Source: Methylicorpusculum oleiharenae (GTDB lineage Bacteria; Pseudomonadota; Gammaproteobacteria; Methylococcales; Methylomonadaceae). From it: 64,000 nt of DNA. Under the pieces are notes generated by a model. It did not search any database, had not been told where the DNA came from, and saw only the letters and a list, made by a program, of their open reading frames with translations. Position numbers and translations under genes: made by a program. The stretch lies in contig NZ_WUTY02000002.1 of NCBI RefSeq assembly GCF_009828925.2, forward strand, positions 186,001 to 250,000. The letters run 5' to 3'. Positions 1 through 64,000 of the stretch are shown piece after piece. The first letter of the stretch is position 1. Each line of letters starts with the position of its first letter.

Positions 1-1
1 T

Positions 2-199
2 AGTTTACTTAAAAGTGGAATGGAAATTAATAGCTTTATGGATTTTTTGGGTATTCCTACTTATGGAAAAACTTACACTAGATACAAACTATTTGAGAAT
101 TTGTATGGAAAAAAGAGTTATGAATATGACGCTTATTATGTGGCATTTAAGGCGCTACCGATAGATTATTTTAGTAAGACGCTTGATATGTTTTTTTAA
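2..199 (+). CDS. 3' end of an unknown gene (cut by window edge)
   Basis: An open frame enters from the left edge and stops with TAA at 197-199. The visible 65 codons encode a Tyr/Phe/Lys-rich tail (GMEINSFMDFLGIPTYGK early, DYFSKTLDMFF at the end). I recognise no motif. An internal ATG at 20 could start a short ORF, but the frame stays open to the edge, so a truncated view of a longer gene is more likely. Function unknown. Confidence 0.45.
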   Translation, partial: SLLKSGMEINSFMDFLGIPTYGKTYTRYKLFENLYGKKSYEYDAYYVAFKALPIDYFSKTLDMFF

Positions 200-321
200 G
201 TAGGGCCGTAGGATGCGCTTCACGCATTTGCTCTAGCAATAAGCGCAATAGGGAAAATTTATAGAATTATTATTCACAACTTGTTTGGTTATCATCATTT
301 ATCTATTTTTCCTCAAATTTG

Positions 322-1661
322 AGAGCCATAATCAAATCTGGTGTATCACCAATTTGAATTAGGCGGCCATCTGCTGTGTTTCTTCTTTTTTCTCTGCCTC
401 TGTGATAATGGCAATGCCGTCCTGGAAACGGATGCCCTCAATCACTTCCGGTATTCGTTTAAAACCCTATATCTTGCGCAAACTCTTCTCGGCCGTCAGC
501 GCTAATTGAAACACCAATCCCATCAAGGTACTGCGCGAGACGCAGTTTTTAGTGCGCGTGGTCCGATGGCGAATCGTCGCGAAGCTGGATTCAATCGGAT
601 TAGTCGTCCGAATGTGCAGCCAATGTTCAGCGGGAAAGTCGTAAAAAGCCAAGAGTGATTCGCGATCTTTTGCCAGCACTCCCACTGCCTTGGGATACTT
701 GGCTTCAAAGTTACGCTGGAAGCTGTCAAAGGCTGTTTCCGCCTGAACTTGGGTTTCAGCCATCCAGATTTCTTTTAATCCAGCCTTGGCTTTGGCTTGG
801 ATCGAATCGGCCAGCGCCGCCAACACATTCGCCGTCTTATGCACCCAACACCGTTGATGCCGTGTTGTCGACCAAGCCTCGTTGATGGCTACCCAGAAAC
901 CCAATGCGCCGTCGCCGGTAGCCAGTTTCGGCGCTTCCTGTAAGCCGCGAGCTTGCATATCCTGTAAGACACTCAGCCAGGACGCTTTTGATTCCCGATA
1001 ACCGTCCGATAAGGCCAGCAAGCGCTTTTCACCTTGTTCGTTGTCGCCGATGATGACCAATAAGCACAGTCGATCATCCTCGCCGCGCAGGGTCGAATAA
1101 ATACCATCCGCCCACACGTAGACATAGCGTTCCTTCGCTAAATTTCGGTTATTCCAGGTTTGGTAGTCCTCAGCCCATTGGGCTTTTAAGCGACTCACCA
1201 CCGCCGGTGACAAGCCTTTGGCCTCGTCACCCATCAGTACCGACAGGGTCTCTTGCATGTCGCCGGTGGAAATGCCACGTAAGTGCAGCCAAGGCAAGGC
1301 CGCTGCCACGCGTTGAGCTTTGCGCACATAGGGTGGCACGAGGGTTGAGTTGAATTTAACCCCGCCGCCGGAGCTATCCCTCACGACAGTTAAACGGCCC
1401 TCCAGATCAGTGACCTTAGTATAGTCACCAAAAACGATTGCAACTCGGCTTCAATCGCCTGTTGGATCAAGGCCTTGGCCCTGGTTCGCAACAAATCAGT
1501 CAAAGGATCGTTAATTGCCTCTGTATTTTCCCATTCTTTTGCTTTATCTTTGTTGATGGCGTTTATCATTAATGCTGTTATTTGATCTCGACAATCTTAT
1601 TTCAGCAGAGAACGCCACTTCTCTTTAAGTCGGGCTGAACACCAGATTTAGTTATAGCTCT
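322..1661 (-). mobile_element. IS256-family insertion sequence
   Basis: Imperfect inverted ends lie at 322-344 and 1639-1661 (20 of 23 positions match; both share AAATCTGGTGT reading inward). They enclose a broken IS256-type transposase with little spare DNA, as expected for an IS of about 1.3 kb. I see no clear 8-9-bp target duplication outside the ends, so the copy may be old or rearranged. Confidence 0.7.
467..1569 (-). pseudogene. IS256-family transposase, frameshifted
   Basis: This is a Mutator-like DDE transposase. The main part (467-1384) holds the three catalytic acidic positions: Asp in YVWADGIYS, Asp in LATGDGALGF and Glu in TTNPIESSFATIRHRT. The N-terminal 59 codons (1390-1569, beginning MINAINKDKAKEW) are in another frame and run into a stop. 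One missing base in a TTTTTGG run near residue 52 explains the break, because the restored reading SFLGDYTKVTDLEGRL joins the two parts. The total length is near the family norm of about 400 residues. The element is therefore probably not mobile by itself. Confidence 0.8.
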
Positions 1662-1780
1662 TATACTAGCCTAAACTGGCTCAATATTGGCTATTTTTGA
1701 GAAGTCAAAATAAGCTAGAAGTCTTATTGGATAGGGCATTCAGCAAAAATCTATGGGAATTTAGTGTCATTTATTTAAAC

Positions 1781-1987
1781 TCACCCAAAATTGTTTCCAC
1801 TATTTTGGTTTGTATCTGAATATAATTTGCTTAAAACATTTTCCGCTGAATTTTTATGAGCCCAATTCGGAGCTCCTTCCCCTTGAGCCAGTTTCTCTGT
1901 GCAATGCTTAATCATAAGCTTTAATGCAGCTTCCATCATGATGCATTCACTATCATTCAATGTAAGTCTATATACGTAGGTGGTCAT
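1781..1987 (-). CDS. Small hypothetical protein
   Basis: A 68-residue ORF beginning MTTYVYRLTLNDSE. It has no membrane segment and no recognised domain. The central part (CIMMEAALKLMIKHCTEKL) could be an amphipathic helix. A purine-rich GGAAAAA lies 3-10 bases before the ATG. It stands alone just outside the IS256 right end. Codon use looks plausible, but there is no independent support, so it could be spurious. Confidence 0.4.
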   Translation of the reverse strand: MTTYVYRLTLNDSECIMMEAALKLMIKHCTEKLAQGEGAPNWAHKNSAENVLSKLYSDTNQNSGNNFG

Positions 1988-2650
1988 AATTTTTCCATTC
2001 GTCGTTTTTGATATAATGTATATGCTAAGTTGACAGGTACACGGCTAGGCACTGGTTTGAACCGACCATCAACACGCGTCGGGTCGGCGGCCTTTAGCGG
2101 CTTGTTAGCCTTTTCTTGCCCATATAAACCAGCCCAAACTTGTTAGAGCCCGACCTGATGTCTCACTTCGTTTAGTAACACTGCTAAAAAACACCATAGA
2201 AGCCAGAAAGCGCATGACGACCTACAACGCTAAGTCGGAGATATTAGCTTTCCTTTGACTAAATCTATCGAAGATCTTCGGTAGCACGAACACGGAACGC
2301 AAAGTGAGCCTGTGAGTCAGAGGGGTCAAACCTGTTTATTACAAAAAAATTTCCATTTTGTCAAAGACACCTCCCTTGCTGAAAAAAACTTGCCCGCCGG
2401 GAACCGATTTTGGCGTAAACAGTTCCAAAATCGTACGGACATCCAATACAGGATCAGGCGACTGGTTTATCTTCTTGAATCCGTAGCACGACGGTTATCC
2501 CGAATGCATTCTGATATTTGCAGTGAAAACGCAATCCGCGGCCGTAGTCGGTACAAAAAGAGTACGACAAAGAGCGAACCAGCAAATCCGCTTGTCACAC
2601 CCAAGTTGACGCCTGCCCAAGTAATAAATTTCGCTTTGATTGGCTAGCAC
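1988..2650. other. Intergenic, no supported gene
   Basis: About 660 bp. A 111-codon plus-strand ORF at 2312-2647 lacks protein-like composition and a convincing ribosome site. A GTTAGCC at about 2104-2110 preceded by GC-rich dyads (GGTCGGCGG, GCGGCTTG) vaguely recalls a decayed attC site, but I cannot pair its arms. Confidence 0.5.
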
Positions 2651-2970
2651 TTTATTAATCTTATAACAGTGAATCTATCACGAAACCTGGGTTGCAACAC
2701 TAAATTTGTGAACTGCAAGGATTTTTCCCTTCCGTATATCATCCAAACTGAGCCAATAAGTGAAATTGGAGGGTGTCATGTTGACTGTTCTTGCATCCCT
2801 GAGTCAGACGTTCGAGTCCCAGCTTAGCTTACGAAACATTACGGACCAGCAACGCCGTGATTTTCATAAGTGGCTTAGGTTTTATCTGGATTTTTTTAAC
2901 CAAAGCCAATTCATCGGCAGCAATGCGCCAGTTTGCAGTCAGTGATCAAAGATTTTTCTTTGGCTGGTTT
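2651..2970 (+). repeat. Dispersed repeat A, copy 1 (integrase N-terminal remnant)
   Basis: About 320 bp that recur at 5582-5898 in the same orientation with roughly 80-85% identity by eye. Shared blocks include the AAGGATTTT, CCTTCCGTATATCATCCAAACTG and GACCAGCAACGCCGTGATT segments. The repeat contains a Shine-Dalgarno GGAGGG and the start of an integrase-like ORF. The two copies flank the 3.8-5.6 kb cassette-like genes. Confidence 0.75.
2778..2945 (+). pseudogene. Tyrosine-recombinase N-terminal fragment
   Basis: The ATG at 2778 follows a good GGAGGG site by 5 bases. The 55 codons include QRRDFHKWLRFYLDFF, resembling the SAM-like core-binding start of integron-type and related tyrosine recombinases (typical pattern: xxYxKWLRFYLDFC). 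The frame ends soon after and no catalytic domain follows, so only the first ~15% of such a gene remains. A copy at 5710-5817 is shorter still. Confidence 0.5.
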
Positions 2971-2971
2971 T

Positions 2972-3001
2972 GGCCGTAATGCAAAGCTTTGCATTACGGC
3001 C
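2972..3001. repeat. 30-bp perfect palindrome
   Basis: A perfect dyad centred on AAAGCTTT, running from GGCCGTAATGC to GCATTACGGCC. It abuts and overlaps by four bases the left end of the MITE-like element that starts at 2998. A related partial dyad with the same AAAGCTTT centre lies at about 12668-12697. Confidence 0.8.
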
Positions 3002-3437
3002 ATTATGTGAAGTTTCCTTTTATGAGCAGCGGCTTTGGCACAACTATGATGTAAGCTGGCTTAAAAGCCTCTACCTCGCACGCAATCTTTGCATAATTTC
3101 TATGATTTAAAACAAGCTTTCAAATACATCCAAAGGGAGCAATATCAGCGATTATTCCAGTCGATGTCATCAGACGTATCGAATTCTCACTTTTTATCGG
3201 CATCATGAATAAATTCCGCTTGATTGTTTCCCTGTTGGAAGCAATATTTAAGTAGAAAAAGCTATCTGTAGAACTGAGGGTTAGTTTCTGAATGGAACTA
3301 CAGAAAATCGACTCCTGCAGTTTGCAAAAATTATGACCAGCTTTTTATCTGGCTGCCTTGCTCAATCCGCTATATTCCTAACGTCAACTATGAGAAACCA
3401 AGACAATGTGCATAAAAGGAAACTTCACATAATGGCC
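2998..3437. mobile_element. MITE-like element with perfect 27-bp inverted ends
   Basis: The termini 2998-3024 and 3411-3437 are perfect 27-bp inverted repeats (outer GGCCATTATGTG, inner CCTTTTATG). The 440-bp unit has no ORF of transposase size, so it looks like a non-autonomous transposon mobilised in trans. Outside the ends I see a palindrome on the left and GTTTGG on the right, and no clear target duplication. The mobilising family is unknown. Confidence 0.7.
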
Positions 3438-3441
3438 GTTT

Positions 3442-3649
3442 GGTTGAGGTCGCCAATGGCTGCTTTGTAGTCCTTCAATCCAAGAATCTGGCTTCGGCCG
3501 AATGGCCGGTTTGGAGAAGCGCGAGTGTCAGCAAGGGGTCGATAGGGTGAGGTCACCAATGGCCGCTTTGTAGCCTTCTAGTTCGCAGGATCTGGATTTC
3601 TCTGAATGACCGCTTTGGAGAAGCGCGAGTGGCAAAAATGGGTCGGGTG
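3442..3649. repeat. Tandem duplication, two units of ~104 bp
   Basis: Unit 1 (3442-3545) and unit 2 (3546-3649) share GAGGTC, CCAATGGC, GCTTTGTAG and TTTGGAGAAGCGCGAGTG in the same order, with roughly 75-80% identity by eye. No ORF is supported here. The motif CGGCCGAATGGCCGGTTT in unit 1 has small dyads. Confidence 0.7.
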
Positions 3650-3761
3650 TTGACCGTCCGCTCTTCAAATTCATCGCCGGAAAGCTGTCATTGAATTCCG
3701 ATTCCTGAAAGCGGCCATTCAGAGACAACTAGCCACGCACCTAAACCGACAATGAAGGAAA

Positions 3762-3819
3762 ATTCAACGTTTGAACTCACCGGCCGTCGGAGGCGGTCCG
3801 CTAGAATTATGGGTTCGGC
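3762..3819 (-). other. attC-like site (minus orientation)
   Basis: Read on the minus strand, the site ends in GGTGAGTTCAAACGTTGAAT, that is an L' arm followed by an R' box GTTGAAT (consensus GTTRRRY). It starts with a GAACCC half and has complementary CGGACCGCC / GGCCGGTG arms between. It lies just 3' of the VOC gene at 3853-4221, where a cassette's attC belongs. The folding is imperfect, so the call is tentative. Confidence 0.45.
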
Positions 3820-3852
3820 GTAGATTTCAACTGCATGTGCTCCCCTTGGAGT

Positions 3853-4221
3853 TCAATCAATGTTTTGGCCAATGCGCCAAAGAACACCGGATGGATCGTA
3901 AAGACAGAAATCACGCATGCGCCAAGGCTGATTTTCCAACTCGGTAACCTTGACTCCGTATTTTTCAATGACACCGCTTTTCTGGACTTGCTGCCACCAT
4001 GAATTCACATCTTCTACCAGGATGTGCATCATGAAATTCTCGGCGAACGACTCGGCGCAGAAATCTTGGAGCAGAAAGCTAACATGCCCGAAGTGGAAGT
4101 AAGCGATACCGGCGCCTTCAGAGGCCATCGTAAAACCAAGATCCTTGTAGAACTGCTTGGAAAGCTCGAAGTCCTTTGACGGAACGAAGGCCTTGATTTC
4201 AGTGATTTTGAGATTTGACAT
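3853..4221 (-). CDS. VOC-family (glyoxalase/bleomycin-resistance fold) protein
   Basis: 122 residues with the paired beta-alpha-beta-beta-beta modules of the vicinal oxygen chelate superfamily: IKAFVPSKDFELSKQFYKDLGF at the N-terminus and FCLYDPSGVLWRIGQ at the C-terminus. Such proteins are cytosolic metal-dependent isomerases, dioxygenases or binding proteins for small toxic compounds. The substrate cannot be told from sequence. The metal positions are poorly conserved, so a binding or immunity-type role is possible. Length is normal for a single-domain VOC protein. It is compact with a downstream attC-like site, as in an integron cassette. Confidence 0.8.
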   Translation of the reverse strand: MSNLKITEIKAFVPSKDFELSKQFYKDLGFTMASEGAGIAYFHFGHVSFLLQDFCAESFAENFMMHILVEDVNSWWQQVQKSGVIEKYGVKVTELENQPWRMRDFCLYDPSGVLWRIGQNID

Positions 4222-4299
4222 TTCGGTTTCGTCCTACGACGCTGAACGCTCAGCATCAGCGGTTGCAATCACCCGGTCGCGACGAGAGACTTTCCAACT

Positions 4300-4914
4300 T
4301 CAAAACGTCCGACTTCGCGACTCGGGTGAATTGCTTCGTTCTGCGATTGCAGGTAGACCGTCCACCAGCCCACTGCGGTGGACGCATATAATTATGATTC
4401 CGACACGCTGAATCAATGGCGCTGAAGACCAGCGGCTAGAAAGTTCAGAAAATTTCTTAGAGTGTGGCACGGCAACACCTAAAAGATCAATATCCGAAAC
4501 TTCTGAAACCGTCATAAGTTGGCCGATTGCCTCACGTAACAAGGGGTATTCCGATGAGCTCTTGGATCGTTGCAGCTTTCCCTTCTTGCTTTCAACTCGT
4601 AGTCGCCGACCGTTTCGCAATGTTGCTACAACGTCGCCAAGGCCTGGGCTGGAGTGAATCTTCAATTTACTTTGAGAATCAGCAATCTTGTATACGCCCT
4701 GCCATGAATCTCCAGATCTTGTAACGGCAATCAACCCCTCATCGCGGAGAAATTTGTCCATCGGGAAGTGAATTTCATTCAGATTTCGCACCTGCGCACC
4801 GTCGATTGCGACATCCACATCACCTGTCGCATATTGATTGCGAGCAATGTAAAGCGCTAACCGAAGGCTTACTTCGGCTTCAGGCATTCGATCATCGGGT
4901 AGGGTGTCCATCAT
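4300..4914 (-). CDS. Hypothetical protein with PD-(D/E)xK-like motif
   Basis: 204 residues. Around residues 90-110 the segment [24 protein letters not shown] has Asp followed 16 residues later by E-x-K, the spacing of a PD-(D/E)xK nuclease core. The N-terminal ~70 residues ([17 protein letters not shown]...) look like a helical or winged domain often found before such cores. I infer a possible nuclease-like or nuclease-derived protein; no family name can be assigned. The last ~15 residues are low-complexity and may run into recombination-site DNA. It is transcribed in the same direction as its cassette-like neighbours. Confidence 0.55.
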
Positions 4915-4930
4915 CTTTTCGCAGAATGCA

Positions 4931-5014
4931 GCAGCTCACCCGGCCGCGCGTAACGATATGTTCGAATAATTAAACGGCCTTTCACGCGCGGGTCGGGTGG
5001 AGCGCTTTGTTAGA
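4931..5014 (-). other. Possible decayed attC site
   Basis: On the minus strand, TCTAACAA begins an R''-L''-like half, followed by CACCCGACCCGCGCG and, after a spacer, a partly complementary CGCGCGGCCGGGTGAGC. The closing box reads GCTGCAT rather than GTTRRRY, so it is degenerate. It overlaps the last codons of the upstream gene, as cassette recombination sites often do. Confidence 0.35.
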
Positions 5015-5574
5015 ATCTTACTCTGACAAGCCAGCCAGAGACATAGGATTCCAGAGACGAAAAACACAAGCGAGCGCGATAATGGGACAACCGAGATCGT
5101 GAGTGTACGCGAGCCAGGTGTCTGCAACCCTGAATCTACGCCAAAGATAAGTAATGATGGTGATATCTCATATATCCCAAGCGCCACGCCTGTACCGTTC
5201 GGAACAAGTTTCAATGCAACGAATGATAAGCTTTCTCCCGGAAGAATTTCTTTGGCTGCAAATTGAGATCTAAATTCGACGGGATAGAACGGTGCTAGCG
5301 AATAGGGAAGAGGTCCACCTGAAATAACAACTAATTGGGTTCTGGGTGTGGGAAATCCGAATAGTTCAATATCGCCATCCAAGTTAGACAATGGTTCGTT
5401 CGACAAAGCTAGATTTGTCAGTGTCGCTTCTATAGCAATCTCCTCGTTGGGGCCAGCGATAAACGCAGTATTGTTGACGCTCCAATCCCAGAACGTCGAG
5501 CTGGTCGCATTGAAAGGGAAGCATATCGCGATAAAAAATAAGCACTTTTTCAACATTTTTTCCCTGTTTGTCAT
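4936..5574 (-). CDS. Secreted protein with a PEP-CTERM-like tail
   Basis: 212 residues. An N-terminal signal peptide (KCLFFIAICFPFNATSS) is followed by a beta-rich extracellular part (~residues 28-165). Near residue 165 comes VVPLSRSLVFFVSGILCLWLAC, a hydrophobic stretch after a VP motif and before basic residues, as in PEP-CTERM/VPLPA-type sorting tails processed by exosortases. The usual Pro-Glu-Pro is not intact. The final ~25 residues (KRSTRPARERPF...) probably come from overlapping attC-like DNA. Function unknown; likely surface-exposed. Confidence 0.6.
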   Translation of the reverse strand: MTNREKMLKKCLFFIAICFPFNATSSTFWDWSVNNTAFIAGPNEEIAIEATLTNLALSNEPLSNLDGDIELFGFPTPRTQLVVISGGPLPYSLAPFYPVEFRSQFAAKEILPGESLSFVALKLVPNGTGVALGIYEISPSLLIFGVDSGLQTPGSRTLTISVVPLSRSLVFFVSGILCLWLACQSKILTKRSTRPARERPFNYSNISLRAAG

Positions 5575-5581
5575 TCTAAAA

Positions 5582-5898
5582 AGTTATTAAGCTGTTAACA
5601 GTATATCTACCACGAAACTTGGGTTGCAATAATAAATCTGTATACTGCAAGGATTTTCCCCTTCCGTATATCATCCAAACTGAGCCAATAGATGTAATTG
5701 GAGGTTGTCATGTTGACCCTTACCGTACCCTTAAGCCAGGCGTTCGAGTCGCAGCTTAGTTTACGCAACATTCCGGACCAGCAACGCCGTGATTTTCATA
5801 AGTGGCTTAGGTTTTAACTGGATTTTTGACCCAAGCCAAATCATTGGCGGCAATGACCCATTTTGCAGTCAGTGATCAAAGATATTTTTTTGGCCGGG
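5582..5898 (+). repeat. Dispersed repeat A, copy 2
   Basis: Second copy of the 2651-2970 repeat. It contains a start ATG at 5710 and 35 codons nearly matching those at 2778 (SLRNI, DQQRRDFHKWLRF), then a TAA. It is more decayed than copy 1. Together the copies bracket the 3.8-5.6 kb genes, which suggests duplication or insertion around a recombinase gene. Confidence 0.75.
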
Positions 5899-5990
5899 TC
5901 GAGCCAAAGAGAACCCAAAATTGCTTACCGAAAAGCTGCCATTCGTTGAGGTTAGCGACGAAAAATTACGCCGGCATCGCCAACGGCCGG

Positions 5991-6180
5991 TTTTGGCCGT
6001 TATGACACAGTGATAATTTCAATTTGCTCGCCGGATACCGGACATTCGACTTGATTATAGAATGTATTAATCGTTGAAATTGAATAGTCATCCCGACCGA
6101 CAAGTGATGGCCGGAGTCGCCCGTTTCACTGTATCAAAATCAGCGTCAGCTATAGGGAAACTCATGTGTCAGCAGTCTTT
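5991..6180 (+). repeat. Dispersed repeat B, copy 1
   Basis: About 190 bp that recur at 11295-11481. Shared landmarks are TTTTGnCCGT, TTGAAATTG, CCCGACCGAC, GATGGCC and CGTCAGCTAT, in the same order. It contains no ORF of its own. Its end overlaps the stop of the kinase-like gene at 6179. Confidence 0.65.
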
Positions 6181-6787
6181 AACGTTTCTGCCCATCCTTT
6201 TGTTCGGATTTCCCATGCTCTTTTCTTTGGCTTTCAAACAATTCTATGGCCTGTTTTACGCAGAGTGAGGCCTGGTTGGGATTGAGGCCCGAGATGTCTA
6301 CTCGTAAATGCGCACGGTCGTATGTTTTGCGAAAGTAAGTGATGTCCTTCTTGAGTTTTCTCAAGTACCAGCGTTTCTCACTGGATGTCAGGCATTTCTC
6401 GATCAGCTTCGAATCGATATCGTAGAAAACGATCCGTTCCAAAATGTTTTCCGGCTTGTCGCTCAGTGCCACGATTACACCAAGAGAGTTCTTAACTGCC
6501 CTTAGATAACCTCCCATAAGGCCGCTCGGCGGCAAGGCTATAACGCTGCGCCGACTCTCCGGGCGCTTCAGCAGATGCACGAGTGCCTTTGCTGCCTCGT
6601 CGCGGTATGAACGTATCGTTTTGAACCTGCTTTGGAGTTGCTCAATGCTCGTTCCAAAGAAGCCCTCAATTTCTTCATCCAGGTCGAAAAAAGGAACATC
6701 AAGAAGCTCGGACAACATCCTGCCGACCGTCGTCTTTCCGACGCACCCTACACCAGTTAAGAATACTCGCACTGAAGTTGTTCCCAC
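6179..6787 (-). CDS. Shikimate-kinase-like P-loop protein
   Basis: 202 residues. Residues 7-21 (VRVFLTGVGCVGKTT) form a Walker A loop. FFDLDEEIEGFFGTSIEQL follows the pattern of the shikimate-binding segment (D-x-D then I-E-x-x-x-G). A later ALPPSGLM replaces the usual gly-gly substrate loop, and the lid region KRWYLRKLKKDITYFRKTYDRAH is long. True AroK enzymes are ~170 residues, so this is a divergent relative. In mobile DNA a role other than aromatic biosynthesis is likely. It stands alone. Confidence 0.65.
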   Translation of the reverse strand: MGTTSVRVFLTGVGCVGKTTVGRMLSELLDVPFFDLDEEIEGFFGTSIEQLQSRFKTIRSYRDEAAKALVHLLKRPESRRSVIALPPSGLMGGYLRAVKNSLGVIVALSDKPENILERIVFYDIDSKLIEKCLTSSEKRWYLRKLKKDITYFRKTYDRAHLRVDISGLNPNQASLCVKQAIELFESQRKEHGKSEQKDGQKR

Positions 6788-7113
6788 ATTCTCCGATTCT
6801 GAACAAATTATTGTATGATTTTGGATTACAACCGCAATTTTAACGATAGTTTATCTAAACTGAAGAACTAAGCAATGCGCATAAAAGGTTTCAGGATAAC
6901 GTCAGAACATAAGTTAATCATCAAGTTTCATTGGTGGGTTTTGGCCGATCTTTCAAAAATGGTTGATATGAGCCACAGTCGGCTATGGAGTAAACCACTA
7001 TCGAATAACAATTTGCCTATCTCGTTGATAATATAACTAGATTTAGTTTACTCATTCGATTATAAAAAAGCTATCCCGGCATCAACCAGAATGTTTATCT
7101 TTCGACAGCTGAG

Positions 7114-7142
7114 ATGACAATGTCATTACATTATGCTACTAT
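7114..7142 (+). promoter_or_regulatory. Promoter and operator of the toxin-antitoxin operon
   Basis: ATGACA (7114-7119) and TACTAT (7137-7142) are 17 bases apart. A dyad ATGAC-AAT-GTCAT (7114-7126) covers the -35 box, and a further GTCAAT half-site follows the -10. A strong GGAGG lies 9 bases before the antitoxin ATG at 7164. Autorepression by the antitoxin-toxin complex at such a dyad is usual for this TA class (inference). Confidence 0.5.
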
Positions 7143-7163
7143 GTCAATTATGGAGGTAAAGAC

Positions 7164-7448
7164 ATGACAGCAGCCACACCAGAAATTACAAAACGCGAAA
7201 CGCTTAATCTTCGCATCAAGCCAGAAGAACGCGGACTGATCGACCGTGCCGCCCAACTACTGGGGAAAAACCGGACTGATTTCATGCTCGAAGCCGCCCG
7301 CCGAGCCGCCGAAGAAGCGTTATTGGATCAGACCATGATGTCTGTTAGCCAGGAAGCTTATCAAGAATTCCTTATACGCCTTGATGCTCCGCCCCAACCG
7401 AATGAGCGGTTGCAGAAAACCATGCAAACCCAAGCACCTTGGGAGTGA
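7164..7448 (+). CDS. tacA: DUF1778 (TacA-like) antitoxin
   Basis: 94 residues. The N-terminal ribbon-helix-helix region (RETLNLRIKPEERGLIDRAAQLLGKNRTDFMLEAARRAAEEAL) is the DUF1778 signature. It binds operator DNA. The C-terminal tail (from about residue 60, YQEFLIRLDAPPQPNERLQK) is the usual toxin-wrapping segment. It is directly followed by a GNAT toxin gene after 3 bases. Family knowledge: TacA neutralises a tRNA-acetylating TacT toxin and represses the operon. Confidence 0.88.
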   Translation: MTAATPEITKRETLNLRIKPEERGLIDRAAQLLGKNRTDFMLEAARRAAEEALLDQTMMSVSQEAYQEFLIRLDAPPQPNERLQKTMQTQAPWE

Positions 7449-7451
7449 GGG

Positions 7452-7943
7452 TTGTCTTTAGAATCGCCGAGCCCGATTTCGGAACACCATCAAACCATCG
7501 GTTTCGACTCTGGCGTCCCGTCGCTAAATGAATGGTTACACCGCCGAGCCTTAGCTAACCAAGTTAGCGGTGCCTCACGTACTTTCGTTGTCTGCAACAA
7601 CAATCGCGTTGTCGCTTATTATGCGCTTGCTTCGGGTGCGATCAATAGCAGTAGTTCTTCTGGCCGCTTCCGCCGCAATATGCCTGACCCCATACCAGTC
7701 GTCGTACTTGGCCGTCTAGGCGTGGACTTGTCTTTCCAAGGCCGCGGTCTGGGCCGGGCCCTTTTTCGGGATGCCGCGCAAAGAGTTTCCTATGCTGCCG
7801 ATGCTATCGGCATTCGCGGAATTATCGTCCATGCTCTTTCAGAACAAGCACGCTCATTCTACCTGGCCCTCGGTTTCGATCCCTCCCCCGAAGAGCCGAT
7901 GACACTCATGGTAAGCCTCGCTGATATCCGTTCATTTCTGTGA
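7452..7943 (+). CDS. tacT: GNAT-family (TacT-like) toxin
   Basis: 163 residues, TTG start 3 bases after the antitoxin stop, indicating coupled translation. The acetyl-CoA-binding motif appears as VVVLGRLGVDLSFQGRGLGRALFRDA (Q/R-x-x-G-x-G/A at residues ~94-112), and the C-terminal YLALGFDPSPEEPMTLMVSL is typical for the fold. Toxins of this group acetylate aminoacyl-tRNA and stop translation. On mobile DNA the pair probably stabilises the element. Confidence 0.88.
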   Translation: MSLESPSPISEHHQTIGFDSGVPSLNEWLHRRALANQVSGASRTFVVCNNNRVVAYYALASGAINSSSSSGRFRRNMPDPIPVVVLGRLGVDLSFQGRGLGRALFRDAAQRVSYAADAIGIRGIIVHALSEQARSFYLALGFDPSPEEPMTLMVSLADIRSFL

Positions 7944-8009
7944 ATACTGCATTTGTCGGAAAAACTCGACGGTTTGTCCTGATGAGTAAAAATGAAGATG
8001 AATCTATAA

Positions 8010-9131
8010 CTGATGTTACGCGGCCCCATCCCAAAAAGCGTATCATTTCAGGATGGATAAAGAAAGAACAGCGCTCTATACAGACTACCTGATCTGCAAC
8101 CAAGGCTTGGCAACGGCGACCAGCCTGTCGGCGATGCTTGATGGTGAAGTCAGCCATGACCCAATAACCCGCCACCTGTCCGCAAGGCTCTACACCTCAA
8201 AAGACCTGTGGGTTGATGTCAAACCCACCGTGCGTCAGATCGAGCGGGACGACGGCTGCCTGATCTTCGACGACACCGTCCAGGAGAAGGCGTTTACTGA
8301 CGAGAACGAGATGATGTGCTGGCACTATGACCACTGCAAAGGCCGCTCGGTCAAAGGCATCAATCTGTTGAACGCGTTGTACCACAGCGGGGACGTGTCG
8401 ATCCCGGTCGCCTTCGAAGTGGTGAAAAAGCCCCATCCGTTTTGCGACATCAAAACCCGCAAGGTCAAGCGGGCGGCGGAGTTCACCAAGAACGAGCTGA
8501 TGCGGTCAATGGTCACCACCTGCGTGGCGAACAGCATCAAGTTCCGCTATGTCCTGACCGACAGTTGGTTTGCGTCGAAAGAGAACTTCGAGTTCATCCT
8601 CAAGAAAGGCAAACACTTCATCAGTGCCTTGAAGGACAACCGCTGGGTGGCGTTGACCGAAACAGACAAGAACGAAGGACGCTTTGTGCGGATCAGTCAG
8701 CTGGAATTGATAGATCAACAGGCGGTGCGCGGCTGGATGAAAGGCTTTCCCCAGGAAGTGCTGTTCGTCCGGCGGGTCTTTTACCCGCAGGGCACAAGAC
8801 AAACAAAGACGGCAGCACCGGTTTGTTGAATCGGGTGTGCAGCGATTTGGCATGCGACGGCGGGCAAGCCTCAACCCTCTACCAAAAACGGTGGAAAGTC
8901 GAGGCGTTCCATAAATCATTAAAATCCAACGCAGGGCTGGCAAAGTCGCCCACCCGCACCGTTATCACCCAAAACAACCACCTATTCATGACCATCTATG
9001 CCGTGTTCAAGCTGGAATGTTTGAAGATCAAACATAAAACCAACCATTTCGCCCTGCGGGCTAAACTTTTCATAAAAGCTAACCAGATAGCTTATGCAGA
9101 GTTGCAGAAATTAAGGACTGCGTAACCTCAG
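8010..9131 (+). mobile_element. IS4-superfamily insertion sequence
   Basis: Ends CTGATGTTACGC (8010-8021) and GCGTAACCTCAG (9120-9131) are inverted with one mismatch in 12. They tightly enclose a DDE transposase gene. No secure target duplication is visible beyond a possible TAA on both sides. The transposase is frameshifted, so the copy is probably immobile unless helped in trans. Confidence 0.7.
8053..9125 (+). pseudogene. IS4/IS701-type transposase, frameshifted
   Basis: The first 258 codons carry two catalytic Asp residues (CLIFDDTVQEK, YVLTDSWFASKENF). The rest, in another frame up to 9125, carries the Y-(2)-R-(3)-E-(6)-K signature as YQKRWKVEAFHKSLK. The shift is near 8800, in GGGCACAAGACAAACAAAG. 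Restoring one base would give one protein of about 355 residues, the normal size. It follows the TA pair by about 110 bp. Confidence 0.8.
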
Positions 9132-9247
9132 TAAGTAACATAATTGTATTGTGTTACTTAGTATGTATCTGATTTATTTTACTTTGTTAAGCTCCACTGC
9201 TACTTTATGTAACATATATTCAAGTTAATAAAAAAAGAGCACATAGA

Positions 9248-9799
9248 ATGAACGCTGTCGACGCCGCCAATAAAGCTGAAATTGCCATGATGAACGCCGT
9301 TCTGGCTGACAAGTTTGGCCAACTCTATGCGGATATTTGGAAAGTGTGCGTCAACTTGTCGCTGCGCATCAGTGACCTGCTCACCCTCAAGTACGCAGAC
9401 CTGAATCTGGGGGAGCGCTCGTTAAAGCTGACCGAAGCAAAAACCGGAAAACTGAAGACGATTCGACTGAATTCTGCCGCTATCCTGGTCATTGTCACAA
9501 GGCAACAGGAAAACCCTGCCGATACTTGGTTGTTTCAAGTCCATAGCAACCGAACCAAAGACAAACCCGTGAGTCGGGTTTCAGTCAGTCGCGTCTTTAA
9601 AGACGCGGGGGAACTGTTAGGGCTAACCATCAACACCCAAAGTATGCGCAAATCAAGCGGTATGGCTATGTATAAGGATGGGGTGCCGGTTGAAAAAATT
9701 GCTAAGGTTCTAAATCATTCGAATACCACGTCAACACTGCGTTATTTGAGGATTACCCAGGAAGAAGTGTTAAAGACTTATGACGATTATGAACTGTAG
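9248..9799 (+). CDS. Short tyrosine recombinase (catalytic domain only)
   Basis: 183 residues. It lacks a full core-binding domain and starts close to the catalytic core. The first Arg lies in NLSLRISDLLTLKY and the Lys in EAKTGKLKTIRLN. The HxxR box is altered (TQSMRKSSG, Gln in place of His). The C-terminal LNHSNTTSTLRYLRI supplies His and the nucleophile Tyr. Short recombinases of this type occur on plasmids and near IS elements. It may be active, or may be a remnant. Function in this element is unknown. Confidence 0.65.
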   Translation: MNAVDAANKAEIAMMNAVLADKFGQLYADIWKVCVNLSLRISDLLTLKYADLNLGERSLKLTEAKTGKLKTIRLNSAAILVIVTRQQENPADTWLFQVHSNRTKDKPVSRVSVSRVFKDAGELLGLTINTQSMRKSSGMAMYKDGVPVEKIAKVLNHSNTTSTLRYLRITQEEVLKTYDDYEL

Positions 9800-9875
9800 C
9801 TGCGTGTGGGTCATAAAAAGACTGCGGAAGCGTATCCCAGAAGCCCCCTTCGAGGTCTTGATTGATGGCAAACCA

Positions 9876-10894
9876 ATGGGGACAACCAAGCTTTTAACCT
9901 TTGCGAGGCATGTGCCCAATACTGACCGATTTCCGCAGGTCCTAGCCCTTTATTCTTCCGGTTATCTGCGGTTGAAGGCGGGAGCCGATCCCCTACCTCC
10001 ATTACCGTTCGGTCAGAGCCTTGTCCTCGGCCCAGCCATCTCCGGCACTTCAACTTCGTTCTCAAATAAAACGCTCTTTTTTCATCCCCAGATCCAACGC
10101 GTAGCTATTAATACGTCTCAAATTAACCAGGATGGCACGAACAGTCTCTTGATCAAGATTACGGCCTCGAACTCGAAGCTTTCGCATGACAGCACAAAAA
10201 CCAATCGAATTATGAATCTCGCCTGGACACTGACTCTGAATGAGCCGAGCGACCAAGCAACCATGCTCAATGTAGCGGGAACGTTTGAGTTTACGGAAGG
10301 TGTTATTCCTGATCCGATGCAGACAGCCGAGGCTGATTCGATGCGGCTATTGCAAATTTCCACCATGTTTATTGACAATTTACGGCACGATGTTGACGCG
10401 TTTCGCTTTCGCAACTCGGGTGGCGTCGTAACAGTAGATTATGACTCTGCCTTGTCGAATACACTGCTTCCCGTTACTCCCAGTTCGCTGCATCCAGAAA
10501 CCTTGAGATTCGACTCGCTTCATACCGATGATGTCGGACAGCCCAACGGGAATACACCGAGCTACAGAATCACGATAAACTCGACTGCAGGCCCCATGTC
10601 GGGCCCCATTACAGTTCGTGCATTCTTCAATAGCAGCCAAAACCTAAAAGATGACAACCTAGGGTTATGGGCCTTTCAGCAACCGTCAGAGCGCATAGAA
10701 AAGGGGACAATAGGCAGCATCAACTACACCGTTATTGCGAGTACCTGTCCATTGCCCGCTATAGATTTTGATCCGGGGGTTTTGAACGCATCTGTATTTC
10801 CCAGGCGCAAATTCTTCAGTTCCAGCAGGATGCTTTTGATAATGCTTTAAATGTTTCAGGTTTTGGAGCAGTCAATAAGGTCTTAAAAGTGTGA
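9876..10894 (+). pseudogene. Unknown gene with an apparent 3' frameshift
   Basis: An open frame from the integrase 3' end to 10850; ATG 9876 (MGTTKLLTFARHVPNTDRF) is the first plausible start outside the integrase gene. The protein (~325 residues) is rich in Ser, Thr and Asn and looks beta-structured (SLLIKITASNSKL, YRITINSTAGPMSGPITVRAFF), like an exported or structural protein, but no signal peptide is seen. Near 10795 the frame gives a basic nonsense tail, while the next frame reads ISQAQILQFQQDAFDNALN up to a stop at 10894. I infer a one-base shift there. No family recognised. Confidence 0.45.
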
Positions 10895-11581
10895 CCAATG
10901 TTGATCCGCACGTCTGTGGTACCGTTACCGGCCTCTGCGTGGTTCATGCTATCGGCCTTGGGTCTTTTGGCAACTCGCAGGCTTCGAAAAGACCGGGTCA
11001 GTTAGACTGTCGGGATTTATAGCAGGACGGGATTCACAATCCCGGCCTGAACGTTTCGACGATGTTAGACGGCAACCTCAAACATTTGGGCGGGTTAAAT
11101 AACCCGCCCCACACAGGCATCTGATGCGGTTCATGCTATATGATGAAAATCAAATACCTAGGAAAGCGTAAGGTTTTAAATTGGGAATTGCTGACGGAAT
11201 CGGGGTTAGGCCTTTCAATCAAGCATGCATGGCTAACTTGAAAGGCAGTTACCCATTCAAAAGCTGTCACTCAAAATCATAGGCAGCAGTCTGGTTTTGA
11301 CCGTAGTGACTCAGTGACAATGTCAAATTGTTCGCCGAATAACGGACAGTCAACTGAGTCAAAGAATGCCTTAACTATTGAAATTGGATAGTTACCCCGA
11401 CCGACGATGGCCCAGACACGCCCGTCACACCGCATCAAAATCGACGTCAGCTATCGAGAAACGCTTTTTCAGCAATCGATCGAGCAGTCAGCCAAAAACA
11501 TTTTAAAGCAAAATTATCGTTCAAAAGGGCCTGTCAAAACTTCACTCTCTGAAACGAAACTCCTATGAGAGTTTTATCTGT
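10895..11581. other. Intergenic region with strong hairpins and repeat B copy 2
   Basis: About 690 bp without a supported gene. It holds two hairpins: GGGATT-cac-AATCCC near 11030-11045, and a perfect GGGCGGGTT-aaat-AACCCGCCC at 11088-11109. Repeat B copy 2 lies at 11295-11481. The hairpins look like REP-type or processing elements, not terminators, since no T-run follows. Confidence 0.6.
11295..11481 (+). repeat. Dispersed repeat B, copy 2
   Basis: Matches 5991-6180 over about 190 bp in the same order and orientation (CCCCGACCGAC, GATGGCC, CGTCAGCTAT). Neither copy has an ORF. They lie about 5.3 kb apart and could be remnants of a former mobile element. Confidence 0.65.
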
Positions 11582-12598
11582 TTGTGTAAGCTCAATATCA
11601 TCACAAGCGAACAAGGAAGGCTGGAAAAGCCCACGAAAAATTATCGACCAATCATTGTACAGCTACAAAACTATCCGCCTGAAGCAGATTATGCAGCAAA
11701 ACTTAAAAACGGAACGGACATGAATTTACAACCAGACGAATGCGATCAGTTTTATCGTATTTGGTGGCCATTATTGACTTATGTCAACAAACAGATGAAG
11801 TTGTTTAATGACTTTCCAAGCCAGCTTGAAAACGACAATATTAATCAACAAGACGCAGCGGTTATCCGAAATGCCTTGTGGGCATCAGACCGACTGTTGC
11901 AAGACTTTATTGACAGCAACCCTGATAATTTATCAGCTGCAGATTTAGAATTGGCAGCAAGTTGGAAAAGTCGTGTTGCCGCTAGATTTTTTATCATGCG
12001 CCATTTGCAAAAATATAGTCTTTTCCTTAATGACTCTGATAATCCAATTGTTTACGGTGTCATCGGCCTAGTCTCGCCAATCCCCGAAATACTGCCTTAC
12101 GCACCGCCAATATTGGTGGATGCAGTGTTGCTACCTTTTGGCGATAAAATCATTTTTGACAGCCTACTTAATTCCTATCCAGTAAGATTTGGCAGCGGCA
12201 TCCGCAAGAGTCTCAACAATCAGTTGCGTCACGCTCAAGAATCACGAGGGGTCGTTACCTCGTTAGAGGCCACAGACCTAACCCAAGCTATTATCAATGG
12301 CAATCAAAAAATACTGGTCGCTTTTTACAAAGGGTTGGCTAAAGAAGGATTGAGTGAAAAAATGCAGCACGAGCACCATGCCAACATAAGAATATTTGTT
12401 AAGGATAGATTGTCATCGGCTATACCGCCACGTTCCCTGCTCAGTGTTAAGGTTGCCGACTTGGAAGCCTACTTTAGTGCTTGCGATAATAAAGCCAATC
12501 GGGTTAGTTTCAAACGTTTGGTCAAGTTCCTGTGTGACTCCGATAGGATTGGTTGGGAAGAGACCGAAAGGATGGAAAAGTTTTTGAAACGCCAGTAA
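11582..12598 (+). CDS. Hypothetical protein
   Basis: The frame allows 338 residues. A better start may be ATG 11720 (MNLQPDECDQFYRIWW), preceded by GGAACGG, giving about 292 residues. The protein is helical, with a hydrophobic middle (VYGVIGLVSPIPEILPYAPPILVDAVLLPFG). The C-terminal third is basic (KANRVSFKRLVKFLCDSDRIGW). It is soluble overall, with no signal peptide. I do not recognise the family. It stands alone, with repeat B upstream. Confidence 0.6.
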   Translation: MCKLNIITSEQGRLEKPTKNYRPIIVQLQNYPPEADYAAKLKNGTDMNLQPDECDQFYRIWWPLLTYVNKQMKLFNDFPSQLENDNINQQDAAVIRNALWASDRLLQDFIDSNPDNLSAADLELAASWKSRVAARFFIMRHLQKYSLFLNDSDNPIVYGVIGLVSPIPEILPYAPPILVDAVLLPFGDKIIFDSLLNSYPVRFGSGIRKSLNNQLRHAQESRGVVTSLEATDLTQAIINGNQKILVAFYKGLAKEGLSEKMQHEHHANIRIFVKDRLSSAIPPRSLLSVKVADLEAYFSACDNKANRVSFKRLVKFLCDSDRIGWEETERMEKFLKRQ

Positions 12599-12784
12599 GT
12601 CCATCTTGTGGATAACCGGACATAACACGCAGCCCTCGCTACGAAACTACAAACGTCCGTTTCTGGCCGTTATGTATTATGCAAAGCTTTGTATAACGAA
12701 TAGGGTTTATCTGTCGCGCCATCCAAATCGGATCAAAGCGATTGTAGGGGGTTGAGTTTTCTTAATCCTTGTTGTTCTCACAGC

Positions 12785-13045
12785 CTATGATGTCGCTTTG
12801 TTTTGGCCGAAAGACGATATTACGTCGTAACCTTTTTTCCTCTTGGATTCTTCTATCTTGGCGCCTGCATCGAGCGCTTGTTCAGGCGAAGGAAACCAAT
12901 CCTTTTTTACCATTCCAGGATGACCAATTCTTCCCCATTGGCGCACAAGCGACCAGTCTCCGAATATACCGGGTGAAATAGTCATTGTGTAATAGCGGTG
13001 CATATTCTCAAGATCATTGTGTCGAACTAGATAAGCTTGAGTCAT
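12785..13045 (-). CDS. WGR-domain protein
   Basis: 86 residues made almost wholly of a WGR domain: RYYTMTISPGIFGDWSLVRQWGRIGHPG, then SPEQALDAGAKIEESKRKKGY. WGR domains bind nucleic acid ends; they occur in PARPs and as small plasmid or ICE proteins, in bacteria often of unknown role. The domain is complete (the W-G-R core at about residues 36-38). It lies downstream of the traA terminator in the same direction and is probably a separate unit. Confidence 0.8.
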   Translation of the reverse strand: MTQAYLVRHNDLENMHRYYTMTISPGIFGDWSLVRQWGRIGHPGMVKKDWFPSPEQALDAGAKIEESKRKKGYDVISSFGQNKATS

Positions 13046-13129
13046 AAGATTAATTTCAAGAATACTTAAGGAATTATTTTTCTAAATAATAGCCTAAACA
13101 ACTGAATTTATGGTCATAAAAGATTATAT

Positions 13130-13166
13130 AAAAAAAGGCCGCACCTTGTCAAGAGGGCGGCCCTTT
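13130..13166 (-). terminator. Rho-independent terminator after traA copy 1
   Basis: Read on the minus strand, a GGCCGC...GCGGCC stem (with CTCTTGACAAGG between) is followed by a run of seven T. It lies about 60 bases after the traA stop and belongs to the duplicated block. Confidence 0.8.
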
Positions 13167-13227
13167 CGTCTACAACTAACAAAAAAGGGGTACCGCCCAT
13201 CGGGGGTGATGGGCGATATATCTGGAA

Positions 13228-13536
13228 TTACACCAGAGCGGCAACAACACCGTTGATGACGTTTGGACCGTAGTACAGAGCCAACGCACCACCGATGCCG
13301 ATAACAACAGATACGATAGATTGGTTGACGATGCCGGCAGACAAACCCACCATAAACATGCCCAAGGCAATGATTTTTCCCAAAGTACCTTGAGTCCAGC
13401 CAACCAACAGGGTGTAGATGTCGTCGAACTCACTACCACCGGTACCGGCCATTGCTTCAGGAGCAAGCGCGACAGCAGCAGCAACAAAAATGGCCAAGAA
13501 TAGTTTAGATGTAAACAGTGCTTTCAATTTGTTCAT
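13228..13536 (-). CDS. traA: F/SXT-type conjugative pilin TraA, copy 1
   Basis: 102 residues. A long basic and hydrophobic leader (MNKLKALFTSKLFLAIFVAAA) ends at APEAMA, with probable cleavage before GTGGSEFDD. The mature ~72-residue pilin has two hydrophobic helices (KIIALGMFMVGLSAG and SVVIGIGGALALYYG), as in SXT/IncA-C TraA. It is the pilus subunit in the inner membrane and the filament. The gene ends the slt-traL-E-K-B-dsbC-traV operon but has its own upstream region and terminator. An identical protein is encoded at 28523-28831. Confidence 0.92.
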   Translation of the reverse strand: MNKLKALFTSKLFLAIFVAAAVALAPEAMAGTGGSEFDDIYTLLVGWTQGTLGKIIALGMFMVGLSAGIVNQSIVSVVIGIGGALALYYGPNVINGVVAALV

Positions 13537-13602
13537 TTGAAGAACTCCAAAAATAGGCTTGATGAGGGTTGTCAGCTATTTGCAATTCACTGACCGAGGT
13601 TC

Positions 13603-13627
13603 TGTTCCGGAACACGGTCATTGTCAA
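13603..13627 (-). promoter_or_regulatory. Possible traA promoter and operator
   Basis: On the minus strand, TTGACA (13622-13627) is followed within the spacer by a perfect 12-bp palindrome TGTTCCGGAACA (13603-13614). A -10 box at the right distance is weak (CAGAAC), so an activator or another sigma factor may be needed. The same arrangement is present at 28898-28922. A repressor or activator dimer at the palindrome is inferred. Confidence 0.4.
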
Positions 13628-13731
13628 CAAAAAATCAGCGGTGTGTAAGCGCGAAAGAGCAGCCTATCAGGTGTTCTTTTGATGGACAGACGAAAGGCAG
13701 CCTATTTCGAACCCCTTTCTGCGCGACGGGC

Positions 13732-13767
13732 AAAAAAAACCGGACTTTCGTCCGGATTATTTTTTTA
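13732..13767 (-). terminator. Terminator after traV
   Basis: A CCGGAC-TTTC-GTCCGG stem with A-run on one side and T-run on the other lies directly next to the traV stop (13768). It can work in both directions. It separates traV from the traA transcription unit. Confidence 0.8.
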
Positions 13768-14241
13768 TCACCTCGGCGTTCTGTCCGACAAAGGCGATAT
13801 GGCTCTCCCTGGGGACCGGAATCGCTCCCCAAGATGCCATCGCCTGCTTTCGATCTCTGTATATAAGTACCCGTCAGCATGCAGATCACCGTCATCATCC
13901 TCCCATGGCGCCACCCATATCCGCATGACTTGCGCTTGCGTCCGTATGGGTACTGGCTGTTCGATACTGGGAACGGCTACCTGGCTATTCCTGGTTGCGT
14001 TTGAATGAGCCAGAACGCCACGAGATCCGCTGGCACTGCCTTTGTCATTCTCATCTAGGGTTTTTACGTAATCCGAAGACTCTGTTGCTTGATAGACTTG
14101 CCGGGCTGACATACAGCGCACGCCTTCAATGCCGCCGGGACAGGAAAAATCGCCTTGCCCTATACTCAAGAAAGAGCAACCGTTTAAAAGCAGAACAGTT
14201 GCCGTTAAAAAAGCCAAATTTAAGTAACCCTTATTTACCAT
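13768..14241 (-). CDS. traV: Conjugative transfer lipoprotein TraV
   Basis: 157 residues. The N-terminus has a lipobox (ATVLLLNGC, acylated Cys at ~22), then FSCPGGIEGVRCMSARQVYQATE, the TraV signature with two cysteines. TraV anchors the TraK ring to the outer membrane in F-type secretion channels. The C-terminal half is variable (VMRIWVAPWEDDDGDLHADGYLYTEIE). It overlaps dsbC by 11 bases and is followed by a terminator. Confidence 0.88.
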   Translation of the reverse strand: MVNKGYLNLAFLTATVLLLNGCSFLSIGQGDFSCPGGIEGVRCMSARQVYQATESSDYVKTLDENDKGSASGSRGVLAHSNATRNSQVAVPSIEQPVPIRTQAQVMRIWVAPWEDDDGDLHADGYLYTEIESRRWHLGERFRSPGRAISPLSDRTPR

Positions 14242-15055
14242 TTAATTCATCCTCAAGGTCTTTTTCTAAGAGGGTTTTGAACGATTTCACTCCACCCTTG
14301 AAGGTGTTTTTCGAAGGCAGAAACACGAATGGCACGCCCTGAATATCCAGAAGTTTCGTTGCCACTACCGCTTTTTGCAGCGGTTTTAAGTCACAAGATC
14401 CTTCTTCCCTGACCAACGCCGGCAGCGTTGAATAATCCTTTGCGATCAGTGCTTTTAATGACTGCTCTTTGTCTTTATTGCAGATCAGTTTTTTACTGAT
14501 TTCTGACGATTCCTTGCCAAGCACGGGGATCAATACGAGTTTGAATGCGTATTCATTCCCCAGTGGTTCAAGCTGTGCAATCAGCTCGTGACAGTAGTTA
14601 CATTGAGGGTCTACGAATATCGTAACTTCCTTTTTTCCTTTTCCTATGGTCAGTGTCGAAAGTTCATCCGGATTGAACCCTATCTTGCGCAGATCGACTT
14701 TTTCTATTCCCTTCGTGTCCGCTACGGAGCCAATAATTTTACCTTGCCACATGTCGACCAATTTAAAATTACCGGCTACGACGAAATGCCCATTATCGGT
14801 AATCAAAAATGTCTTATCTCCTGCTTTAACCATCGACAGTCCCGTGACGGGTAACCGCTTAACTTCGTCCACGCTGCGCATGACGTCTTTGACTTCAGCC
14901 GTCATTTCGGTGTCGGTTTTCCTTGTTTCAAGCTGAGAACTATCCTGGCCTGCCGCCTGGATAACACCACTCAACGTCAATAAAGCCGATACCCCTAATA
15001 ACTTTTTCACCATTTTTGTCTCCCTATTATTTTTTATTGAACTGTTATCTAACAA
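14231..15055 (-). CDS. dsbC: DsbC-type disulfide isomerase of the transfer system
   Basis: 274 residues. Signal peptide MVKKLLGVSALLTLSGVIQAA lies ~14 residues in, so the start is probably the ATG at that Met. A dimerisation-like domain is followed by a thioredoxin domain with active site DPQCNYCHE (C-x-x-C) around residue 155, and VPFVFLPSKNTFKGG as the cis-Pro and strand region. It likely isomerises disulfides in the Cys-rich TraN, TraU and TraV proteins in the periplasm. It overlaps traB by 11 bases. DsbC genes are standard in SXT/IncA-C clusters. Confidence 0.85.
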   Translation of the reverse strand: MLDNSSIKNNRETKMVKKLLGVSALLTLSGVIQAAGQDSSQLETRKTDTEMTAEVKDVMRSVDEVKRLPVTGLSMVKAGDKTFLITDNGHFVVAGNFKLVDMWQGKIIGSVADTKGIEKVDLRKIGFNPDELSTLTIGKGKKEVTIFVDPQCNYCHELIAQLEPLGNEYAFKLVLIPVLGKESSEISKKLICNKDKEQSLKALIAKDYSTLPALVREEGSCDLKPLQKAVVATKLLDIQGVPFVFLPSKNTFKGGVKSFKTLLEKDLEDELNGK

Positions 15056-16646
15056 AGCCGCTCATTCCACCGTAACCGCCGTATCCAACCCCGCGAGACC
15101 CACCGCCAAATCCGCCTGAGCTTCGTCCGCCGTAACCTCCCATGCCACCGCCGAGGCCACTCATTGAACCTTGGCCAAAGCCATCTTGGTTTGCGCTATA
15201 CAGGTTGTTCATGTTGCGTCCGCCGCCTTGTAGATTGGTGCCAGAATCTGATTTGGATTTTGTATTAAGAGACATTCCTCTTATCATGATGAAATCTATC
15301 TTTCTCCCCGCATCTACTTCGACGATTGGGAAAATGTTTTTTGCCATATCAAGATAGTAGTCAGCAATTTGTTCCGCAGCGCCCTTGACCCCCCCCATGA
15401 TTGCCTGCCCCCCTAGCATTTCAGGCGATGGGTACTGAAATTGCTGCTCTTGCCCAGGTATCGCACCTGTTTGCAGAGCTCTTACTTGCTGAGGTGCAAA
15501 CGCTTGAGCAATTCCAGACACAAATCCTGAAAGTAACGCATTCCCTATGATTTGTCCGTTTTTGCTTACCAATCGGCCTCTTACCCCAGCCTTGCCATCT
15601 TCGCCAACCGAATAAGCATCCATTGCCGTTTCGATGACTGCGCCATCTTTCTTTACGCAAGAGATACGCTCCGCTCTCATGTAAGCTCTTTCTGCACTCA
15701 GGTCGCCATAACCACTGGCAATCAAGAAACACTCTCTAATATCCATCCTATAACGGTTAGGTAAAATTGCTTCATGCTTGATCCGCAACAAAGCCGGAAA
15801 GGGATCACTACGAGATTGATTGGAAGTAGGGGCATCAAGACCTGTCACCAGCGTTCCACTTAAAATACTACCGGCCGGCAAAAACATATCGGGTACCCCG
15901 TTTTTGCTTGACGCCTTTTTTATGTTCACGAACTCCGTGATTTTTTTTCCTCCATTTTTTTTGCTGCTATCCTGGTCATAAGCTGATGCCGCACCCTTAT
16001 CGCTCTTTTTTCCTTCTTCACCTGAACCGGTCACAACTCTGATTTTTGGCCCTGTTTCAGCGGGAGCCACATCGCTTTCAGCTATTGCCGGTATCTTTTG
16101 ACCGATTAACTCCGGTTCAAAGGCATCTTTCCCTTTTTTTTCTTTCCTTTTTTTATATTTCCCACCACCAGCGTCATCCATGGGTAATTCCGGCAATGGC
16201 ACTTGGTTTTTTAACGTCTCTTGAGCGGCATCAATCTTTTGGTAAAGCTCCGTCGTTTGCAGTGCCAGCTTTTCTGTTCTCCTGTTCAGTTCTTCCGTTT
16301 GCTCCTTAATCATTCTCGAAGCGTCCTGGATTTTGGCGTCCTGAAGCTGGAAACTCATTTTGATATCGGAAAAATCCTCCGTCAGTTTTTTGATTTTTCC
16401 GCCCATTGCATCGATGGAAACATCCCGTGGACTTTTCCCGGTGAAAAGTGTGTATTCCACTTTTCTCGGTTTCTGCATGAAGTTTTTGGAATTGTCATCG
16501 GATGTACTGACAATCAGAATGGCCGCCACGACAAAAATCGCAGCCCCACCCCCTATCTGCGTGACTTGTTTGCGTTTCGACGGATCAAGTGTTTCATACC
16601 ATTCGATCAGTTTTTCCTTGGCGGTCTTCTTTTCCAGATCAATCAC
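15045..16646 (-). CDS. traB: Transfer channel protein TraB
   Basis: 533 residues. There is a short cytoplasmic start, then one membrane segment (GAAIFVVAAILIVST, ~32-46). A coiled-coil region (QDASRMIKEQTEELNRRTEKLALQTTELYQKI, ~105-135) and a basic/proline linker come next. A VirB10-like beta-barrel follows (FLPAGSILSGTLVTGLDAPT near 255, then RYRMDIRECFLIASGYGDLSAERAYMRAERISC). The tail is Gly-rich (GGMGGYGGRSSGGFGG). TraB spans the periplasm and links inner and outer membrane complexes. It sits in order E-K-B. Confidence 0.9.
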   Translation of the reverse strand: MIDLEKKTAKEKLIEWYETLDPSKRKQVTQIGGGAAIFVVAAILIVSTSDDNSKNFMQKPRKVEYTLFTGKSPRDVSIDAMGGKIKKLTEDFSDIKMSFQLQDAKIQDASRMIKEQTEELNRRTEKLALQTTELYQKIDAAQETLKNQVPLPELPMDDAGGGKYKKRKEKKGKDAFEPELIGQKIPAIAESDVAPAETGPKIRVVTGSGEEGKKSDKGAASAYDQDSSKKNGGKKITEFVNIKKASSKNGVPDMFLPAGSILSGTLVTGLDAPTSNQSRSDPFPALLRIKHEAILPNRYRMDIRECFLIASGYGDLSAERAYMRAERISCVKKDGAVIETAMDAYSVGEDGKAGVRGRLVSKNGQIIGNALLSGFVSGIAQAFAPQQVRALQTGAIPGQEQQFQYPSPEMLGGQAIMGGVKGAAEQIADYYLDMAKNIFPIVEVDAGRKIDFIMIRGMSLNTKSKSDSGTNLQGGGRNMNNLYSANQDGFGQGSMSGLGGGMGGYGGRSSGGFGGGSRGVGYGGYGGMSGFVR

Positions 16647-16662
16647 AATGTTTCTCCGTCAA

Positions 16663-17766
16663 TTACAGCAATGCAGGTCTGATTTCTTCGCCGCTTTTGC
16701 CTTCAGGCAATCGCAACAGAAGGTAGATTTCTGTTTTTTCCCCTGGCTCTATCCTCACTCTTGGCCACGCGGCAACAGCCATTGTGTCTTCACTCGCACA
16801 AAATGCCTCTTCAAAAATCACCGCGTTATTGCCATTGTTTTGACCAATCAGAATAATGATTCTGGAATCATGCCCAGAGAGTAATTGACCCGCCCAGTAA
16901 GTCAGGTTGGGATCATGACAAAAGGCTCGATCTCTTAACTCTCCGGTTACTTCTTCCATCGTAAATCCCTGTGGGATTTGTTGTTTTCCAAGGTTTTGCA
17001 TGATTGCTTTTACCTCATTGATATAAGGTAAGTCTTGACGGAAAAGCCTGTCCGTTTTCGAGGATCCGACTTCGCCTTGAGCGCCCTTTGCTGCATCGCC
17101 TTCAATACGAATTTCAACAGGCGTAATTAATTCCTGCGGTGAAAGTTGCAGTGATGCAGCATCGCCAGTTTCTGCGTCAGAAATAAACAGGCTCACCGGT
17201 GTTTCTGAGTCAGTTGCAATATAAATTGCTGAACCATCAATTTTCGTTTCCACGTTGTCTACCGTCAGGACTTTGGGGTCTGCATAGGGAGTGACTATTC
17301 GATTCAGCTTGCCTTTTGCAACGATCACACTTTCAGTTCTTCCGGGTTTGGGTTTGATCGTAATACCTGATTGCATTCCAAGATCGAGCTCTTGTTTATT
17401 AATTGCGCGATTTTCTTTGGGTGGTTCAGGTGCCTTATCAATAATCTTGGGTCTTTTGTTCAGTTTGGATTTTTCTTCAGCGACTGGCCCCGGTGCATAT
17501 TGCCCATCATTGGCGACCTGCTGATTCCCTTCAGGCGGATTAGCCGTAATCGTTGCTGTCGCCGATTCAGGCTTGCCATTGATCATCCCGTTCGGGTATA
17601 AATCGCCACTTTGATTGTCGTTTTGTGAGTTCTCCAAATCCCCCTGTGGGCTTAACGACGTTCCATCCAATGCTTGAAACGGCAGTTCAGGCGGAAGTTC
17701 ATTCGCCATCGTTGCTGATGAAATCAAGATTGATACAACCGATAGAATCAATGGTTTTAATTGCAT
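16663..17766 (-). CDS. traK: Secretin-like transfer protein TraK
   Basis: 367 residues with a signal peptide (KPLILSVVSILISSATMA). A long Asn/Pro/Gln-rich linker (~25-120) precedes the TraK domain (GITIKPKPGRTESVIVAKGKLNRIVTPYADPKVLTV onward). F TraK is only ~240 residues, so the linker is an extension. TraK is the VirB9-like outer-membrane-side component bound to TraV and TraB. It is 16 bases before traB in the operon. Confidence 0.88.
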   Translation of the reverse strand: MQLKPLILSVVSILISSATMANELPPELPFQALDGTSLSPQGDLENSQNDNQSGDLYPNGMINGKPESATATITANPPEGNQQVANDGQYAPGPVAEEKSKLNKRPKIIDKAPEPPKENRAINKQELDLGMQSGITIKPKPGRTESVIVAKGKLNRIVTPYADPKVLTVDNVETKIDGSAIYIATDSETPVSLFISDAETGDAASLQLSPQELITPVEIRIEGDAAKGAQGEVGSSKTDRLFRQDLPYINEVKAIMQNLGKQQIPQGFTMEEVTGELRDRAFCHDPNLTYWAGQLLSGHDSRIIILIGQNNGNNAVIFEEAFCASEDTMAVAAWPRVRIEPGEKTEIYLLLRLPEGKSGEEIRPALL

Positions 17767-17775
17767 GCAACGCTC

Positions 17776-18408
17776 CTATTTTTTAATTTGCTTTTGACGT
17801 TCTTCTTGCATCTTTTGCTTTGCCTCTTCTTTTTGAATGATTGAAAGCAATTTAGGCATGCCTTTATACGAGGACATATGCGTGATGATCGGCGAATATT
17901 GTTTAACGTCTATCTTGAATTCAAAGGTTTGCTCCGTAGGACTTGATTTGCCGCCGACGCCGGTCATTCGGTTTTTACCAGTAACAAACACCTTGTCAGT
18001 TTGGGGCTCATAAGTCACCTGCACGATATCAAAGCTCGACGACACTCTCTCTTGTTTAAGCGTTTCAAGTTCCTGAGCAATTTGTTCTGAAACGATTGAT
18101 CTGATTTCGCCTGTTACCATGCCGCTAAATGACTCCAGGACGAAATCTGCATTTTCCGGTGTCACATTACCGATTAAAGCCGCTGTATACATTCCCCACG
18201 ATTTTTTATACCCTTCGGATGCTTTGTTTTTGGCTACTTCCGATTTTTCCGATAGACTCGGCGGAATTAGTACTATTGCGGTGTCTTTCTTTAGCCAGCC
18301 AACCAATGTCAGTAGATTAAGCGTCAATAAAAAGATGCAAACAAATTTCAGGAATCTGTTTGATTCATGGAGACTTAGCCATGTTGATGCGAAATTTTTA
18401 TAGAGCAT
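17776..18408 (-). CDS. traE: Transfer protein TraE
   Basis: 210 residues. A single N-terminal membrane segment (FLKFVCIFLLTLNLLTLVGWL, ~19-39) is followed by a periplasmic VirB8-like domain (KSWGMYTAALIGNVTPENADFVLESF, then VTGKNRMTG and FEFKIDVKQYSP). Length fits F and SXT TraE. It is a scaffold of the inner-membrane part of the channel and acts with TraL. Located between traL and traK. Confidence 0.9.
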   Translation of the reverse strand: MLYKNFASTWLSLHESNRFLKFVCIFLLTLNLLTLVGWLKKDTAIVLIPPSLSEKSEVAKNKASEGYKKSWGMYTAALIGNVTPENADFVLESFSGMVTGEIRSIVSEQIAQELETLKQERVSSSFDIVQVTYEPQTDKVFVTGKNRMTGVGGKSSPTEQTFEFKIDVKQYSPIITHMSSYKGMPKLLSIIQKEEAKQKMQEERQKQIKK

Positions 18409-18417
18409 TCTGATTTC

Positions 18418-18699
18418 CTAAAAGAATCGACGGATAAACGACAAGGGTCTCGATGTGGGTGTCGTTTCATAGGACCCCAGACTCACATACCAGTAGAGGG
18501 CGTGTATCAAAAAGCCATTCGCCTGTCTGTCCTTGAGCTTTCTGTATAACTTGATGCCGACCAAGCCTAAAGCGAGCAGTACACCCAGATAATCCACCAT
18601 GATGCCAACACCAAAAGCGATAGCCATCAGGATGAACTCGTCGAATTCCCAAAAAAGAATTTGTTGTGGATCGTCCAAATAATTAGGAATGTCTCGCAT
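18418..18699 (-). CDS. traL: Transfer protein TraL
   Basis: 93 residues. The start MRDIPNYLDDPQQILFWEFDEF is the TraL signature, followed by two membrane segments (ILMAIAFGVGIMVDYLGVLLALGLVGIKLY). It is a VirB3-like inner-membrane protein of the channel. It lies 9 bases before traE, in the canonical L-E-K-B order. Confidence 0.92.
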   Translation of the reverse strand: MRDIPNYLDDPQQILFWEFDEFILMAIAFGVGIMVDYLGVLLALGLVGIKLYRKLKDRQANGFLIHALYWYVSLGSYETTPTSRPLSFIRRFF

Positions 18700-18701
18700 T
18701 T

Positions 18702-19358
18702 CTATCTCTCCGTTATAGGAATCAATTCTGCTCTTCGATTTTTCAATCGCCCTTCTTCCGTGTCATTGCTTTCAGCAGGGGAACTTTCACCCAATCCTTC
18801 GGCCGAAATTTTTGACGCGGCAACGCCCTGCTTAATCAGGTAATTGCGTACCGAAATCGCACGCCTGGTTGATAACTTTTTGTTGTATTCACTGGACCCT
18901 TTTGAATCTGTGTGTCCTTCAATGCTTACATGCATCATCGTTGACGGGGGAATTCTTTGCAGAAAGTCATCTAGCTTCTGAGTTTCACTGACTGACAGAT
19001 CCGCTTGATCAAATTCGAACAAAACCGACTGAATTTCAGGTAAAACCGTTTCCAGTACCGGAGGAAAGGGGAACGTTTGCAGCGAATAATTCGAGATTGA
19101 TCCACTATCAGCGGGAACGATTCCCTTTCCAGGTAGAGATAGCGTGTGCTCAAACCCTCCCTGGATAATGGCCTGATCCCTCAACCAACCCACCTTTTGA
19201 TAAGAAAGATCACTGACGACGGGCGGCAAATAGATTTTCACGGTGATTTCTTCACAGCGATCGCCAGACAGACCCAATGGACAATCCTGCGTCGTCGCAC
19301 AAGCTGTCAATGCAATCGTTGTTGCTATTACGATAGGGATTTTATTTAAGTTTCTCAT
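18702..19358 (-). CDS. OmpA-family lipoprotein in the tra operon
   Basis: 218 residues. A lipobox (TTIALTAC, Cys ~19) is followed by a short linker, and the C-terminal ~115 residues form an OmpA/MotB peptidoglycan-binding domain (VLFEFDQADLSVSETQKLDDFL, SIEGHTDSKGSSEYNKKLSTRRAISVRNYL, GLGESSPAESNDTEEGRLKNRR). It probably anchors the pilus channel to the cell wall. It overlaps the transglycosylase gene by 17 bases and sits 2 bases before traL, so it is part of the operon. Confidence 0.88.
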   Translation of the reverse strand: MRNLNKIPIVIATTIALTACATTQDCPLGLSGDRCEEITVKIYLPPVVSDLSYQKVGWLRDQAIIQGGFEHTLSLPGKGIVPADSGSISNYSLQTFPFPPVLETVLPEIQSVLFEFDQADLSVSETQKLDDFLQRIPPSTMMHVSIEGHTDSKGSSEYNKKLSTRRAISVRNYLIKQGVAASKISAEGLGESSPAESNDTEEGRLKNRRAELIPITER

Positions 19359-19923
19359 TGATGATTTTCTCGAATCGCTCTACATGATTTGCGTAACTAT
19401 TGCCTCGAACGGCATTGGTGGGTGCATGATAATCGGCGACAGTTTTTCGAATGTCGTTCTGCGCACGCAGTGCTTTCAGATAGCTTGCCGCGACATTTAT
19501 GTTGGTTTTTGGGTCGAGCAAATCGAGTTCGTTGGAAACCTTGTTTCCATGCCAATACAGGTTCACTTGCATTATTCCGACATCCACATTCCTGATTCCT
19601 TGCTCTATGAGCGCTTTCAGTGCCTGTTCTGCTGCTTCTTTATTTGCGTACCGCCTGGGACCGGCTTTGATACCCTTTTTGCTTTTATTGATGTTTAGCG
19701 TCCAGGGCCACGGACGAAAACTTCCATCTCGCCAACGCATTCCGCTCTCTTGGACGGCTATCCCATAGAGTGTTGCCACGTTTATACCCGCATAACTGGC
19801 AGCAACACCCCAAACGCTGTTGTCCAAAACAGAATTCGAATTGGCGTTAACTGAAATGGATAACGTCAAAATTAATAGCACTATTTTTTTTATGTTCATA
19901 CTGCTGATATTAAACGGCCACAA
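19342..19923 (-). CDS. Lytic transglycosylase (SLT type) of the conjugation system
   Basis: 193 residues as open; the more likely start is the Met at residue 9 (MNIKKIVLLILTLSISVNA, a signal peptide). The SLT motif is seen as AVQESGMRWRDG (catalytic Glu), then DVGIMQVNLYWHG and NINVAASYLKALRAQNDIRKTVADYHAP. It cuts peptidoglycan locally to let the channel through, as VirB1/Orf169 proteins do. It is the first gene of the operon running to traV, about 15-40 bases after a shared 29-bp control element. Confidence 0.88.
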   Translation of the reverse strand: MWPFNISSMNIKKIVLLILTLSISVNANSNSVLDNSVWGVAASYAGINVATLYGIAVQESGMRWRDGSFRPWPWTLNINKSKKGIKAGPRRYANKEAAEQALKALIEQGIRNVDVGIMQVNLYWHGNKVSNELDLLDPKTNINVAASYLKALRAQNDIRKTVADYHAPTNAVRGNSYANHVERFEKIINEKLK

Positions 19924-19938
19924 AAATTTTCATCCGGG

Positions 19939-19967
19939 CGAAAGACGCGCTTTTTCGGCCTGTTTCG
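19939..19967 (-). promoter_or_regulatory. Shared 29-bp dyad element, copy 1 (slt-tra operon)
   Basis: In gene orientation it runs CGAAACAGGCC-GAAAAA-GCGCGTCTTTCG. Compared with the other three copies it differs at about two positions. It lies 15 bases before the longest slt frame and ~39 before the likely start. It may be a regulator-binding site or a 5'-UTR stem. The outer arms CGAAAGA/TCTTTCG pair except for one base here. Confidence 0.65.
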
Positions 19968-20114
19968 ATTGTTTTGGCTGATTTATCCAAAAAAATTGGG
20001 CATAACACTTTTAATTACCTGTCCCGGATCCTTATCTGTCTTGACTTTACTGTCGACCCCAAGAATCCGGACAGCCGTTTAAGCTATGCCCTAACGGGAA
20101 ATGAAAGGTAGAAG

Positions 20115-20445
20115 ATGAGCGAAAGCAAACGGAAGATAGTGACAGGCGTCCAAAAAGCCAAGGTAGCCTTGGCAGCGGTGAGAAGGCACGAACACGATCA
20201 ATGACATTGCCCAGGAGTTCGGCTTGCATCCCGCCCAAGTCAGTCAATGGAAAAAGGAATTGCTGCCTAATGCGGGCAGTCTCTTCGAAGGCCAGCGCGG
20301 GCCGAAACCGATCAATGCTCAGAATGATCCGTACCGGTTGTATGCGGAGATTGGGCACCGCAACATGGCGATGGATTGGCTTAAAAAAAGTCTGGGATCA
20401 GCCTATAGAAGAGCGTCGGGCCTGGATAGCACCGAGACGAGATAG
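20115..20445 (+). pseudogene. IS3-family OrfA remnant
   Basis: The first 25 codons (MSESKRKIVTGVQKAKVALAAV...) end in a stop. The next frame continues with an HTH (TINDIAQEFGLHPAQVSQWKKELL) and a leucine-zipper-like part (YRLYAEIGHRNMAMDWLKKSLG), the IS3 OrfA layout. No OrfB follows. This dead fragment lies between traN and slt, so it splits what may once have been one tra region. Confidence 0.75.
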
Positions 20446-20558
20446 CGTTATCCAGGCAATGCCAATTGCTCAAGGTCACCCGTTCCGTGGGGTATGTGCA
20501 GAAAAGCGATTATTGAAAGGCGTTGATTAAAATGACTTTGTATTTTTGATGTAATTAC

Positions 20559-23372
20559 TTACAGATTGTCAATCAGATACTGCCGTTGTTCGTCAACATT
20601 GGTTTCATTGGTTTGCTTGTTTAACCTATCAATTACACTGTAATTATTAGTGCCGGGCAATTTGCCTACTGTTGAGAACTGTGGGCTGTACCTTTCTTCA
20701 ATTTTCGCATCATTTATTGCCATAATACCGGATACTTTCAACATATTAATCCATTCACCAAAATTCATTTTATCGAAATCCAGGGATCCAATTTGACTTA
20801 AACTTAATCCTTCGCAACTCGGTTCTTTGGGTTTACCAAAATTCATATTCAACTGTCTTCTTGCTTGTTGCTGAAATATTCTTGCAAATGGACTTGAAAA
20901 ACAGCAGTAAGCTTGTCTTCTAGCAACGCACACCCCTAATATCTTATCGGAACAATAACTGCCTATTTCACCGCTAGCAGTACAAAGTTTTTGATCTTTG
21001 TACATCTGCAGCTTCATTTCATCCTCCGTACAGGCAAATACCATCTGCACCACCATTTTCGCTATCTGATAGATCGCATAAATTATCCCAACAGCTGTTA
21101 TGACTGATGATAAGAGTGATCCTGTCATTGAATAGGTTGTTGTTACTGCTGTCCCTGTTCCCGATGTTGTTGTTGATAAAAGTGTTGATGCGGCAGTTTC
21201 ACCGAATGTTGATGCTATCCATTCTCCTAACCATTGAACAGCCTGTGCTTTTATTGTTGATATACTTAATTTGGTAGTGAGATCCTCCCCTAACATCGAT
21301 ACAACTGAATCATACATTGACGTAAATGTGTCTGTAACTCCGTTATATATCTCAGTCATCCCTGTTACTGGTGTTTGAAACACTGTTCCATTAGTCACTA
21401 GACTCCATGCCCCTGTCAGGCCATTATTGGCATTTTCGAGTCCAAATGCGTATATTTGGGCTGACGTATCCGCTAAATACCAACTGTCTGCCGCTAACAT
21501 AATGTAATCGATCCAACTGCCCTGTATAGGCATATTACAACAATCGACTGATCCAAGAATTGACAGGTCAGCCATTCTGCAGGTGTACCCTTCCCCTTCA
21601 AAAAATTGACATGCCTCTTGATTGGGGTCGCATGACATCTGTTTTTGTGTTTCGTTTAAGGTTTGTATTGCGGTTGCAGCTTTTATAAAATCTTCGTTTG
21701 ATTCCTGCTTAGGGCTTACACATTCCCCGCCCATGCATCGGATATCAGCATCACATATAGTGTTTTCTCCATTATTGCCAATATCGCATTCCGTGTCATG
21801 ATTAGTTCCACAATCATATGTGACAACAAAATCCCTACATGCACCCGTTACAGGATCTATTGACTCATTGCCATTTTCATCTTTTTCGCATTCTTCTTTG
21901 ACATATGCACACGACGATAATGATTCACAGGTGTTGTTATCTTCCAAGTCATAATTGTATTGTGGGCAAACCCGATAGCCTTGATAATCCGTATAGCACT
22001 CCAAAGATACCAGTCCCGGCCTTCGTGTTTCAGCTGAATAGCATATGGGCGCTGGCGGCGATTTTGGCGCATCAGGCAGTATATCCTGACCACCTATGTA
22101 GTTTGAATAATTCTCCGGCGTAATCGTTATAGGACCAACCACTTTGCTATTTGATGCATCAGTACATTGCCACCATTCTGTTGATGCTTGATCGTTTAAT
22201 GAGGTTGTTTGAATAAAGGGTGGTGCAGTCCCATCTAAGGGCCAGGCATTAAATAATCGCTGACGACAGCCCACCGGTTGATCAATGAAATCTTCTAAGA
22301 AATCACCATGTCCAGGCTTAGATCTGACTACGAACCTTGCGTGCCCTTCCCCGCCATCATAAACGACGACGACCTGTTCTATTTTCACAACGGATCCAGG
22401 AGCAACGGACTTAAAATGTTCAGTGACATCTCTTCGAGGGCTATGCGTCCAACTTGTCTCTTGTTCGCAGGGCCCGTTCCATCCGTTTCTACCGGTATAG
22501 ATGAGTTTGTCGTTTATAAATATTCGAGTTTTATCATCCCACCTTACAAAATTAAGACTTACAGACTCAATTGAATCGGGTCTTGGTATCTGAAAACTAG
22601 CGGTTATTGTGAAGGTTTGGCATCTTTTTCCGATACGCCATTGGTTGTCAGTATTAACGCCAATACTGATAACCGTGCACCCTATTCCACATGGAGATAC
22701 GCTTCCATTACCGCTGATGAAACCAATGATCGGGCTATGCGTCACTGATCGGTTGACGGTACACTTTTCTGTCGCCAATTTTTTTTTACATTGCTTAATA
22801 TCTTTGATATGGATAGAGCAGGCTGTTTTTCCCCAGTCTGTTGTTTTTGTACAGCCATTAAACATGTCATTAATTAATGGCGACTGTTGAGAAAGCACGT
22901 TGTCTGATTGATTCCATATCGGATCATGTAAAAGATTTGGCATTGCGGTATTTGCGCCCATTAGTGTTTGGTACGCATACGAATGCTGAGTGGGTTGTGA
23001 ATTTAGATTGCTAACGGTGTTATTGACATAGGCTCCTTGGGCTGATGCATTTCCAAAAGCTGCCGCCGCCTCATCCATTGACCCCGGCTGAATCTCTTGA
23101 AACAGCTCGTTTTGTTCGATGGTTTCGCCCGCAACAGCGCCATTATTGAGTGTTATCTTGCCTGTTGAACGGTTGACATCAGGTACCGTAAAGCCATTTA
23201 TCAGTGATTCGCCTAATAACCCACCTTCAGCCGCTTTATCTAAAAAAGCATCTGCAAATGCTGGAAATGGGACAAAAAATATAACCAACGTTGCCAGATA
23301 AAATGCAGCAATAGCATTGTGAAATAGGCAAACTATTAATAAGCCAGCTATTGCTCTTTTTAATTTATTCAT
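20559..23372 (-). CDS. traN: Mating-pair stabilisation protein TraN
   Basis: 937 residues. A signal region (AIAGLLIVCLFHNAIAAFYLATLVIFFVPFPAFA) is followed by a large Cys-rich ectodomain, with clusters between residues ~420 and 640 (CYSAETRRPG, CESLSSCAYVKEECEKDENG, CDPNQEACQFFEGEGYTC). A hydrophobic segment (SSVITAVGIIYAIYQIAKMVVQMVFAC) lies near 770, with more Cys pairs after it. TraN is an outer-membrane adhesin that recognises the recipient. It is the last gene of this operon, 3 bases after traU. Its disulfides probably depend on DsbC. Confidence 0.88.
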   Translation of the reverse strand: MNKLKRAIAGLLIVCLFHNAIAAFYLATLVIFFVPFPAFADAFLDKAAEGGLLGESLINGFTVPDVNRSTGKITLNNGAVAGETIEQNELFQEIQPGSMDEAAAAFGNASAQGAYVNNTVSNLNSQPTQHSYAYQTLMGANTAMPNLLHDPIWNQSDNVLSQQSPLINDMFNGCTKTTDWGKTACSIHIKDIKQCKKKLATEKCTVNRSVTHSPIIGFISGNGSVSPCGIGCTVISIGVNTDNQWRIGKRCQTFTITASFQIPRPDSIESVSLNFVRWDDKTRIFINDKLIYTGRNGWNGPCEQETSWTHSPRRDVTEHFKSVAPGSVVKIEQVVVVYDGGEGHARFVVRSKPGHGDFLEDFIDQPVGCRQRLFNAWPLDGTAPPFIQTTSLNDQASTEWWQCTDASNSKVVGPITITPENYSNYIGGQDILPDAPKSPPAPICYSAETRRPGLVSLECYTDYQGYRVCPQYNYDLEDNNTCESLSSCAYVKEECEKDENGNESIDPVTGACRDFVVTYDCGTNHDTECDIGNNGENTICDADIRCMGGECVSPKQESNEDFIKAATAIQTLNETQKQMSCDPNQEACQFFEGEGYTCRMADLSILGSVDCCNMPIQGSWIDYIMLAADSWYLADTSAQIYAFGLENANNGLTGAWSLVTNGTVFQTPVTGMTEIYNGVTDTFTSMYDSVVSMLGEDLTTKLSISTIKAQAVQWLGEWIASTFGETAASTLLSTTTSGTGTAVTTTYSMTGSLLSSVITAVGIIYAIYQIAKMVVQMVFACTEDEMKLQMYKDQKLCTASGEIGSYCSDKILGVCVARRQAYCCFSSPFARIFQQQARRQLNMNFGKPKEPSCEGLSLSQIGSLDFDKMNFGEWINMLKVSGIMAINDAKIEERYSPQFSTVGKLPGTNNYSVIDRLNKQTNETNVDEQRQYLIDNL

Positions 23373-23375
23373 TGC

Positions 23376-24533
23376 TTATTCCGAATAAATTAGACAGCAA
23401 TCCGTATACCGCCAAATTAGATATACAAAATCTTCGCCAATACCCGGTATATTTCTCCACTCTCCCCATTTGAATGTAGATTCCCCAATAGAGTGACAAC
23501 AATTTTCTCCGGGGATAACTTTATCAATCATCTCAGCCTGTCCATTTGCTCCCATTACAGTATTTCCGTTAGCATCCTTTTTTTCGGCCTTTTCTTTTTC
23601 TGCTTTTGCTTCTGCGATAGGGAAGACCATGCTTAACTTATACTGTTGCTTCGGTATCATGGGGTATATCGTTCCTCCGCACATAGCGTCATCACCATAG
23701 GTCTTGTGCGCTAATCCTCTTCTATGCAAGGCCGCCAAAACTCTTGCCGACAATAAACTTGAATCTCTTGGGGACGATCCGTCCGAGGCAATATTACCCA
23801 CGAATGGATATAGATTTCCCCAGCAACCCGCACACCACCACAATGATTTCAGTGGTTGATAAGCCGTTGTTACTGCGCAATCTACTGTACATGCCGCCAC
23901 AGCCAATGGGTTAGCAAATACAATTGCCTCGGGGTTTGTGAAAAATGCCAATTCATCGATATTCCATGTTGGATCAAGTTCTGACATGTACATCAGATCC
24001 ATATTTCTGAACCCCCCAGCATTGCAAAAAGACTGGGTAAATAAATCCAAAATCATGAATAACGGGTAAGCCCAATAATGGTAGTTGTAGAATGTTTTAT
24101 CACTACCATCACCCTCAACCTCTTTATGCCCGCCCCAGAGCCTCACCCCGTTATTAAATGAAATGCCCCCCAATGACGGTGAGCAGTAAGGTTTTCTTAC
24201 CACTTCTATCAGCCTTGCCGGCATCCATGCTCCAGCGGTCATTCCTAGTTTTGGCGTGTCTCCTGCTTCATTACAAACACAAAAACTTTCTTCTGAGGCA
24301 CCATCAGGAATTTCATTATCCATATCGTATAATGTCATTCCCAGCAATCTAACCGGGAACAGACAACTCCAACAGATCCCCGTTATCATCTTTTTTCCCC
24401 ATATATCAGCATCCGGACACAGCAATTTTTCAACTGATATCTCATCAGTCTCCGTTGTGTTGATCGTTTCATCGGCTATGGAGGCTTGTGATACAACCAG
24501 GATCACTAATCCTAAAAGAGTGTTTAGTCGCAT
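23376..24533 (-). CDS. traU: Transfer protein TraU
   Basis: 385 residues. Signal peptide (LLGLVILVVSQASIA), then Cys-rich TraU motifs: ICWSCLFPVRLLG, YCSPSLGG, HYWAYPLFMILDLF, DPTWNIDELAFFTNPEA and AVAACTVDCAVTT. It is a periplasmic protein needed for DNA transfer and pilus function in F-type systems. It overlaps the trbC-traW stop by one base and is followed by traN, the conserved W-U-N order. Confidence 0.92.
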   Translation of the reverse strand: MRLNTLLGLVILVVSQASIADETINTTETDEISVEKLLCPDADIWGKKMITGICWSCLFPVRLLGMTLYDMDNEIPDGASEESFCVCNEAGDTPKLGMTAGAWMPARLIEVVRKPYCSPSLGGISFNNGVRLWGGHKEVEGDGSDKTFYNYHYWAYPLFMILDLFTQSFCNAGGFRNMDLMYMSELDPTWNIDELAFFTNPEAIVFANPLAVAACTVDCAVTTAYQPLKSLWWCAGCWGNLYPFVGNIASDGSSPRDSSLLSARVLAALHRRGLAHKTYGDDAMCGGTIYPMIPKQQYKLSMVFPIAEAKAEKEKAEKKDANGNTVMGANGQAEMIDKVIPGENCCHSIGESTFKWGEWRNIPGIGEDFVYLIWRYTDCCLIYSE

Positions 24534-25723
24534 TAGTGAACCTCGCCGCTTACTATTTCCTTTACGACTACATGATCACCTTCTCCCTCAATGACGCTTG
24601 GCAATGCTTCCAATTTGAAGCGATCGACAATGCTTTTATTGAGTTTGTACAATCGTCCATTCACGCGTTCGCCAGTCTCGTTGTAGTGATCCCAGCCACG
24701 CTGTTTATCGATCTTCGAAAACAGATAAATTACCGGCTTTCCTCTCTTTAGAATTTCATCGCCTGCTTGCTTGGCAATAGCTACTTGTTTTTGACTTGTT
24801 GCATCAAATACGATGTAAGCCTGTCTCATAGGTATCATTGCCAAGGGGTTTATCCTGTCGCCTTTTTTGATGACCAATCGGCCATCCGGATGAAAAATAT
24901 CCTGAGTTGAAACGATGGTCATGTCCACTGATCGTTCCTTGTTCTTTTTCGCGGGGCGTAAATTAAATTCTTCTTGGTTTTTCCAGAAATTTGCGATTGC
25001 CAGTGATTTTTGCTTATCCCAATCGATATTTGCTGCTCGACGCTGAATTTCCTCAATCATGTCAGGCTCCACGATGCCGTAAATCGGCCCTCTTTGCCCT
25101 TGATCCCCCGGTTCTTGCTTGCTAAGCCAATTGAAACCAGGCAATCCACGAGCGCTAAGTGTTTTTCCTTCACTATCCGTTTCAATCATGGTTGGCACTG
25201 CTGTCACATTGAACCGGGTAAACAAAGTTGGGTCTATGACTGTCCCGGGAACTGGTTTCATGGCCTTTACGATAGGCAAAAGCTTTTTTGTCATCATTGT
25301 CGTATTTTGGTCTCGCTCAACCCCGCGAAACACTAGCATCGCTTTCGTCTGAGCAGCTTCTTCAGCGGCTGCTTTCAACTCCTGCGTTGGCATTCCAAAA
25401 GATACGAATATCCAACGTCCCTGAACCGCTTTCGCTAACGATCTCTGCCCGTTAATTGCCTCTTTACCTGAAGATCCTCCTTGAGCTGCCATTTTGTTAC
25501 CTTCTTTAAGAATTTTTTCTAAAGCAGGGTTTAAATGTATCGGTTGGGTTTGTAACCAATCGGGTAATTGCCTATTCATACTAGGTTGTTGTTGCTTCAT
25601 AATTTCCTTGATAAAAAAATCGTCCTCACCCGCCCACGCGGACGAGGACGACAGGTGCAGTATCATTACTGCCAGGAAGCGACTAGAAAATCGGGTATGC
25701 GCTGCCAATGACATCTTTTTCAT
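24533..25723 (-). CDS. traW: TrbC-TraW fusion protein
   Basis: 396 residues. Signal peptide, then residues ~100-190 match F-type TrbC (WIFVSFGMPTQELKAAAEEA, LVFRGV, VIDPTLFTRFNVTAVPTMI). Residues ~265-390 match TraW (STQDIFHPDGRLVIKKGDRINPLAMIPMRQAYIVFDATS, then QVAIAKQAG). In F these are two genes; SXT-like systems have them joined. It works in the periplasm in pilus assembly. Neighbours are the S26 peptidase upstream and traU downstream. Confidence 0.85.
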   Translation of the reverse strand: MKKMSLAAHTRFSSRFLAVMILHLSSSSAWAGEDDFFIKEIMKQQQPSMNRQLPDWLQTQPIHLNPALEKILKEGNKMAAQGGSSGKEAINGQRSLAKAVQGRWIFVSFGMPTQELKAAAEEAAQTKAMLVFRGVERDQNTTMMTKKLLPIVKAMKPVPGTVIDPTLFTRFNVTAVPTMIETDSEGKTLSARGLPGFNWLSKQEPGDQGQRGPIYGIVEPDMIEEIQRRAANIDWDKQKSLAIANFWKNQEEFNLRPAKKNKERSVDMTIVSTQDIFHPDGRLVIKKGDRINPLAMIPMRQAYIVFDATSQKQVAIAKQAGDEILKRGKPVIYLFSKIDKQRGWDHYNETGERVNGRLYKLNKSIVDRFKLEALPSVIEGEGDHVVVKEIVSGEVH

Positions 25724-26258
25724 CTACTAATCCAAGAAGGTTGTATCGCGAATCCAGGCTGTATTCATGATCTCCAGCCACGAAGTACTTACCTAATTGG
25801 ATCGTATTTTTCCCATCATGCAACTCATCATTTGGGAATAGTTTTTTGAGGCTTAGTCCGACCTCTTTCCCAACCAGAGTCCGGTCGCCGACACTGAAAT
25901 CCCTTCCGTTTTTAGTGACAATCTCCCCCGGTCCGGCCAGCAATCTCTTTGTGAAGGTATAGCCATCTGGATAGGGTGCGCCGTTGTGCCATTTAAAGGC
26001 CATCAAGCCGCCTGTTTCGACTTTTTTATCCAGACAAATCAGCAACAACGAATAAGGCAGGCTGGGTGTTTGATTGATGGCCAGTCGGTAGTTGGAATGG
26101 ATTACCCAGTAGAGCGAGACCACCATAATCCAAGTAATTCCGTGTGATTTCAGGTGATTAAGCAAAATCGGACCAAAAGTTTTAGTTCTTTCAACGAATA
26201 CTGGCAGCGTTAAAGTTTCTGGGTTATTCAATGTTGACATAGGCTTCCTCGGGGGCAC
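25683..26258 (-). CDS. trhF: S26 signal-peptidase-like protein (TraF/TrhF type)
   Basis: 191 residues; the likely start is the internal Met at 26240 (MSTLNNPETL). One membrane segment (ITWIMVVSLYWVIHSNYRLAI) is followed by TPSLPYSLL (Ser nucleophile), then YTFTKRLLAGPGE (Lys general base) and VAGDHEYSLDSRYNLLG (box E). It is predicted to process pilin or another exported protein at the inner membrane. It overlaps trbI and the trbC-traW gene, indicating translational coupling. Confidence 0.85.
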   Translation of the reverse strand: MPPRKPMSTLNNPETLTLPVFVERTKTFGPILLNHLKSHGITWIMVVSLYWVIHSNYRLAINQTPSLPYSLLLICLDKKVETGGLMAFKWHNGAPYPDGYTFTKRLLAGPGEIVTKNGRDFSVGDRTLVGKEVGLSLKKLFPNDELHDGKNTIQLGKYFVAGDHEYSLDSRYNLLGLVDEKDVIGSAYPIF

Positions 26259-26526
26259 TTAAAACAGATTGCGCATCAAAAATGACCACGCCACGTTGAA
26301 CTAGCTCTTCAGTTGATTCTTTTACTTTGTTCATTAGCGCCTTGGCATCGTCTTCCGTCTGCGCTTGGTTCTTTTCGACGGCTTTTTTTACCAAGCCCTG
26401 TAAATCGACAATTGCAATTTGCGCCGGCACAGGTGAAAAAGAGGCGGCGTAATAGCCGCCAAGACCACCAGAAATGAAACATAAAACGAGAAAAGCCATC
26501 ATTTTTATGGGTGTCAAGGTACTCAT
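26224..26526 (-). CDS. trbI: TrbI-type transfer protein (F family)
   Basis: 100 residues. One N-terminal membrane segment (MMAFLVLCFISGGLGGYYAASF) is followed by a short periplasmic part (IAIVDLQGLVKKAVEKN... KVKESTEELVQRGVVIFDAQSVLSAP). This matches F-type TrbI in size and layout; F TrbI affects pilus outgrowth and retraction. It overlaps terD by 4 bases (ATGA) and the peptidase by 35. Confidence 0.75.
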   Translation of the reverse strand: MSTLTPIKMMAFLVLCFISGGLGGYYAASFSPVPAQIAIVDLQGLVKKAVEKNQAQTEDDAKALMNKVKESTEELVQRGVVIFDAQSVLSAPEEAYVNIE

Positions 26527-27110
26527 GCATCTAGACCATGCATCCTTGAGAACTCGCGCAAGCCGCCCTTGATGCCTCGACCGATTGCTTTAAATTTCCA
26601 ATCACCTTGATAACGATATATTTCGCCGAATATCAGCGATGTATAGGTTGCGGTATCTTCCTCTTCACTCAAGTCATATCGCGTTAATTCTTCATTGGTT
26701 TCTTCATTTACGACCCGAACGTAAGCGTTAAACACTTGCCCGAAGTTTTGTTTCAGTTTTTCAGCATCATATATCGACACAAATATGATTAGTTTCTGTA
26801 CATCTTTAGGCACCTTATCTAAAAACACATTAATAGCTTCATCGTCACCATCGCCTTGACCCGTTCTGTTGTCCCCGCTGTGGTTGATTGATCCACAAGG
26901 TGATTTTTGATGCTCCTTGTGGTAATACACCAAGTCTCGTTCATTTCGTGCTTTTTCGTTTTCTCCCACCATCAACATCGACAGGTCCACGTCAAATGTT
27001 TCTTGGTCGCTTTCTCTAACATCCCAACCAATTCCCACGATGATGTTCTTTAATGAATTGTCTGCTTTTGACAGATTGATATTTCCGCCCTTGACTAAAC
27101 TTAATGCCAT
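26523..27110 (-). CDS. terD: TerD-family protein in the tra operon
   Basis: 195 residues, a single TerD/CABP domain: MALSLVKGGNINLSKADNSLKNIIVGIGWDVRE, then GDGDDEAINVFLDKVPKDVQKLIIFVSIYDAE and YDLSEEEDTATYTSLIFGEIYRYQGDWKFKAIG. Acidic residues in the loops fit Ca binding known for the family. TerD proteins occur in tellurite, phage and stress systems. Here the gene overlaps trbI by 4 bases and follows a TerC-like gene, so it is co-expressed with transfer genes; its job in conjugation is unknown. Confidence 0.88.
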   Translation of the reverse strand: MALSLVKGGNINLSKADNSLKNIIVGIGWDVRESDQETFDVDLSMLMVGENEKARNERDLVYYHKEHQKSPCGSINHSGDNRTGQGDGDDEAINVFLDKVPKDVQKLIIFVSIYDAEKLKQNFGQVFNAYVRVVNEETNEELTRYDLSEEEDTATYTSLIFGEIYRYQGDWKFKAIGRGIKGGLREFSRMHGLDA

Positions 27111-27130
27111 TTTTTTACCTCACGCTATTG

Positions 27131-28192
27131 TTAAGAATTTTTGTTGATACTTGGGTATCGCTCTTTGGGCGATTCAGTTGGAGCCAACAAAGCTTTCTGC
27201 TTGTTGTGATAGATTGATGACCAAAGCGATAACCCTATTACAAGGGCTCCCGTAACCCCTGTTATCACTTCAGGTATTACTTTAACGATGCTTCCCAGCA
27301 TAAGTATCGCCAGCGCAAGAATCGCATAGTGAGCCCCGTGTTCGAGATAGATGTATTCGTCCAGAATCCCTTTATTAACCAAATAAATCGTCAGTGATCT
27401 AACGTATAAAGCACCAATCCCTAATCCAATCATAATGATCTGTACTTCTTTAGAGATTGCAAAGGCACCTATTACCCCATCGAATGAGAACGAGGCATCC
27501 AGTAACTCCAGGTACAAGAATCCAATAAGACCTCCTTTTTTAACGGTCTCGCTCATAGATACTTGTTCATCTGAGACAGCAAACAAGCTATCTAGGCTGC
27601 TGACAAATCCAAACAGGAATATTCCCCAAATTCCACCGGTAAGTACCGACATCTTCATTTCGCCAGGCACTATTGCCGTAGCACTCAGCAAAGTACCTAA
27701 GGTTATAGTCGTGTTTACTGCGTCAATTTTTCCCAGCGATTGCAGCCGTTTTTCAATGGATCCAACCCACAATACGTCACGGGAATCATCAAGCAGGAAT
27801 GATAATCCGACCATCATTAGAAACGTCCCGCCCAGTGCCGCAATCATGGGGTGAGCCTCATGTAGATATAGGGCATATTGATCAGGTGAATTCAGTGCCA
27901 GCAGGACGACATCATTCGCAGACATGCCTGTCGCAAGGGCGACAACCATCACTGGAAATAGCAACCGCATTCCAAAGACTGCAATCACCATTCCCCATGT
28001 CAAAAACCGTTGTTGCCAAATTTCTTCCATGTTCTTCAGAACGCCTGCATTAACGACAGCATTGTCAACCGATAGGCTTATTTCTAGTACAGCAAGTACC
28101 AGTACTAAAAAAGCGGCTTTGATTCCACTGAATACCAGGACAATCAACAAACTCGCCACCAAGATGGCGTGGGTTCCATAGAAGCTGCGCAT
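27131..28192 (-). CDS. TerC-like integral membrane protein (DUF475)
   Basis: 353 residues with about nine membrane segments. LAVLEISLSVDNAVVNAGVLKNM near residue 40 and SSLDSLFAVSDEQVSM plus LLDASFSFDGVIGAFAIS further on hold conserved acidic residues within membranes, as in TerC/DUF475 metal transporters. It is an inner-membrane protein, possibly for divalent metal ions. It is encoded directly before terD; TerC and TerD are known partners at the inner membrane. It starts within 3 bases of the small upstream ORF stop. Confidence 0.8.
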   Translation of the reverse strand: MRSFYGTHAILVASLLIVLVFSGIKAAFLVLVLAVLEISLSVDNAVVNAGVLKNMEEIWQQRFLTWGMVIAVFGMRLLFPVMVVALATGMSANDVVLLALNSPDQYALYLHEAHPMIAALGGTFLMMVGLSFLLDDSRDVLWVGSIEKRLQSLGKIDAVNTTITLGTLLSATAIVPGEMKMSVLTGGIWGIFLFGFVSSLDSLFAVSDEQVSMSETVKKGGLIGFLYLELLDASFSFDGVIGAFAISKEVQIIMIGLGIGALYVRSLTIYLVNKGILDEYIYLEHGAHYAILALAILMLGSIVKVIPEVITGVTGALVIGLSLWSSIYHNKQKALLAPTESPKERYPSINKNS

Positions 28193-28194
28193 AA

Positions 28195-28320
28195 TTAATT
28201 CCCTTTGTTCGCCCAGAAAAGCGTGAGGTCTTTGGAACTCTCATTTGCTTCCGACTCTTGGGTTTGAGCTGTAAATGTCGTCGCTAGAACGGTCACTACG
28301 ATCATGTTTTTCTGTTTCAC
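28195..28320 (-). CDS. Small secreted or membrane peptide heading the tra operon
   Basis: 41 codons with a GTG start at 28320, preceded by GGAGAG 7 bases upstream. The peptide begins (M)KQKNMIVVTVLATTFTAQ, a short hydrophobic leader, followed by an acidic tail (QESEANESSKDLTLFWANKGN). The stop TAA is 2 bases before the TerC-like ATG, so it is probably translated with it. It is below usual annotation size. It is placed right after control element copy 2. Function unknown; a leader peptide is an alternative. Confidence 0.5.
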   Translation of the reverse strand: MKQKNMIVVTVLATTFTAQTQESEANESSKDLTLFWANKGN

Positions 28321-28381
28321 TTATTTTCTCTCCGCTTGACGTTGAGAAAATCTTACGAGAAACATTTCTATTTCATCGAGG

Positions 28382-28410
28382 TGAAAGACGCGGTTTTTCG
28401 GCCCCTTTCG
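28382..28410 (-). promoter_or_regulatory. Shared 29-bp dyad element, copy 2 (terC-tra operon)
   Basis: In gene orientation: CGAAAGGGGCC-GAAAAA-CCGCGTCTTTCA. It lies 61 bases before the GTG of the small ORF that opens the terC-terD-trbI-trhF-traW-traU-traN operon. Three positions differ from copies 3 and 4. Confidence 0.7.
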
Positions 28411-28423
28411 TTTTTTTTCGCCC

Positions 28424-28461
28424 AAAAAAAAGGCCGCACCTTGTCAAGAGGGCGGCCCTTT
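28424..28461 (-). terminator. Rho-independent terminator after traA copy 2
   Basis: Same GGCCGC...GCGGCC stem and T-run (minus strand) as at 13130-13166. It separates the second pilin gene from the operon that starts at 28320. Confidence 0.8.
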
Positions 28462-29005
28462 CGTCTACAACTAACAAAAAAGGGGTACCGCCCATCGGGG
28501 GTGATGGGCGATATATCTGGAATTACACCAGAGCGGCAACAACACCGTTGATGACGTTTGGACCGTAGTACAGAGCCAACGCACCACCGATGCCGATAAC
28601 AACAGATACGATAGATTGGTTGACGATGCCGGCAGACAAACCCACCATAAACATGCCCAAGGCAATGATTTTTCCCAAAGTACCTTGAGTCCAGCCAACC
28701 AACAGTGTGTAGATGTCGTCGAACTCACTACCACCGGTACCGGCCATTGCTTCAGGAGCAAGCGCGACAGCAGCAGCAACAAAAATGGCCAAGAATAGTT
28801 TAGATGTAAACAGTGCTTTCAATTTGTTCATTTAAAGAACTCCAAAAATAGGCTTGATGAGGGTTGTCAGCTATTTGCAATTCACTGACCGAGGTTCTGT
28901 TCCGGAACACGGTCATTGTCAACAAAAAATCAGCGGTGTATAAGCGCGAAAGAGCAGCCTATCAGGTGTTCTTTTGATGGACAGACGAAAGGCAGCCTAT
29001 TTCGA
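28425..29005 (-). repeat. 581-bp duplication carrying traA, copy 2
   Basis: Counterpart of 13130-13710 at an offset of 15,295 bases, with about three single-base differences. The homology stops abruptly at both ends, with no flanking IS, so unequal exchange or gene conversion is more likely than transposition. Confidence 0.9.
28523..28831 (-). CDS. traA: F/SXT-type conjugative pilin TraA, copy 2
   Basis: 102 residues, identical in protein sequence to the copy at 13228-13536 (one silent ACC/ACA change). It has the same leader, cleavage site (AMA before GTGG), two hydrophobic helices, upstream palindrome and terminator. This copy is upstream of, and separated by a terminator from, the terC-tra operon. 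The extra dose may raise pilin supply, or the copy may be a recent accident. Confidence 0.92.
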   Translation of the reverse strand: MNKLKALFTSKLFLAIFVAAAVALAPEAMAGTGGSEFDDIYTLLVGWTQGTLGKIIALGMFMVGLSAGIVNQSIVSVVIGIGGALALYYGPNVINGVVAALV

Positions 29006-29028
29006 CCCGTTTTTATGGGCGATGAGCC

Positions 29029-29076
29029 AAAAAAAAGGCTGTCCCCAAGTATTTAAGGACAGCCTTTGGTTCTTTT
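29029..29076. terminator. Bidirectional terminator-like hairpin
   Basis: AAGGCTGTCC (29035-29044) and GGACAGCCTT (29057-29066) form a 10-bp stem with A8 on one side and a T-rich tail on the other. It lies between the integron block and the second traA unit. Confidence 0.75.
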
Positions 29077-29138
29077 AAAATTCAATCGGGCAATCAACCT
29101 CAAAGCATTAGAGCCAACTTTGAATGTAGAACAAATTT

Positions 29139-29204
29139 CGGCTGTTTGCAAAAAGAGGTTGGAATGAAGGCCGACAAGTTTGATCATTGAACTTGATCAA
29201 TTGG
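29139..29204 (+). repeat. 66-bp inverted repeat, left copy, flanking the integron block
   Basis: About 59 of 66 positions match the reverse complement of 39423-39488. The core is GTTGGAATGAAGGCCGACAA followed by an internal dyad TTGATCA...TGATCAA. The two copies are 10.3 kb apart and bracket the whole integron and IS region. Confidence 0.8.
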
Positions 29205-29207
29205 CCG

Positions 29208-29227
29208 CTATGGATAGCTATTCATAG
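29208..29227. repeat. 20-bp near-palindrome, left copy
   Basis: CTATGGATAGCTATTCATAG is a dyad with one mismatch pair. It is followed by CGACCC. The same core, as a perfect 18-bp palindrome TATGGATAGCTATCCATA, lies at 38921-38938, also followed by CGACCC. It is a candidate recombinase or repressor site bordering the integron. Confidence 0.6.
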
Positions 29228-29400
29228 CGACCCAAACCCGCCATACACCTTTCTCCAAAGCGACCGCACGCCTAAGGATCTTTTTTTGGGTTTCGCTTCT
29301 ACGAAGCAGCCTTTCGTGGTCTCCGGCAGTCGGCCAAAAGCCGCCACAGACCAATGATGCGGAATGACAGCAAACGAGCCCATTGCCGCCGATGGTTGTA

Positions 29401-29558
29401 TCATAAATCCAACGGGCTTTTTGCTTCCTTGATTGTCCGGCTGGGCACGGTATGCGTGTAGATCATGGTCGTGCGCAAATCGCTGTGACCCAATAATTCT
29501 TGGATGGTGCGAATATCGACGTTGGCTTGTAGCAGATGACTGGCAAAGCTGTGGCGAT
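29401..29558 (-). pseudogene. intI: Integron integrase (IntI-type) 3' remnant
   Basis: On the minus strand the frame ending at 29401 reads [38 protein letters not shown] and ends AKSPLDL. The H-x-x-R, LLGHS and Tyr motifs plus the SPLD end are typical for IntI C-termini. The 5' part is missing: upstream lies a 22-bp palindrome (29557-29578) and then a piece of the IS91-type element, whose own recombinase gene is joined at the equivalent position. It is divergent to the plus-strand cassettes, as expected for an integron. Confidence 0.65.
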
Positions 29559-29578
29559 AATGCCGAGCTCGGCATTAT
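29557..29578. repeat. 22-bp perfect palindrome at a rearrangement junction
   Basis: The dyad ATAATGCCGAG / CTCGGCATTAT lies exactly where the intI remnant meets the truncated IS91-type copy. This suggests an inverted duplication made during the rearrangement. Confidence 0.7.
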
Positions 29579-29594
29579 TCGGTACTCCGGATTA

Positions 29595-30428
29595 TGACGG
29601 AGACAATGCGGGCTAATCTTTTTTTTAAGCCGCAATCTTGCGCGACTTGGCGCAATGTGGCTTGCACGCCGCCGCGATCCAGCGGCGTGATCGCCTGGCC
29701 TGCCCCATTCAAGCCGCCGTGGTGATTGGGAAACAGCAGGACCGGATTGCGATGGACTTTCCAGAAACGGCGAAGCTAATCCAATGTCACCGCCGGCAAA
29801 GGGACAAGTCTGTCCTTGTTGCCCTGGGCATCGCGGATATTCACGCGCTGGCGTTCGGCGTCTATATCGCCCACTTGCAGCCGCAAGCCCTCGCCAAGGC
29901 GTAGGCCAAGACTGTAGAGCGTAAAAAAGAAGACTCAGTAACTGAGCGTACGAGTGGCCGAGAAAAGCTGCCGCGCCTCTTCCACGGTCACGATGTCCGG
30001 CAAACGTTGGGCTCTGGGCGGTTTGATCAGACCGGGAGCGACCCAGGGTTTACGCAGCACATGGGTATAATAGAATTTAAGGCCATACAGATCGAGTTTG
30101 GCCGAACTCCAGGAATGAGACGCCAGCAAATCGGTGAAATAATCGGTCAACTGCGCTTCGGACAGGTTCTCAATCTGTTCGTCGAAATACTCGCCGACGC
30201 GGCGAATAGCACGGGCGTAAGCCTCTATCGTCTTTGGCTGGAGCCCTTTGAGTTTAAGGTGTTTAAGATGGGTTTGATAGTTTTGCTTGAAAGGGGATTC
30301 GGAAGATGTTTTCATTGACGCGTAACCTCATGATTCGTAGTGGAATGTTCCCTCGGAATGAGGGCTTGAGGTTAGATTTTATAAAATACCAGGCGCCACG
30401 ACTCTTCTCCGCGTTAGCGGCTTCGTCC
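29595..30428 (-). mobile_element. IS91-type element, truncated copy 3
   Basis: It corresponds to the right ~835 bp of the full copies (34341-35175), with scattered differences. It keeps the A8 slippery run and most of the recombinase gene, but an in-frame stop at about 29940 interrupts it (visible ORF 29935-30315, [21 protein letters not shown]...). The transposase part is absent. Its right end (GGCTTCGTCC) abuts the rest of an attC site. Confidence 0.85.
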
Positions 30429-30462
30429 ACCGTTGGTGCTCCGGTTAGCTCGAACGTTAGCA
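30429..30462 (+). other. Partial attC site next to IS copy 3
   Basis: After the IS end come a short stem arm and GGTTAGCTCGAACGTTAGCA, an L'-R' half of attC. The R'' half was lost or displaced with the IS insertion. Confidence 0.6.
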
Positions 30463-30488
30463 TTTGAAAAGAATAAGGAGAATTCTCG

Positions 30489-31355
30489 TTGGGCTTACTT
30501 CAAGACCCTGTAGCATCATTAGATCAAGCTAGATGGTATTTAAACAATAAGCACCTTGAACGATTCCCAGGTGCTTTTGAACTAGCTGCGGGTAATTTGT
30601 GCAGACAAACTCTCGAGCAAATATTTTTCATTCTTTGTTTTTTTAGCACTATGCCAAAAAACAAATATATTAATCAAGATAGAAAATTAAAAACTGCTTG
30701 GCATCTATATGATCAACTGAAAAAGGCCAAGCCAAATACCAATACAACATTTTTGGAATTTGCAAGAACTAGGTGTGTTCGTATCCGTAAGTTCGCAACA
30801 AAACCAAGGACACTGAATAAATGGAGAAATATTCTTAATGAATCATCACATTTCTCTACCAAGCACAGAAAACTAGACGAAGCCCTTCTGGGCGAGTTTA
30901 TCGATTTTGCTAGCGCCCTATTCGATTCAAAGGATAAATATCTAATAGTAGCCGCATTAAATGAGATTTTTTCAAAGGGTCGCGTTAGAGCAACCTTAGG
31001 CAATGATCCAGAAAATACACCAGGTATAATGCTTCAATCAGTCGTAGATATAAAACACATAAATAGGACGCCAGAAGGAAGTATTACACTTACAGGACCA
31101 TCTCATAAATTTTTCGTTATATCGTCTACGGAGGTTCCGAGAGGTAGGTGGCCCAATATTCCGGTAGTTGTCCAACATTCTGTCGGTATATCTTTTGGTT
31201 TGCAGTTTGTAAAAAAAGACCGAAGTCCAGTCAATATAAGTAGCACAGAAGCTATGCTCAGTTGCTTTTCCTCAACTCCTGAAGAGACAACACGTTTAGT
31301 TAGGCGCTTGAAGAAACTCGGGTTTAATGCTGTTCAGAAAGAGATAGATGTATAG
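30489..31355 (+). CDS. Cassette gene, hypothetical protein
   Basis: 288 residues with a TTG start, chosen because AAGGAG lies 10 bases upstream. Mostly helical in the first 170 residues (GAFELAAGNLCRQTLEQIFFILCFF, LKTAWHLYDQLKKAKP). The second half looks beta-rich (SITLTGPSHKFFVISSTEVPRGRWPNIPV). The AT-rich codon use differs from its neighbours, as expected for an acquired cassette. No family recognised. A full attC follows 9 bases after the stop. Confidence 0.7.
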   Translation: MGLLQDPVASLDQARWYLNNKHLERFPGAFELAAGNLCRQTLEQIFFILCFFSTMPKNKYINQDRKLKTAWHLYDQLKKAKPNTNTTFLEFARTRCVRIRKFATKPRTLNKWRNILNESSHFSTKHRKLDEALLGEFIDFASALFDSKDKYLIVAALNEIFSKGRVRATLGNDPENTPGIMLQSVVDIKHINRTPEGSITLTGPSHKFFVISSTEVPRGRWPNIPVVVQHSVGISFGLQFVKKDRSPVNISSTEAMLSCFSSTPEETTRLVRRLKKLGFNAVQKEIDV

Positions 31356-31363
31356 TAAAGTAA

Positions 31364-31429
31364 TGCTAACAATGGGCTCCACAGGATTCGCTCGCTGCGT
31401 TCGCTCTCCTGTGAGCCCGGGCGTTAGGC
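31364..31429 (+). other. attC recombination site
   Basis: R'' GCTAACAA and R' GCGTTAGGC bracket complementary arms GGGCTCCACAGGA and TCCTGTGAGCCC with a short loop. Size (~66 bp) and layout are classic for attC (59-base element). It closes the cassette carrying 30489-31355. Confidence 0.85.
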
Positions 31430-31466
31430 GTTCTGGATTACACATCCGATAAATGAGGAGTTAATT

Positions 31467-32306
31467 ATGCTATCAACAAAAAGTCGATCTTCTGTGCTGT
31501 TCAGTGTGTGTTTTCTGTTATCAGGATGTGCTTCGATGGAGGCAGTTCAAAAATATGCCGACTCTAGCCGAAGCACGATAGAGAGCGTGAGACCTGTTGC
31601 AGAGGATTTTCAAGCTTCCTGCATGAGAGCGAATAGCGCAAAGCCACTTGCTTATTACAGTCAATGCAGCACCGAGCAGGATGTATCTAAAGCCATCTTA
31701 ATGGTTTCCAACGTTCTAGCGGATTATGGAGCAGCTTTGGGATCACTCGCAGCAGATGAACTTGTAAATTACGACAAGGATATTGATGGACTCACTGAAG
31801 AAATCAAAAAACTTAAGGTAAAAGGCATTGAAGATGCAAAGGTTAGTGCGATAGGAAGCTTGGCGAAATTCATTGCAAAGGCTGCAACTAGTGCTTATCA
31901 ACAGAAACAAGTAAAAACATTTTTGAACGAAAGCAATAGCTCATTGGTAAGCGTTACCAATACTCTCGCTGATGTAATAAATACGAACTATTCAGAGGCC
32001 ATTAAATTAGAGATAACTTCTTGGGAGGACTCTTACCAGCGAGTTGAACGGGTTGCTAGAAACAGCAATCCTCTTGAATGGGAGTCTTATTCCAAGGCTC
32101 AATGGAAAACTAGAGTCGAGCTTTCAGAAAAACTCAAAGCAGCAAAAAACCTTTCAGAAAGTATAAATAAAATTGGAGCTACACATACCAAGCTTAAAAA
32201 TGACGCTAATGATCTAACAGGTAAGGAAGTGGCAGCGATGGTCAAGTCATTTGTCAACGATACCACACCTGTTATCAAAGAGATTAAGAAAGCATTCGCT
32301 GAATAA
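31467..32306 (+). CDS. Cassette gene, predicted lipoprotein
   Basis: 279 residues. Signal II motif FLLSGC puts the lipid Cys near residue 21. The rest is helical with coiled-coil character (EIKKLKVKGIEDAKV, AIGSLAKFIAKAATSAYQQKQVKTFL, LSEKLKAAKNLSESINK). AGGAG lies before the ATG. It is likely in the outer or inner membrane facing the periplasm. It shares a cassette with the next gene (11 bases apart). No known family. Confidence 0.7.
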   Translation: MLSTKSRSSVLFSVCFLLSGCASMEAVQKYADSSRSTIESVRPVAEDFQASCMRANSAKPLAYYSQCSTEQDVSKAILMVSNVLADYGAALGSLAADELVNYDKDIDGLTEEIKKLKVKGIEDAKVSAIGSLAKFIAKAATSAYQQKQVKTFLNESNSSLVSVTNTLADVINTNYSEAIKLEITSWEDSYQRVERVARNSNPLEWESYSKAQWKTRVELSEKLKAAKNLSESINKIGATHTKLKNDANDLTGKEVAAMVKSFVNDTTPVIKEIKKAFAE

Positions 32307-32317
32307 GGGGAGCAACC

Positions 32318-32725
32318 ATGGAAAAAAAACTTAGTGCTAACGAAGTATTTGAGTTGTCAAAAGCGTTTCATAATTTGTCGTCTGTTTTGGGACATTATCG
32401 TTACGATCATTGGGAGGACTTAACTCCGAGTCAACGCAGTGATTTAGAAAACAAACAATGGACTTTGTTTAACATATCAAGTGATTTAAACGCTAAATCT
32501 GTCCTATTGAAGGTTAAGCTCATCGAACAAGACTTACAAACCTTGCAATCCGCTACAAATGCCATGCAGGAAGTGGCACAAAAAATACAGGATATTAAGC
32601 ACGGTATAAGAATAGCTACTAAAGCTATCGCATTTGGCGGTGCGATTTATGTAGGAGCATCCACCGGCAATGTTGGACTAATCGTATCAGCAGCATCTGA
32701 TTTGATAAGTGAAATAAATGCCTAA
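32318..32725 (+). CDS. Cassette gene, hypothetical helical protein
   Basis: 135 residues. The N-terminal ~100 residues are helical (LKVKLIEQDLQTLQSATNAMQEVAQKIQDI). A Gly/Ala-rich hydrophobic end (AFGGAIYVGASTGNVGLIVSAASDLI) could insert in a membrane. A GGGGAGCAACC ribosome site links it to the lipoprotein gene. The stop overlaps the CCTAAC start of an attC that the IS91-type copy has split. A pair with lipoprotein plus membrane-active-like protein could be a toxin/immunity-type or envelope unit (speculation). Confidence 0.65.
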   Translation: MEKKLSANEVFELSKAFHNLSSVLGHYRYDHWEDLTPSQRSDLENKQWTLFNISSDLNAKSVLLKVKLIEQDLQTLQSATNAMQEVAQKIQDIKHGIRIATKAIAFGGAIYVGASTGNVGLIVSAASDLISEINA

Positions 32726-33045
32726 CGAAACGAATAAGGTTAGATTGTGTGAGTAACGCGAACCACAATCTGAACCGATTGTTGGACAAGCCCGGTGATC
32801 ACAGTGCTGACGGTATGCTTTATATAAGAAAATAGCTTTTCGGAGTTCTGGGGTAGCGAAGGCCTGGTTACCGCTTCAAGACCCAGAACTCACATAGGAG
32901 TGGTGACCTATCGCTTCGATGGCATCGGAAGGCCGCTTTTGGGGGTATTTTAGCCCTAATTTTGGCCGAACGAAGCTGTCGGCCTTGGAAAGGCCGATGA
33001 TCGTATGGTGGGTTATGTTAATCGTTTACATAGCCTGTGGCACCC

Positions 33046-34158
33046 TCAACCCGGTTGGCCGGCGGGCATTGTCTGGCTGCGTAAGATCGGCAGGATGCGC
33101 GTTTTCACAATCCGCATTTCTCCGCCGCAGCAGGCGCAGGTGAGTACCGGCCGTTTTCTCAGCCATGCCAGCGCCCGGTTTGGATTCAAGCCAAGCAGGT
33201 ATTGCAACAATCCAATCAGCCGTTTGCTGTTGGGATGCAAAAAGCCGAAGTTGCGGGTGCGCCTGAAGCCCTTGGGTAAGACATGCCGGAGAATCAGCCA
33301 CAGGAATTGGGCGCCGGGCAGCGTTCGAGTCCGCATTTGGCGGGTTTTACTGTCTTGGTAGCGAAACGTCACTTGGCCGTCCCGGCAGGCGACAATGTCT
33401 TTTTCCTGGATGACGCCTTTATAAAGATAGCGTCCGAGATAAACCAACGCCTTATCGCCACTGCCGACGGACTTGACGTCGACGACCCATTTTTCGGGAT
33501 ACCGGTGCGGCAGATCAAGTCCCGCTTGAGTGATCGCTTCGAGCAGTTTAGCGCGAAAGACCTTGGCCAATGCCTTGTGGTTGAACAAGTAGCCGGTTTG
33601 TTTTTTGTCTTGGCCTTTTTTGCCGCGTTTGGTTCGCCACAGGCGCTTTTCCGTATCAATGGCCGCCGCCGGTATCACGCAATGGACATGCGGGTGGTAG
33701 TCGAGACGGCGGGAATGGGTGTGTAGTACCGTGATAGCGCCGGCATTGCCTTTGAGCTGCGGGTCGTTTTGCGTGAAGGTTTTCAGTGTCTCCCAGCTAC
33801 AGCCGGTCATCAAGCTGTAAAGGGTACGTTGCTGTTGCCAGGCCAGCGCCCTGAGTTCCTTGGGCAAGGTGAAGGTCACCAAAAAATACTCGGCGGGCAC
33901 CTGCCTTTGCAATTGCCTTTCCAACCATTGTTGAGATTCGTGAGACTGGCAATGCGGGCAGTTTCGATGGCCGCAGGAATGCGGGACGAAGCGTTGGCTA
34001 TCGCAGTCATCGCATTTCGCCAGCATGACGGGACTTTGCGAGGTGCGACAGTGCTTCATGGCGGCTAGTGCTTGCCGGTGACTGGGCAACAGCGAATCTT
34101 GATAATGCCCAAGCAAGTCGGCTTCGAAGGTTTCGATGACGGTGGATAGTAAAATCAT
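33046..34158 (-). CDS. tnpA: IS91-family HUH transposase, copy 1
   Basis: 370 residues from ATG 34158, chosen because it overlaps the recombinase stop (ATGA) and follows GGAAGG. A longer frame to 34353 is only overlap. The zinc-binding N-terminus ([22 protein letters not shown]) is followed by the HUH motif [10 protein letters not shown] and the catalytic Tyr segment [14 protein letters not shown]. It nicks and rejoins single-stranded DNA for rolling-circle transposition. The C-terminal CACCGG motif looks like a second metal site. Confidence 0.9.
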
Positions 34159-35062
34159 CTGACCTTCCCCCAGTCGATGGCAAAGCCATTCATCAAGGCA
34201 TTGATCAGTTGGTTGGCGTTCTGATTCGTGCCATCGGTCAGGTGGGTATAGCGGGCGGTAGTGAGGATACTGTGGTGGCCGAGGATTTTCTGCACTTCCA
34301 GCAGATCGACGCCGGCTTCGATCAGATGGGTGGCGTAGCTGTGACGGAGACAATGCGGGCTAATCTTTTTTTTAAGCCGCAATCTTGCGCGACTTGGCGC
34401 AATGTGGCTTGCACGCCGCCGCGATCCAGCGGCGTGATCGCCTGGCCTGCCCCATTCAAGCCGCCGTGGCGGTTGGGAAACAGCAGGACCGGATTGCGAT
34501 GGACTTTCCAGAAACGGCGAAGCAAATCCAATGTCACCGCCGGCAAAGGGACAAGTCTGTCCTTGTTGCCCTTGGCATCGCGGATATGCACGCGCTGGCG
34601 TTCGGCGTCTATATCGCCCACTTGCAGCCGCAAGCCCTCGCCGAGGCGTAGGCCAAGACTGTAGAGCGTAAAAAAGAAGACTCGGTAACTGAGCGTACGA
34701 GTGGCCGAGAAAAGCTGCCGCGCCTCTTCCACGGTCACGATGTCCGGCAAACGTTGGGCTCTGGGCGGTTTGATCAGACCGGGAGCGACCCAGGGTTTAC
34801 GCAGCACATGGATATAATAGAATTTAAGGCCGTAGAGATCGAGTTTGACCGAACTCCAGGAATGAGACGCCAGCAAATCGGTGAAATAATCGGTCAACTG
34901 CGCTTCGGACAGGTTCTCAATCTGTTCGTCGAAATACTCGCCGACGCGGCGAATAGCACGGGCGTAAGCCTCTATCGTCTTTGGCTGGAGCCCTTTGAGT
35001 TTAAGGTGTTTAAGATGGGTTTGATAGTTTTGCTTGAAAGGGGATTCGGAAGATGTTGTCAT
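34155..35062 (-). CDS. Tyrosine recombinase of the IS91-type element, copy 1 (with -1 frameshift)
   Basis: Two overlapping frames: 34322-35062 (core-binding domain and first catalytic Arg in [13 protein letters not shown]) and 34155-34382 ([13 protein letters not shown] with H-x-x-[18 protein letters not shown] with His and Tyr). They join at TTA AAA AAA AGA, where a -1 slip on eight A gives a full ~302-residue XerC/IntI-like protein. The same A8 occurs in all three copies. The upstream frame alone would lack the nucleophile. It is coupled to tnpA by an ATGA overlap. Confidence 0.8.
34368..34376 (-). promoter_or_regulatory. A8 slippery site (programmed frameshift candidate)
   Basis: Minus-strand TTAAAAAAAAGATT. 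The zero frame reads TTA AAA AAA AGA; a -1 slip on A-AAA-AAA continues AAG ATT AGC. Equivalent runs of exactly eight A are at about 37129-37137 and 29618-29626. Ribosomal slippage or RNA-polymerase slippage could both serve. Confidence 0.6.
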
Positions 35063-35175
35063 TGACGCGTAACCTCATGATTCGTAGTGGAATGTTCCCT
35101 CGGAATGAGGGCTTGAGGTTACATTTTATAAAATACCAGGCGCCGCGACTCTTCTCCGCGTTAGCGGCTTCGTCC

Positions 35176-35240
35176 AACAATACGCTCAAGCCGACCCACT
35201 CCCGCTACGCTCCAGCGGTCGGCTTAGCTCTAAGTTAGAA
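35176..35240 (+). other. attC site split by IS copy 1
   Basis: It runs from AACAATACGCTCAAGCCGACC to CGGTCGGCTTAGCTCTAAGTTAGAA: complementary GCCGACC/GGTCGGC arms and an R' box GTTAGAA. The first bases of R'' are on the other side of the IS or duplicated. Confidence 0.8.
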
Positions 35241-35256
35241 ATAATCGGGGTATCGA

Positions 35257-35478
35257 ATGAAAAATGGGGTCATCATTGTTCTCCTGCTCATCGTTATATG
35301 GTTATCAGTGGTAGTCATTCGCTTAGAGAATTTCAGATATGCTACTCAAGTAGGTTTTTGCGGTGATAAACCCACTGTTTCATTGTTCGCAGAAGATAGG
35401 TATCAATGTCTTAAGAAGGTTCAAACCCGCACGAATTCTTTAGCCCATTTATTTTTTGCACTAGCGGGTGATTTTTGA
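35257..35478 (+). CDS. Cassette gene, small membrane protein
   Basis: 73 residues. One N-terminal membrane segment (GVIIVLLLIVIWLSVVVIRL) is followed by a ~50-residue outside part with two Cys (VGFCGDKPTV, YQCLKKVQ) that could pair. GGGGTA lies before the ATG. It forms a single-gene cassette between IS copies 1 and 2; its own attC starts TTCTAAC at 35487-35492 and is split by IS copy 2. Function unknown. Confidence 0.6.
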   Translation: MKNGVIIVLLLIVIWLSVVVIRLENFRYATQVGFCGDKPTVSLFAEDRYQCLKKVQTRTNSLAHLFFALAGDF

Positions 35479-35806
35479 ATTTTATTTCTAACGAATAAGG
35501 TTAGATTGTGTGAGTAACGCGAACCACAATCTGAACCGATTGTTGGACAAGCCCGGTGATCACAGTGCTGACGGTATGCTTTATATAAGAAAATAGCTTT
35601 TCGGAGTTCTGGGGTAGCGAAGGCCTGGTTACCGCTTCAAGACCCAGAACTCACATAGGAGTGGTGACCTATCGCTTCGATGGCATCGGAAGGCCGCTTT
35701 TGGGGGTATTTTAGCCCTAATTTTGGCCGAACGAAGCTGTCGGCCTTGGAAAGGCCGATGATCGTATGGTGGGTTATGTTAATCGTTTACATAGCCTGTG
35801 GCACCC

Positions 35807-36919
35807 TCAACCCGGTTGGCCGGCGGGCATTGTCTGGCTGCGTAAGATCGGCAGGATGCGCGTTTTCACAATCCGCATTTCTCCGCCGCAGCAGGCGCAG
35901 GTGAGTACCGGCCGTTTTCTCAGCCATGCCAGCGCCCGGTTTGGATTCAAGCCAAGCAGGTATTGCAACAATCCAATCAGCCGTTTGCTGTTGGGATGCA
36001 AAAAGCCGAAGTTGCGGGTGCGCCTGAAGCCCTTGGGTAAGACATGCCGGAGAATCAGCCACAGGAATTGGGCGCCGGGCAGCGTTCGAGTCCGCATTTG
36101 GCGGGTTTTACTGTCTTGGTAGCGAAACGTCACTTGGCCGTCCCGGCAGGCGACAATGTCTTTTTCCTGGATGACGCCTTTATAAAGATAGCGTCCGAGA
36201 TAAACCAACGCCTTATCGCCACTGCCGACGGACTTGACGTCGACGACCCATTTTTCGGGATACCGGTGCGGCAGATCAAGTCCCGCTTGAGTGATCGCTT
36301 CGAGCAGTTTAGCGCGAAAGACCTTGGCCAATGCCTTGTGGTTGAACAAGTAGCCGGTTTGTTTTTTGTCTTGGCCTTTTTTGCCGCGTTTGGTTCGCCA
36401 CAGGCGCTTTTCCGTATCAATGGCCGCCGCCGGTATCACGCAATGGACATGCGGGTGGTAGTCGAGACGGCGGGAATGGGTGTGTAGTACCGTGATAGCG
36501 CCGGCATTGCCTTTGAGCTGCGGGTCGTTTTGCGTGAAGGTTTTCAGTGTCTCCCAGCTACAGCCGGTCATCAAGCTGTAAAGGGTACGTTGCTGTTGCC
36601 AGGCCAGCGCCCTGAGTTCCTTGGGCAAGGTGAAGGTCACCAAAAAATACTCGGCGGGCACCTGCCTTTGCAATTGCCTTTCCAACCATTGTTGAGATTC
36701 GTGAGACTGGCAATGCGGGCAGTTTCGATGGCCGCAGGAATGCGGGACGAAGCGTTGGCTATCGCAGTCATCGCATTTCGCCAGCATGACGGGACTTTGC
36801 GAGGTGCGACAGTGCTTCATGGCGGCTAGTGCTTGCCGGTGACTGGGCAACAGCGAATCTTGATAATGCCCAAGCAAGTCGGCTTCGAAGGTTTCGATGA
36901 CGGTGGATAGTAAAATCAT
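35807..36919 (-). CDS. tnpA: IS91-family HUH transposase, copy 2
   Basis: 370 residues, same as the copy at 33046-34158, with an intact HUH motif, zinc-type N-terminus and catalytic Tyr segment. It overlaps the recombinase stop by ATGA. Intactness and identity to copy 1 indicate recent transposition or recent duplication of the region. Confidence 0.9.
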
Positions 36920-37823
36920 CTGACCTTCCCCCAGTCGATGGCAAAGCCATTCATCAAGGCATTGATCAGTTGGTTGGCGTTCTGATTCGTGCCATCGGTC
37001 AGGTGGGTATAGCGGGCGGTAGTGAGGATACTGTGGTGGCCGAGGATTTTCTGCACTTCCAGCAGATCGACGCCGGCTTCGATCAGATGGGTGGCGTAGC
37101 TGTGACGGAGACAATGCGGGCTAATCTTTTTTTTAAGCCGCAATCTTGCGCGACTTGGCGCAATGTGGCTTGCACGCCGCCGCGATCCAGCGGCGTGATC
37201 GCCTGGCCTGCCCCATTCAAGCCGCCGTGGCGGTTGGGAAACAGCAGGACCGGATTGCGATGGACTTTCCAGAAACGGCGAAGCAAATCCAATGTCACCG
37301 CCGGCAAAGGGACAAGTCTGTCCTTGTTGCCCTTGGCATCGCGGATATGCACGCGCTGGCGTTCGGCGTCTATATCGCCCACTTGCAGCCGCAAGCCCTC
37401 GCCGAGGCGTAGGCCAAGACTGTAGAGCGTAAAAAAGAAGACTCGGTAACTGAGCGTACGAGTGGCCGAGAAAAGCTGCCGCGCCTCTTCCACGGTCACG
37501 ATGTCCGGCAAACGTTGGGCTCTGGGCGGTTTGATCAGACCGGGAGCGACCCAGGGTTTACGCAGCACATGGATATAATAGAATTTAAGGCCGTAGAGAT
37601 CGAGTTTGACCGAACTCCAGGAATGAGACGCCAGCAAATCGGTGAAATAATCGGTCAACTGCGCTTCGGACAGGTTCTCAATCTGTTCGTCGAAATACTC
37701 GCCGACGCGGCGAATAGCACGGGCGTAAGCCTCTATCGTCTTTGGCTGGAGCCCTTTGAGTTTAAGGTGTTTAAGATGGGTTTGATAGTTTTGCTTGAAA
37801 GGGGATTCGGAAGATGTTGTCAT
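36916..37823 (-). CDS. Tyrosine recombinase of the IS91-type element, copy 2 (with -1 frameshift)
   Basis: Same two-frame arrangement as copy 1 (37083-37823 and 36916-37143) joined at the A8 run near 37133. The fused product keeps Arg, H-x-x-R, His and Tyr. The N-terminal core-binding part begins [33 protein letters not shown]. Preservation of the run in all copies argues against random mutation. Confidence 0.8.
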
Positions 37824-37936
37824 TGACGCGTAACCTCATGATTCGTAGTGGAATGTTCCCTCGGAATGAGGGCTTGAGGTTACATTTTATAAAATACCAG
37901 GCGCCGCGACTCTTCTCCGCGTTAGCGGCTTCGTCC

Positions 37937-38022
37937 AACCCGTCGCTCAACCGGAGCGCGGTTATACTACGGGTTCATTTTTCAGCTTTCCGTGTCGCGC
38001 CCGGTTACCTTGATCGTTAGAT
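37937..38022 (+). other. attC site split by IS copy 2
   Basis: It runs from AACCCGTCGCTCAACCGGAGCG to CCCGGTTACCTTGATCGTTAGAT; R' is GTTAGAT. The arms (CAACCGG / CCGGTTA) pair, with a longer variable end. Confidence 0.75.
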
Positions 38023-38030
38023 GGCAGCTA

Positions 38031-38426
38031 ATGCACATGAAACCGCCTCCTCACGTTCATAACGTTCCGCAGTGGGAAGAGCACTGCAGAATGATCCGTG
38101 CGCGTGCGCTCGACCTTATGGAGGGGCGGATGAGCGTTATCGAATCAGCTCGGGCCCTCTCCAAGTTGACGCATTGGTCGGGACTGAGTAACGATCCGGA
38201 CCTGACCGTCTTCATCGCCATCGATTTTGAGACTGACACTCTGCCTGTCGGAGAATTACGCAAATACTGGGCATCACGCGCACTCGAACGCGAGGACGTC
38301 GAGATTGCGAAGGCAGAAGATTTGTATCGTTCCATTGCCATTGAATCAGCTCAACGACTGGCTGAACGATTCGAGTGGTCCCTCGAAGCGAGAGCAACCC
38401 GAAGGAACCTTGGCCATGCTGTCTAA
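38031..38426 (+). CDS. Cassette gene, DUF2489-like hypothetical
   Basis: 131 residues from ATG 38031; a longer GTG frame from 37992 would lie inside attC, so it is rejected. Motifs: IRARALDLMEGRMSVIESARALSKL and FIAIDFETDTLPVGELRKYWASRALE, a pattern I associate with DUF2489-type cassette proteins. It looks like a small soluble helical protein. Its attC begins GTCTAACAACACGCTCAACGCC at its stop. Confidence 0.6.
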   Translation: MHMKPPPHVHNVPQWEEHCRMIRARALDLMEGRMSVIESARALSKLTHWSGLSNDPDLTVFIAIDFETDTLPVGELRKYWASRALEREDVEIAKAEDLYRSIAIESAQRLAERFEWSLEARATRRNLGHAV

Positions 38427-38516
38427 CAACACGCTCAACGCCGACCGCCAACAGGCTAGAGCCTGTTGGCCGACACCGCGCGTGCGCGATGCCGGCGGTT
38501 TGCGTGAGCGATGGGC
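38421..38516 (+). other. attC site with altered R' box
   Basis: R'' GTCTAACAA and L'' CGCTCAACGCCGACC pair with GGCGGTTTGCGTGAGCG. The long arms hold GCCAACAGGC...GCCTGTTGGC. The closing box reads GATGGGC in place of GTTGGGC, so a T-to-A change may have weakened recombination here. Confidence 0.7.
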
Positions 38517-38765
38517 AGCAAGCCAATGACGCCCGAAGATCGACTTGAAGTTCAATTTACCATCACGTCTGACGAGGCAATTGTCCTGTTTGAATTTCTT
38601 CAACGCTTCAGCAACACGGATAAATTGGTCATTGAGGATCAAGCTGAAGAACGAGCACTCTGGAACCTCTGCTGCGTTTTTGAAACGAACCTAGCCATGC
38701 CGTTTGACAAAGACTATCCGGATTTTTTGCGTGAAGCGCGGGAGCGGTTGCGCGATGAACCCTAG
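38511..38765 (+). CDS. Cassette gene, small hypothetical protein
   Basis: 84 residues; ATG 38511 lies inside the altered R' box and the true start may be the second Met at 38526. The acidic/helical sequence (DRLEVQFTITSDEAIVLFEFLQRFSNTDKL) lacks known motifs. It is the last cassette before the array end, with attC following at 38771. Confidence 0.55.
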   Translation: MGSKPMTPEDRLEVQFTITSDEAIVLFEFLQRFSNTDKLVIEDQAEERALWNLCCVFETNLAMPFDKDYPDFLREARERLRDEP

Positions 38766-38770
38766 TTTGC

Positions 38771-38858
38771 CGCCTAACTTGGCGCTCAACCTCGCTCCTT
38801 TCAGTCGCTGGACGCTGCGCGATAAAGCCGCGCAGCGCCGGTTAGCTCTACGTTGAAT
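38771..38858 (+). other. Terminal attC site
   Basis: R'' CGCCTAACTT, L'' GGCGCTCAACC; L' GCGCCGGTTAGCTCTACG and R' GTTGAAT. The arms CGCTGGACGCTGCGCG / CGCGCAGCG fold. It is the last recognisable cassette border. Confidence 0.8.
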
Positions 38859-38920
38859 GTCAGCTCATTGGCCGCCTGCCGACATTAAGCGCAAACCTTC
38901 GACCGTCAAGTACGGGTCAC

Positions 38921-38938
38921 TATGGATAGCTATCCATA
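38921..38938. repeat. 18-bp perfect palindrome, right copy
   Basis: TATGGATAGCTATCCATA, the same core as at 29208-29227, lies just beyond the last attC. Both copies are at integron borders. Confidence 0.65.
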
Positions 38939-38943
38939 AATAA

Positions 38944-39362
38944 CGACCCCTATGTATAGTGCCCAACTATGAATAGATGGGATTTATTTCGACGTTTACC
39001 CCACCAACCACTAGCTGTTGCCAGTGGAGTGCTACACATAGTTTTAATGCTTGGCGGGCTGCGTAAACTCCTTCCCTGTTGGACGATAGCTTTAATGGAT
39101 GAAATTCACGGCGTCATTAATGCAAGTTAGGCATGAAATCATAAAAAACGGGAGCGAATTTGCACTCAATCAGTTGTCTGCATGAGTGAAGGTTGGCAGA
39201 GGTCGTTGAAATTTCGGAAGCGAATAAATCTTCACCTCAGAAATTCGGTAAAACTATGTAAAGCTTCTGAGCTGAGGGGTGTTTGAAACTCCAGTGAAAC
39301 CAGCCTTTGCCGCAGATGGAAATTTACGGCTATACATAGTTGCACACTATACATAGGGGGCG
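38944..39362. mobile_element. MITE-like element with ~33-bp inverted ends
   Basis: The ends 38944-38976 and 39330-39362 are inverted with about 29 of 33 matches (outer CCCCTATGTATAGTG). The 419-bp unit has no ORF. TAA stands next to both ends. MITE-like units at integron borders are known to help mobilise cassettes in other systems; here that is inference. Confidence 0.65.
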
Positions 39363-39422
39363 TAACAAGACGGTATAATCCAACCCAACCAAGCCAAGAG
39401 CTATCCGACAGTCAAATTCCAA

Positions 39423-39488
39423 CCACTTGATCAAGTTCAATGATCAAGATTGTCGGCCTTCATTCCAACTTCATTTTGCAGATAGCCG
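39423..39488 (-). repeat. 66-bp inverted repeat, right copy
   Basis: Reverse complement of 29139-29204 with about seven mismatches. It ends 1 base before the stop codon region of the gene at 39490, so one copy may originally have been that gene's 3' flank. Confidence 0.8.
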
Positions 39489-39489
39489 T

Positions 39490-39861
39490 TTATCTACCAT
39501 CGCCTTTTCGTTCTCTTTGATAGGCGGCCCTGTCATCTTCAAAAGCGCTATCGATACTCCGCAAGCCATCAGTAAGTGATTGAACCTTTTTTTCTTCGGC
39601 AGGCGCGGCTTCAGGATCTTCAATCAAAACAGCGCGAAAACCCTTTTTCATAAAAGCTTCAATCCGTGCTTTGATCACAAGCGGCAATTGCATGGCGAAG
39701 AAATCGAATTGCTGTGAAGCGCGTTCGATTAGGGTTTGCGCCTGATTATTTTCAGAATCAGGAGCGGCTCCCTCATTATTTGCCATTGCCGCTCCTGCTA
39801 TCAAAAGTAGCGATAAGATTAACCCGTGATTAATCAATAAAGCAACGCCACGGCTCATCAA
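39490..39861 (-). CDS. Small periplasmic hypothetical protein
   Basis: 123 residues. Signal peptide (LINHGLILSLLLIAGAAMA) followed by an acidic, helical body (QTLIERASQQFDFFAMQLPLVIKARIEAFMKKGFRAVLIEDPEAAPAEEKK). Its start overlaps the stop of the giant gene by 4 bases, so it is co-translated. It may assist export or folding of that protein (inference). No family recognised. Confidence 0.65.
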   Translation of the reverse strand: MMSRGVALLINHGLILSLLLIAGAAMANNEGAAPDSENNQAQTLIERASQQFDFFAMQLPLVIKARIEAFMKKGFRAVLIEDPEAAPAEEKKVQSLTDGLRSIDSAFEDDRAAYQRERKGDGR

Positions 39862-42800
39862 TAATTAACATGAATAGACACCGGAACAGATAATTCCTTG
39901 GCGTCATCCATGGCAATGATAGTCACTTTGGCAGACTGGGGTTGTCCGGATTTGCTGAAACTGATCCGGTAGGATGTTGAGCCAATCGGTTGGTCGTTTA
40001 CCCGCCACGAATAACCAATAACTTTGCCGTCAGGATCGGTGCATTTTGATTCAACATAGACAACAAATGAATTTGGTTTTGAGATCAATTCACAGGTGGG
40101 CAATTGGTTTTTAGTTAAGTGAATATGTGCATTAGAGGTCATGGTTTTACCCATTTTGCTATGCAGCGTGTAGCTAATGGTGTGGTCACCAGGTTCAGCA
40201 ATAGTGGTGATCATAAAAGGTCGATTCTGATACTCATCAATGACTGCTCCATCAACAGACCAAGATTGGGCGATAACAGAATCCAGCGGATGACCGCCGG
40301 AAACAGTAGGCCTAACCGTGATTGACATAGGGGCCCGATCAGCTAGATTGGACTTTGCAAGCCTGAGTTGAGCTCTATAAGGCACCGGTTCTTCTGCTGA
40401 GACCTGCTGATTCAATACGGTTTGATGGCCTCGTTTATCCTTGATGGTAATGGAAACAATGTACTGACCCGCCTGTAAAACTTGGACCATTGCCCTGGAA
40501 GGGGAGGCTTCATTACTGCGACCGTTCACACTTTCTGGATATGACCAGTGATAACTAAGCCCCTCAAAGCGGGTATTCATTTTTGGTGCGTCATGAGTGA
40601 CCTGCAAAGCAAGGTCTGAGGGCGCTTGTGGCGTAAATTGTTTAACGGACACGGTGAAGTTTGGCCAGACATATTGCCATGGCACGTATTTTATAGTGGT
40701 TTCTTTAGACGTAGTCTCTTTATAGCCGCTGACCCATGATCGAAAAATCAATGGTTTGGTATCAATCAAATCCTGAGTAGTCGGCGTCCAATCTAGCGTT
40801 CGTCCCGATACAGTTTTACCATCAGGTAACTGCCATTCGGTAATCAAGTTATTGACACTTTGGATTGAACCCCATGACGGCCTGGCAGTGCCAGTATAGC
40901 GATAAGTCTTGCCCGTTTCGACATTGCGCGGTCCTTGTGCGTTAATAGTCGGGCTGCTCGGGGCTGTAATACCGAGATGGCTACGGATTGTTGTCCAGGA
41001 ATTAGGGTCTGTTTCACTGGTATTTGAAGGTCTGGATCGTAAGGTGAGTGAGACCTTTCCTTCTGATTGCGGGGTAAATGTAATCGTTTTTCCGGTGAAT
41101 CTTTCTCTGCCTGTTGACGAGTCAATCGTCCATTGATCAACAGTATCCCGAATGGCTGAACCATTATTTAGATGCTCTGCTGAAAAAGTAACCGGTTGAT
41201 CTGGGTGGGCGTGGCGAGGGCCTATAATCTTAGCGACAACCTTGGCGTAGGAGAATAATTCAACCGGATCAGAGTAACTTTCTAACAAGGTGTTTTTATT
41301 AACCATTTTAACCCGGATCAACTTTTTCCCGGGCGAATCCATAGCCAGGCTATAGGCGAACGTATTGGCAGGATTGTAGTTTATCCACGTAGATCCCTCA
41401 TCATCGCTTTCATACCAAGTGGCACTCTGGAGAGCGGCACGGTTGTCTAAAGTCATGTTCAGTTTTAAACGGAATGCTTTGGGCCAAGGTGCTTCACGGG
41501 TATTTGCAACTACAGTTCCTTGAATAGGAGATCCCTTAACGACTTGCACATAACGCGTTGGTGAAAGCAGTGTGCTTTCAAGCCCCTCAACCGAAGAGAC
41601 TAACTCGGCAGCAGCGGTTAATTTCATGAAATGATGCCCCGATGGATTGATACGAAAAGTAGCAACTCCATCAACCAAATCCACAGATTCAGTCACCGCC
41701 TGTCTATCAGGATCATTGTTGGTCTCGGCTAGAATTTTAACGCGCCAATTACCCATCGTCTCCGGGGTGTATTTAACGCCGTTTTTTAATAACTTACCCA
41801 CCCTGACCCTAACGGTAATCATTTCCGTGTCAGGCGTTTTTGTCGGCGTGTCGATAGACAGCCGCATGTTACTTTCAGTCCCGCCTACAGCCGTGATCAG
41901 GTACTCTTTAAATAGCTGTGGGTAATCTTGCCAGGCAACCCGCAACCTTAAATTCCTTTCTTCCAGCAATTTAAGCTCTGGTGTTGTAACCCAGTAACCG
42001 GCGCCATTAGAAACGTTTTCACGCTCGAAATTTTGAGCGCTATCCTGGATGGAAATTTTCATCTTGGCTGCGGTTGTGACGCCCGCTGAAACGATTGCTC
42101 GTGTTACCGCTTGGTTGAGGGGAACGTAGTATTTATTGGCAATGATTTTTTGACCCCCTCTAAGGGTTAATTCGGGAGGTGGTAGTTCATTAACGGTAAC
42201 ATCAAAGTGGCTGTTTTGTAAGATCATGCTAGATCCGTTGGGGAAATAGCGTTTTATCGATAAACCCAGGGTCGTTCTACCTATCTTATTTAAAGAGCCT
42301 TCTAGTTTATACTGATTAAGGGACAATTTTTTGGTCAAACTGTCTGTGCCGGTAGTCGTGACAAAGCACGCACGTTTACCCCTTGATGCTTCTATTTCAG
42401 CAGTTTGTTCGTTGTCAAATAACACACACAACGGTCCTGATAATTGCTTTAATGTTAAATTCAGTTTTTCAATGCCAATGAAAACGTTATTTTTTCCAGT
42501 AAATTCGAATTGAGATTGGATAACAGCTGTTACCCTGATGGTTTTAGTGATGGGTTTAGCGTCGTAGCGGACGCCGGATGCCCAACGAGATACCCTCGCT
42601 TGTAGTGTGTATTCACCAACAACGTAAGGATAACCCGACAACGTGGGCAAACCTGACGCATCAAAATTGGCTTGCATAGCTTGAATGTTCGTAGTTAATG
42701 TCACATAACATTTTTTTGTATCATTCTCGGCTTCGGATTGGACGCTGGTTAATGAGCAATTGGTATTGCGTAATGACTGAAGACTCGCCTGAAGATGGAC

Positions 42801-45284
42801 TTCCCCTTGAGGAATGACTTCATGACTTACATTTAACGCGGGCAAAGTAACGTCTTCAACAGAGAAAGCCTGGGTTTTAAGCTGAGTTCCGGCTGCACCC
42901 GTAATGCTGAGTTCAGCCGTGTAGTCACCGACGGTTAGACCGGTTCCAGAGCGAGTCAAGGTGGCATTGTCACCATGAGCAAGCGATGATAAAGGCAAGG
43001 TCTCAACCGTTTGAAAACCCTTTTTAATGACTAACGAACCTGTCAAAGGGCCATTGCAGGAATAGGCTTTATAGACGGCTGAATAACGGGGTATCTCGTT
43101 GGGCAATAATTTGGGAATATCCAGGGTATTAATAACCGGCGCGGCACAAGACACCACGGTGTTTCTTATCACTTGACCCACCTTAACCATAGCGGTGCCA
43201 TCGTGCTTAAATACTTCCGCGGTGATGTCATAGTTTCCGGCACCGCTTATAATTCCTGACAGTGCGGGCAAGTCCCCCGTATTATCCCGCACTAATCCAG
43301 GCGCTGAAGAGTGTAAGGTCAGATGACACTTAGACGGATCCGTCATTGCCGCAGCCAGATCAGTGGTAAATGGACAATTGATCTGCGTTGGGTGGGTTAA
43401 TTTAGCCTGTACATGGGTTTCATTAATGATGACCTGTTGCGATGGCGATACCGTCAGATTCGGTAGGTTGATTGCATTAACCGTGAGTAGGGCGGTCCTG
43501 CTTGTTGATCCTGAGTCACTTGCTGCGGTCAGGCGAACGATATAAGTTCCAAGGGAAGCTATACCATGACTGAGGAATGGTCTGACTTGGTTAATACCTT
43601 TTGGGGTCGACTGGTTAATCCCTGAGACGACCTCGACGCTATTGCCGTCAAGCACATCCAATTTGACGCGACTGTTAGTCGAGCATTCTGGAAAGGAATA
43701 AGTGGCATCGGCATAAAAGGGCGCTGCTTGCAAAACCGAACTGACTGGCAGCGATAAGGATGAGATGGTTGGATTATCGCAGAGTACATTGATAGTCCCA
43801 TTACTCACCAGAGTCGCACCACCCTTATCAGTGACTCTGAACTTAAAGGATAAAGTCCCAGAGAATTTACCGTCGGCAGGGGGCGTGTACAGGAAACTGC
43901 CAGAGTCGATAGACAGTGTCCCCGCCGTAGGTTGTTCTGTAATACTGTAAGTAAATGCCTCTGATTTGCCGGCTGTGACATTGGGGTCGATGATTGTTGG
44001 GAGGGTAAGATCGCTAGCGACTGTAGATCCAGCCGATAATGTTAGCACCGCAGTGGTGGGCGGTGCATTGGCCCACCCCTCGGCTAGATTGCTTTGGGGA
44101 CCAATGAGTGAGCCGACGATTACTTTTAACGTATAAAAGTAGGAGGCAACACCTTGGACTGTTGAGTCTTGGTAGCTACTGACGGGTACCGATGTCAGCG
44201 TGGCAATCTTGGTAGGGGGCGCTGTTGGACTCGAAGCCCGCCAGATTTCGTAACCCGTTGCATCGGGATGACTGGGCCATTGAAGTCTGATATTGCCGGT
44301 TGATGTTCCTTGGCTAGTCGTGACATCAGTCAAAATCGGAACAATCTTGCCAAAACCTACGTCTTGATCAGAGTCCGGACTGAATAATATATTGCCTGGT
44401 TGCTCATCATTTTTTGCTACGACTGTATAGAATTGGTGCGTACTGCTCAAACCTGTGTTATGAACAAAACTGGCGGATGTTAAATTAGAAGCCAACAAGC
44501 TGCCTTTATCGCCGGACCTGAACGATCGATAAAGATCGTATTTTGTCGCATCCGGGCTCGGCGTCCAGGTAATTAAAATGCGACCATATTCCGTTCCATC
44601 GGTTGCATTAAGATTTTGAACTTTGTTCGGTCTGATTAATCCAGTTCGTGTCCAAAATTGAGTGCCATCAGTATGACTTAGGCCGTGCAAACCCGTTGGA
44701 TTGTCTCCCGTAACCCAAATAGTGCCGTTGGTCCTTAACGCGAGCGAATGGTAAATGCCAATTGAAGTAAAAGAAACTTGATCGAAAACTTGTTTCCAGT
44801 AAGGGGTAAAAGTCGATCCATCACCGTTTTGTCCGGTTGAAGTTCCTCTGCCGGCGGACCAGAGAGAGCCGTCATTCAGGGTAGCAAGAACCACATTGTT
44901 TACCGACAAAGCGCCTTCTGTTGCGGAAACATCCTTAACATTATCCAGAACTTTACGAAATGCCGTTGTTGTAAAACGACCCGAGCCATCAGGTAGATTG
45001 GTATTACCTCTGAACGCCCACAGGCTGTTGTCGTATCGTAACGACAAAATCACATAACTATTAACGCAACTAGAGCCACAGTTCCCATAGACGACAGTTT
45101 GTATCTTTTTAATACCGGTTGATCTTTGTGTTGAGCCTTCGAACAAACTACCATCATTTCTGAGGGTAACAATAACCGGCGTGGTGCCCGATAGCACAGA
45201 GGTGATTTGCTTAATATTCGTATGCGGGGAGTCGCTATTTTTGCGAAAGCTTGTTTTGGGCATCCCAGCCCAATCAAGCAGCAA
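39858..45284 (-). CDS. Giant secreted RCC1/FN3/Ig-like protein, main part
   Basis: 1,808 residues visible. RCC1-type repeats (~30-215; NDGSLWSAGRGTSTGQNGDG, YHSLALRTNGTIWVTGDNP), two FN3-like domains (~225-305, 320-400), a cadherin-like domain (~410-505) and then many Ig-like modules with Cys pairs up to the end (CELISKPNSFVVYVESKC). No membrane segment. It is probably exported or surface-bound and adhesive; large Ig-like proteins are known on conjugative plasmids. The signal peptide is missing: it lies in the 45476-46252 ORF, separated by an insert. Confidence 0.75.
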   Translation of the reverse strand: MLLDWAGMPKTSFRKNSDSPHTNIKQITSVLSGTTPVIVTLRNDGSLFEGSTQRSTGIKKIQTVVYGNCGSSCVNSYVILSLRYDNSLWAFRGNTNLPDGSGRFTTTAFRKVLDNVKDVSATEGALSVNNVVLATLNDGSLWSAGRGTSTGQNGDGSTFTPYWKQVFDQVSFTSIGIYHSLALRTNGTIWVTGDNPTGLHGLSHTDGTQFWTRTGLIRPNKVQNLNATDGTEYGRILITWTPSPDATKYDLYRSFRSGDKGSLLASNLTSASFVHNTGLSSTHQFYTVVAKNDEQPGNILFSPDSDQDVGFGKIVPILTDVTTSQGTSTGNIRLQWPSHPDATGYEIWRASSPTAPPTKIATLTSVPVSSYQDSTVQGVASYFYTLKVIVGSLIGPQSNLAEGWANAPPTTAVLTLSAGSTVASDLTLPTIIDPNVTAGKSEAFTYSITEQPTAGTLSIDSGSFLYTPPADGKFSGTLSFKFRVTDKGGATLVSNGTINVLCDNPTISSLSLPVSSVLQAAPFYADATYSFPECSTNSRVKLDVLDGNSVEVVSGINQSTPKGINQVRPFLSHGIASLGTYIVRLTAASDSGSTSRTALLTVNAINLPNLTVSPSQQVIINETHVQAKLTHPTQINCPFTTDLAAAMTDPSKCHLTLHSSAPGLVRDNTGDLPALSGIISGAGNYDITAEVFKHDGTAMVKVGQVIRNTVVSCAAPVINTLDIPKLLPNEIPRYSAVYKAYSCNGPLTGSLVIKKGFQTVETLPLSSLAHGDNATLTRSGTGLTVGDYTAELSITGAAGTQLKTQAFSVEDVTLPALNVSHEVIPQGEVHLQASLQSLRNTNCSLTSVQSEAENDTKKCYVTLTTNIQAMQANFDASGLPTLSGYPYVVGEYTLQARVSRWASGVRYDAKPITKTIRVTAVIQSQFEFTGKNNVFIGIEKLNLTLKQLSGPLCVLFDNEQTAEIEASRGKRACFVTTTGTDSLTKKLSLNQYKLEGSLNKIGRTTLGLSIKRYFPNGSSMILQNSHFDVTVNELPPPELTLRGGQKIIANKYYVPLNQAVTRAIVSAGVTTAAKMKISIQDSAQNFERENVSNGAGYWVTTPELKLLEERNLRLRVAWQDYPQLFKEYLITAVGGTESNMRLSIDTPTKTPDTEMITVRVRVGKLLKNGVKYTPETMGNWRVKILAETNNDPDRQAVTESVDLVDGVATFRINPSGHHFMKLTAAAELVSSVEGLESTLLSPTRYVQVVKGSPIQGTVVANTREAPWPKAFRLKLNMTLDNRAALQSATWYESDDEGSTWINYNPANTFAYSLAMDSPGKKLIRVKMVNKNTLLESYSDPVELFSYAKVVAKIIGPRHAHPDQPVTFSAEHLNNGSAIRDTVDQWTIDSSTGRERFTGKTITFTPQSEGKVSLTLRSRPSNTSETDPNSWTTIRSHLGITAPSSPTINAQGPRNVETGKTYRYTGTARPSWGSIQSVNNLITEWQLPDGKTVSGRTLDWTPTTQDLIDTKPLIFRSWVSGYKETTSKETTIKYVPWQYVWPNFTVSVKQFTPQAPSDLALQVTHDAPKMNTRFEGLSYHWSYPESVNGRSNEASPSRAMVQVLQAGQYIVSITIKDKRGHQTVLNQQVSAEEPVPYRAQLRLAKSNLADRAPMSITVRPTVSGGHPLDSVIAQSWSVDGAVIDEYQNRPFMITTIAEPGDHTISYTLHSKMGKTMTSNAHIHLTKNQLPTCELISKPNSFVVYVESKCTDPDGKVIGYSWRVNDQPIGSTSYRISFSKSGQPQSAKVTIIAMDDAKELSVPVSIHVNY

Positions 45285-45475
45285 AAATTACGCGACCACT
45301 GATGCCTCCGGCGGCCCCGATTCGTCCGCGTCGCCTCGTTTCGACCCAACAAGGGGTCGAAACATTGGCTCTCGCATGACTTAACGCCGTTTCGCGATGC
45401 CTTGCAGGTTTTCTCCGCAAGCTCCGAAAACCCGCCCGGCGCTACGGCTATCGGGGACTAAAAATCTTCACTTCG
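45285..45475. mobile_element. ~190-bp hairpin-rich insert splitting the giant gene
   Basis: It contains a perfect GTTTCGACCC-CTTGTT-GGGTCGAAAC hairpin and a GGTTTTC...GAAAACC dyad, and is GC-richer than its surroundings. It carries stops in the gene's frame. RCC1-type coding sequence lies on both sides, so I infer insertion of a REP/MITE-like unit into one ancestral gene. Exact ends are uncertain by ~20 bp. Confidence 0.55.
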
Positions 45476-46252
45476 CTAAAGCTCCGTTTCCAAGATTTTC
45501 AGCGAGAGTGTTGGTGCCCAATTTGTGGCCTGGGTACCGGTATAAGCAACGCCTGAAACAACGGCCCAAAAAGTTGATTTATTGTAGTTGGTATGCAGGG
45601 ATGAAACGCCAGTCAATATTTGCTGCCAAGTGTTTGAATAACCGCTTCCTGTCGCCCAGAGTGTGCCGTTGGTTTTCAACGCGAACGACACGGAGGCTCC
45701 GGCAAGCATATCGGAAACACCGGTCAATACGGGTTTGAAAACTGTCGATTGAGACACTGTTCCGTCGCCCAGTTGACCGTTAGCATTTAAACCGGATGCA
45801 AACAATCGTCCGTCCGCTTTTAACGCTAAACTATGATGATTACCTGCAGAGATTTTGGTGTATCCATTAGCAACGGTTGGACCTAATGATTGTGCGGGTA
45901 ATTTTTGATAGCCATAATCGATATTACTCCACGTTCCAGCTGCGTTTCTAATTCGGTAGCCATAGGTGACCCCATTATCTGCAGAAGTATCCTGGTAGGT
46001 TTTAGTAGTAACCGTGGCGATTTGCGTCATGATCCCATTAACCCCCAAAGCCCGATAAATTCTATAGGTGGACGAGGCCGTGTCTTGCCATTGAAGAGCA
46101 ATGCCGTTAGCTTGGCTACCCTTTGTTGCCGTTAGACCGGTAGGCGCTGCATGAGCGACAAACGAGTAACAAGACGTCAATAAAAGCAGAGCGGCAAACA
46201 ACCTTGCCTTATTGACACACTTTAAAACACGCACAACTAAGCTTTTTTGCAT
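45476..46252 (-). CDS. RCC1/FN3 secreted protein, N-terminal part of the split gene
   Basis: 258 residues. Signal peptide (ARLFAALLLLTSCYSFVAHA), one FN3-like domain (~37-115; GIALQWQDTASSTYRIYRAL) and RCC1 repeats (~130-245; GNHHSLALKADGRLFASGLNANGQLGDGT, SFALKTNGTLWATGSG). It ends in insert-derived residues (ILETEL). It supplies the export signal the 1,808-residue part lacks. If not repaired, only this fragment is secreted. Confidence 0.75.
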   Translation of the reverse strand: MQKSLVVRVLKCVNKARLFAALLLLTSCYSFVAHAAPTGLTATKGSQANGIALQWQDTASSTYRIYRALGVNGIMTQIATVTTKTYQDTSADNGVTYGYRIRNAAGTWSNIDYGYQKLPAQSLGPTVANGYTKISAGNHHSLALKADGRLFASGLNANGQLGDGTVSQSTVFKPVLTGVSDMLAGASVSFALKTNGTLWATGSGYSNTWQQILTGVSSLHTNYNKSTFWAVVSGVAYTGTQATNWAPTLSLKILETEL

Positions 46253-46383
46253 GGCGATACTCCAACAACCTTAAATCATCTATTAAGCTTCTATTAAGCT
46301 ACACAATTTGATTTTCAAGTGGGTTGAAAGAGGTGCTTTTTAGTGCGCCTTTTGAGGGCGCAAAGTGATTAAAAGTCTTGGCG

Positions 46384-46420
46384 TAAAAAAACCGGACACT
46401 AAAAAATCAGCTCCGGTCTT
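46384..46420 (-). terminator. Terminator of the stb operon
   Basis: Minus-strand ACCGGA...TCCGGT stem followed by seven T, 20 bases after the stop of the last stb gene (46440). Confidence 0.8.
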
Positions 46421-46439
46421 TAGGTTGGGGTCATCAGCA

Positions 46440-46934
46440 CTAATACGCTTGCTCAATCTTCGACTTGCTTTTTTCGTCCAACTCATTCCACACCGCCATT
46501 ACCGCCCTTCCGATTGCGGCCTGTTCAGCCTGTTCTCTACCAAACAGCCAATACGATCCGTAAACACTGATTGCCGATGCCGTAATGGCGATTGTCAGAG
46601 CGATTAAAACTTGCGATCGCACTGACAAGCCGTCCGCACGTTCTACCTCATTGACCATCCGATTGACGGTTTTGGTCACGGCCGTATTCAGCTTGGCTTC
46701 GAAGACTTTTTTTTCCCGGTCGGCCACCCTGGAAAATTCGGCCTGTTTTTCGAGGGCATGGCTGTCTACCCGAGCAATCGAAGCGACCAGCTTATTTTCC
46801 AGTTCAGCAACGAGAGGCATGAATTTAGCTTCAACTTCGCCGATCTGTTGAATCAGGATGCTAATTTCATCAATGGCTTCAATAAGCAGTGCTGCCCTTT
46901 TTCCCCGTCCAGGCCTTATCTCGTTCACGCTCAT
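46440..46934 (-). CDS. stbC: StbC-like membrane protein
   Basis: 164 residues. A long helical, charged N-terminal part (~15-105; EAIDEISILIQQIGEVEAKFMPLVAELENKL, coiled-coil-like), then one membrane segment (VLIALTIAITASAISVYGSYWLF, ~108-130) and a short tail. It is third in a StbA-StbB-StbC-like order and overlaps the ATPase stop by one base. The R388 StbC role is unclear. The name rests mainly on position. Confidence 0.5.
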   Translation of the reverse strand: MSVNEIRPGRGKRAALLIEAIDEISILIQQIGEVEAKFMPLVAELENKLVASIARVDSHALEKQAEFSRVADREKKVFEAKLNTAVTKTVNRMVNEVERADGLSVRSQVLIALTIAITASAISVYGSYWLFGREQAEQAAIGRAVMAVWNELDEKSKSKIEQAY

Positions 46935-47638
46935 TAGCCGAATAGCTCGGCGAAACAGTCGTCAAGATTTTTGCTAACGTGCTTAGCAAGGCATTTCAGC
47001 CCATACATATCGATCCAGTGATCACGTTGTTTTTGATCCGCCTCTTTGTTTTCGCGCAGAAGCGCCCTGTAATCCTTGTTATCTTCCTGCAATTTTTTAA
47101 TCGTCATTTTTTTTATCGCCAGTTCGTCAAATAGCTCACTTTCAAAAATAAGCGCTTTGTTGTTGATTGGTATGTTATTTTTTTTTGTGTAATTCAATAA
47201 TACGAGAAATTCTTCTTCAACATTTGATTCTACCCGGTTAAATATGAGTCGTATTTTACTGTCAGGTATGCCGAATTCCTTTAGCGTCATGATCATCGAA
47301 ATGGTTTCTCTCTGCTCCTTCGTGCCGCTTGTCACCGGTATAACAAAGAAATTAATTTCCTCATGCGTCGCACTGAACCGATTCATTCCATTAAGAAAGT
47401 TTTCGATATTCGATGTCCCTACATCAATAATCGGTGCATCCGTATCAATTATTTTCCTAAATATCTCTTTAAATTTATCAGCCTTAATTTGATCAACTTT
47501 TATTCCAATACCGGCTGCCGATTCATTAAAACTTTCTACCGCAATTATCGAAGAGTTATTTATGCGTGGCAGGAGCAAATGCGAGGCGATTGTGGTTTTT
47601 CCAACAGTACCAGTGTAATTCATAACGACGACTTTCAT
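46934..47638 (-). CDS. stbB: ParA/StbB-like P-loop ATPase
   Basis: 234 residues. MKVVVMNYTGTVGKTTIASHLLLPR is a deviant Walker A; TDAPIIDVGTSNIENFL is the Walker B region; FVIPVTSGTKEQRETISMI and IRLIFNRVE follow the ParA/MinD fold. R388 StbB is needed for conjugation and is a partner of StbA in balancing plasmid positioning. It sits between stbA- and stbC-like genes on one transcript. Confidence 0.78.
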   Translation of the reverse strand: MKVVVMNYTGTVGKTTIASHLLLPRINNSSIIAVESFNESAAGIGIKVDQIKADKFKEIFRKIIDTDAPIIDVGTSNIENFLNGMNRFSATHEEINFFVIPVTSGTKEQRETISMIMTLKEFGIPDSKIRLIFNRVESNVEEEFLVLLNYTKKNNIPINNKALIFESELFDELAIKKMTIKKLQEDNKDYRALLRENKEADQKQRDHWIDMYGLKCLAKHVSKNLDDCFAELFG

Positions 47639-47689
47639 TTATTGATTACCTTTATAAAATTTAAAAATATTTTTATAATTAAATGTTGC

Positions 47690-48184
47690 TCAATCATAAT
47701 TACCATTAAGATCATCATCTAATTCTTTTAGCGTTTTTTCTCTAATTTTCCTTATGTCATCCGGAGTATGATATTTTTTAGAGTCATCTTCTTTAATATC
47801 GACTCTATCATTGGTATTCTCTTTATCCATAAGATGGGCTTGGTCGCTTATGATCGATTTATCATTATTTCCATTATCAACATATGGATATACTTGATTA
47901 ATAATATTATCTGATATAAGGTCTGTATAACTATTTTTTCGAGTAACGCCCTTTTGTTTTCTTTCTTTTCTGATGCGGTATAAGTTTTTGTCGAAGGATT
48001 GAAGAGTTATCCTTCGATCATAAGTTTCGTTCAGCTTTTTCAGTATTATTTCTCTCGTCACACCCGAGGCTAGTGATGTCTCAATCTGATCGTACAGAGT
48101 CCGCATTAACATCGTTCCGCTCTTGTTCCCCATATCAACTTTTAATCCTTCTAGTACTTTGAGCCCTTCTTCTTTTGTTTTCAA
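47690..48184 (-). CDS. stbA: StbA-like DNA-binding stability protein
   Basis: 164 residues. The N-terminal ~75 residues (GNKSGTMLMRTLYDQIETSLASGVTREIILKKLNETYDRRITLQSFDKNLYRIRKERK) fit the HTH domain of StbA. The rest is an Asp/Asn/Lys-rich flexible tail. Family knowledge: R388 StbA binds arrays of 9-bp direct repeats spaced every 11 bp and controls plasmid stability and transfer. Five 11-bp-spaced repeats lie 20-75 bases upstream, which supports the call. Confidence 0.72.
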   Translation of the reverse strand: MKTKEEGLKVLEGLKVDMGNKSGTMLMRTLYDQIETSLASGVTREIILKKLNETYDRRITLQSFDKNLYRIRKERKQKGVTRKNSYTDLISDNIINQVYPYVDNGNNDKSIISDQAHLMDKENTNDRVDIKEDDSKKYHTPDDIRKIREKTLKELDDDLNGNYD

Positions 48185-48202
48185 ATCGTTCTCCCTTATC
48201 TC

Positions 48203-48257
48203 TAGTCCGACACTTGTCCGGCTAATGTCCTATGCGCGTCCAGCATCTGTCTAGCGC
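48203..48257 (-). promoter_or_regulatory. Five 11-bp iterons (stbDR-like) upstream of stbA
   Basis: GTCC/GTCT tetramers start at 48205, 48216, 48227, 48238 and 48249, exactly 11 bases apart: TAGTCCGACAC, TTGTCCGGCTA, ATGTCCTATGC, GCGTCCAGCAT, CTGTCTAGCGC. The five-copy, one-helical-turn layout copies the R388 stbDR arrangement, though the sequence differs. It is a likely binding array for the StbA-like protein, serving autoregulation and segregation. Confidence 0.7.
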
Positions 48258-48368
48258 ATGGCTTAATACCGTACTAATAGCAACGCATGCTTGACTGCTA
48301 AATTTCACTAATTCGTCGTGCGGATGTCTTACTTCAAGCTTACACACAGCCAAACGCGTTTGCTCGAC

Positions 48369-48397
48369 CGAAAGACGCGGTTTTTCGGCCTCTTTCG
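48369..48397 (-). promoter_or_regulatory. Shared 29-bp dyad element, copy 3 (stb operon)
   Basis: In gene orientation: CGAAAGAGGCC-GAAAAA-CCGCGTCTTTCG, with perfect outer arms. It lies 184 bases before the stbA ATG and upstream of the GTCC iterons. It differs from copy 4 at one base. Confidence 0.75.
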
Positions 48398-49140
48398 ATT
48401 TTGTGGTGCATGCCAGTTGACAATCTCTGGAGGATCATTAGAAAATTGAAGTTCGTTGATGGGTTTTGTGCAGCAGGATGCCTCTATCCCGATAAGTCGT
48501 GCTACGGGAGCACGCTAAACAGATCCGAGATCCCCCGGACCGCTAAGGCGGCAGGAAGCCACCGGGACCCTTCTTTACCGGCAAAATAGCCGGAAAATCA
48601 TCGCGCCCAAGTTGCGTCCACTGATCGCATAAATGTTATGCGTCAGTATAATTATCCTATATTTTAGTAAGTTGTGCTTTGAGGCGTTGTTTTCACGCAC
48701 ATTAATCCAAAATTCAATTACCCTGAAAGAACGGGTGAATTTTTAACCCTTGCACGCAAGATCAGTCCGTAAGACGGCGCCTTTGCGTCCCACCCGGAAA
48801 TCGGCCAAAATTTTTTCCCCCGCCGCTTTTTCTCAACATAGACACTTTAGTCTTTGTTCATTCCAAGCCAAATTTCCCAAAAGAAACAGCGGCTTACCAA
48901 CTCCACGCATCCAAATTCCATTTAGGAAAAGTTGGGATTCGCTGGATTTTCACGTTGAAACCGCTCAGAACGAGGCAGCGCCTGTCCATAGAAAATGTAT
49001 GGCAGCCCGATTGACACCCACCTGCACGGCGTAATTTCAGCAATTTTTCGCCTCGCGCGGCGTCGAAACAAATAGCGCACTGACGCCCTTTTACCTGTAG
49101 CCCTGCTGGGAGGCTGTTCCCAAGCACCTTATGCTCACCC

Positions 49141-49229
49141 CGTCGAGAGAAGTGTGTCCGCAGAAAAAGAGGCGTTGGTGGAATCCCCTTAGGATTTCAC
49201 CAGGAGCCGGGTTACGCCTGCTCTCGACG
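49141..49229. ncRNA. Large nested stem-loop, possible structured RNA
   Basis: Three nested pairings: CGTCGAGAG/CTCTCGACG, AGGCGT/ACGCCT and GGTGGAATCC/GGATTTCACC. The last includes one wobble or mismatch pair. The 89-nt unit is far more structured than its surroundings. It could be an RNA or a DNA cruciform. No known RNA family recognised; strand unknown. Confidence 0.45.
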
Positions 49230-49257
49230 TAAAAGAACAATAGGTCACACCCCGGCT

Positions 49258-49315
49258 CCACACCGGAGCGGCCGATAGCTCGTGCGTGCACGGGTTATCG
49301 GCTGCTGCGGTGTGG
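49258..49315 (+). other. Stem-loop containing a CRISPR-repeat-like core
   Basis: Stem parts CCACACCG/CGGTGTGG, GCCGATA/TATCGGC and CGTGC-GT-GCACG. Bases 49281-49300 are identical over 20 nt to the 3' part of CRISPR repeat 3 (54374-54393), including the hairpin and TATCG handle. In the array TATCG is unpaired; here it pairs with an upstream arm. No second repeat and no spacer is seen. Confidence 0.65.
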
Positions 49316-49351
49316 GGCTGATCGCCAATTTTGACGACAAGGTAGTGAAAA

Positions 49352-49380
49352 CGAAAGAAGCCGAAAAACCGCGTCTTTCG
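49352..49380 (+). promoter_or_regulatory. Shared 29-bp dyad element, copy 4 (49-kb cluster)
   Basis: CGAAAGAAGCC-GAAAAA-CCGCGTCTTTCG, 67 bases before the first gene of the plus-strand cluster. Only here does a -10-like TATAAC (49382-49387) follow directly, so in this copy the element may occupy the -35 area. Confidence 0.75.
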
Positions 49381-49447
49381 CTATAACCGATCTTGGTCTA
49401 AAGCAATATGCTGCCCACTTCTAATTCCAAAATCTATAGGAACTTTT

Positions 49448-50128
49448 ATGAGCAAAGTGGTAAAAACGATTGATAATAAAGGCCTTATTCCCGTAGTTGA
49501 CGGCGAAATCGCCGGCATCAAGCAACTTGTGGTGGACGGGAGGACGCTCCACGCGACTATGGGAGTCAGTCGTGACTTCACGACCTGGATGAAAAAGCGC
49601 ATTTCCGACTACGGGTTTCAGAAAGGTGTTGACTACCTACTCACCAAAACGGGGGAGCAGCTTCCAAGTGGCACAAAATATTCCTGCGACTACACCCTCA
49701 CCCTCGAAATGGCCAAGGAATTGGCAATGATTGAACGTAATGACATGGGCAGGAAAATTCGGCGCTATTTCATCCAATGCGAACGGGACCTACTGATGAA
49801 TCAGTGTGCGAATATGCAACGTAACGAAAAAATTGCCGAGCGAGACAGGGAAAAGGAAGATCGGGAGTTTTGTCACTTGCATGAATTAACGATTTCACGC
49901 GTTCTTTACTGGGCCATAAAAAAACGCGACCACATTTACCAGCCCGGTATGGATCATGATCTACTGTTTTCGATTCTTGAAGATATTCAGGCCTCCATTT
50001 ATAAAGAACATATTCGCAGCTTTAAAAGAAAATTCCCGTTTGCATATTCGTCCGAATATTTTTTAGAAATGAAATCATTCATTAAAAATTGGACGCCAGT
50101 ATTTTTCACAAATAGCTCAGCACCCTAA
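49448..50128 (+). CDS. AntA/AntB antirepressor-domain protein 1
   Basis: 226 residues. AntA/AntB domain at ~25-115 (VVDGRTLHATMGVSRDFTTWMKKRISDYGFQKGVDYLL, LTLEMAKELAMIERNDMGRKIRRYF). A second domain (~145-226) ends IKNWTPVFF and recurs in two neighbours. Phage antirepressors of this type counteract repressors. It heads the cluster after control element copy 4; AGGAA precedes the ATG. It probably regulates the element; target unknown. Confidence 0.8.
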   Translation: MSKVVKTIDNKGLIPVVDGEIAGIKQLVVDGRTLHATMGVSRDFTTWMKKRISDYGFQKGVDYLLTKTGEQLPSGTKYSCDYTLTLEMAKELAMIERNDMGRKIRRYFIQCERDLLMNQCANMQRNEKIAERDREKEDREFCHLHELTISRVLYWAIKKRDHIYQPGMDHDLLFSILEDIQASIYKEHIRSFKRKFPFAYSSEYFLEMKSFIKNWTPVFFTNSSAP

Positions 50129-50226
50129 AAACGAACGAAAAGGCGCTTAAAAGTCGATCCTTTTGATGTTGCTAAGTCGTCAATAAAAATAATATATTCA
50201 ATTTTTCGACACTTATATTATGAATA

Positions 50227-50529
50227 ATGATCCTTACGACTAAAGAAAAAGACTCAAATGATAACGAAATCCTTACCCTATCAAATGACCTGTCAACTGT
50301 TATTTTTGATCGGATAAAATACTGGTCAGAAATCAGGCTTGGCATGAGTGATATAACTGATTTCAATTCAGAAACAATAGCCTTAATGAAAACTGAAATC
50401 GAGAACGATTTAATAGAAGAGTTATCGAACGCTATCCGCCTCAACTTGAATGATGAATATATTCCATTGCAAAGCCTTATTTACTTTATAAACAACTTTC
50501 AACCCAAGTTCTATCTAAATAGGCATTAA
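50227..50529 (+). CDS. Stand-alone C-domain relative of the Ant-like proteins
   Basis: 100 residues, acidic and helical. Pattern FDRIKYWSEIRLG ... LMKTEIENDLIEEL ... LIYFINNFQPKFYL matches the C-terminal domains of the proteins at 49448 and 51926 (W near the start, FI-x-x-W/F-x-P-x-F at the end). It has no AntA domain. It could be a partner or a split half of the next gene. AT-rich compared with genes downstream. Confidence 0.5.
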   Translation: MILTTKEKDSNDNEILTLSNDLSTVIFDRIKYWSEIRLGMSDITDFNSETIALMKTEIENDLIEELSNAIRLNLNDEYIPLQSLIYFINNFQPKFYLNRH

Positions 50530-50575
50530 ATAAAAGTTACCAATATACCTAACATTAATTATAGGGTTTTTTATT

Positions 50576-50914
50576 ATGTCCCAACAAAATAAATCATTAT
50601 TAGCATCTAAAAAAATTGATATCGACAAATCGGTGATATACAGAAGACTAAAGGGATCAAATACGCCGTTGGATATCTTACTCGACTGGCATGTTCTTCA
50701 TAAAATCCTTCAAACCGAAACTGATTTTTCACAGTGGATTCGTTCTATCATTCAAGAGTACCGATACGTTCAGGGTGAGGATTACTTTTTAGAAGAAAAC
50801 CACTATGCCTACATTACGTTAGATATGGCAAAAGAGATCTGCTTACTCAACAAAAGTGAAGCCGGCATGTCGCTCCGTCGCACACTGATAACGTTAACCT
50901 CGACTATCAATTAG
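50576..50914 (+). CDS. AntA/AntB antirepressor-domain protein 2 (N-domain only)
   Basis: 112 residues. AntA pattern: LLDWHVLHKILQTETDFSQWIRSIIQEYRYVQGEDYFLEE and YITLDMAKEICLLNKSEAGMSLRRTL. It ends right after the domain, lacking the C-domain that protein 1 and 3 have; the gene just before encodes that type of domain alone. Same direction, ~46 bases apart. Confidence 0.7.
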   Translation: MSQQNKSLLASKKIDIDKSVIYRRLKGSNTPLDILLDWHVLHKILQTETDFSQWIRSIIQEYRYVQGEDYFLEENHYAYITLDMAKEICLLNKSEAGMSLRRTLITLTSTIN

Positions 50915-50965
50915 CGTTTCATGCTAGATCTGATTTTCATCGAATCCTTTGCATAGCCTCGCTTA

Positions 50966-51907
50966 ATGGACAAAACGCTTACACACCACAAAGTACGCCG
51001 TCATCCTTTGTATAAAAGCGGCGAAGAAGCCTTAACGCGCCTTCCGGCTTGTCCATTACAAAAGCGACCGGTACTGATCAATCATTGGTTACGTTTTTGC
51101 GTATGGTCAACTACCCAAGACGGTAATCAGCTTGACAGCATTGTATCGGTTACCCGTGATCACGTTATCCGCTACGGACAGTATTTAAAATCCGAATTCG
51201 ACCTCGGAAAACGCTTAAGCACAGCCGGTGCGGCCAGTAGCTTATCTTTTGTGAATGCGGTCATGAGGCTGATGGACAACGACTGGCAAACCGTAGGCGC
51301 AGTAACCGACTGCGGCATCCAACCTTGTTCCCATATCCCCACTAACAAACTGCAGCTAGACAAAAACGGTCTCCCCGATAGTGAAAGCCTTGCCGGTTAC
51401 CTACTCGAACTCCAGTCGGTCCTTGGCGTTACCGTGAGAGAAGCGTTGCTTCTTGATTTGAAAAAATCGCTCATAGAAGGTCGAACAACAGGATTTGTAA
51501 CGGTAACGCACTATCAAAACGGTGTGAGACGAAAAGTTCCGTGTCGACCCGCAGCGATCAAAGCACTGGGCAGCGGCATAGCGGCCAGACGCTTGCAGAA
51601 GCGGTTGCCCAAAAAATGGGCATTTGATGATTTTCTCGCAGCGCACAACAAACTTGCGGCCAGAAAAGGTTACTCCACCAATACTGCCCGTGGTCACTAC
51701 GCTCGCGATCGGTACCGAGAACTGACCGGCGTCGAGCCACCGATTCTTTCCGAACTTAGCCCAACTGACCATTGGCACGCCATTGCTCAGCATACCAATA
51801 AGACATTATCCGAAGCGAAAGGACTCGACAAAAATTCTCGTCATGCAATAGCCAAGGAACTGGGCTTATTAGGTATCGAGACCGTATCGTCTTTTTTAGA
51901 CAAGTGA
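50966..51907 (+). CDS. Inactive tyrosine-recombinase-like protein
   Basis: 313 residues, aligning along its length with 52569-53507 (shared CGI...IP, RYREL and late helices). It keeps the first Arg (VTVREALLLD). By my alignment the H-x-x-R His is Asn (STNTARGHY), the second His is Leu (ELGLLGIE) and the nucleophile Tyr is Phe (SSFLDK). It is therefore unlikely to cut DNA and may bind the same sites as a regulator or structural partner. Confidence 0.7.
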   Translation: MDKTLTHHKVRRHPLYKSGEEALTRLPACPLQKRPVLINHWLRFCVWSTTQDGNQLDSIVSVTRDHVIRYGQYLKSEFDLGKRLSTAGAASSLSFVNAVMRLMDNDWQTVGAVTDCGIQPCSHIPTNKLQLDKNGLPDSESLAGYLLELQSVLGVTVREALLLDLKKSLIEGRTTGFVTVTHYQNGVRRKVPCRPAAIKALGSGIAARRLQKRLPKKWAFDDFLAAHNKLAARKGYSTNTARGHYARDRYRELTGVEPPILSELSPTDHWHAIAQHTNKTLSEAKGLDKNSRHAIAKELGLLGIETVSSFLDK

Positions 51908-51925
51908 TTTCAACAAAGGTATTCC

Positions 51926-52564
51926 ATGAAGACAATAAACAAAAGCAAGGACAATTCAGCCCCCGTACCAGTGTTTAGCGTCAAGCTACGTGGCATTGTT
52001 GTTTGGTCAGTGAGTGCGCGAGACCTGCACGCCGCCCTGAAGTTGAAAGGCAGGCCGACCTATGAAGAGTGGATTAACGCCAAAATCGTCACTCATCGAC
52101 TTATTGAAGGCCGAGATTACGTGTTCTCCAGAATCCGTATCGGACAAGGACGCTGGTTAAACGACTACTTCGTAACGCTGTCGATGGCGCAAGGATTGTG
52201 CCTGTCCGAAGGCTATTGGTCGGGTGGTGCCGTAAGAAAAGCGCTGATGGAAACCGAGATCACGATCAACCGAAAACACTACATGCACCATAAAAACCAA
52301 GCCAAGCAGGCAGAGGTTCATATGCTAATGGAGCATAGATCATTGTACTGGTCGCACATCAAGCTTGAAATGCTTTTGGCTACCGGCTCGACATGCGCAT
52401 CCGGATCGCTTCATGCCAATGTTCTTATAGCCGCACAATTATTACGAGATGAACTAAGCCACGATCTCAGGACAGAACTTTTTTCCGGGAAAACCAGCTA
52501 TAAAGATCAACGTCAATTTATCGAGCACTGGAAACCCGCGTTTACTTTGGCGTTAGAGAGTTAA
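51926..52564 (+). CDS. AntA/AntB-like protein 3
   Basis: 212 residues. The N-domain (VWSVSARDLHAALKLKGRPTYEEWINAKIVTHRLIEGRDYVF, VTLSMAQGLCLSEGYWSGGAVRKAL) is a divergent AntA-type domain; the C-domain (~130-212) ends FIEHWKPAF like protein 1. It is 18 bases after the inactive recombinase and 4 before the active one, so [Ant-like + recombinase-like] is a repeated two-gene unit. Confidence 0.65.
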   Translation: MKTINKSKDNSAPVPVFSVKLRGIVVWSVSARDLHAALKLKGRPTYEEWINAKIVTHRLIEGRDYVFSRIRIGQGRWLNDYFVTLSMAQGLCLSEGYWSGGAVRKALMETEITINRKHYMHHKNQAKQAEVHMLMEHRSLYWSHIKLEMLLATGSTCASGSLHANVLIAAQLLRDELSHDLRTELFSGKTSYKDQRQFIEHWKPAFTLALES

Positions 52565-52568
52565 CAAC

Positions 52569-53507
52569 GTGAGTCGAAATTATGATATCGGCAGCCGGGA
52601 CATGTTTACGGCGGGCAGAATGCTATTGAAAGACCGTTCGTTGAATGGGTTCAAAACCCAATCCGATTACATCGACCGCTGGCGACTGTTTACCGTGTAC
52701 GCCGAAGCAAAGGGCGTAAAGAAAATGGAGCAGGTGACGGCGTCCTTCGTGATCGACTATGGCCGGCACTTGCAAAAGCAATTGGAAGCCGGCGTCTATT
52801 CCAGCGCATCGGCGCCGAAAAACTATGTGTCGACCGTCAATTGCGTTATGCGCCTGGCTACCGGCGGACAATGGAAAACGGTTCGCCCGAGCAAAGATTG
52901 TGGCATCGAACGCAGAAAATACATTCCCAAGACCTCCAAAGCCTTACCTGAAGCTAAACACCAAGCGGTTCAGCACGCGATCGATGACCGGCTGGCGAGA
53001 ATCATGGATCTGCAACGGACGCTGGGTTTGCGTTTCAAAGAAAGTTGCCTCTTTGACGCCAATGCCGCTTTGAAGCAACTCGGCAAATTCGGTTTCATCA
53101 CCATCCAATCAGGAACCAAAGGTGGCCGACCCAGACGATTACCGTGCGATGACGAAATGCGGAAAGTAATCGAAGCGGCGGCGGAGATTCAATCGGGAAG
53201 ATCGATGATCCCAAAAGAGATGACCTATCTCAAATTCCGCCAGGAATGCTACCAACAAGCCAAAGCCAACGACATGTCCTTTCATCCCGAGCGCCACGCC
53301 TTTGCTCAGAAGCGTTACCGAGAATTGGTAAAAGCGCCTTGTCCACTGGAAGCCGGCTGGGAACATAAAGGTCGAATTGGCAAGCTTGCCGAATACCTGT
53401 CCATTTCCGAGACGGAAGCCAAGCGTATTGACGAGGAAGCACGCCTCAAAATCTCCATGGAATTAGGTCATTCTCGCGTGGAGATCAGCAATGCGTACCT
53501 GGGCTAA
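52569..53507 (+). CDS. Tyrosine recombinase (integrase-domain family)
   Basis: 312 residues, GTG start. SAM-like N-domain (~10-105; FKTQSDYIDRWRLFTVYAEAKGV), catalytic part with Arg in RTLGLRFKESCLF, Lys in QSGTKGGRPRRLP, H-x-x-R in SFHPERHAFA, and His plus Tyr in MELGHSRVEISNAYLG. All catalytic residues are present. It resembles plasmid/ICE proteins of the Integrase_1 group. Target could be a dimer-resolution or integration site of the element. It overlaps the next gene by 17 bases. Confidence 0.78.
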   Translation: MSRNYDIGSRDMFTAGRMLLKDRSLNGFKTQSDYIDRWRLFTVYAEAKGVKKMEQVTASFVIDYGRHLQKQLEAGVYSSASAPKNYVSTVNCVMRLATGGQWKTVRPSKDCGIERRKYIPKTSKALPEAKHQAVQHAIDDRLARIMDLQRTLGLRFKESCLFDANAALKQLGKFGFITIQSGTKGGRPRRLPCDDEMRKVIEAAAEIQSGRSMIPKEMTYLKFRQECYQQAKANDMSFHPERHAFAQKRYRELVKAPCPLEAGWEHKGRIGKLAEYLSISETEAKRIDEEARLKISMELGHSRVEISNAYLG

Positions 53508-54024
53508 AGAACTCGAATCGCACACCCACGATTATGTGCGCCGCGGTGGCAAGCAGAATCGTCAAAAGCAGGTTTCTTTGATCATCAACTTCCTGGAATT
53601 CATTGATACCCAAGAGGGACTGACATCGCTTCAGCGCTTAGGCAAACGCCACGTCATCAATTTCTGGAAAGCCCATCGAGACCTACCTGAAAAATCGGCT
53701 TACGATTACTGGTTAGGGTTATGCCAGCTGTGGAGTTGGCTTGGCAAATCGGAAAAGCCGCCACGGCCGCATAAAATGGCCGCTCAATCCGATAGTCCGG
53801 AAGCCCAAAAAGATCAAGCCCATGCGGCGTTGTCCTTTACCGAATTCTCCGCGGCCATCAAGGCGGCGCGTGCGGCGAAACGCCTGCCGATTCTCAAGCT
53901 TGCGAACTTGTCCGGTTGTGATCCAATACTCATTAATGAAATTGAGTCTGGCAAATACGGATCAGCCGCTGTTAGGGACATAGAGAATTTGTTGAGAGTT
54001 TTAAAAATAAAATTAACGAGATAA
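53491..54024 (+). CDS. Recombinase-N-domain plus helix-turn-helix protein
   Basis: 177 residues. The first ~95 look like a recombinase core-binding domain (KQVSLIINFLEFIDTQEGL, VINFWKAHRDLPEKSAYDYWLGLCQLWSWL) without catalytic part. Residues ~130-175 look like an XRE-type HTH (LPILKLANLSGCDPILINEIESGKYGSAAVRDIENLLRVL). It overlaps the recombinase gene and may modulate it, like an excision or directionality factor (inference). Last gene before the CRISPR leader. Confidence 0.6.
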   Translation: MRTWAKELESHTHDYVRRGGKQNRQKQVSLIINFLEFIDTQEGLTSLQRLGKRHVINFWKAHRDLPEKSAYDYWLGLCQLWSWLGKSEKPPRPHKMAAQSDSPEAQKDQAHAALSFTEFSAAIKAARAAKRLPILKLANLSGCDPILINEIESGKYGSAAVRDIENLLRVLKIKLTR

Positions 54025-54187
54025 GACAGATAAGAATATTTAACTTCGGGTTGTTGCCCGGAAAATCTGGTGGTGGCGGACTAGCCAAAAGCCCACCGAA
54101 ACGACTCTGACTCGAGCAGACATGATCCATGTAGAGAACATCGTCCTTTAGTGCGTAGATTATGTCAATTCGCCAAAAAGGGAATAT

Positions 54188-54215
54188 TTGCAAAAACTAC
54201 TGCCTGTAGTATAGT
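54188..54215 (+). promoter_or_regulatory. CRISPR leader promoter
   Basis: TTGCAA (54188-54193), 16-bp spacer, TATAGT (54210-54215), 28 bases before the first repeat. It would transcribe the array on the plus strand, toward the csf genes. Confidence 0.65.
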
Positions 54216-54243
54216 GAATTTAGAACTGACACTAAATGTCGGT

Positions 54244-54513
54244 GTCTTTCCCGTGCGTGCGTGGGTTATCGTGTGCTGTAATCGGCATTAGTCACTTGAG
54301 CAAGGTCTTTCCCGTGCGTGCGCGGGTTATCGCGACTATGAGCGAATCCAAGCAATCGCGTCTCAGTCTTTCCCGTGCGTGCACGGGTTATCGTCCGCAG
54401 GGCGCTAGTAAGAGGTAGCACCCAATGTCTTTCCCGTGCGTGCGCGGGTTATCGCAACTTAGGATCGCAGCCTAAAAAGCTTCGAGTCTTTCCCGTACTT
54501 GCACCTGTCATTT
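54244..54513 (+). CRISPR. CRISPR array of the type IV-A locus
   Basis: 28-bp repeats at 54244, 54305, 54366 and 54427, and a degenerate fifth at 54486. The repeat begins GTCTTTCCCG and ends GGGTTATCG, with a CCCGTGC-GT-GCACGGG hairpin in repeat 3. Spacers are 33, 33, 33 and 31 nt (54272-54304, 54333-54365, 54394-54426, 54455-54485). Only the hairpin bases vary (GCGTGG, GCGCGG, GCACGG). The last repeat is decayed after CCCGT. Spacer targets cannot be told here. Confidence 0.92.
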
Positions 54514-54612
54514 TGTGCAATCCGATGAACATTCAGTGTTGAACGCCCATCCATCTAAAAACACACCCCAAAAAAACGGGTATCCGATAAGAATCGTGTG
54601 GAAACTGAAAAA

Positions 54613-54816
54613 TCACTTTCGCCCATTGTTCATCGCAGATTTTATGGTAAAAAGCTCAAAAAACGCCGGATGCATAACTCTATCGCCTTTTTCCCAGTGC
54701 TGCCAAGTACGCAACTCAGAGTAAATCAATGATGCCGCCTGTGATTGGGTTAAACCAGCGTCCATGCGGGATTTTTTGATTTGTTCTGTGGATGGTGATT
54801 GCATGTTATTCGCCAT
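54613..54816 (-). CDS. XRE-type helix-turn-helix protein
   Basis: 67 residues, a single HTH: IKKSRMDAGLTQSQAASLIYSELRTWQHWEKGDRVMHPAFFELFT. DNA-binding regulator; size and partner suggest an antitoxin-like or small repressor. Its start overlaps the preceding gene by 11 bases. Runs opposite to the CRISPR array. Confidence 0.8.
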   Translation of the reverse strand: MANNMQSPSTEQIKKSRMDAGLTQSQAASLIYSELRTWQHWEKGDRVMHPAFFELFTIKSAMNNGRK

Positions 54817-55009
54817 CGGGATTTCTCAATTTTCCTATGATCTGACGGGCATTATAGGTTTGGTTGTATCCGGTATTTTTATCGCATGTATCAATTAACA
54901 ATTCATTGTCACCTTGAAGCTCTGTTAACGATAGAGCCATTATTTCTACACCGTTTTTATCAGTAATCACCAATACGTCGCCTAAATTTAATGTTGTTCG
55001 CTTAATCAT
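54806..55009 (-). CDS. Small hypothetical partner of the XRE protein
   Basis: 67 residues, beginning MIKRTTLNLGDVLVITDKNGVEIMALSL, which looks like a small beta-barrel; the tail is NARQIIGKLRNPDGE. It is translationally coupled with the XRE gene (11-base overlap). AGGAG stands before its ATG. A regulator pair is likely; whether it controls the CRISPR locus or is a TA-like unit is open. Confidence 0.6.
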   Translation of the reverse strand: MIKRTTLNLGDVLVITDKNGVEIMALSLTELQGDNELLIDTCDKNTGYNQTYNARQIIGKLRNPDGE

Positions 55010-55106
55010 GACAAACTCCTTTTACTGCTTCGAACAATTCTAAAGTATCGCTAAACAATACGCCCATTGGGCGTATATTTCAATTACAAATTCCACAAGG
55101 TTTTAC

Positions 55107-57210
55107 CCTAACTTCGTCACTCAAACCTCTCTAAGTCATTGATATTTTGATTTCTGGCGATTTTTTGAAAAAAAGTCCTTTAAAATCAATGGCCAATTTT
55201 GTCAATCTAATGTAGTGCCATTATTTTTTGCGCTTGGTGTTGATTTTCTGCACCGGTTGCCGCACGCTATCGGCATGTATATTCGAAAAACCAAAACAAA
55301 AACCCTGGATGATGGCGAAGCCTACTTTACCTACCGACTGGTTGAATCGGTGCGTGAAGGGCAGCAGGTCAAACAGCGTACCCTGCTGAATCTCGGCAAA
55401 GACTTTGCCATTGAGCCTCAGTATTGGCCGTTGTTGACGGCCCGAATTGAACAACTGCTACAAGACGCGCAAGCGCAGCAAGTCGAAGTGTTTACCCTGG
55501 CGGATGAGATCGGCGTATTACTGGAAACCGCTGCCCAACGATACAGCCGTTTAATCGTGCATAAACTGGCGCAGCCGCTTGAGCCTCCGACGGCGGATTA
55601 TCAACGCGTGGACATCAACCGCGTGGATGCAGTTGAAAGCCGCAGTATCGGCACGGAAACCTTGGCCTTGCATGCGGTCGATCAATTGCAAGTGGAGCAG
55701 AAGCTGACCGCGCTGGGGTTTAATGGTGTCGATCGTGCAGCCGTCTTGGGCAGCATAATCGGCCGCATGGTGTCACCGGGCAGCGAATCACACACGCATC
55801 AGTGGTTACAGTCATGCAGCGCGCTGGGGGAGTTACTGGATCACGACTTTGGCAGCACCAGCCTGACCCGGTTGTACAAGGTAAGCGACCAACTGCTCAA
55901 GCACCAGAGCGCATTGGAAGGCTTTTTGGCGGATCAGGAGCAAACACTGTTTGATCTGAACCGGTGTATCGTTCTGTACGATTTGACCAACACCTACTTC
56001 GAAGGCCAGTGCGCCGGCAATCCGAAAGCCCAGTTTGGGCGTTCCAAAGAAAAACGCAGTGATTGCCCCTTGGTGACACTGGGCTTGGTGCTGGATGGCG
56101 ATGGCTTTCCGCTCGGTAGCCAAGTCTTTCCTGGCAATGCCAGCGAACCGGCCACCCTGAAAACCCTGCTGGAAGGCCTGCAAGGCAAAAACCCGTTAGC
56201 GACGCCTAAGCCCGTCATTATCCTGGATGCCGGCATTGCCAGTGCCGACAATATCGCCTGGTTAGTCAAGCACGCTTATCGCTATATCGTGGTCAGCCGT
56301 GAGCGTCAGGTTAAAGACCCGCGCGAACAGGACAGCGCGCTGTTGATTCGCGACACAGGCCGTAGCCAGGTCCGGGTTTACAGGGACCTCGATGCGGACA
56401 GCGGCGAAATCCGCCTCTATTGCTACTCCGAACAGAAGGCCAAAAAGGAGCACGCCATCCGCAACCGCTTCCATGAACGCCTGGAAGCCGCACTGACTCA
56501 ATTGCAAGCCGGCTTGAGTCAAAAAGGCACGGTGAAAAACTATGTCAAAATCCTGGAACGCATCGGCCGCCTACGCGAAAAAAACAGCCGCGTGGCCCAA
56601 GACTATCAGATTGACGTGACCCCGGACGCCGCGCACAAAAACGCCGTTGCCATCGCCTGGCAGCGTCAAGCACCTAGCGCTGAAAAAGACCGCCAATGCG
56701 GGGTGTATTGTCTGCGCAGCAACATGCCGAACTGGTCGGAAGAGCAGTTGTGGACCACCTACGTCATGCTCACCGAGATCGAAGCCACCTTTAGAAGCCT
56801 GAAAACCGAACTGGGCTTGCGTCCCGTGTATCACCAGAAAGAAGACCGCGTCACCGGGCACCTCTTCATTACCCTACTGGCCTATCACTTGGTGCACACC
56901 CTGCGCCATCAATTAAAGCTTAAGGGCATCCATTTGAGCTGGGACAGCATTCGCACCCTTATGTCCACTCAACAACGGGTCACGCTCATTTTGCCCACCG
57001 ACGCACAGACCCTCATCTATCTGCGCACCACGACACGTGCCGAAGTTCAGCAACAAGAAATCTACGCCGCGTTAGGCATCAAAGCCGATCCGCTAGGCAA
57101 ACGTAAAACCAGCGTGAGCTGCAAAAAATCCGTAGTGCCAACTGACAGCGGATAAAATTTTTAACTGATTGAAATAGCAGGAAATTGCGTTTTTAGGTGA
57201 CGAAGTTAGG
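55107..57210 (+). mobile_element. IS1634-family insertion sequence
   Basis: Inverted ends CCTAACTTCGTCAC at 55107-55120 and 57197-57210 (perfect 14 bp, extending imperfectly inward). TTAC stands directly outside both ends and may be part of a target duplication. It carries one intact transposase gene. It separates the CRISPR array and XRE pair from the csf operon. Confidence 0.85.
55275..57155 (+). CDS. tnpA: IS1634-family transposase
   Basis: About 626 residues from ATG 55275 (MYIRKTKTKTLDDGEAYFTYRLVES), preferred over the longer frame from 55215, which has no family-like sequence. DDE residues appear in IVLYDLTNTYFEG, VIILDAGIASADNIAWL and YVMLTEIEATFRSLKTELGLRPV. Length and motifs fit the IS4-superfamily IS1634 group. 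The gene is intact, so the element may be mobile. Confidence 0.88.
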   Translation: MYIRKTKTKTLDDGEAYFTYRLVESVREGQQVKQRTLLNLGKDFAIEPQYWPLLTARIEQLLQDAQAQQVEVFTLADEIGVLLETAAQRYSRLIVHKLAQPLEPPTADYQRVDINRVDAVESRSIGTETLALHAVDQLQVEQKLTALGFNGVDRAAVLGSIIGRMVSPGSESHTHQWLQSCSALGELLDHDFGSTSLTRLYKVSDQLLKHQSALEGFLADQEQTLFDLNRCIVLYDLTNTYFEGQCAGNPKAQFGRSKEKRSDCPLVTLGLVLDGDGFPLGSQVFPGNASEPATLKTLLEGLQGKNPLATPKPVIILDAGIASADNIAWLVKHAYRYIVVSRERQVKDPREQDSALLIRDTGRSQVRVYRDLDADSGEIRLYCYSEQKAKKEHAIRNRFHERLEAALTQLQAGLSQKGTVKNYVKILERIGRLREKNSRVAQDYQIDVTPDAAHKNAVAIAWQRQAPSAEKDRQCGVYCLRSNMPNWSEEQLWTTYVMLTEIEATFRSLKTELGLRPVYHQKEDRVTGHLFITLLAYHLVHTLRHQLKLKGIHLSWDSIRTLMSTQQRVTLILPTDAQTLIYLRTTTRAEVQQQEIYAALGIKADPLGKRKTSVSCKKSVVPTDSG

Positions 57211-57388
57211 TTACGATTACCAAAAAAAACTAAAGGGTCATTTTTAGCCCTTCTTTCGGTCTCGCATTACATCGTCATAATCAGTCAAAATATTTTTTGA
57301 AGTTTCTTTAAAAAACGCTTGTTGTTTGTATTGCGTATTTTAAAGACTACGAGAACTTGAATTAGCACGAATACTTCAGGAAAAAATT

Positions 57389-58099
57389 ATGACTACAACA
57401 CCATTTTTGATTGAGGCCAAACTGGATAGTCCACTTATCATTACGGATGACGCCTATTTGACGTTGGACTCTTTGCTTTCAGCATCTTTACAGATGATTG
57501 GAGGAGCAAAGCAAGACTTACCTCTTGATCAAACAGCAGGCATTTATCACGCGTCTGCCGCTATTCTGGTTGGCGATTCCCCTATCACCGGTCAAGCGCC
57601 TTTCGTTTCACGGATAACCAATCGTGATTGCGAGATTCCAAATCTCCATCCATGGACTAATGGTAAAGTTAAGAAACCCAAAAAAACTCTTCATCTTAAA
57701 AGTTTCCCAAATGCAGCAAGGATAGATAAATATCCTCTATACCAATATCCAAAAGTAATCTGGTTTGGCAAGGGTGACTTAGACCAAACACGCCATTTGC
57801 TGTCTTGTCTGCCTGGTGTTGGAAAGCGTTGCAATTCCGGTTTTGGTCAGGTCGCCGAATTTAACGCTACACAAATCACGACTGACTTTTCACTCAAGCT
57901 CCCTGATAGTTCTCCTGCGCGACCAATACCCGTCTCTTTAATCAATTTATTCGAGATTGATCAAGCAGAGTGTCTCATTGATAAAGCCACATTCAAGCCA
58001 AATTACTTCGACTATGCGTCTGCAGACATGTGCGTCATCCCGACAACGCGCAGTATTCTCTGTAAGAAGTTGTCTATGGTTAGGGATATTGCCGCATGA
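57389..58099 (+). CDS. csf3: Csf3 (Cas5-like) of type IV-A CRISPR
   Basis: 236 residues. N-terminal strand and helix IEAKLDSPLIITDDAYLTLDSLLSASLQ fits Csf3; a Gly-rich stretch LPGVGKRCNSGFGQVAEF near residue 150 fits a RAMP-type loop. Csf3 caps the 5' handle of the crRNA in the type IV effector complex. It is the first gene of the csf operon and overlaps csf1 by ATGA. Some type IV annotations could swap Csf3/Csf5 names; here the Cas6-like features are in the 58826 gene. Confidence 0.75.
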   Translation: MTTTPFLIEAKLDSPLIITDDAYLTLDSLLSASLQMIGGAKQDLPLDQTAGIYHASAAILVGDSPITGQAPFVSRITNRDCEIPNLHPWTNGKVKKPKKTLHLKSFPNAARIDKYPLYQYPKVIWFGKGDLDQTRHLLSCLPGVGKRCNSGFGQVAEFNATQITTDFSLKLPDSSPARPIPVSLINLFEIDQAECLIDKATFKPNYFDYASADMCVIPTTRSILCKKLSMVRDIAA

Positions 58100-58836
58100 A
58101 CTCAAAAAATAAAGAAGCGTTACTGTTCTACTACAAAAATTTCGGCAAAAAGGCTTTTCAATTTTGCGGTAATAATAAAAATGCCTATGCTGGAACGGAA
58201 AACGATCGTTGCGGTGGATGTGGTTCGACCCATGTTCAGCTGCATCTCCGGTCAACACATTCATTCTGCGATGTTTGTGTCAGTTTAGCGGGTGGCTATA
58301 TTGGACTTCCCGTTCCACAGTTCATGAATGACGGCTGGGTTGCTGTCGTATCAGAAAATGCAACAACCATCTCCAATGTAAAGTACGCAAGCCTATTTAC
58401 CGGAGTGCCAGGAATAACCCCTGTCCGTATAACCGCTAATTCAGCCATTGTTCAAACAATTATGTTCCCACCAGAGCCGCCGTTTCTGGTTGTCGAATTT
58501 AAGACTGCGAATGCGAGAGCTTGCCAAACTCAATCTATCAGTTATTCAAAAGACCTGATTTACATCGGATCAGACCGCTATAACGCAAAGATAATTCGTC
58601 GATTCGTCAAAGAAATTGATCGGATGGGTTTCGACATGAACCGCATTAACGATGTTGCCAACGCGTACTCAATCATCACAAAAAAATTAAGAAACGGAGA
58701 AGGTAATGAGAAACAGAGACAGATTATTCAAAAAATAGAAGCAAAACATCCCGGTATCACCGAGTTGGTCAAAGCAATGCCAATGTCAGACACCAAAGAT
58801 TACTCAATGCTCAAGAGATGCGTCAATGCACACTAA
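58096..58836 (+). CDS. csf1: Csf1 (type IV large-subunit-like protein)
   Basis: 246 residues. Zinc-finger-like cysteines DRCGGCGSTHVQ and HSFCDVCVSLAGGY at ~35-62, then a mixed domain and a helical C-terminus (KQRQIIQKIEAKHPGITELVKAM). Csf1 is the signature subunit of type IV complexes (Cas8-like position). It overlaps csf3 (4 bases) and the next gene (11 bases). Confidence 0.85.
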   Translation: MNSKNKEALLFYYKNFGKKAFQFCGNNKNAYAGTENDRCGGCGSTHVQLHLRSTHSFCDVCVSLAGGYIGLPVPQFMNDGWVAVVSENATTISNVKYASLFTGVPGITPVRITANSAIVQTIMFPPEPPFLVVEFKTANARACQTQSISYSKDLIYIGSDRYNAKIIRRFVKEIDRMGFDMNRINDVANAYSIITKKLRNGEGNEKQRQIIQKIEAKHPGITELVKAMPMSDTKDYSMLKRCVNAH

Positions 58837-59392
58837 ATCGAGTTTAGCTGAAATAAAACTGATCGCGACTTGCACCATAGATGCTTACAAGGCGCATCAA
58901 TCTGCTTGGCAGTTTTTAGGCAAATCCCCTCATAATCAGCGTCATTTTCATCATGATTTCGTTCCACTTCCTTTTAACCAAGGTGCAGTTATTACCATTC
59001 GAGCGAGTCCAGAACACTTGCCAGCGAATGCAAAGCCAGTTCACATCAATTACGAACCAGGTATACCGTTAGAATTTTCATTAGTTTGTTCGCCAACGAT
59101 CAGTCGAGGAAACGGCAAAGAAGAGCCCTGCTTGACGCGTAAAGAGCTTCTTGCCTGGATTTGCACAAGATCTAAACCTAATGGATTCGAAGTCATTAAA
59201 GATTCGCTCGACTTTGATACGGAACCCGTATTGATCGCAAAGCCTGGCAAGCCTAAGTTTTATCTAAATCGAGCTTATTTCAATGGTGCGCTGAAAGTCA
59301 CCGACAGTGATCTTTTTGCCAAGGCATTAACTGTTGGCATAGGTCGACACAAAGGTCTTGGTTTTGGAATGCTAAAAATAACCAACCACTAA
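58826..59392 (+). CDS. csf5: Cas6-like crRNA endonuclease (Csf5)
   Basis: 188 residues. N-terminal IDAYKAHQSAWQFLG resembles Cas6e-type starts; C-terminal LFAKALTVGIGRHKGLGFGMLKI is the Gly-rich loop of Cas6 proteins. An early His (PHNQRHFHHDF) could be catalytic. It should cut the repeat 3' of the CCCGTGC hairpin to give crRNAs. 3 bases before csf2. Confidence 0.82.
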   Translation: MHTKSSLAEIKLIATCTIDAYKAHQSAWQFLGKSPHNQRHFHHDFVPLPFNQGAVITIRASPEHLPANAKPVHINYEPGIPLEFSLVCSPTISRGNGKEEPCLTRKELLAWICTRSKPNGFEVIKDSLDFDTEPVLIAKPGKPKFYLNRAYFNGALKVTDSDLFAKALTVGIGRHKGLGFGMLKITNH

Positions 59393-59395
59393 TAA

Positions 59396-60532
59396 TTGGA
59401 TAATCACATGCAAAAATTAAATCTCCTAATGAACGGCTACATCAAGGCAGATGACTTAAGCGCATTGGCTGTCGCACCCATGAAACAAGACAATGAGAAA
59501 ACCTGGTGGGATCGCGATAAATACGGTAACGAAGGCGATGAGAAAACAGCTCGTTTGCCGCGAATGGCCAAGTATTTTGAGTCTCTTGATGGCACTGCTG
59601 TTAATCAGTGCGTATTCGTACCTTACTTTCCCGCGTCCAGTATTCGCGGATCGATTAGACGTGCCTGCCGTGACGCGTTATTTGAATTGATGCAAGGCCA
59701 AAAGTGGAGCCTCAGTATGCACAGGCTGTTAACCATCGGCGGTGTTAGCACTTCCGGTGAAATGAAGGAAGTCAACATTAATCTCATTCAGGAGTTTCGA
59801 GATAAGAACCCATTGGTTTCATTATTCGGAGCAACGGCTGAACCCTCCCATCCATGGATAGAAGGTCGAATTTCTATTGGTCACGCCATGCCTGATGCGC
59901 CATTTAAGCCGACGATTGTGACCGGTGTTCGGACAGATCCAGTTCAACGGAACCCATCCGAAATCGTCATGCTTGATGAAGCATCGGCAGAAGCTTTAGA
60001 CAAAGTATGCAATGCCGGACGAACGATGTCGCGGATTAAAGCCAAAATCGAAGACTTGAATAAAGAAATCAAGGTAGCCAAAAAAGCAAATGCCCCCGCC
60101 GTCGCTATTCAAGAACAGCAGGATCAGATTGCTGAGTTAACCGAAAAAATGAACGAAGCGTCTGCTCTATTTGGCACAACAGTCAGCATACAAATGCCTC
60201 TTTCTGGTTATGAGGTCATTCCGCCTTGTTTGCCTCTTAATCAGAGAATCGTGGCTCGCGGTGTCAACTTGGTTGAACTGGGTTTGCTGGTCGCTGGTCT
60301 TCGTCGGTTTGCAAAAAATCCATTACTCGGTGCGCATCATGCGCATGGCTGCGGTGTCGTTCGGGGTGAATGGGAAGTCACTATTGGAGATTTTCGAGGA
60401 AAAGTCATTCTGGAGCCCTTTGTTGATCTTGTCATTGAGGGCGATAAGCTTTCTGATTTGTTCATCAAGGCGGAAGAGCATTTTAAATCAACCATGGATG
60501 GGTGTACTGAAGCGACCCTAAAACCAGCTTAA
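59396..60532 (+). CDS. csf2: Csf2 (Cas7-like backbone)
   Basis: 378 residues, annotated from the first in-frame start at 59396; the Met at 59408 (MQKLNLLMNGYIKADDLSAL) is more likely. Cas7-type features: YFPASSIRGSIRRACRDALFEL, then GRISIGHAMPDAP and RFAKNPLLGAHHAHGCGVVRGEW. A coiled coil (~205-255; IKAKIEDLNKEIKVAKKANAP...IAELTEKMNEA) is inserted. Csf2 forms the helical backbone on crRNA. Confidence 0.85.
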   Translation: MDNHMQKLNLLMNGYIKADDLSALAVAPMKQDNEKTWWDRDKYGNEGDEKTARLPRMAKYFESLDGTAVNQCVFVPYFPASSIRGSIRRACRDALFELMQGQKWSLSMHRLLTIGGVSTSGEMKEVNINLIQEFRDKNPLVSLFGATAEPSHPWIEGRISIGHAMPDAPFKPTIVTGVRTDPVQRNPSEIVMLDEASAEALDKVCNAGRTMSRIKAKIEDLNKEIKVAKKANAPAVAIQEQQDQIAELTEKMNEASALFGTTVSIQMPLSGYEVIPPCLPLNQRIVARGVNLVELGLLVAGLRRFAKNPLLGAHHAHGCGVVRGEWEVTIGDFRGKVILEPFVDLVIEGDKLSDLFIKAEEHFKSTMDGCTEATLKPA

Positions 60533-60576
60533 TCAGTGAATGCATATGCCACGACAGAAGCGCTCTAACTATCGAG

Positions 60577-60666
60577 GCCTTTCCCGCGCGTGCGCGGGTT
60601 GCAGTTACGCCATAAAAGAAAAAATATTACATGATTAGCCTTTCCCGCGCGTGCGCGGGTTGCAGT
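60577..60666 (+). CRISPR. Two-repeat mini-array between csf2 and dinG
   Basis: Two identical 29-nt repeats (60577-60605, 60638-60666; from GCCTTTCCCGCG to GGGTTGCAGT) with a 32-nt AT-rich spacer-length gap, so a 61-bp period as in the main array. The hairpin CCCGCGC...GCGCGGG keeps the same fold, but the 3' handle is GCAGT in place of ATCG. It may be a small array or a Cas6-processed control site in the csf mRNA. Confidence 0.75.
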
Positions 60667-60686
60667 AAGCGTTTTTTAAAATATTT

Positions 60687-60702
60687 CCCGGATTTTTCCG
60701 GG
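60687..60702 (+). terminator. Weak hairpin before dinG
   Basis: CCCGG-atttt(t)-CCGGG, followed later by TTTTTT (60716-60722). It may act as an attenuator between csf2/mini-array and dinG. The stem is only 5 bp. Confidence 0.35.
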
Positions 60703-60734
60703 TATTCTCAACTTAGTTTTTTCGGTAATTTATC

Positions 60735-62816
60735 ATGTCAGAACTAAAACAAACAGTGTTAGGTATCACTCGCGATGCCTTTGCAGAAGGAGGGGCGTTA
60801 TCGAAGATCTTTCGAAACTACATGCCGAATCCCGTGCAAATTGAGTATGCCGAAAAAGTTGCAAGTATCTTTGAGAATGGCTCGAATTCAGAACCCGCTG
60901 TCGGTCTGCTCGAAGCGGGTACGGGTATTGGCAAAACACTGGGTTATGCCATACCGCTTTTTGCCTATGCCGCTCTTCATAAAAAACGGGTTGCCATTTC
61001 TACATTTACCACCCAACTTCAGTCACAGCTTTTGAAGCCCGCTGGTGACATTGAGATTGCGCAACAAATTATTCGAGACTTTACCGGAACGTCCTTGTCG
61101 GTTGCCCCGAGAATGGGGTTGAGGAACTTTGTGAGTCCATTGAGAATTGCCTTTGCCCTTGCTGAAAAAGGCATCAAAGAAGACAAGGTATCGGATTCAT
61201 TGAAGTTGTTTATTAAATGGGCTGACGAATCAAAAACCGGTCTATTGTCTGAATGGAATCTTCGGCACGGTGAAATACCGTCTGAACTCTCATTATCGGA
61301 AATCTGCTGCGAACACCATTTGCCCACTGATGAAAAACTGCGTTATGAAATTCACAAGGATCGAGCCAAATCAGCGGATGTCATTGTCACCAATCATACG
61401 CTGACGTTGATGCATGCGCTTTCCAAAGAAATGGCTATTTTAGATAATCAGGATGATAGGCCTTTATCGGTGATCGTGATCGATGAAGCCGATAGAGTGG
61501 AGTCGGCTGCAGAACTCATGACGTCGCGAGCAGCTGCTTTACATTCAATCACCTCCCTATTTTTTTATGAAACCGATAAAGCCAGTAAACTAATTGCTAA
61601 TGGCATACAAGACATCTGTAAACTGGTTGCTGATTTCGACCCACAAAATAAATCATTTCTTGATGTCCGCGACCATCCAAAAATCTTATCCGAGATCGAG
61701 TTGCGCTTAAATACCATTTTGCCTTTGTTCGATCAATCCGCCAATCGATGTAATAACAGCGAGATGTATGCTGATATTCTTGCCCACAAAGAATCTTTGT
61801 CCAGATTTCTTAACAGAAGCGCTTTCGGTACGTCAACTTCTTCAATTCCGGTTATTTCCTTCTCGGAAGTACGGCGTTATCCATCGCTACGCCTTGTAGA
61901 TCCCAATCCGGCGACGGCGTTAGGGTTTTTATGGCGAAACGATGCTCAACAGGACAGAAAATCCTATTTGGATTCTGTACTGCTTACTTCGGCGACACTC
62001 AGTGACGGTAAAGAATCTTCGTTGAAAAATGTCGCTAATGCAATGGGACTGTTTCTTGCCAGGCGCCATCAACTTATCACTGGCATATTCGAACCGAAAG
62101 ACTTTGGGCGAATTTCAATTACCCTTCCGGACAAAAACGCTCCAATACCGACCTTGAAACAGGAAGATATCGACGAGTATTCAACGTCTCCGGAATGGAT
62201 CAATTACATGGCCAAAATGATTATCAAGGCATCCAGTAGCGGAGAACGAGTAGTGGCACTAACACTGTCCTATCGTGACACTCGACTGATTGCAGATGCC
62301 ATAGACCAGCAACACGGAACTTTGTCATTGATCCAGCACACTGAATCCGATTCTACACAAGATCTGCTCAGTCAGTTTGCCGATACTGAAGGCGCAATCC
62401 TGCTGTCACCGTCCTGCTGGGAAGGCGTGAATTTGCCAGGACTCGTCAAGAATTTGGTGATTACCCGCATACCGTTCACCCGTCCCGATCCAGTGCGTAT
62501 TCAGATCACACGAGAAAATATGTCGAGACGAGGAGTATCTATGTCTAGCATCAAATCTATGCTTTATGCGACTTCGGTCTGTAGCACTCGCAGAAAACTG
62601 CGACAAGCCATAGGCCGTGGCATCAGGCAAAAATCTGATGTTTGTAGGGTCTGGTTTGGTGATAAGAGAATCCATGAGCAGAATGGAAAGCTGCGCTTGG
62701 ATTCCTGTTTGCCTAGCCGATTCCTTCCCGAACTGAAATCCGCTGACACATTCCTCCTGGACGGGTCAGTGTTGCATGCCGAAGTAGAAGAGAAGCCAAA
62801 ATCTTTGGTGTGGTAA
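60735..62816 (+). CDS. dinG: CasDinG helicase (Csf4) of type IV-A
   Basis: 693 residues, superfamily 2 XPD/DinG-like. Walker A EAGTGIGKTLGYA (~62-72), DEAH-type VIVIDEADRVES (~250), motif VI QAIGRGIRQKSDVCRVW (~640). The four Fe-S cysteines of cellular DinG are not evident; CasDinG enzymes lack them. It unwinds DNA 5'-3' after crRNA-guided binding and gives type IV-A interference without a Cas3. It follows the mini-array and may be separately translated. Confidence 0.88.
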   Translation: MSELKQTVLGITRDAFAEGGALSKIFRNYMPNPVQIEYAEKVASIFENGSNSEPAVGLLEAGTGIGKTLGYAIPLFAYAALHKKRVAISTFTTQLQSQLLKPAGDIEIAQQIIRDFTGTSLSVAPRMGLRNFVSPLRIAFALAEKGIKEDKVSDSLKLFIKWADESKTGLLSEWNLRHGEIPSELSLSEICCEHHLPTDEKLRYEIHKDRAKSADVIVTNHTLTLMHALSKEMAILDNQDDRPLSVIVIDEADRVESAAELMTSRAAALHSITSLFFYETDKASKLIANGIQDICKLVADFDPQNKSFLDVRDHPKILSEIELRLNTILPLFDQSANRCNNSEMYADILAHKESLSRFLNRSAFGTSTSSIPVISFSEVRRYPSLRLVDPNPATALGFLWRNDAQQDRKSYLDSVLLTSATLSDGKESSLKNVANAMGLFLARRHQLITGIFEPKDFGRISITLPDKNAPIPTLKQEDIDEYSTSPEWINYMAKMIIKASSSGERVVALTLSYRDTRLIADAIDQQHGTLSLIQHTESDSTQDLLSQFADTEGAILLSPSCWEGVNLPGLVKNLVITRIPFTRPDPVRIQITRENMSRRGVSMSSIKSMLYATSVCSTRRKLRQAIGRGIRQKSDVCRVWFGDKRIHEQNGKLRLDSCLPSRFLPELKSADTFLLDGSVLHAEVEEKPKSLVW

Positions 62817-62907
62817 TTAGATTGGCAACAAAACCCAGTAAATACCCGTTTTTTCGTTAAAGTTACCATTCCTCGTAGAATTACACTGAAACATCACACG
62901 TTTCTCC

Positions 62908-64000
62908 ATGGTCTCGACAAACACAAAATCATTACAAAAACTTAATCTTGGTCGATTAAAGTCATTAGGCATTTCTGCGCCTGAGTTTGCGCCATTTTTT
63001 CTTCCTACCAAATATGTTGATTTGAACCATGATCAACTAACCATCAACTTTACTGACTTACATGATGGTGACAAGCTGATTCTGTATGGGACGCTTATTG
63101 AATACTTGGTTCATCGTAATTCCGTTCCATCAAGAACGGTTGTCAAGCTGATAGATGAATCCGGCCATGAGATATCCGCTACATTCTTTGGAGATCCCAG
63201 AATTTATGCTGCCTATCTTGATGGCAATCTTCAGTGTAAGGTGTGCTTGTCTGGCCAGGTTGGCTATTACATGCAGTTTGCTCAACTTCGAAACCCATCC
63301 TTTATCGACCCAGCTTTGATTGGTCGTGTAATTCCTGTTTATCCTGGGAAGGCTAAAGTAATCAGTTCCGAGACAGTATTCCAGAAATTTCAGTATTATC
63401 TTCTGCCTTTGACTATTCCAATTGCAGCTAAATGGTTGCTGAAAAAACTAAAATGGTCTTCAGGTGAAGACACTCTGCGTCTATCCATTATGAAAGAGCT
63501 TCCTCCTAATCCTACGATAGAATCTCTTTTGAATGTCATTCATTTCCCACCTAGTGTGCGCCATGGACTACTTGCATGCCGCTTATTGAAGCTCATTGCG
63601 ACCTACGATGTATTGACCGGTGCCTGTGCGGAAACTTATCGAGAACGCACTATTCAATCAGCTCTTTATATTCCTAAAGAGACACTGGATTCGTTGCTAA
63701 CAGAAACTGATTTAAAACCCACTGAAGAACAACGTAATGTTATTACTGATATTTGTGCTGACATCGCTTCCGATCAACCAATGCTTAGATTACTGAGTGC
63801 CGATGTTGGTTTCGGAAAAACGTATGTGGCTGCAGCTGCCGGTGCCGCTGTTGTAAGAAATGGAGGTACCGTTATCTGGCTATGCCCAAACCAACCATTG
63901 GCTGTTCAAACGAGAGATAACATTGCATCTTGGTGGCCCGATTTAGCACCTGGACTTGTTGTTCACGATTCCGATGAGACGCAGGATTCCAAATTCTTAA
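62908..64000 (+). CDS. RecG-like helicase, 5' part (cut by window end)
   Basis: ATG 62908, open to the edge (364 codons). An OB-like wedge region comes first (DLHDGDKLILYGTLIEYLVHRNSV, KLIDESGHEISATFFGDP). Then KPTEEQRNVITDI (Q-motif-like) and Walker A LLSADVGFGKTYVAAAA, followed by VIWLCPNQPLAVQ, as in RecG. It starts 91 bases after dinG. RecG acts on forks and R-loops; a role linked to the CRISPR helicase or plasmid replication is inferred. Confidence 0.75.
   Translation, partial: MVSTNTKSLQKLNLGRLKSLGISAPEFAPFFLPTKYVDLNHDQLTINFTDLHDGDKLILYGTLIEYLVHRNSVPSRTVVKLIDESGHEISATFFGDPRIYAAYLDGNLQCKVCLSGQVGYYMQFAQLRNPSFIDPALIGRVIPVYPGKAKVISSETVFQKFQYYLLPLTIPIAAKWLLKKLKWSSGEDTLRLSIMKELPPNPTIESLLNVIHFPPSVRHGLLACRLLKLIATYDVLTGACAETYRERTIQSALYIPKETLDSLLTETDLKPTEEQRNVITDICADIASDQPMLRLLSADVGFGKTYVAAAAGAAVVRNGGTVIWLCPNQPLAVQTRDNIASWWPDLAPGLVVHDSDETQDSKFL

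Follow-up and report, generated by a model that had tools for sequence, protein, structure and literature searches.

A probable MpsAB-type mobilisation module with a structured RNA and a catalytically dead recombinase paralogue on a large Methylicorpusculum plasmid

Organization of the locus

The window analysed here is a 64,000-nucleotide stretch of Methylicorpusculum oleiharenae DNA (NZ_WUTY02000002.1, positions 186,001 to 250,000). It contains a cluster of seven plus-strand genes, which sits on a large plasmid of this methane-eating bacterium (Table 1); all seven open reading frames of a preceding sequence-only reading were found in place. Aligned with the C-terminal regions of Ant1 and Ant3, the product of the second gene, which had been read as an Ant C-domain standing alone, outscored 500 of 500 shuffles.

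Table 1. Features in and around the seven-gene cluster (window coordinates)
Feature	Coordinates	Strand	Remarks
Divergent stb-like operon	46440..48184	-	46440-46934; 46934-47638, ParA-like; 47690-48184
29-bp palindrome, candidate FlhDC/AcaCD-like activator box	48369..48397	+	184 bp upstream of minus-strand stb-like operon
Sigma-70-like promoter candidate for structured RNA	48417..48446	+	TTGACA-18-GAAAAT
oriT-like core motif AACATAGACAC	48835..48845	+	T-rich tract precedes; coordinates read from sequence
Conserved structured RNA, ~290 nt	48974..49275	+	covariance-model core 49068-49263
Strong hairpin, 31-nt arms, 84% complementary	49255..49318	+	overlaps 3' end of RNA element
29-bp palindrome, candidate FlhDC/AcaCD-like activator box	49352..49380	-	67 bp upstream of seven-gene operon
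Ant1, AntA-domain protein	49448..50128	+	AntA E 4e-23
Ant C-domain-only protein	50227..50529	+	similar to Ant1/Ant3 C-terminal parts
Ant2, AntA N-domain-only protein	50576..50914	+	AntA E 8e-12
Catalytically dead MpsA paralogue	50966..51907	+	T-N-R-L-F instead of R-H-R-H-Y
Ant3, AntA-domain protein	51926..52564	+	AntA E 5e-12
MpsA-like tyrosine-recombinase-type (atypical) relaxase	52569..53507	+	catalytic residues intact
MpsB-like protein, helical N-domain and C-terminal HTH	53491..54024	+	overlaps mpsA by 17 nt

The cluster is bordered on the right by five repeats at 54244-54518 with a spacing of 59-61 nt, and on the left by an operon that we take to be stb, its gene names being our assumption and the ParA-type match of its middle gene lying below threshold (E = 0.003). 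The promoter candidate is weak: one match of this kind was found against 1.4 expected, no more than chance would give.

Examination of relatives revealed that the gene order is kept across Methylococcales plasmids and chromosomal elements, with gene sets comprising the active recombinase and MpsB alone, Ant with the active gene, dead and active genes with MpsB, or all four types. Ant3 separates the dead gene from the active one both here and in genome G002; in G001 it directly precedes the active gene. The conserved order and the maintenance of the dead gene bear out the view that this is a multi-part system and not a scatter of phage-like genes. The proposed duplication of an Ant-plus-recombinase unit holds as homology; as to its history, the relatives suggest that the layout grew by accretion, and the dead and active clades are deeply separated in the tree.

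The active recombinase and its partner

The product of 52569-53507 matched Pfam Integrase_1 (9e-10), and alignment placed an intact R-H-R-H-Y set at R155, H239, R242, H301 and Y310. All five residues occur in 27 of 30 aligned active-type sequences; the exceptions are L136, where Asn replaces the second His, L023, whose C-terminus is altered, and a fragment in L133. The protein shares 38.2% identity over its length (E = 2e-64) with a protein of Salmonella record OX345320, which carries R162, H247, R250, H251 and Y319. These are the positions published for SGI1 MpsA in the relevant part of PMC6414798; the link to SGI1 MpsA is indirect, since the comparison runs through the Salmonella protein. 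No match to the Salmonella mob region was found in the E. coli genomes searched.

The downstream gene gave an HTH match (E = 0.004) that falls short of Pfam's cut-off. Using phmmer, its product was found to resemble that of 7332-7631 in the same Salmonella record (L143; E = 2e-12), directly downstream of MpsA there, and an MpsB homologue adjoins mpsA in most MpsA loci. Foldseek returned no significant PDB match for the MpsB N-domain, and the C-terminal HTH alone found HipB/SinR-type folds (best E = 0.04). A MobH relaxase is also encoded on the same plasmid (C2:378907), as on the YRD-M1 plasmid, so the presence of a second relaxase needs explaining.

The dead paralogue

The dead and active recombinases are paralogues with 26% identity. 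The loss of the catalytic Tyr (to Phe) and of both His residues, noted from the sequence, was confirmed, and Arg-I is gone too. None of the nine dead orthologues retains Arg-I or the second His, and eight lack the first His; Tyr is replaced by Phe in three and kept in six. All nine dead genes are accompanied by an active one, within their locus or elsewhere in that genome. The dead copies form a single old clade, and dN/dS values of 0.10-0.38 across the six computable pairs (two further pairs were saturated) indicate that it is under purifying selection. The predicted structure of the dead protein (mean pLDDT 85, pTM 0.61) had no PDB match below 0.001 in Foldseek; tyrosine recombinases head the list (E = 0.002-0.1) and superpose poorly. 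Dead recombinase-fold regulators exist, such as MrpR and YopR.

A structured RNA downstream of an oriT-like motif

Between the oriT-like motif and the genes lies a conserved structured RNA that was absent from the sequence-only reading. Its stems C, D, E, F, H and I form interlocked pseudoknots. Under a swapped-partner null, which does not model phylogeny, the covariation of stems D, E, F and C exceeded 5000 of 5000 nulls, that of H 4991 and that of I 4980. The 47 decoy pairs had a median z of -0.1. Four exceeded 1.2, representing three distinct pairs, and these fall on F, D/H and I. Mismatches were G.T in 34 cases and A.C in 6, and the plus-strand fold had a z of -5.1 versus -1.9. In the plain alignment, helix F was paired in 58% and helix C in 71%; after local re-registration by up to 5 nt, helix F was fully paired in 11 of 16 sequences and helix C in 15 of 16. 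The number of pairs changed on both sides was reached by 12 of 500 shuffles, and the count of further pair types showed no excess (259/500 as high). The 23-row alignment omits near-duplicates and partial copies (G002c25, G002p, G001C128, G130, G179, AM2p). RNAalifold also gave an almost invariant GCGC/GCGC stem, which was not adopted. The hairpin at the 3' end of the element is a possible RNA end or processing site.

The RNA was detected in 25 of 201 family genomes. All of these encode MpsA, and they make up 25 of the 29 genomes with MpsA (Fisher 5e-28). The 23 seeds of the model were taken from MpsA loci and plasmid C3; with the 19 seed genomes excluded, the RNA occurred with MpsA in 6 of 6 (Fisher 5e-9). 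No RNA match was found in MpsA genomes G049, G059, G130 and G140, where the MpsA matches of G059 and G140 are weak and partial. An MpsA-type gene follows 34 of 37 RNA copies (12 of 14 non-seed copies), the exceptions being G000:C3, G002:C11 and G183:C120. The RNA mostly lies 38-237 nt before the first gene, on the operon's strand.

No Rfam family was matched at gathering thresholds in window positions 48150-49500, scanned to E = 5, or in four relatives; the sole match in that scan, a microRNA family (E = 2.1, minus strand), was rejected. Applied to MpsA loci of Salmonella, Vibrio, Idiomarina and others, the model found nothing above noise; its best hit in the Salmonella record scored 12.7 bits (E = 0.44) and did not lie where the RNA would be expected. 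The Salmonella-type group has covarying helices of its own between oriT and mpsA, with an apparent crossing pair, in a set of six sequences without a null control. As the model misses the Salmonella record, the likeness to sgm-sRNA is one of position and behaviour, and we treat it as an analogy. A reading of the 1-kb block between the two palindromes as a MITE with 33-bp terminal repeats was dropped, because similarity to C3 runs past the boxes and the conserved core is the RNA.

In other genera the oriT-like motif takes the form ACAGAGACG, mostly with an inverted partner. Among 29 loci that are not part of the RNA alignment, 18 have it ahead of mpsA, where shuffles would give 0.12; these 18 represent about nine groups of near relatives, and 15 of them have the inverted partner as well. 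A related motif is present in 19 of 30 methanotroph spacers, and the strict pattern is absent from 11 of the 29 loci and 11 of the 30 spacers. The motif in the window is related to ACAGAGACG, without such an inverted repeat seen. AACATAGACAC/ACAGAGACG is put forward as a candidate oriT core common to several genera.

Palindromes and putative FlhC-type control

The 29-bp palindrome pattern has 14 copies in the genome of this strain; the reversed pattern has none there and two over all 201 genomes. Thirteen copies are followed within 260 bp, in one fixed direction, by an ORF of 90 aa or more, and one has such an ORF in the opposite direction; of random ORF-free positions 29% are so placed (p = 1e-6). 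The downstream genes were mostly named by eye, TerC by Pfam. FlhC genes are present on both C1 and C2 (C2:3251, C2:524166, C1:3834752-3836476), and FlhC-family genes are annotated on the YRD-M1 plasmid at 100843-102524. Two genomes, G042 and G112, have palindromes without MpsA. The recurrence before transfer-type operons suggests an FlhDC/AcaCD-like activator. Dif- or integron-like recombination sites were favoured at first, and this reading was given up because the palindromes stand right before gene starts and share one orientation relative to them.

Proposed function and alternatives

We consider it probable that the cluster is an enlarged MpsAB-type mobilisation module, serving DNA-transfer initiation, within a large conjugative plasmid. 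An FlhDC-type activator would switch on the operon together with the tra genes, and MpsA with MpsB would recognise oriT, the nick being made via the C-terminal tyrosine of MpsA. The RNA would work in trans, and the initiation complex would require it, probably as a structural component, much as SGI1 requires sgm-sRNA for transfer. The dead paralogue might replace or compete with MpsA, as a DNA- or RNA-binding subunit or as a brake, and the AntA proteins might tune the complex, which is the least certain step. Plasmid C3, which has the RNA and the motif, lacks MpsA and MobH, and no relaxase was found among 20 large ORFs tested; it may be mobilised in trans.

A multimer-resolution or maintenance recombinase, acting on a site beside the partition genes of which the RNA region would be part, seems to us quite unlikely, although of the 23 loci L146-L168, 13 have ParM- or Stb-like partition genes adjoining the MpsA-type gene (L147 by an StbX-type fragment only), as have many G-handle loci. 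The full catalytic set of the active protein and the plasmid's own MobH relaxase would also fit such a role, as would the several small plasmids with an MpsA-type gene, of which four of those examined typed as non-mobilizable. However, what is conserved in the DNA looks like a fold of the single plus strand, not like a double-stranded res site, the oriT-like inverted repeat and MpsB are kept in distant genera, and the SGI1 counterparts are needed for transfer according to the sections of PMC6414798 and PMC9299015 that treat them.

That the RNA is only a cis-acting leader of the recombinase operon, an attenuator or riboswitch, we regard as unlikely: its strand and its usual distance from the first gene agree with a leader, yet three of the 37 copies precede no MpsA-type gene, five other genes separate the RNA from mpsA in the window, and in SGI1 sgm-sRNA is trans-acting and supplying MpsAB does not substitute for it, as far as the relevant part of PMC9299015 describes. 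The original proposal, a switch in which dead and active recombinases with split antirepressors invert or excise DNA at one site, now appears highly improbable. Co-inheritance of dead and active genes in the nine dead loci and the appearance of the dead recombinase-fold regulators MrpR and YopR in the fold list speak for it; against it, the searches run turned up neither a segment that could be inverted or excised nor a pair of core sites connected with the active protein, the candidate palindromes lie upstream of gene starts, and many relatives have neither a dead nor an Ant gene.

Beyond the mobilisation module itself, we tentatively raise the possibility, which we hold to be rather doubtful, that the relaxosome is a ribonucleoprotein. 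A stoichiometric RNA with interlocked pseudoknots would give the complex its architecture and let MpsA with MpsB assemble on oriT, the relaxase would be an active-dead heteromer in Methylicorpusculum and Methylobacter plasmids, and orphan RNA-oriT cassettes would parasitise it in trans. The maintained dead relaxase paralogue suggests heteromeric relaxases. An RNA in the relaxosome becomes directly testable, as the interlocked fold gives base-level predictions and orphan copies occur naturally.

Comparison with known systems

The statement that no described system has this layout was too strong: SGI1 has mpsA-mpsB with oriT and an sRNA upstream (described in parts of PMC6414798 and PMC9299015). 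Three further components, namely the dead copy of MpsA, the AntA genes and the interlocked fold of the RNA, were not found described in the open-licence literature. The sgm-sRNA is needed for SGI1 transfer, and in the section of PMC9299015 concerned its discoverers name a direct role in the transfer complex as one possibility, for which they knew no precedent. The present RNA adds comparative evidence, lying in the same place as sgm-sRNA, in an environmental host group and with a near-constant genomic partner.

Two other comparisons concern control and fold. The IncA/C AcaCD (PMC4207636) and SXT SetCD (PMC4344509) regulons, in the portions of those papers compared, likewise combine FlhC-family genes carried by the element with a box that precedes transfer operons in a fixed orientation; here the box is a candidate, from sequence alone. 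SPbeta MrpR and YopR (PDB 8a0a, 8bpz) share the recombinase fold and stand in the Foldseek list of the dead model among XerA, IntI, lambda Int and Cre at E-values of only 0.01-0.03, a likeness of fold alone.

TcpM (pCW3) and MobK (pIGRK) are likewise relaxases built on a tyrosine-recombinase catalytic domain with oriT upstream; unlike here, the passages of PMC8152469 describing pIGRK and pCW3, on which the comparison is based, report no mpsB equivalent and mention no sRNA. In contrast to SGI1, the present module belongs to a conjugative plasmid that encodes a MobH relaxase of its own, and it has partition genes as neighbours; a dead MpsA paralogue and AntA genes are inserted between RNA and mpsA, MpsB has an extra HTH, and the RNA sequence is not recognisably the same. 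Similar to SGI1 are the order of an oriT-like site, an RNA, mpsA and mpsB, the catalytic residues, the encoding of MpsB as a small protein of its own, an RNA core of like length (published as ~278 nt, ~290 here) and a putative FlhDC/AcaCD-type control of the helper system. The module suggests that tyrosine-recombinase relaxases of the MpsA type extend well beyond SGI1.

The seven-gene operon and its inactive recombinase

The seven ORFs described in the sequence-only reading were all recovered at their coordinates. Three of the products belong to the AntA family, and the second, small ORF is an Ant C-domain. The intact recombinase gene (active, MpsA-like) encodes an Integrase_1 family product, while the last gene of the seven gave a sub-threshold HTH match. 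The claim that the other recombinase is catalytically dead also stood, as its catalytic positions read T-N-R-L-F against R-H-R-H-Y.

Matches to the active protein were found in 29 of the 201 family genomes and at 52 loci on named contigs (a few weak), in Methylococcales, Rhodocyclaceae, Vibrio, Idiomarina, Rheinheimera, Hahella and others, and at most loci the gene directly downstream is inherited together with it. Orthologues of the dead protein occur at nine loci, eight of which show the dead–active order; at the ninth, in a genome of the same genus (G001), the two genes lie on separate contigs. Because the dead orthologues form a single clade (support 1.0), far from every active protein in the tree, and show dN/dS values of 0.10–0.38 (six computable pairs), the gene is, judged from these sequences, an old, maintained paralogue and not a decaying copy. 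Against the plasmid of family genome G002, dS was 0.018 for the dead gene and 0.208 for the active gene, which suggests a mosaic operon shaped by recombination.

Replicons and neighbourhood

The host is a methanotroph of the Methylococcales, and its genome consists of three contigs, C1 (5.24 Mb), C2 (535 kb, carrying the window at 186001-250000) and C3 (69.9 kb), read as a chromosome and two plasmids. The chromosome appears to hold an integrated relative of these plasmids, a region in which MobH and ParM genes occur together with a second dead–active–MpsB module, tra-like genes and FlhC genes. In the window, two ORF blocks of the same layout and lengths, 2761 bp apart, each contain minus-strand ORFs of 435 and 246 aa; by eye, via a same-sized pair at another locus (L020), these are transposase-like beside small tyrosine-recombinase-like, and the blocks are apparently a duplicated insertion element. 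Beyond the CRISPR-like repeats lie a transposase-like ORF and, after it, a group of three genes (cas6-type, RAMP, helicase) similar to a type IV-like CRISPR set. A similar cas6–helicase set lies downstream of the module on the YRD-M1 plasmid.

Coordinates of the features discussed (bare positions refer to the window)
Feature	Position	Remark
Insertion-element-like blocks	33005-35065; 35766-37826	
oriT-like motif AACATAGACAC	48835-48845	
ACA[GT]AGAC[AG] copy	48835-48845	
Structured RNA element	48974-49275	
Dead MpsA paralogue	50966-51907	
Active MpsA-like gene	52569-53507	
MpsB-like gene	53491-54024	
CRISPR-like repeats	54244-54518	five, spacing 59-61 nt
cas6-type set	57389-62816	
FlhC genes	G000:C2:3251-3754; 524166-524669	own genome
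Integrated plasmid relative	G000:C1 about 3.596-3.844 Mb	own genome
Orphan RNA	L220 (G183:C120) 5273-5448	MpsA-type gene absent downstream
Orphan RNA	L221 (G002:C11) 5905-6098	MpsA-type gene absent downstream
Helices of Salmonella-type locus	L143 5990-6350	

A predicted structured RNA upstream of the operon

A block conserved in 29 of the 30 locus spacers compared, and also carried by C3, is predicted to fold into a structured element. RNAalifold alone yielded 18 pairs, in stems A and D plus a GCGC stem; at 11 of these pairs, at least one sequence carries changes on both sides. Inspection added stems C, E, F, H and I. The segment order, F5 C D5 I5 F3 H5 E5 H3 D3 I3 E3, means that F, D, E and I interlock. 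Using 16 representatives below 85% identity, covariation against swapped partners gave z values of 6.9 (D), 6.5 (F), 5.4 (C), 4.2 (E), 3.1 (H) and 2.7 (I); among 47 decoy segment pairs, the four with z above 1.2 fall on F, D/H and I. In the fixed alignment, pairing reached 84.9% of cells versus 40–52% after sliding, and 87 cells were changed on both sides versus 30 in shuffles, with two further measures weaker or not beyond shuffles. Because G.T outnumbers A.C in the stems (34 to 6) and folding against shuffles gave z = –5.1 for the plus strand (minus strand, –1.9), the plus strand is likely the functional single strand. Rfam returned no gathering-level match, and no description of such an interlocked fold was found in the open-licence literature searched, where three papers mention sgm-sRNA, the RNA of Salmonella Genomic Island 1 (SGI1); a predicted structure of sgm-sRNA has been published as a supplementary figure.

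A covariance model detected one copy per replicon in the own genome and copies in 25 of the 201 family genomes, all 25 with MpsA; 34 of 37 copies lie upstream of an MpsA-type gene. This association is partly by construction, the seeds being 22 MpsA-linked copies and that of C3. With the 19 seed genomes removed, 182 genomes remained, of which 10 have MpsA; the association held in 6 of 6 (p = 5e-9), and MpsA linkage was seen for 12 of 14 non-seed copies. The three unlinked copies are those on C3, G002:C11 and G183:C120; the latter two are candidates for marking elements mobilised in trans.

Palindromes and a putative activator

The 1-kb spacer upstream of the operon contains two 29-bp palindromes (boxes), of which the own genome has 14 (reversed control pattern, 0). 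With ORFs of at least 90 aa considered, 13 of the 14 lie ≤260 bp upstream of an ORF in one fixed direction (opposite direction, 1), a criterion that random ORF-free positions pass in 29% of cases (p = 1e-6); admission of a 61-aa ORF makes this 14 of 14. The exception is a box far upstream of the chromosomal dead–active pair. A role as recombination sites was rejected, since they sit upstream of ORF starts in a fixed direction. One downstream gene is TerC (Pfam); others, named by eye with guidance from the annotated YRD-M1 gene order, are TraC, a transglycosylase, a DnaN-like gene and a coupling protein. MpsA is present in 10 of 12 box-bearing family genomes versus 29 of 201 overall.

FlhC-family genes occur on C1, adjoining one box, and on C2, as well as in the vicinity of TerC, TraD and MobH on the YRD-M1 plasmid. 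The layout of box and FlhC is that of an AcaCD-type regulon (PMC4207636), and we infer that an activator binds the boxes. The two C2 FlhC genes have equal scores and lie near both contig ends, which suggests duplication.

Proposed mechanism

With the parts, their order, conservation, covariation and catalytic state observed, we hypothesize by analogy with SGI1 that MpsA and MpsB would start transfer at the oriT-like motif with help from the RNA. From its anatomy, the module may be co-activated with the tra genes, and C3, which lacks both MpsA and MobH and showed no relaxase in 20 large ORFs tested, may be a client mobilised in trans. The dead paralogue could serve as partner or brake; recombinase-fold regulators acting without recombination exist (MrpR, YopR), and both are present in its fold list. 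MobH is also encoded by the window plasmid and the YRD-M1 plasmid, on which MpsAB would provide a second relaxase. A real rival is that MpsAB serves resolution or stability beside partition genes; ParM- or Stb-like genes adjoin the module in 13 of 23 loci (L146–L168). Initiation of transfer, the reading preferred here, draws on the likeness to SGI1.

Comparison with SGI1 and other MpsA loci

Mobilisation of SGI1 requires oriT, MpsA, MpsB and sgm-sRNA; the RNA has a core of ~278 nt between oriT and mpsA and acts in trans, and MpsAB expression is no substitute for it (PMC9299015). Published residues of SGI1 MpsA are R162, H247, R250, H251 and Y319, and a single codon separates mpsA from mpsB (PMC6414798). 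The Salmonella OX345320 homologue carries these residues at the same positions, with an mpsB-like ORF beginning immediately 3′ of mpsA, and shares 38.2% identity with the active protein of the window. By protein and gene order, the window module is assigned to the MpsAB kind.

Upstream of mpsA, ACAGAGACG was found at 18 of 29 further loci (0.12 expected; about nine groups of near relatives), 15 of the 18 with an inverted partner, and ACA[GT]AGAC[AG] occurs in 19 of 30 methanotroph spacers. For SGI1 relatives, a conserved three-stem-loop oriT has been described, the term sRNA being absent from that paper (PMC8409611). The Salmonella-type RNA was not recognised by our covariance model. Salmonella/Rheinheimera/Vibrio-type MpsA loci (L143 and relatives) have their own covarying helices between oriT and mpsA (assessed without a null control), apparently including an H-type pseudoknot.

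No report of MpsAB in methanotrophs was found in the open-licence literature searched. Compared to known MpsAB modules, the present one differs in lying inside a conjugative plasmid, in its AntA genes and maintained dead relaxase paralogue, in an HTH-bearing MpsB, and in an RNA with an interlocked fold.
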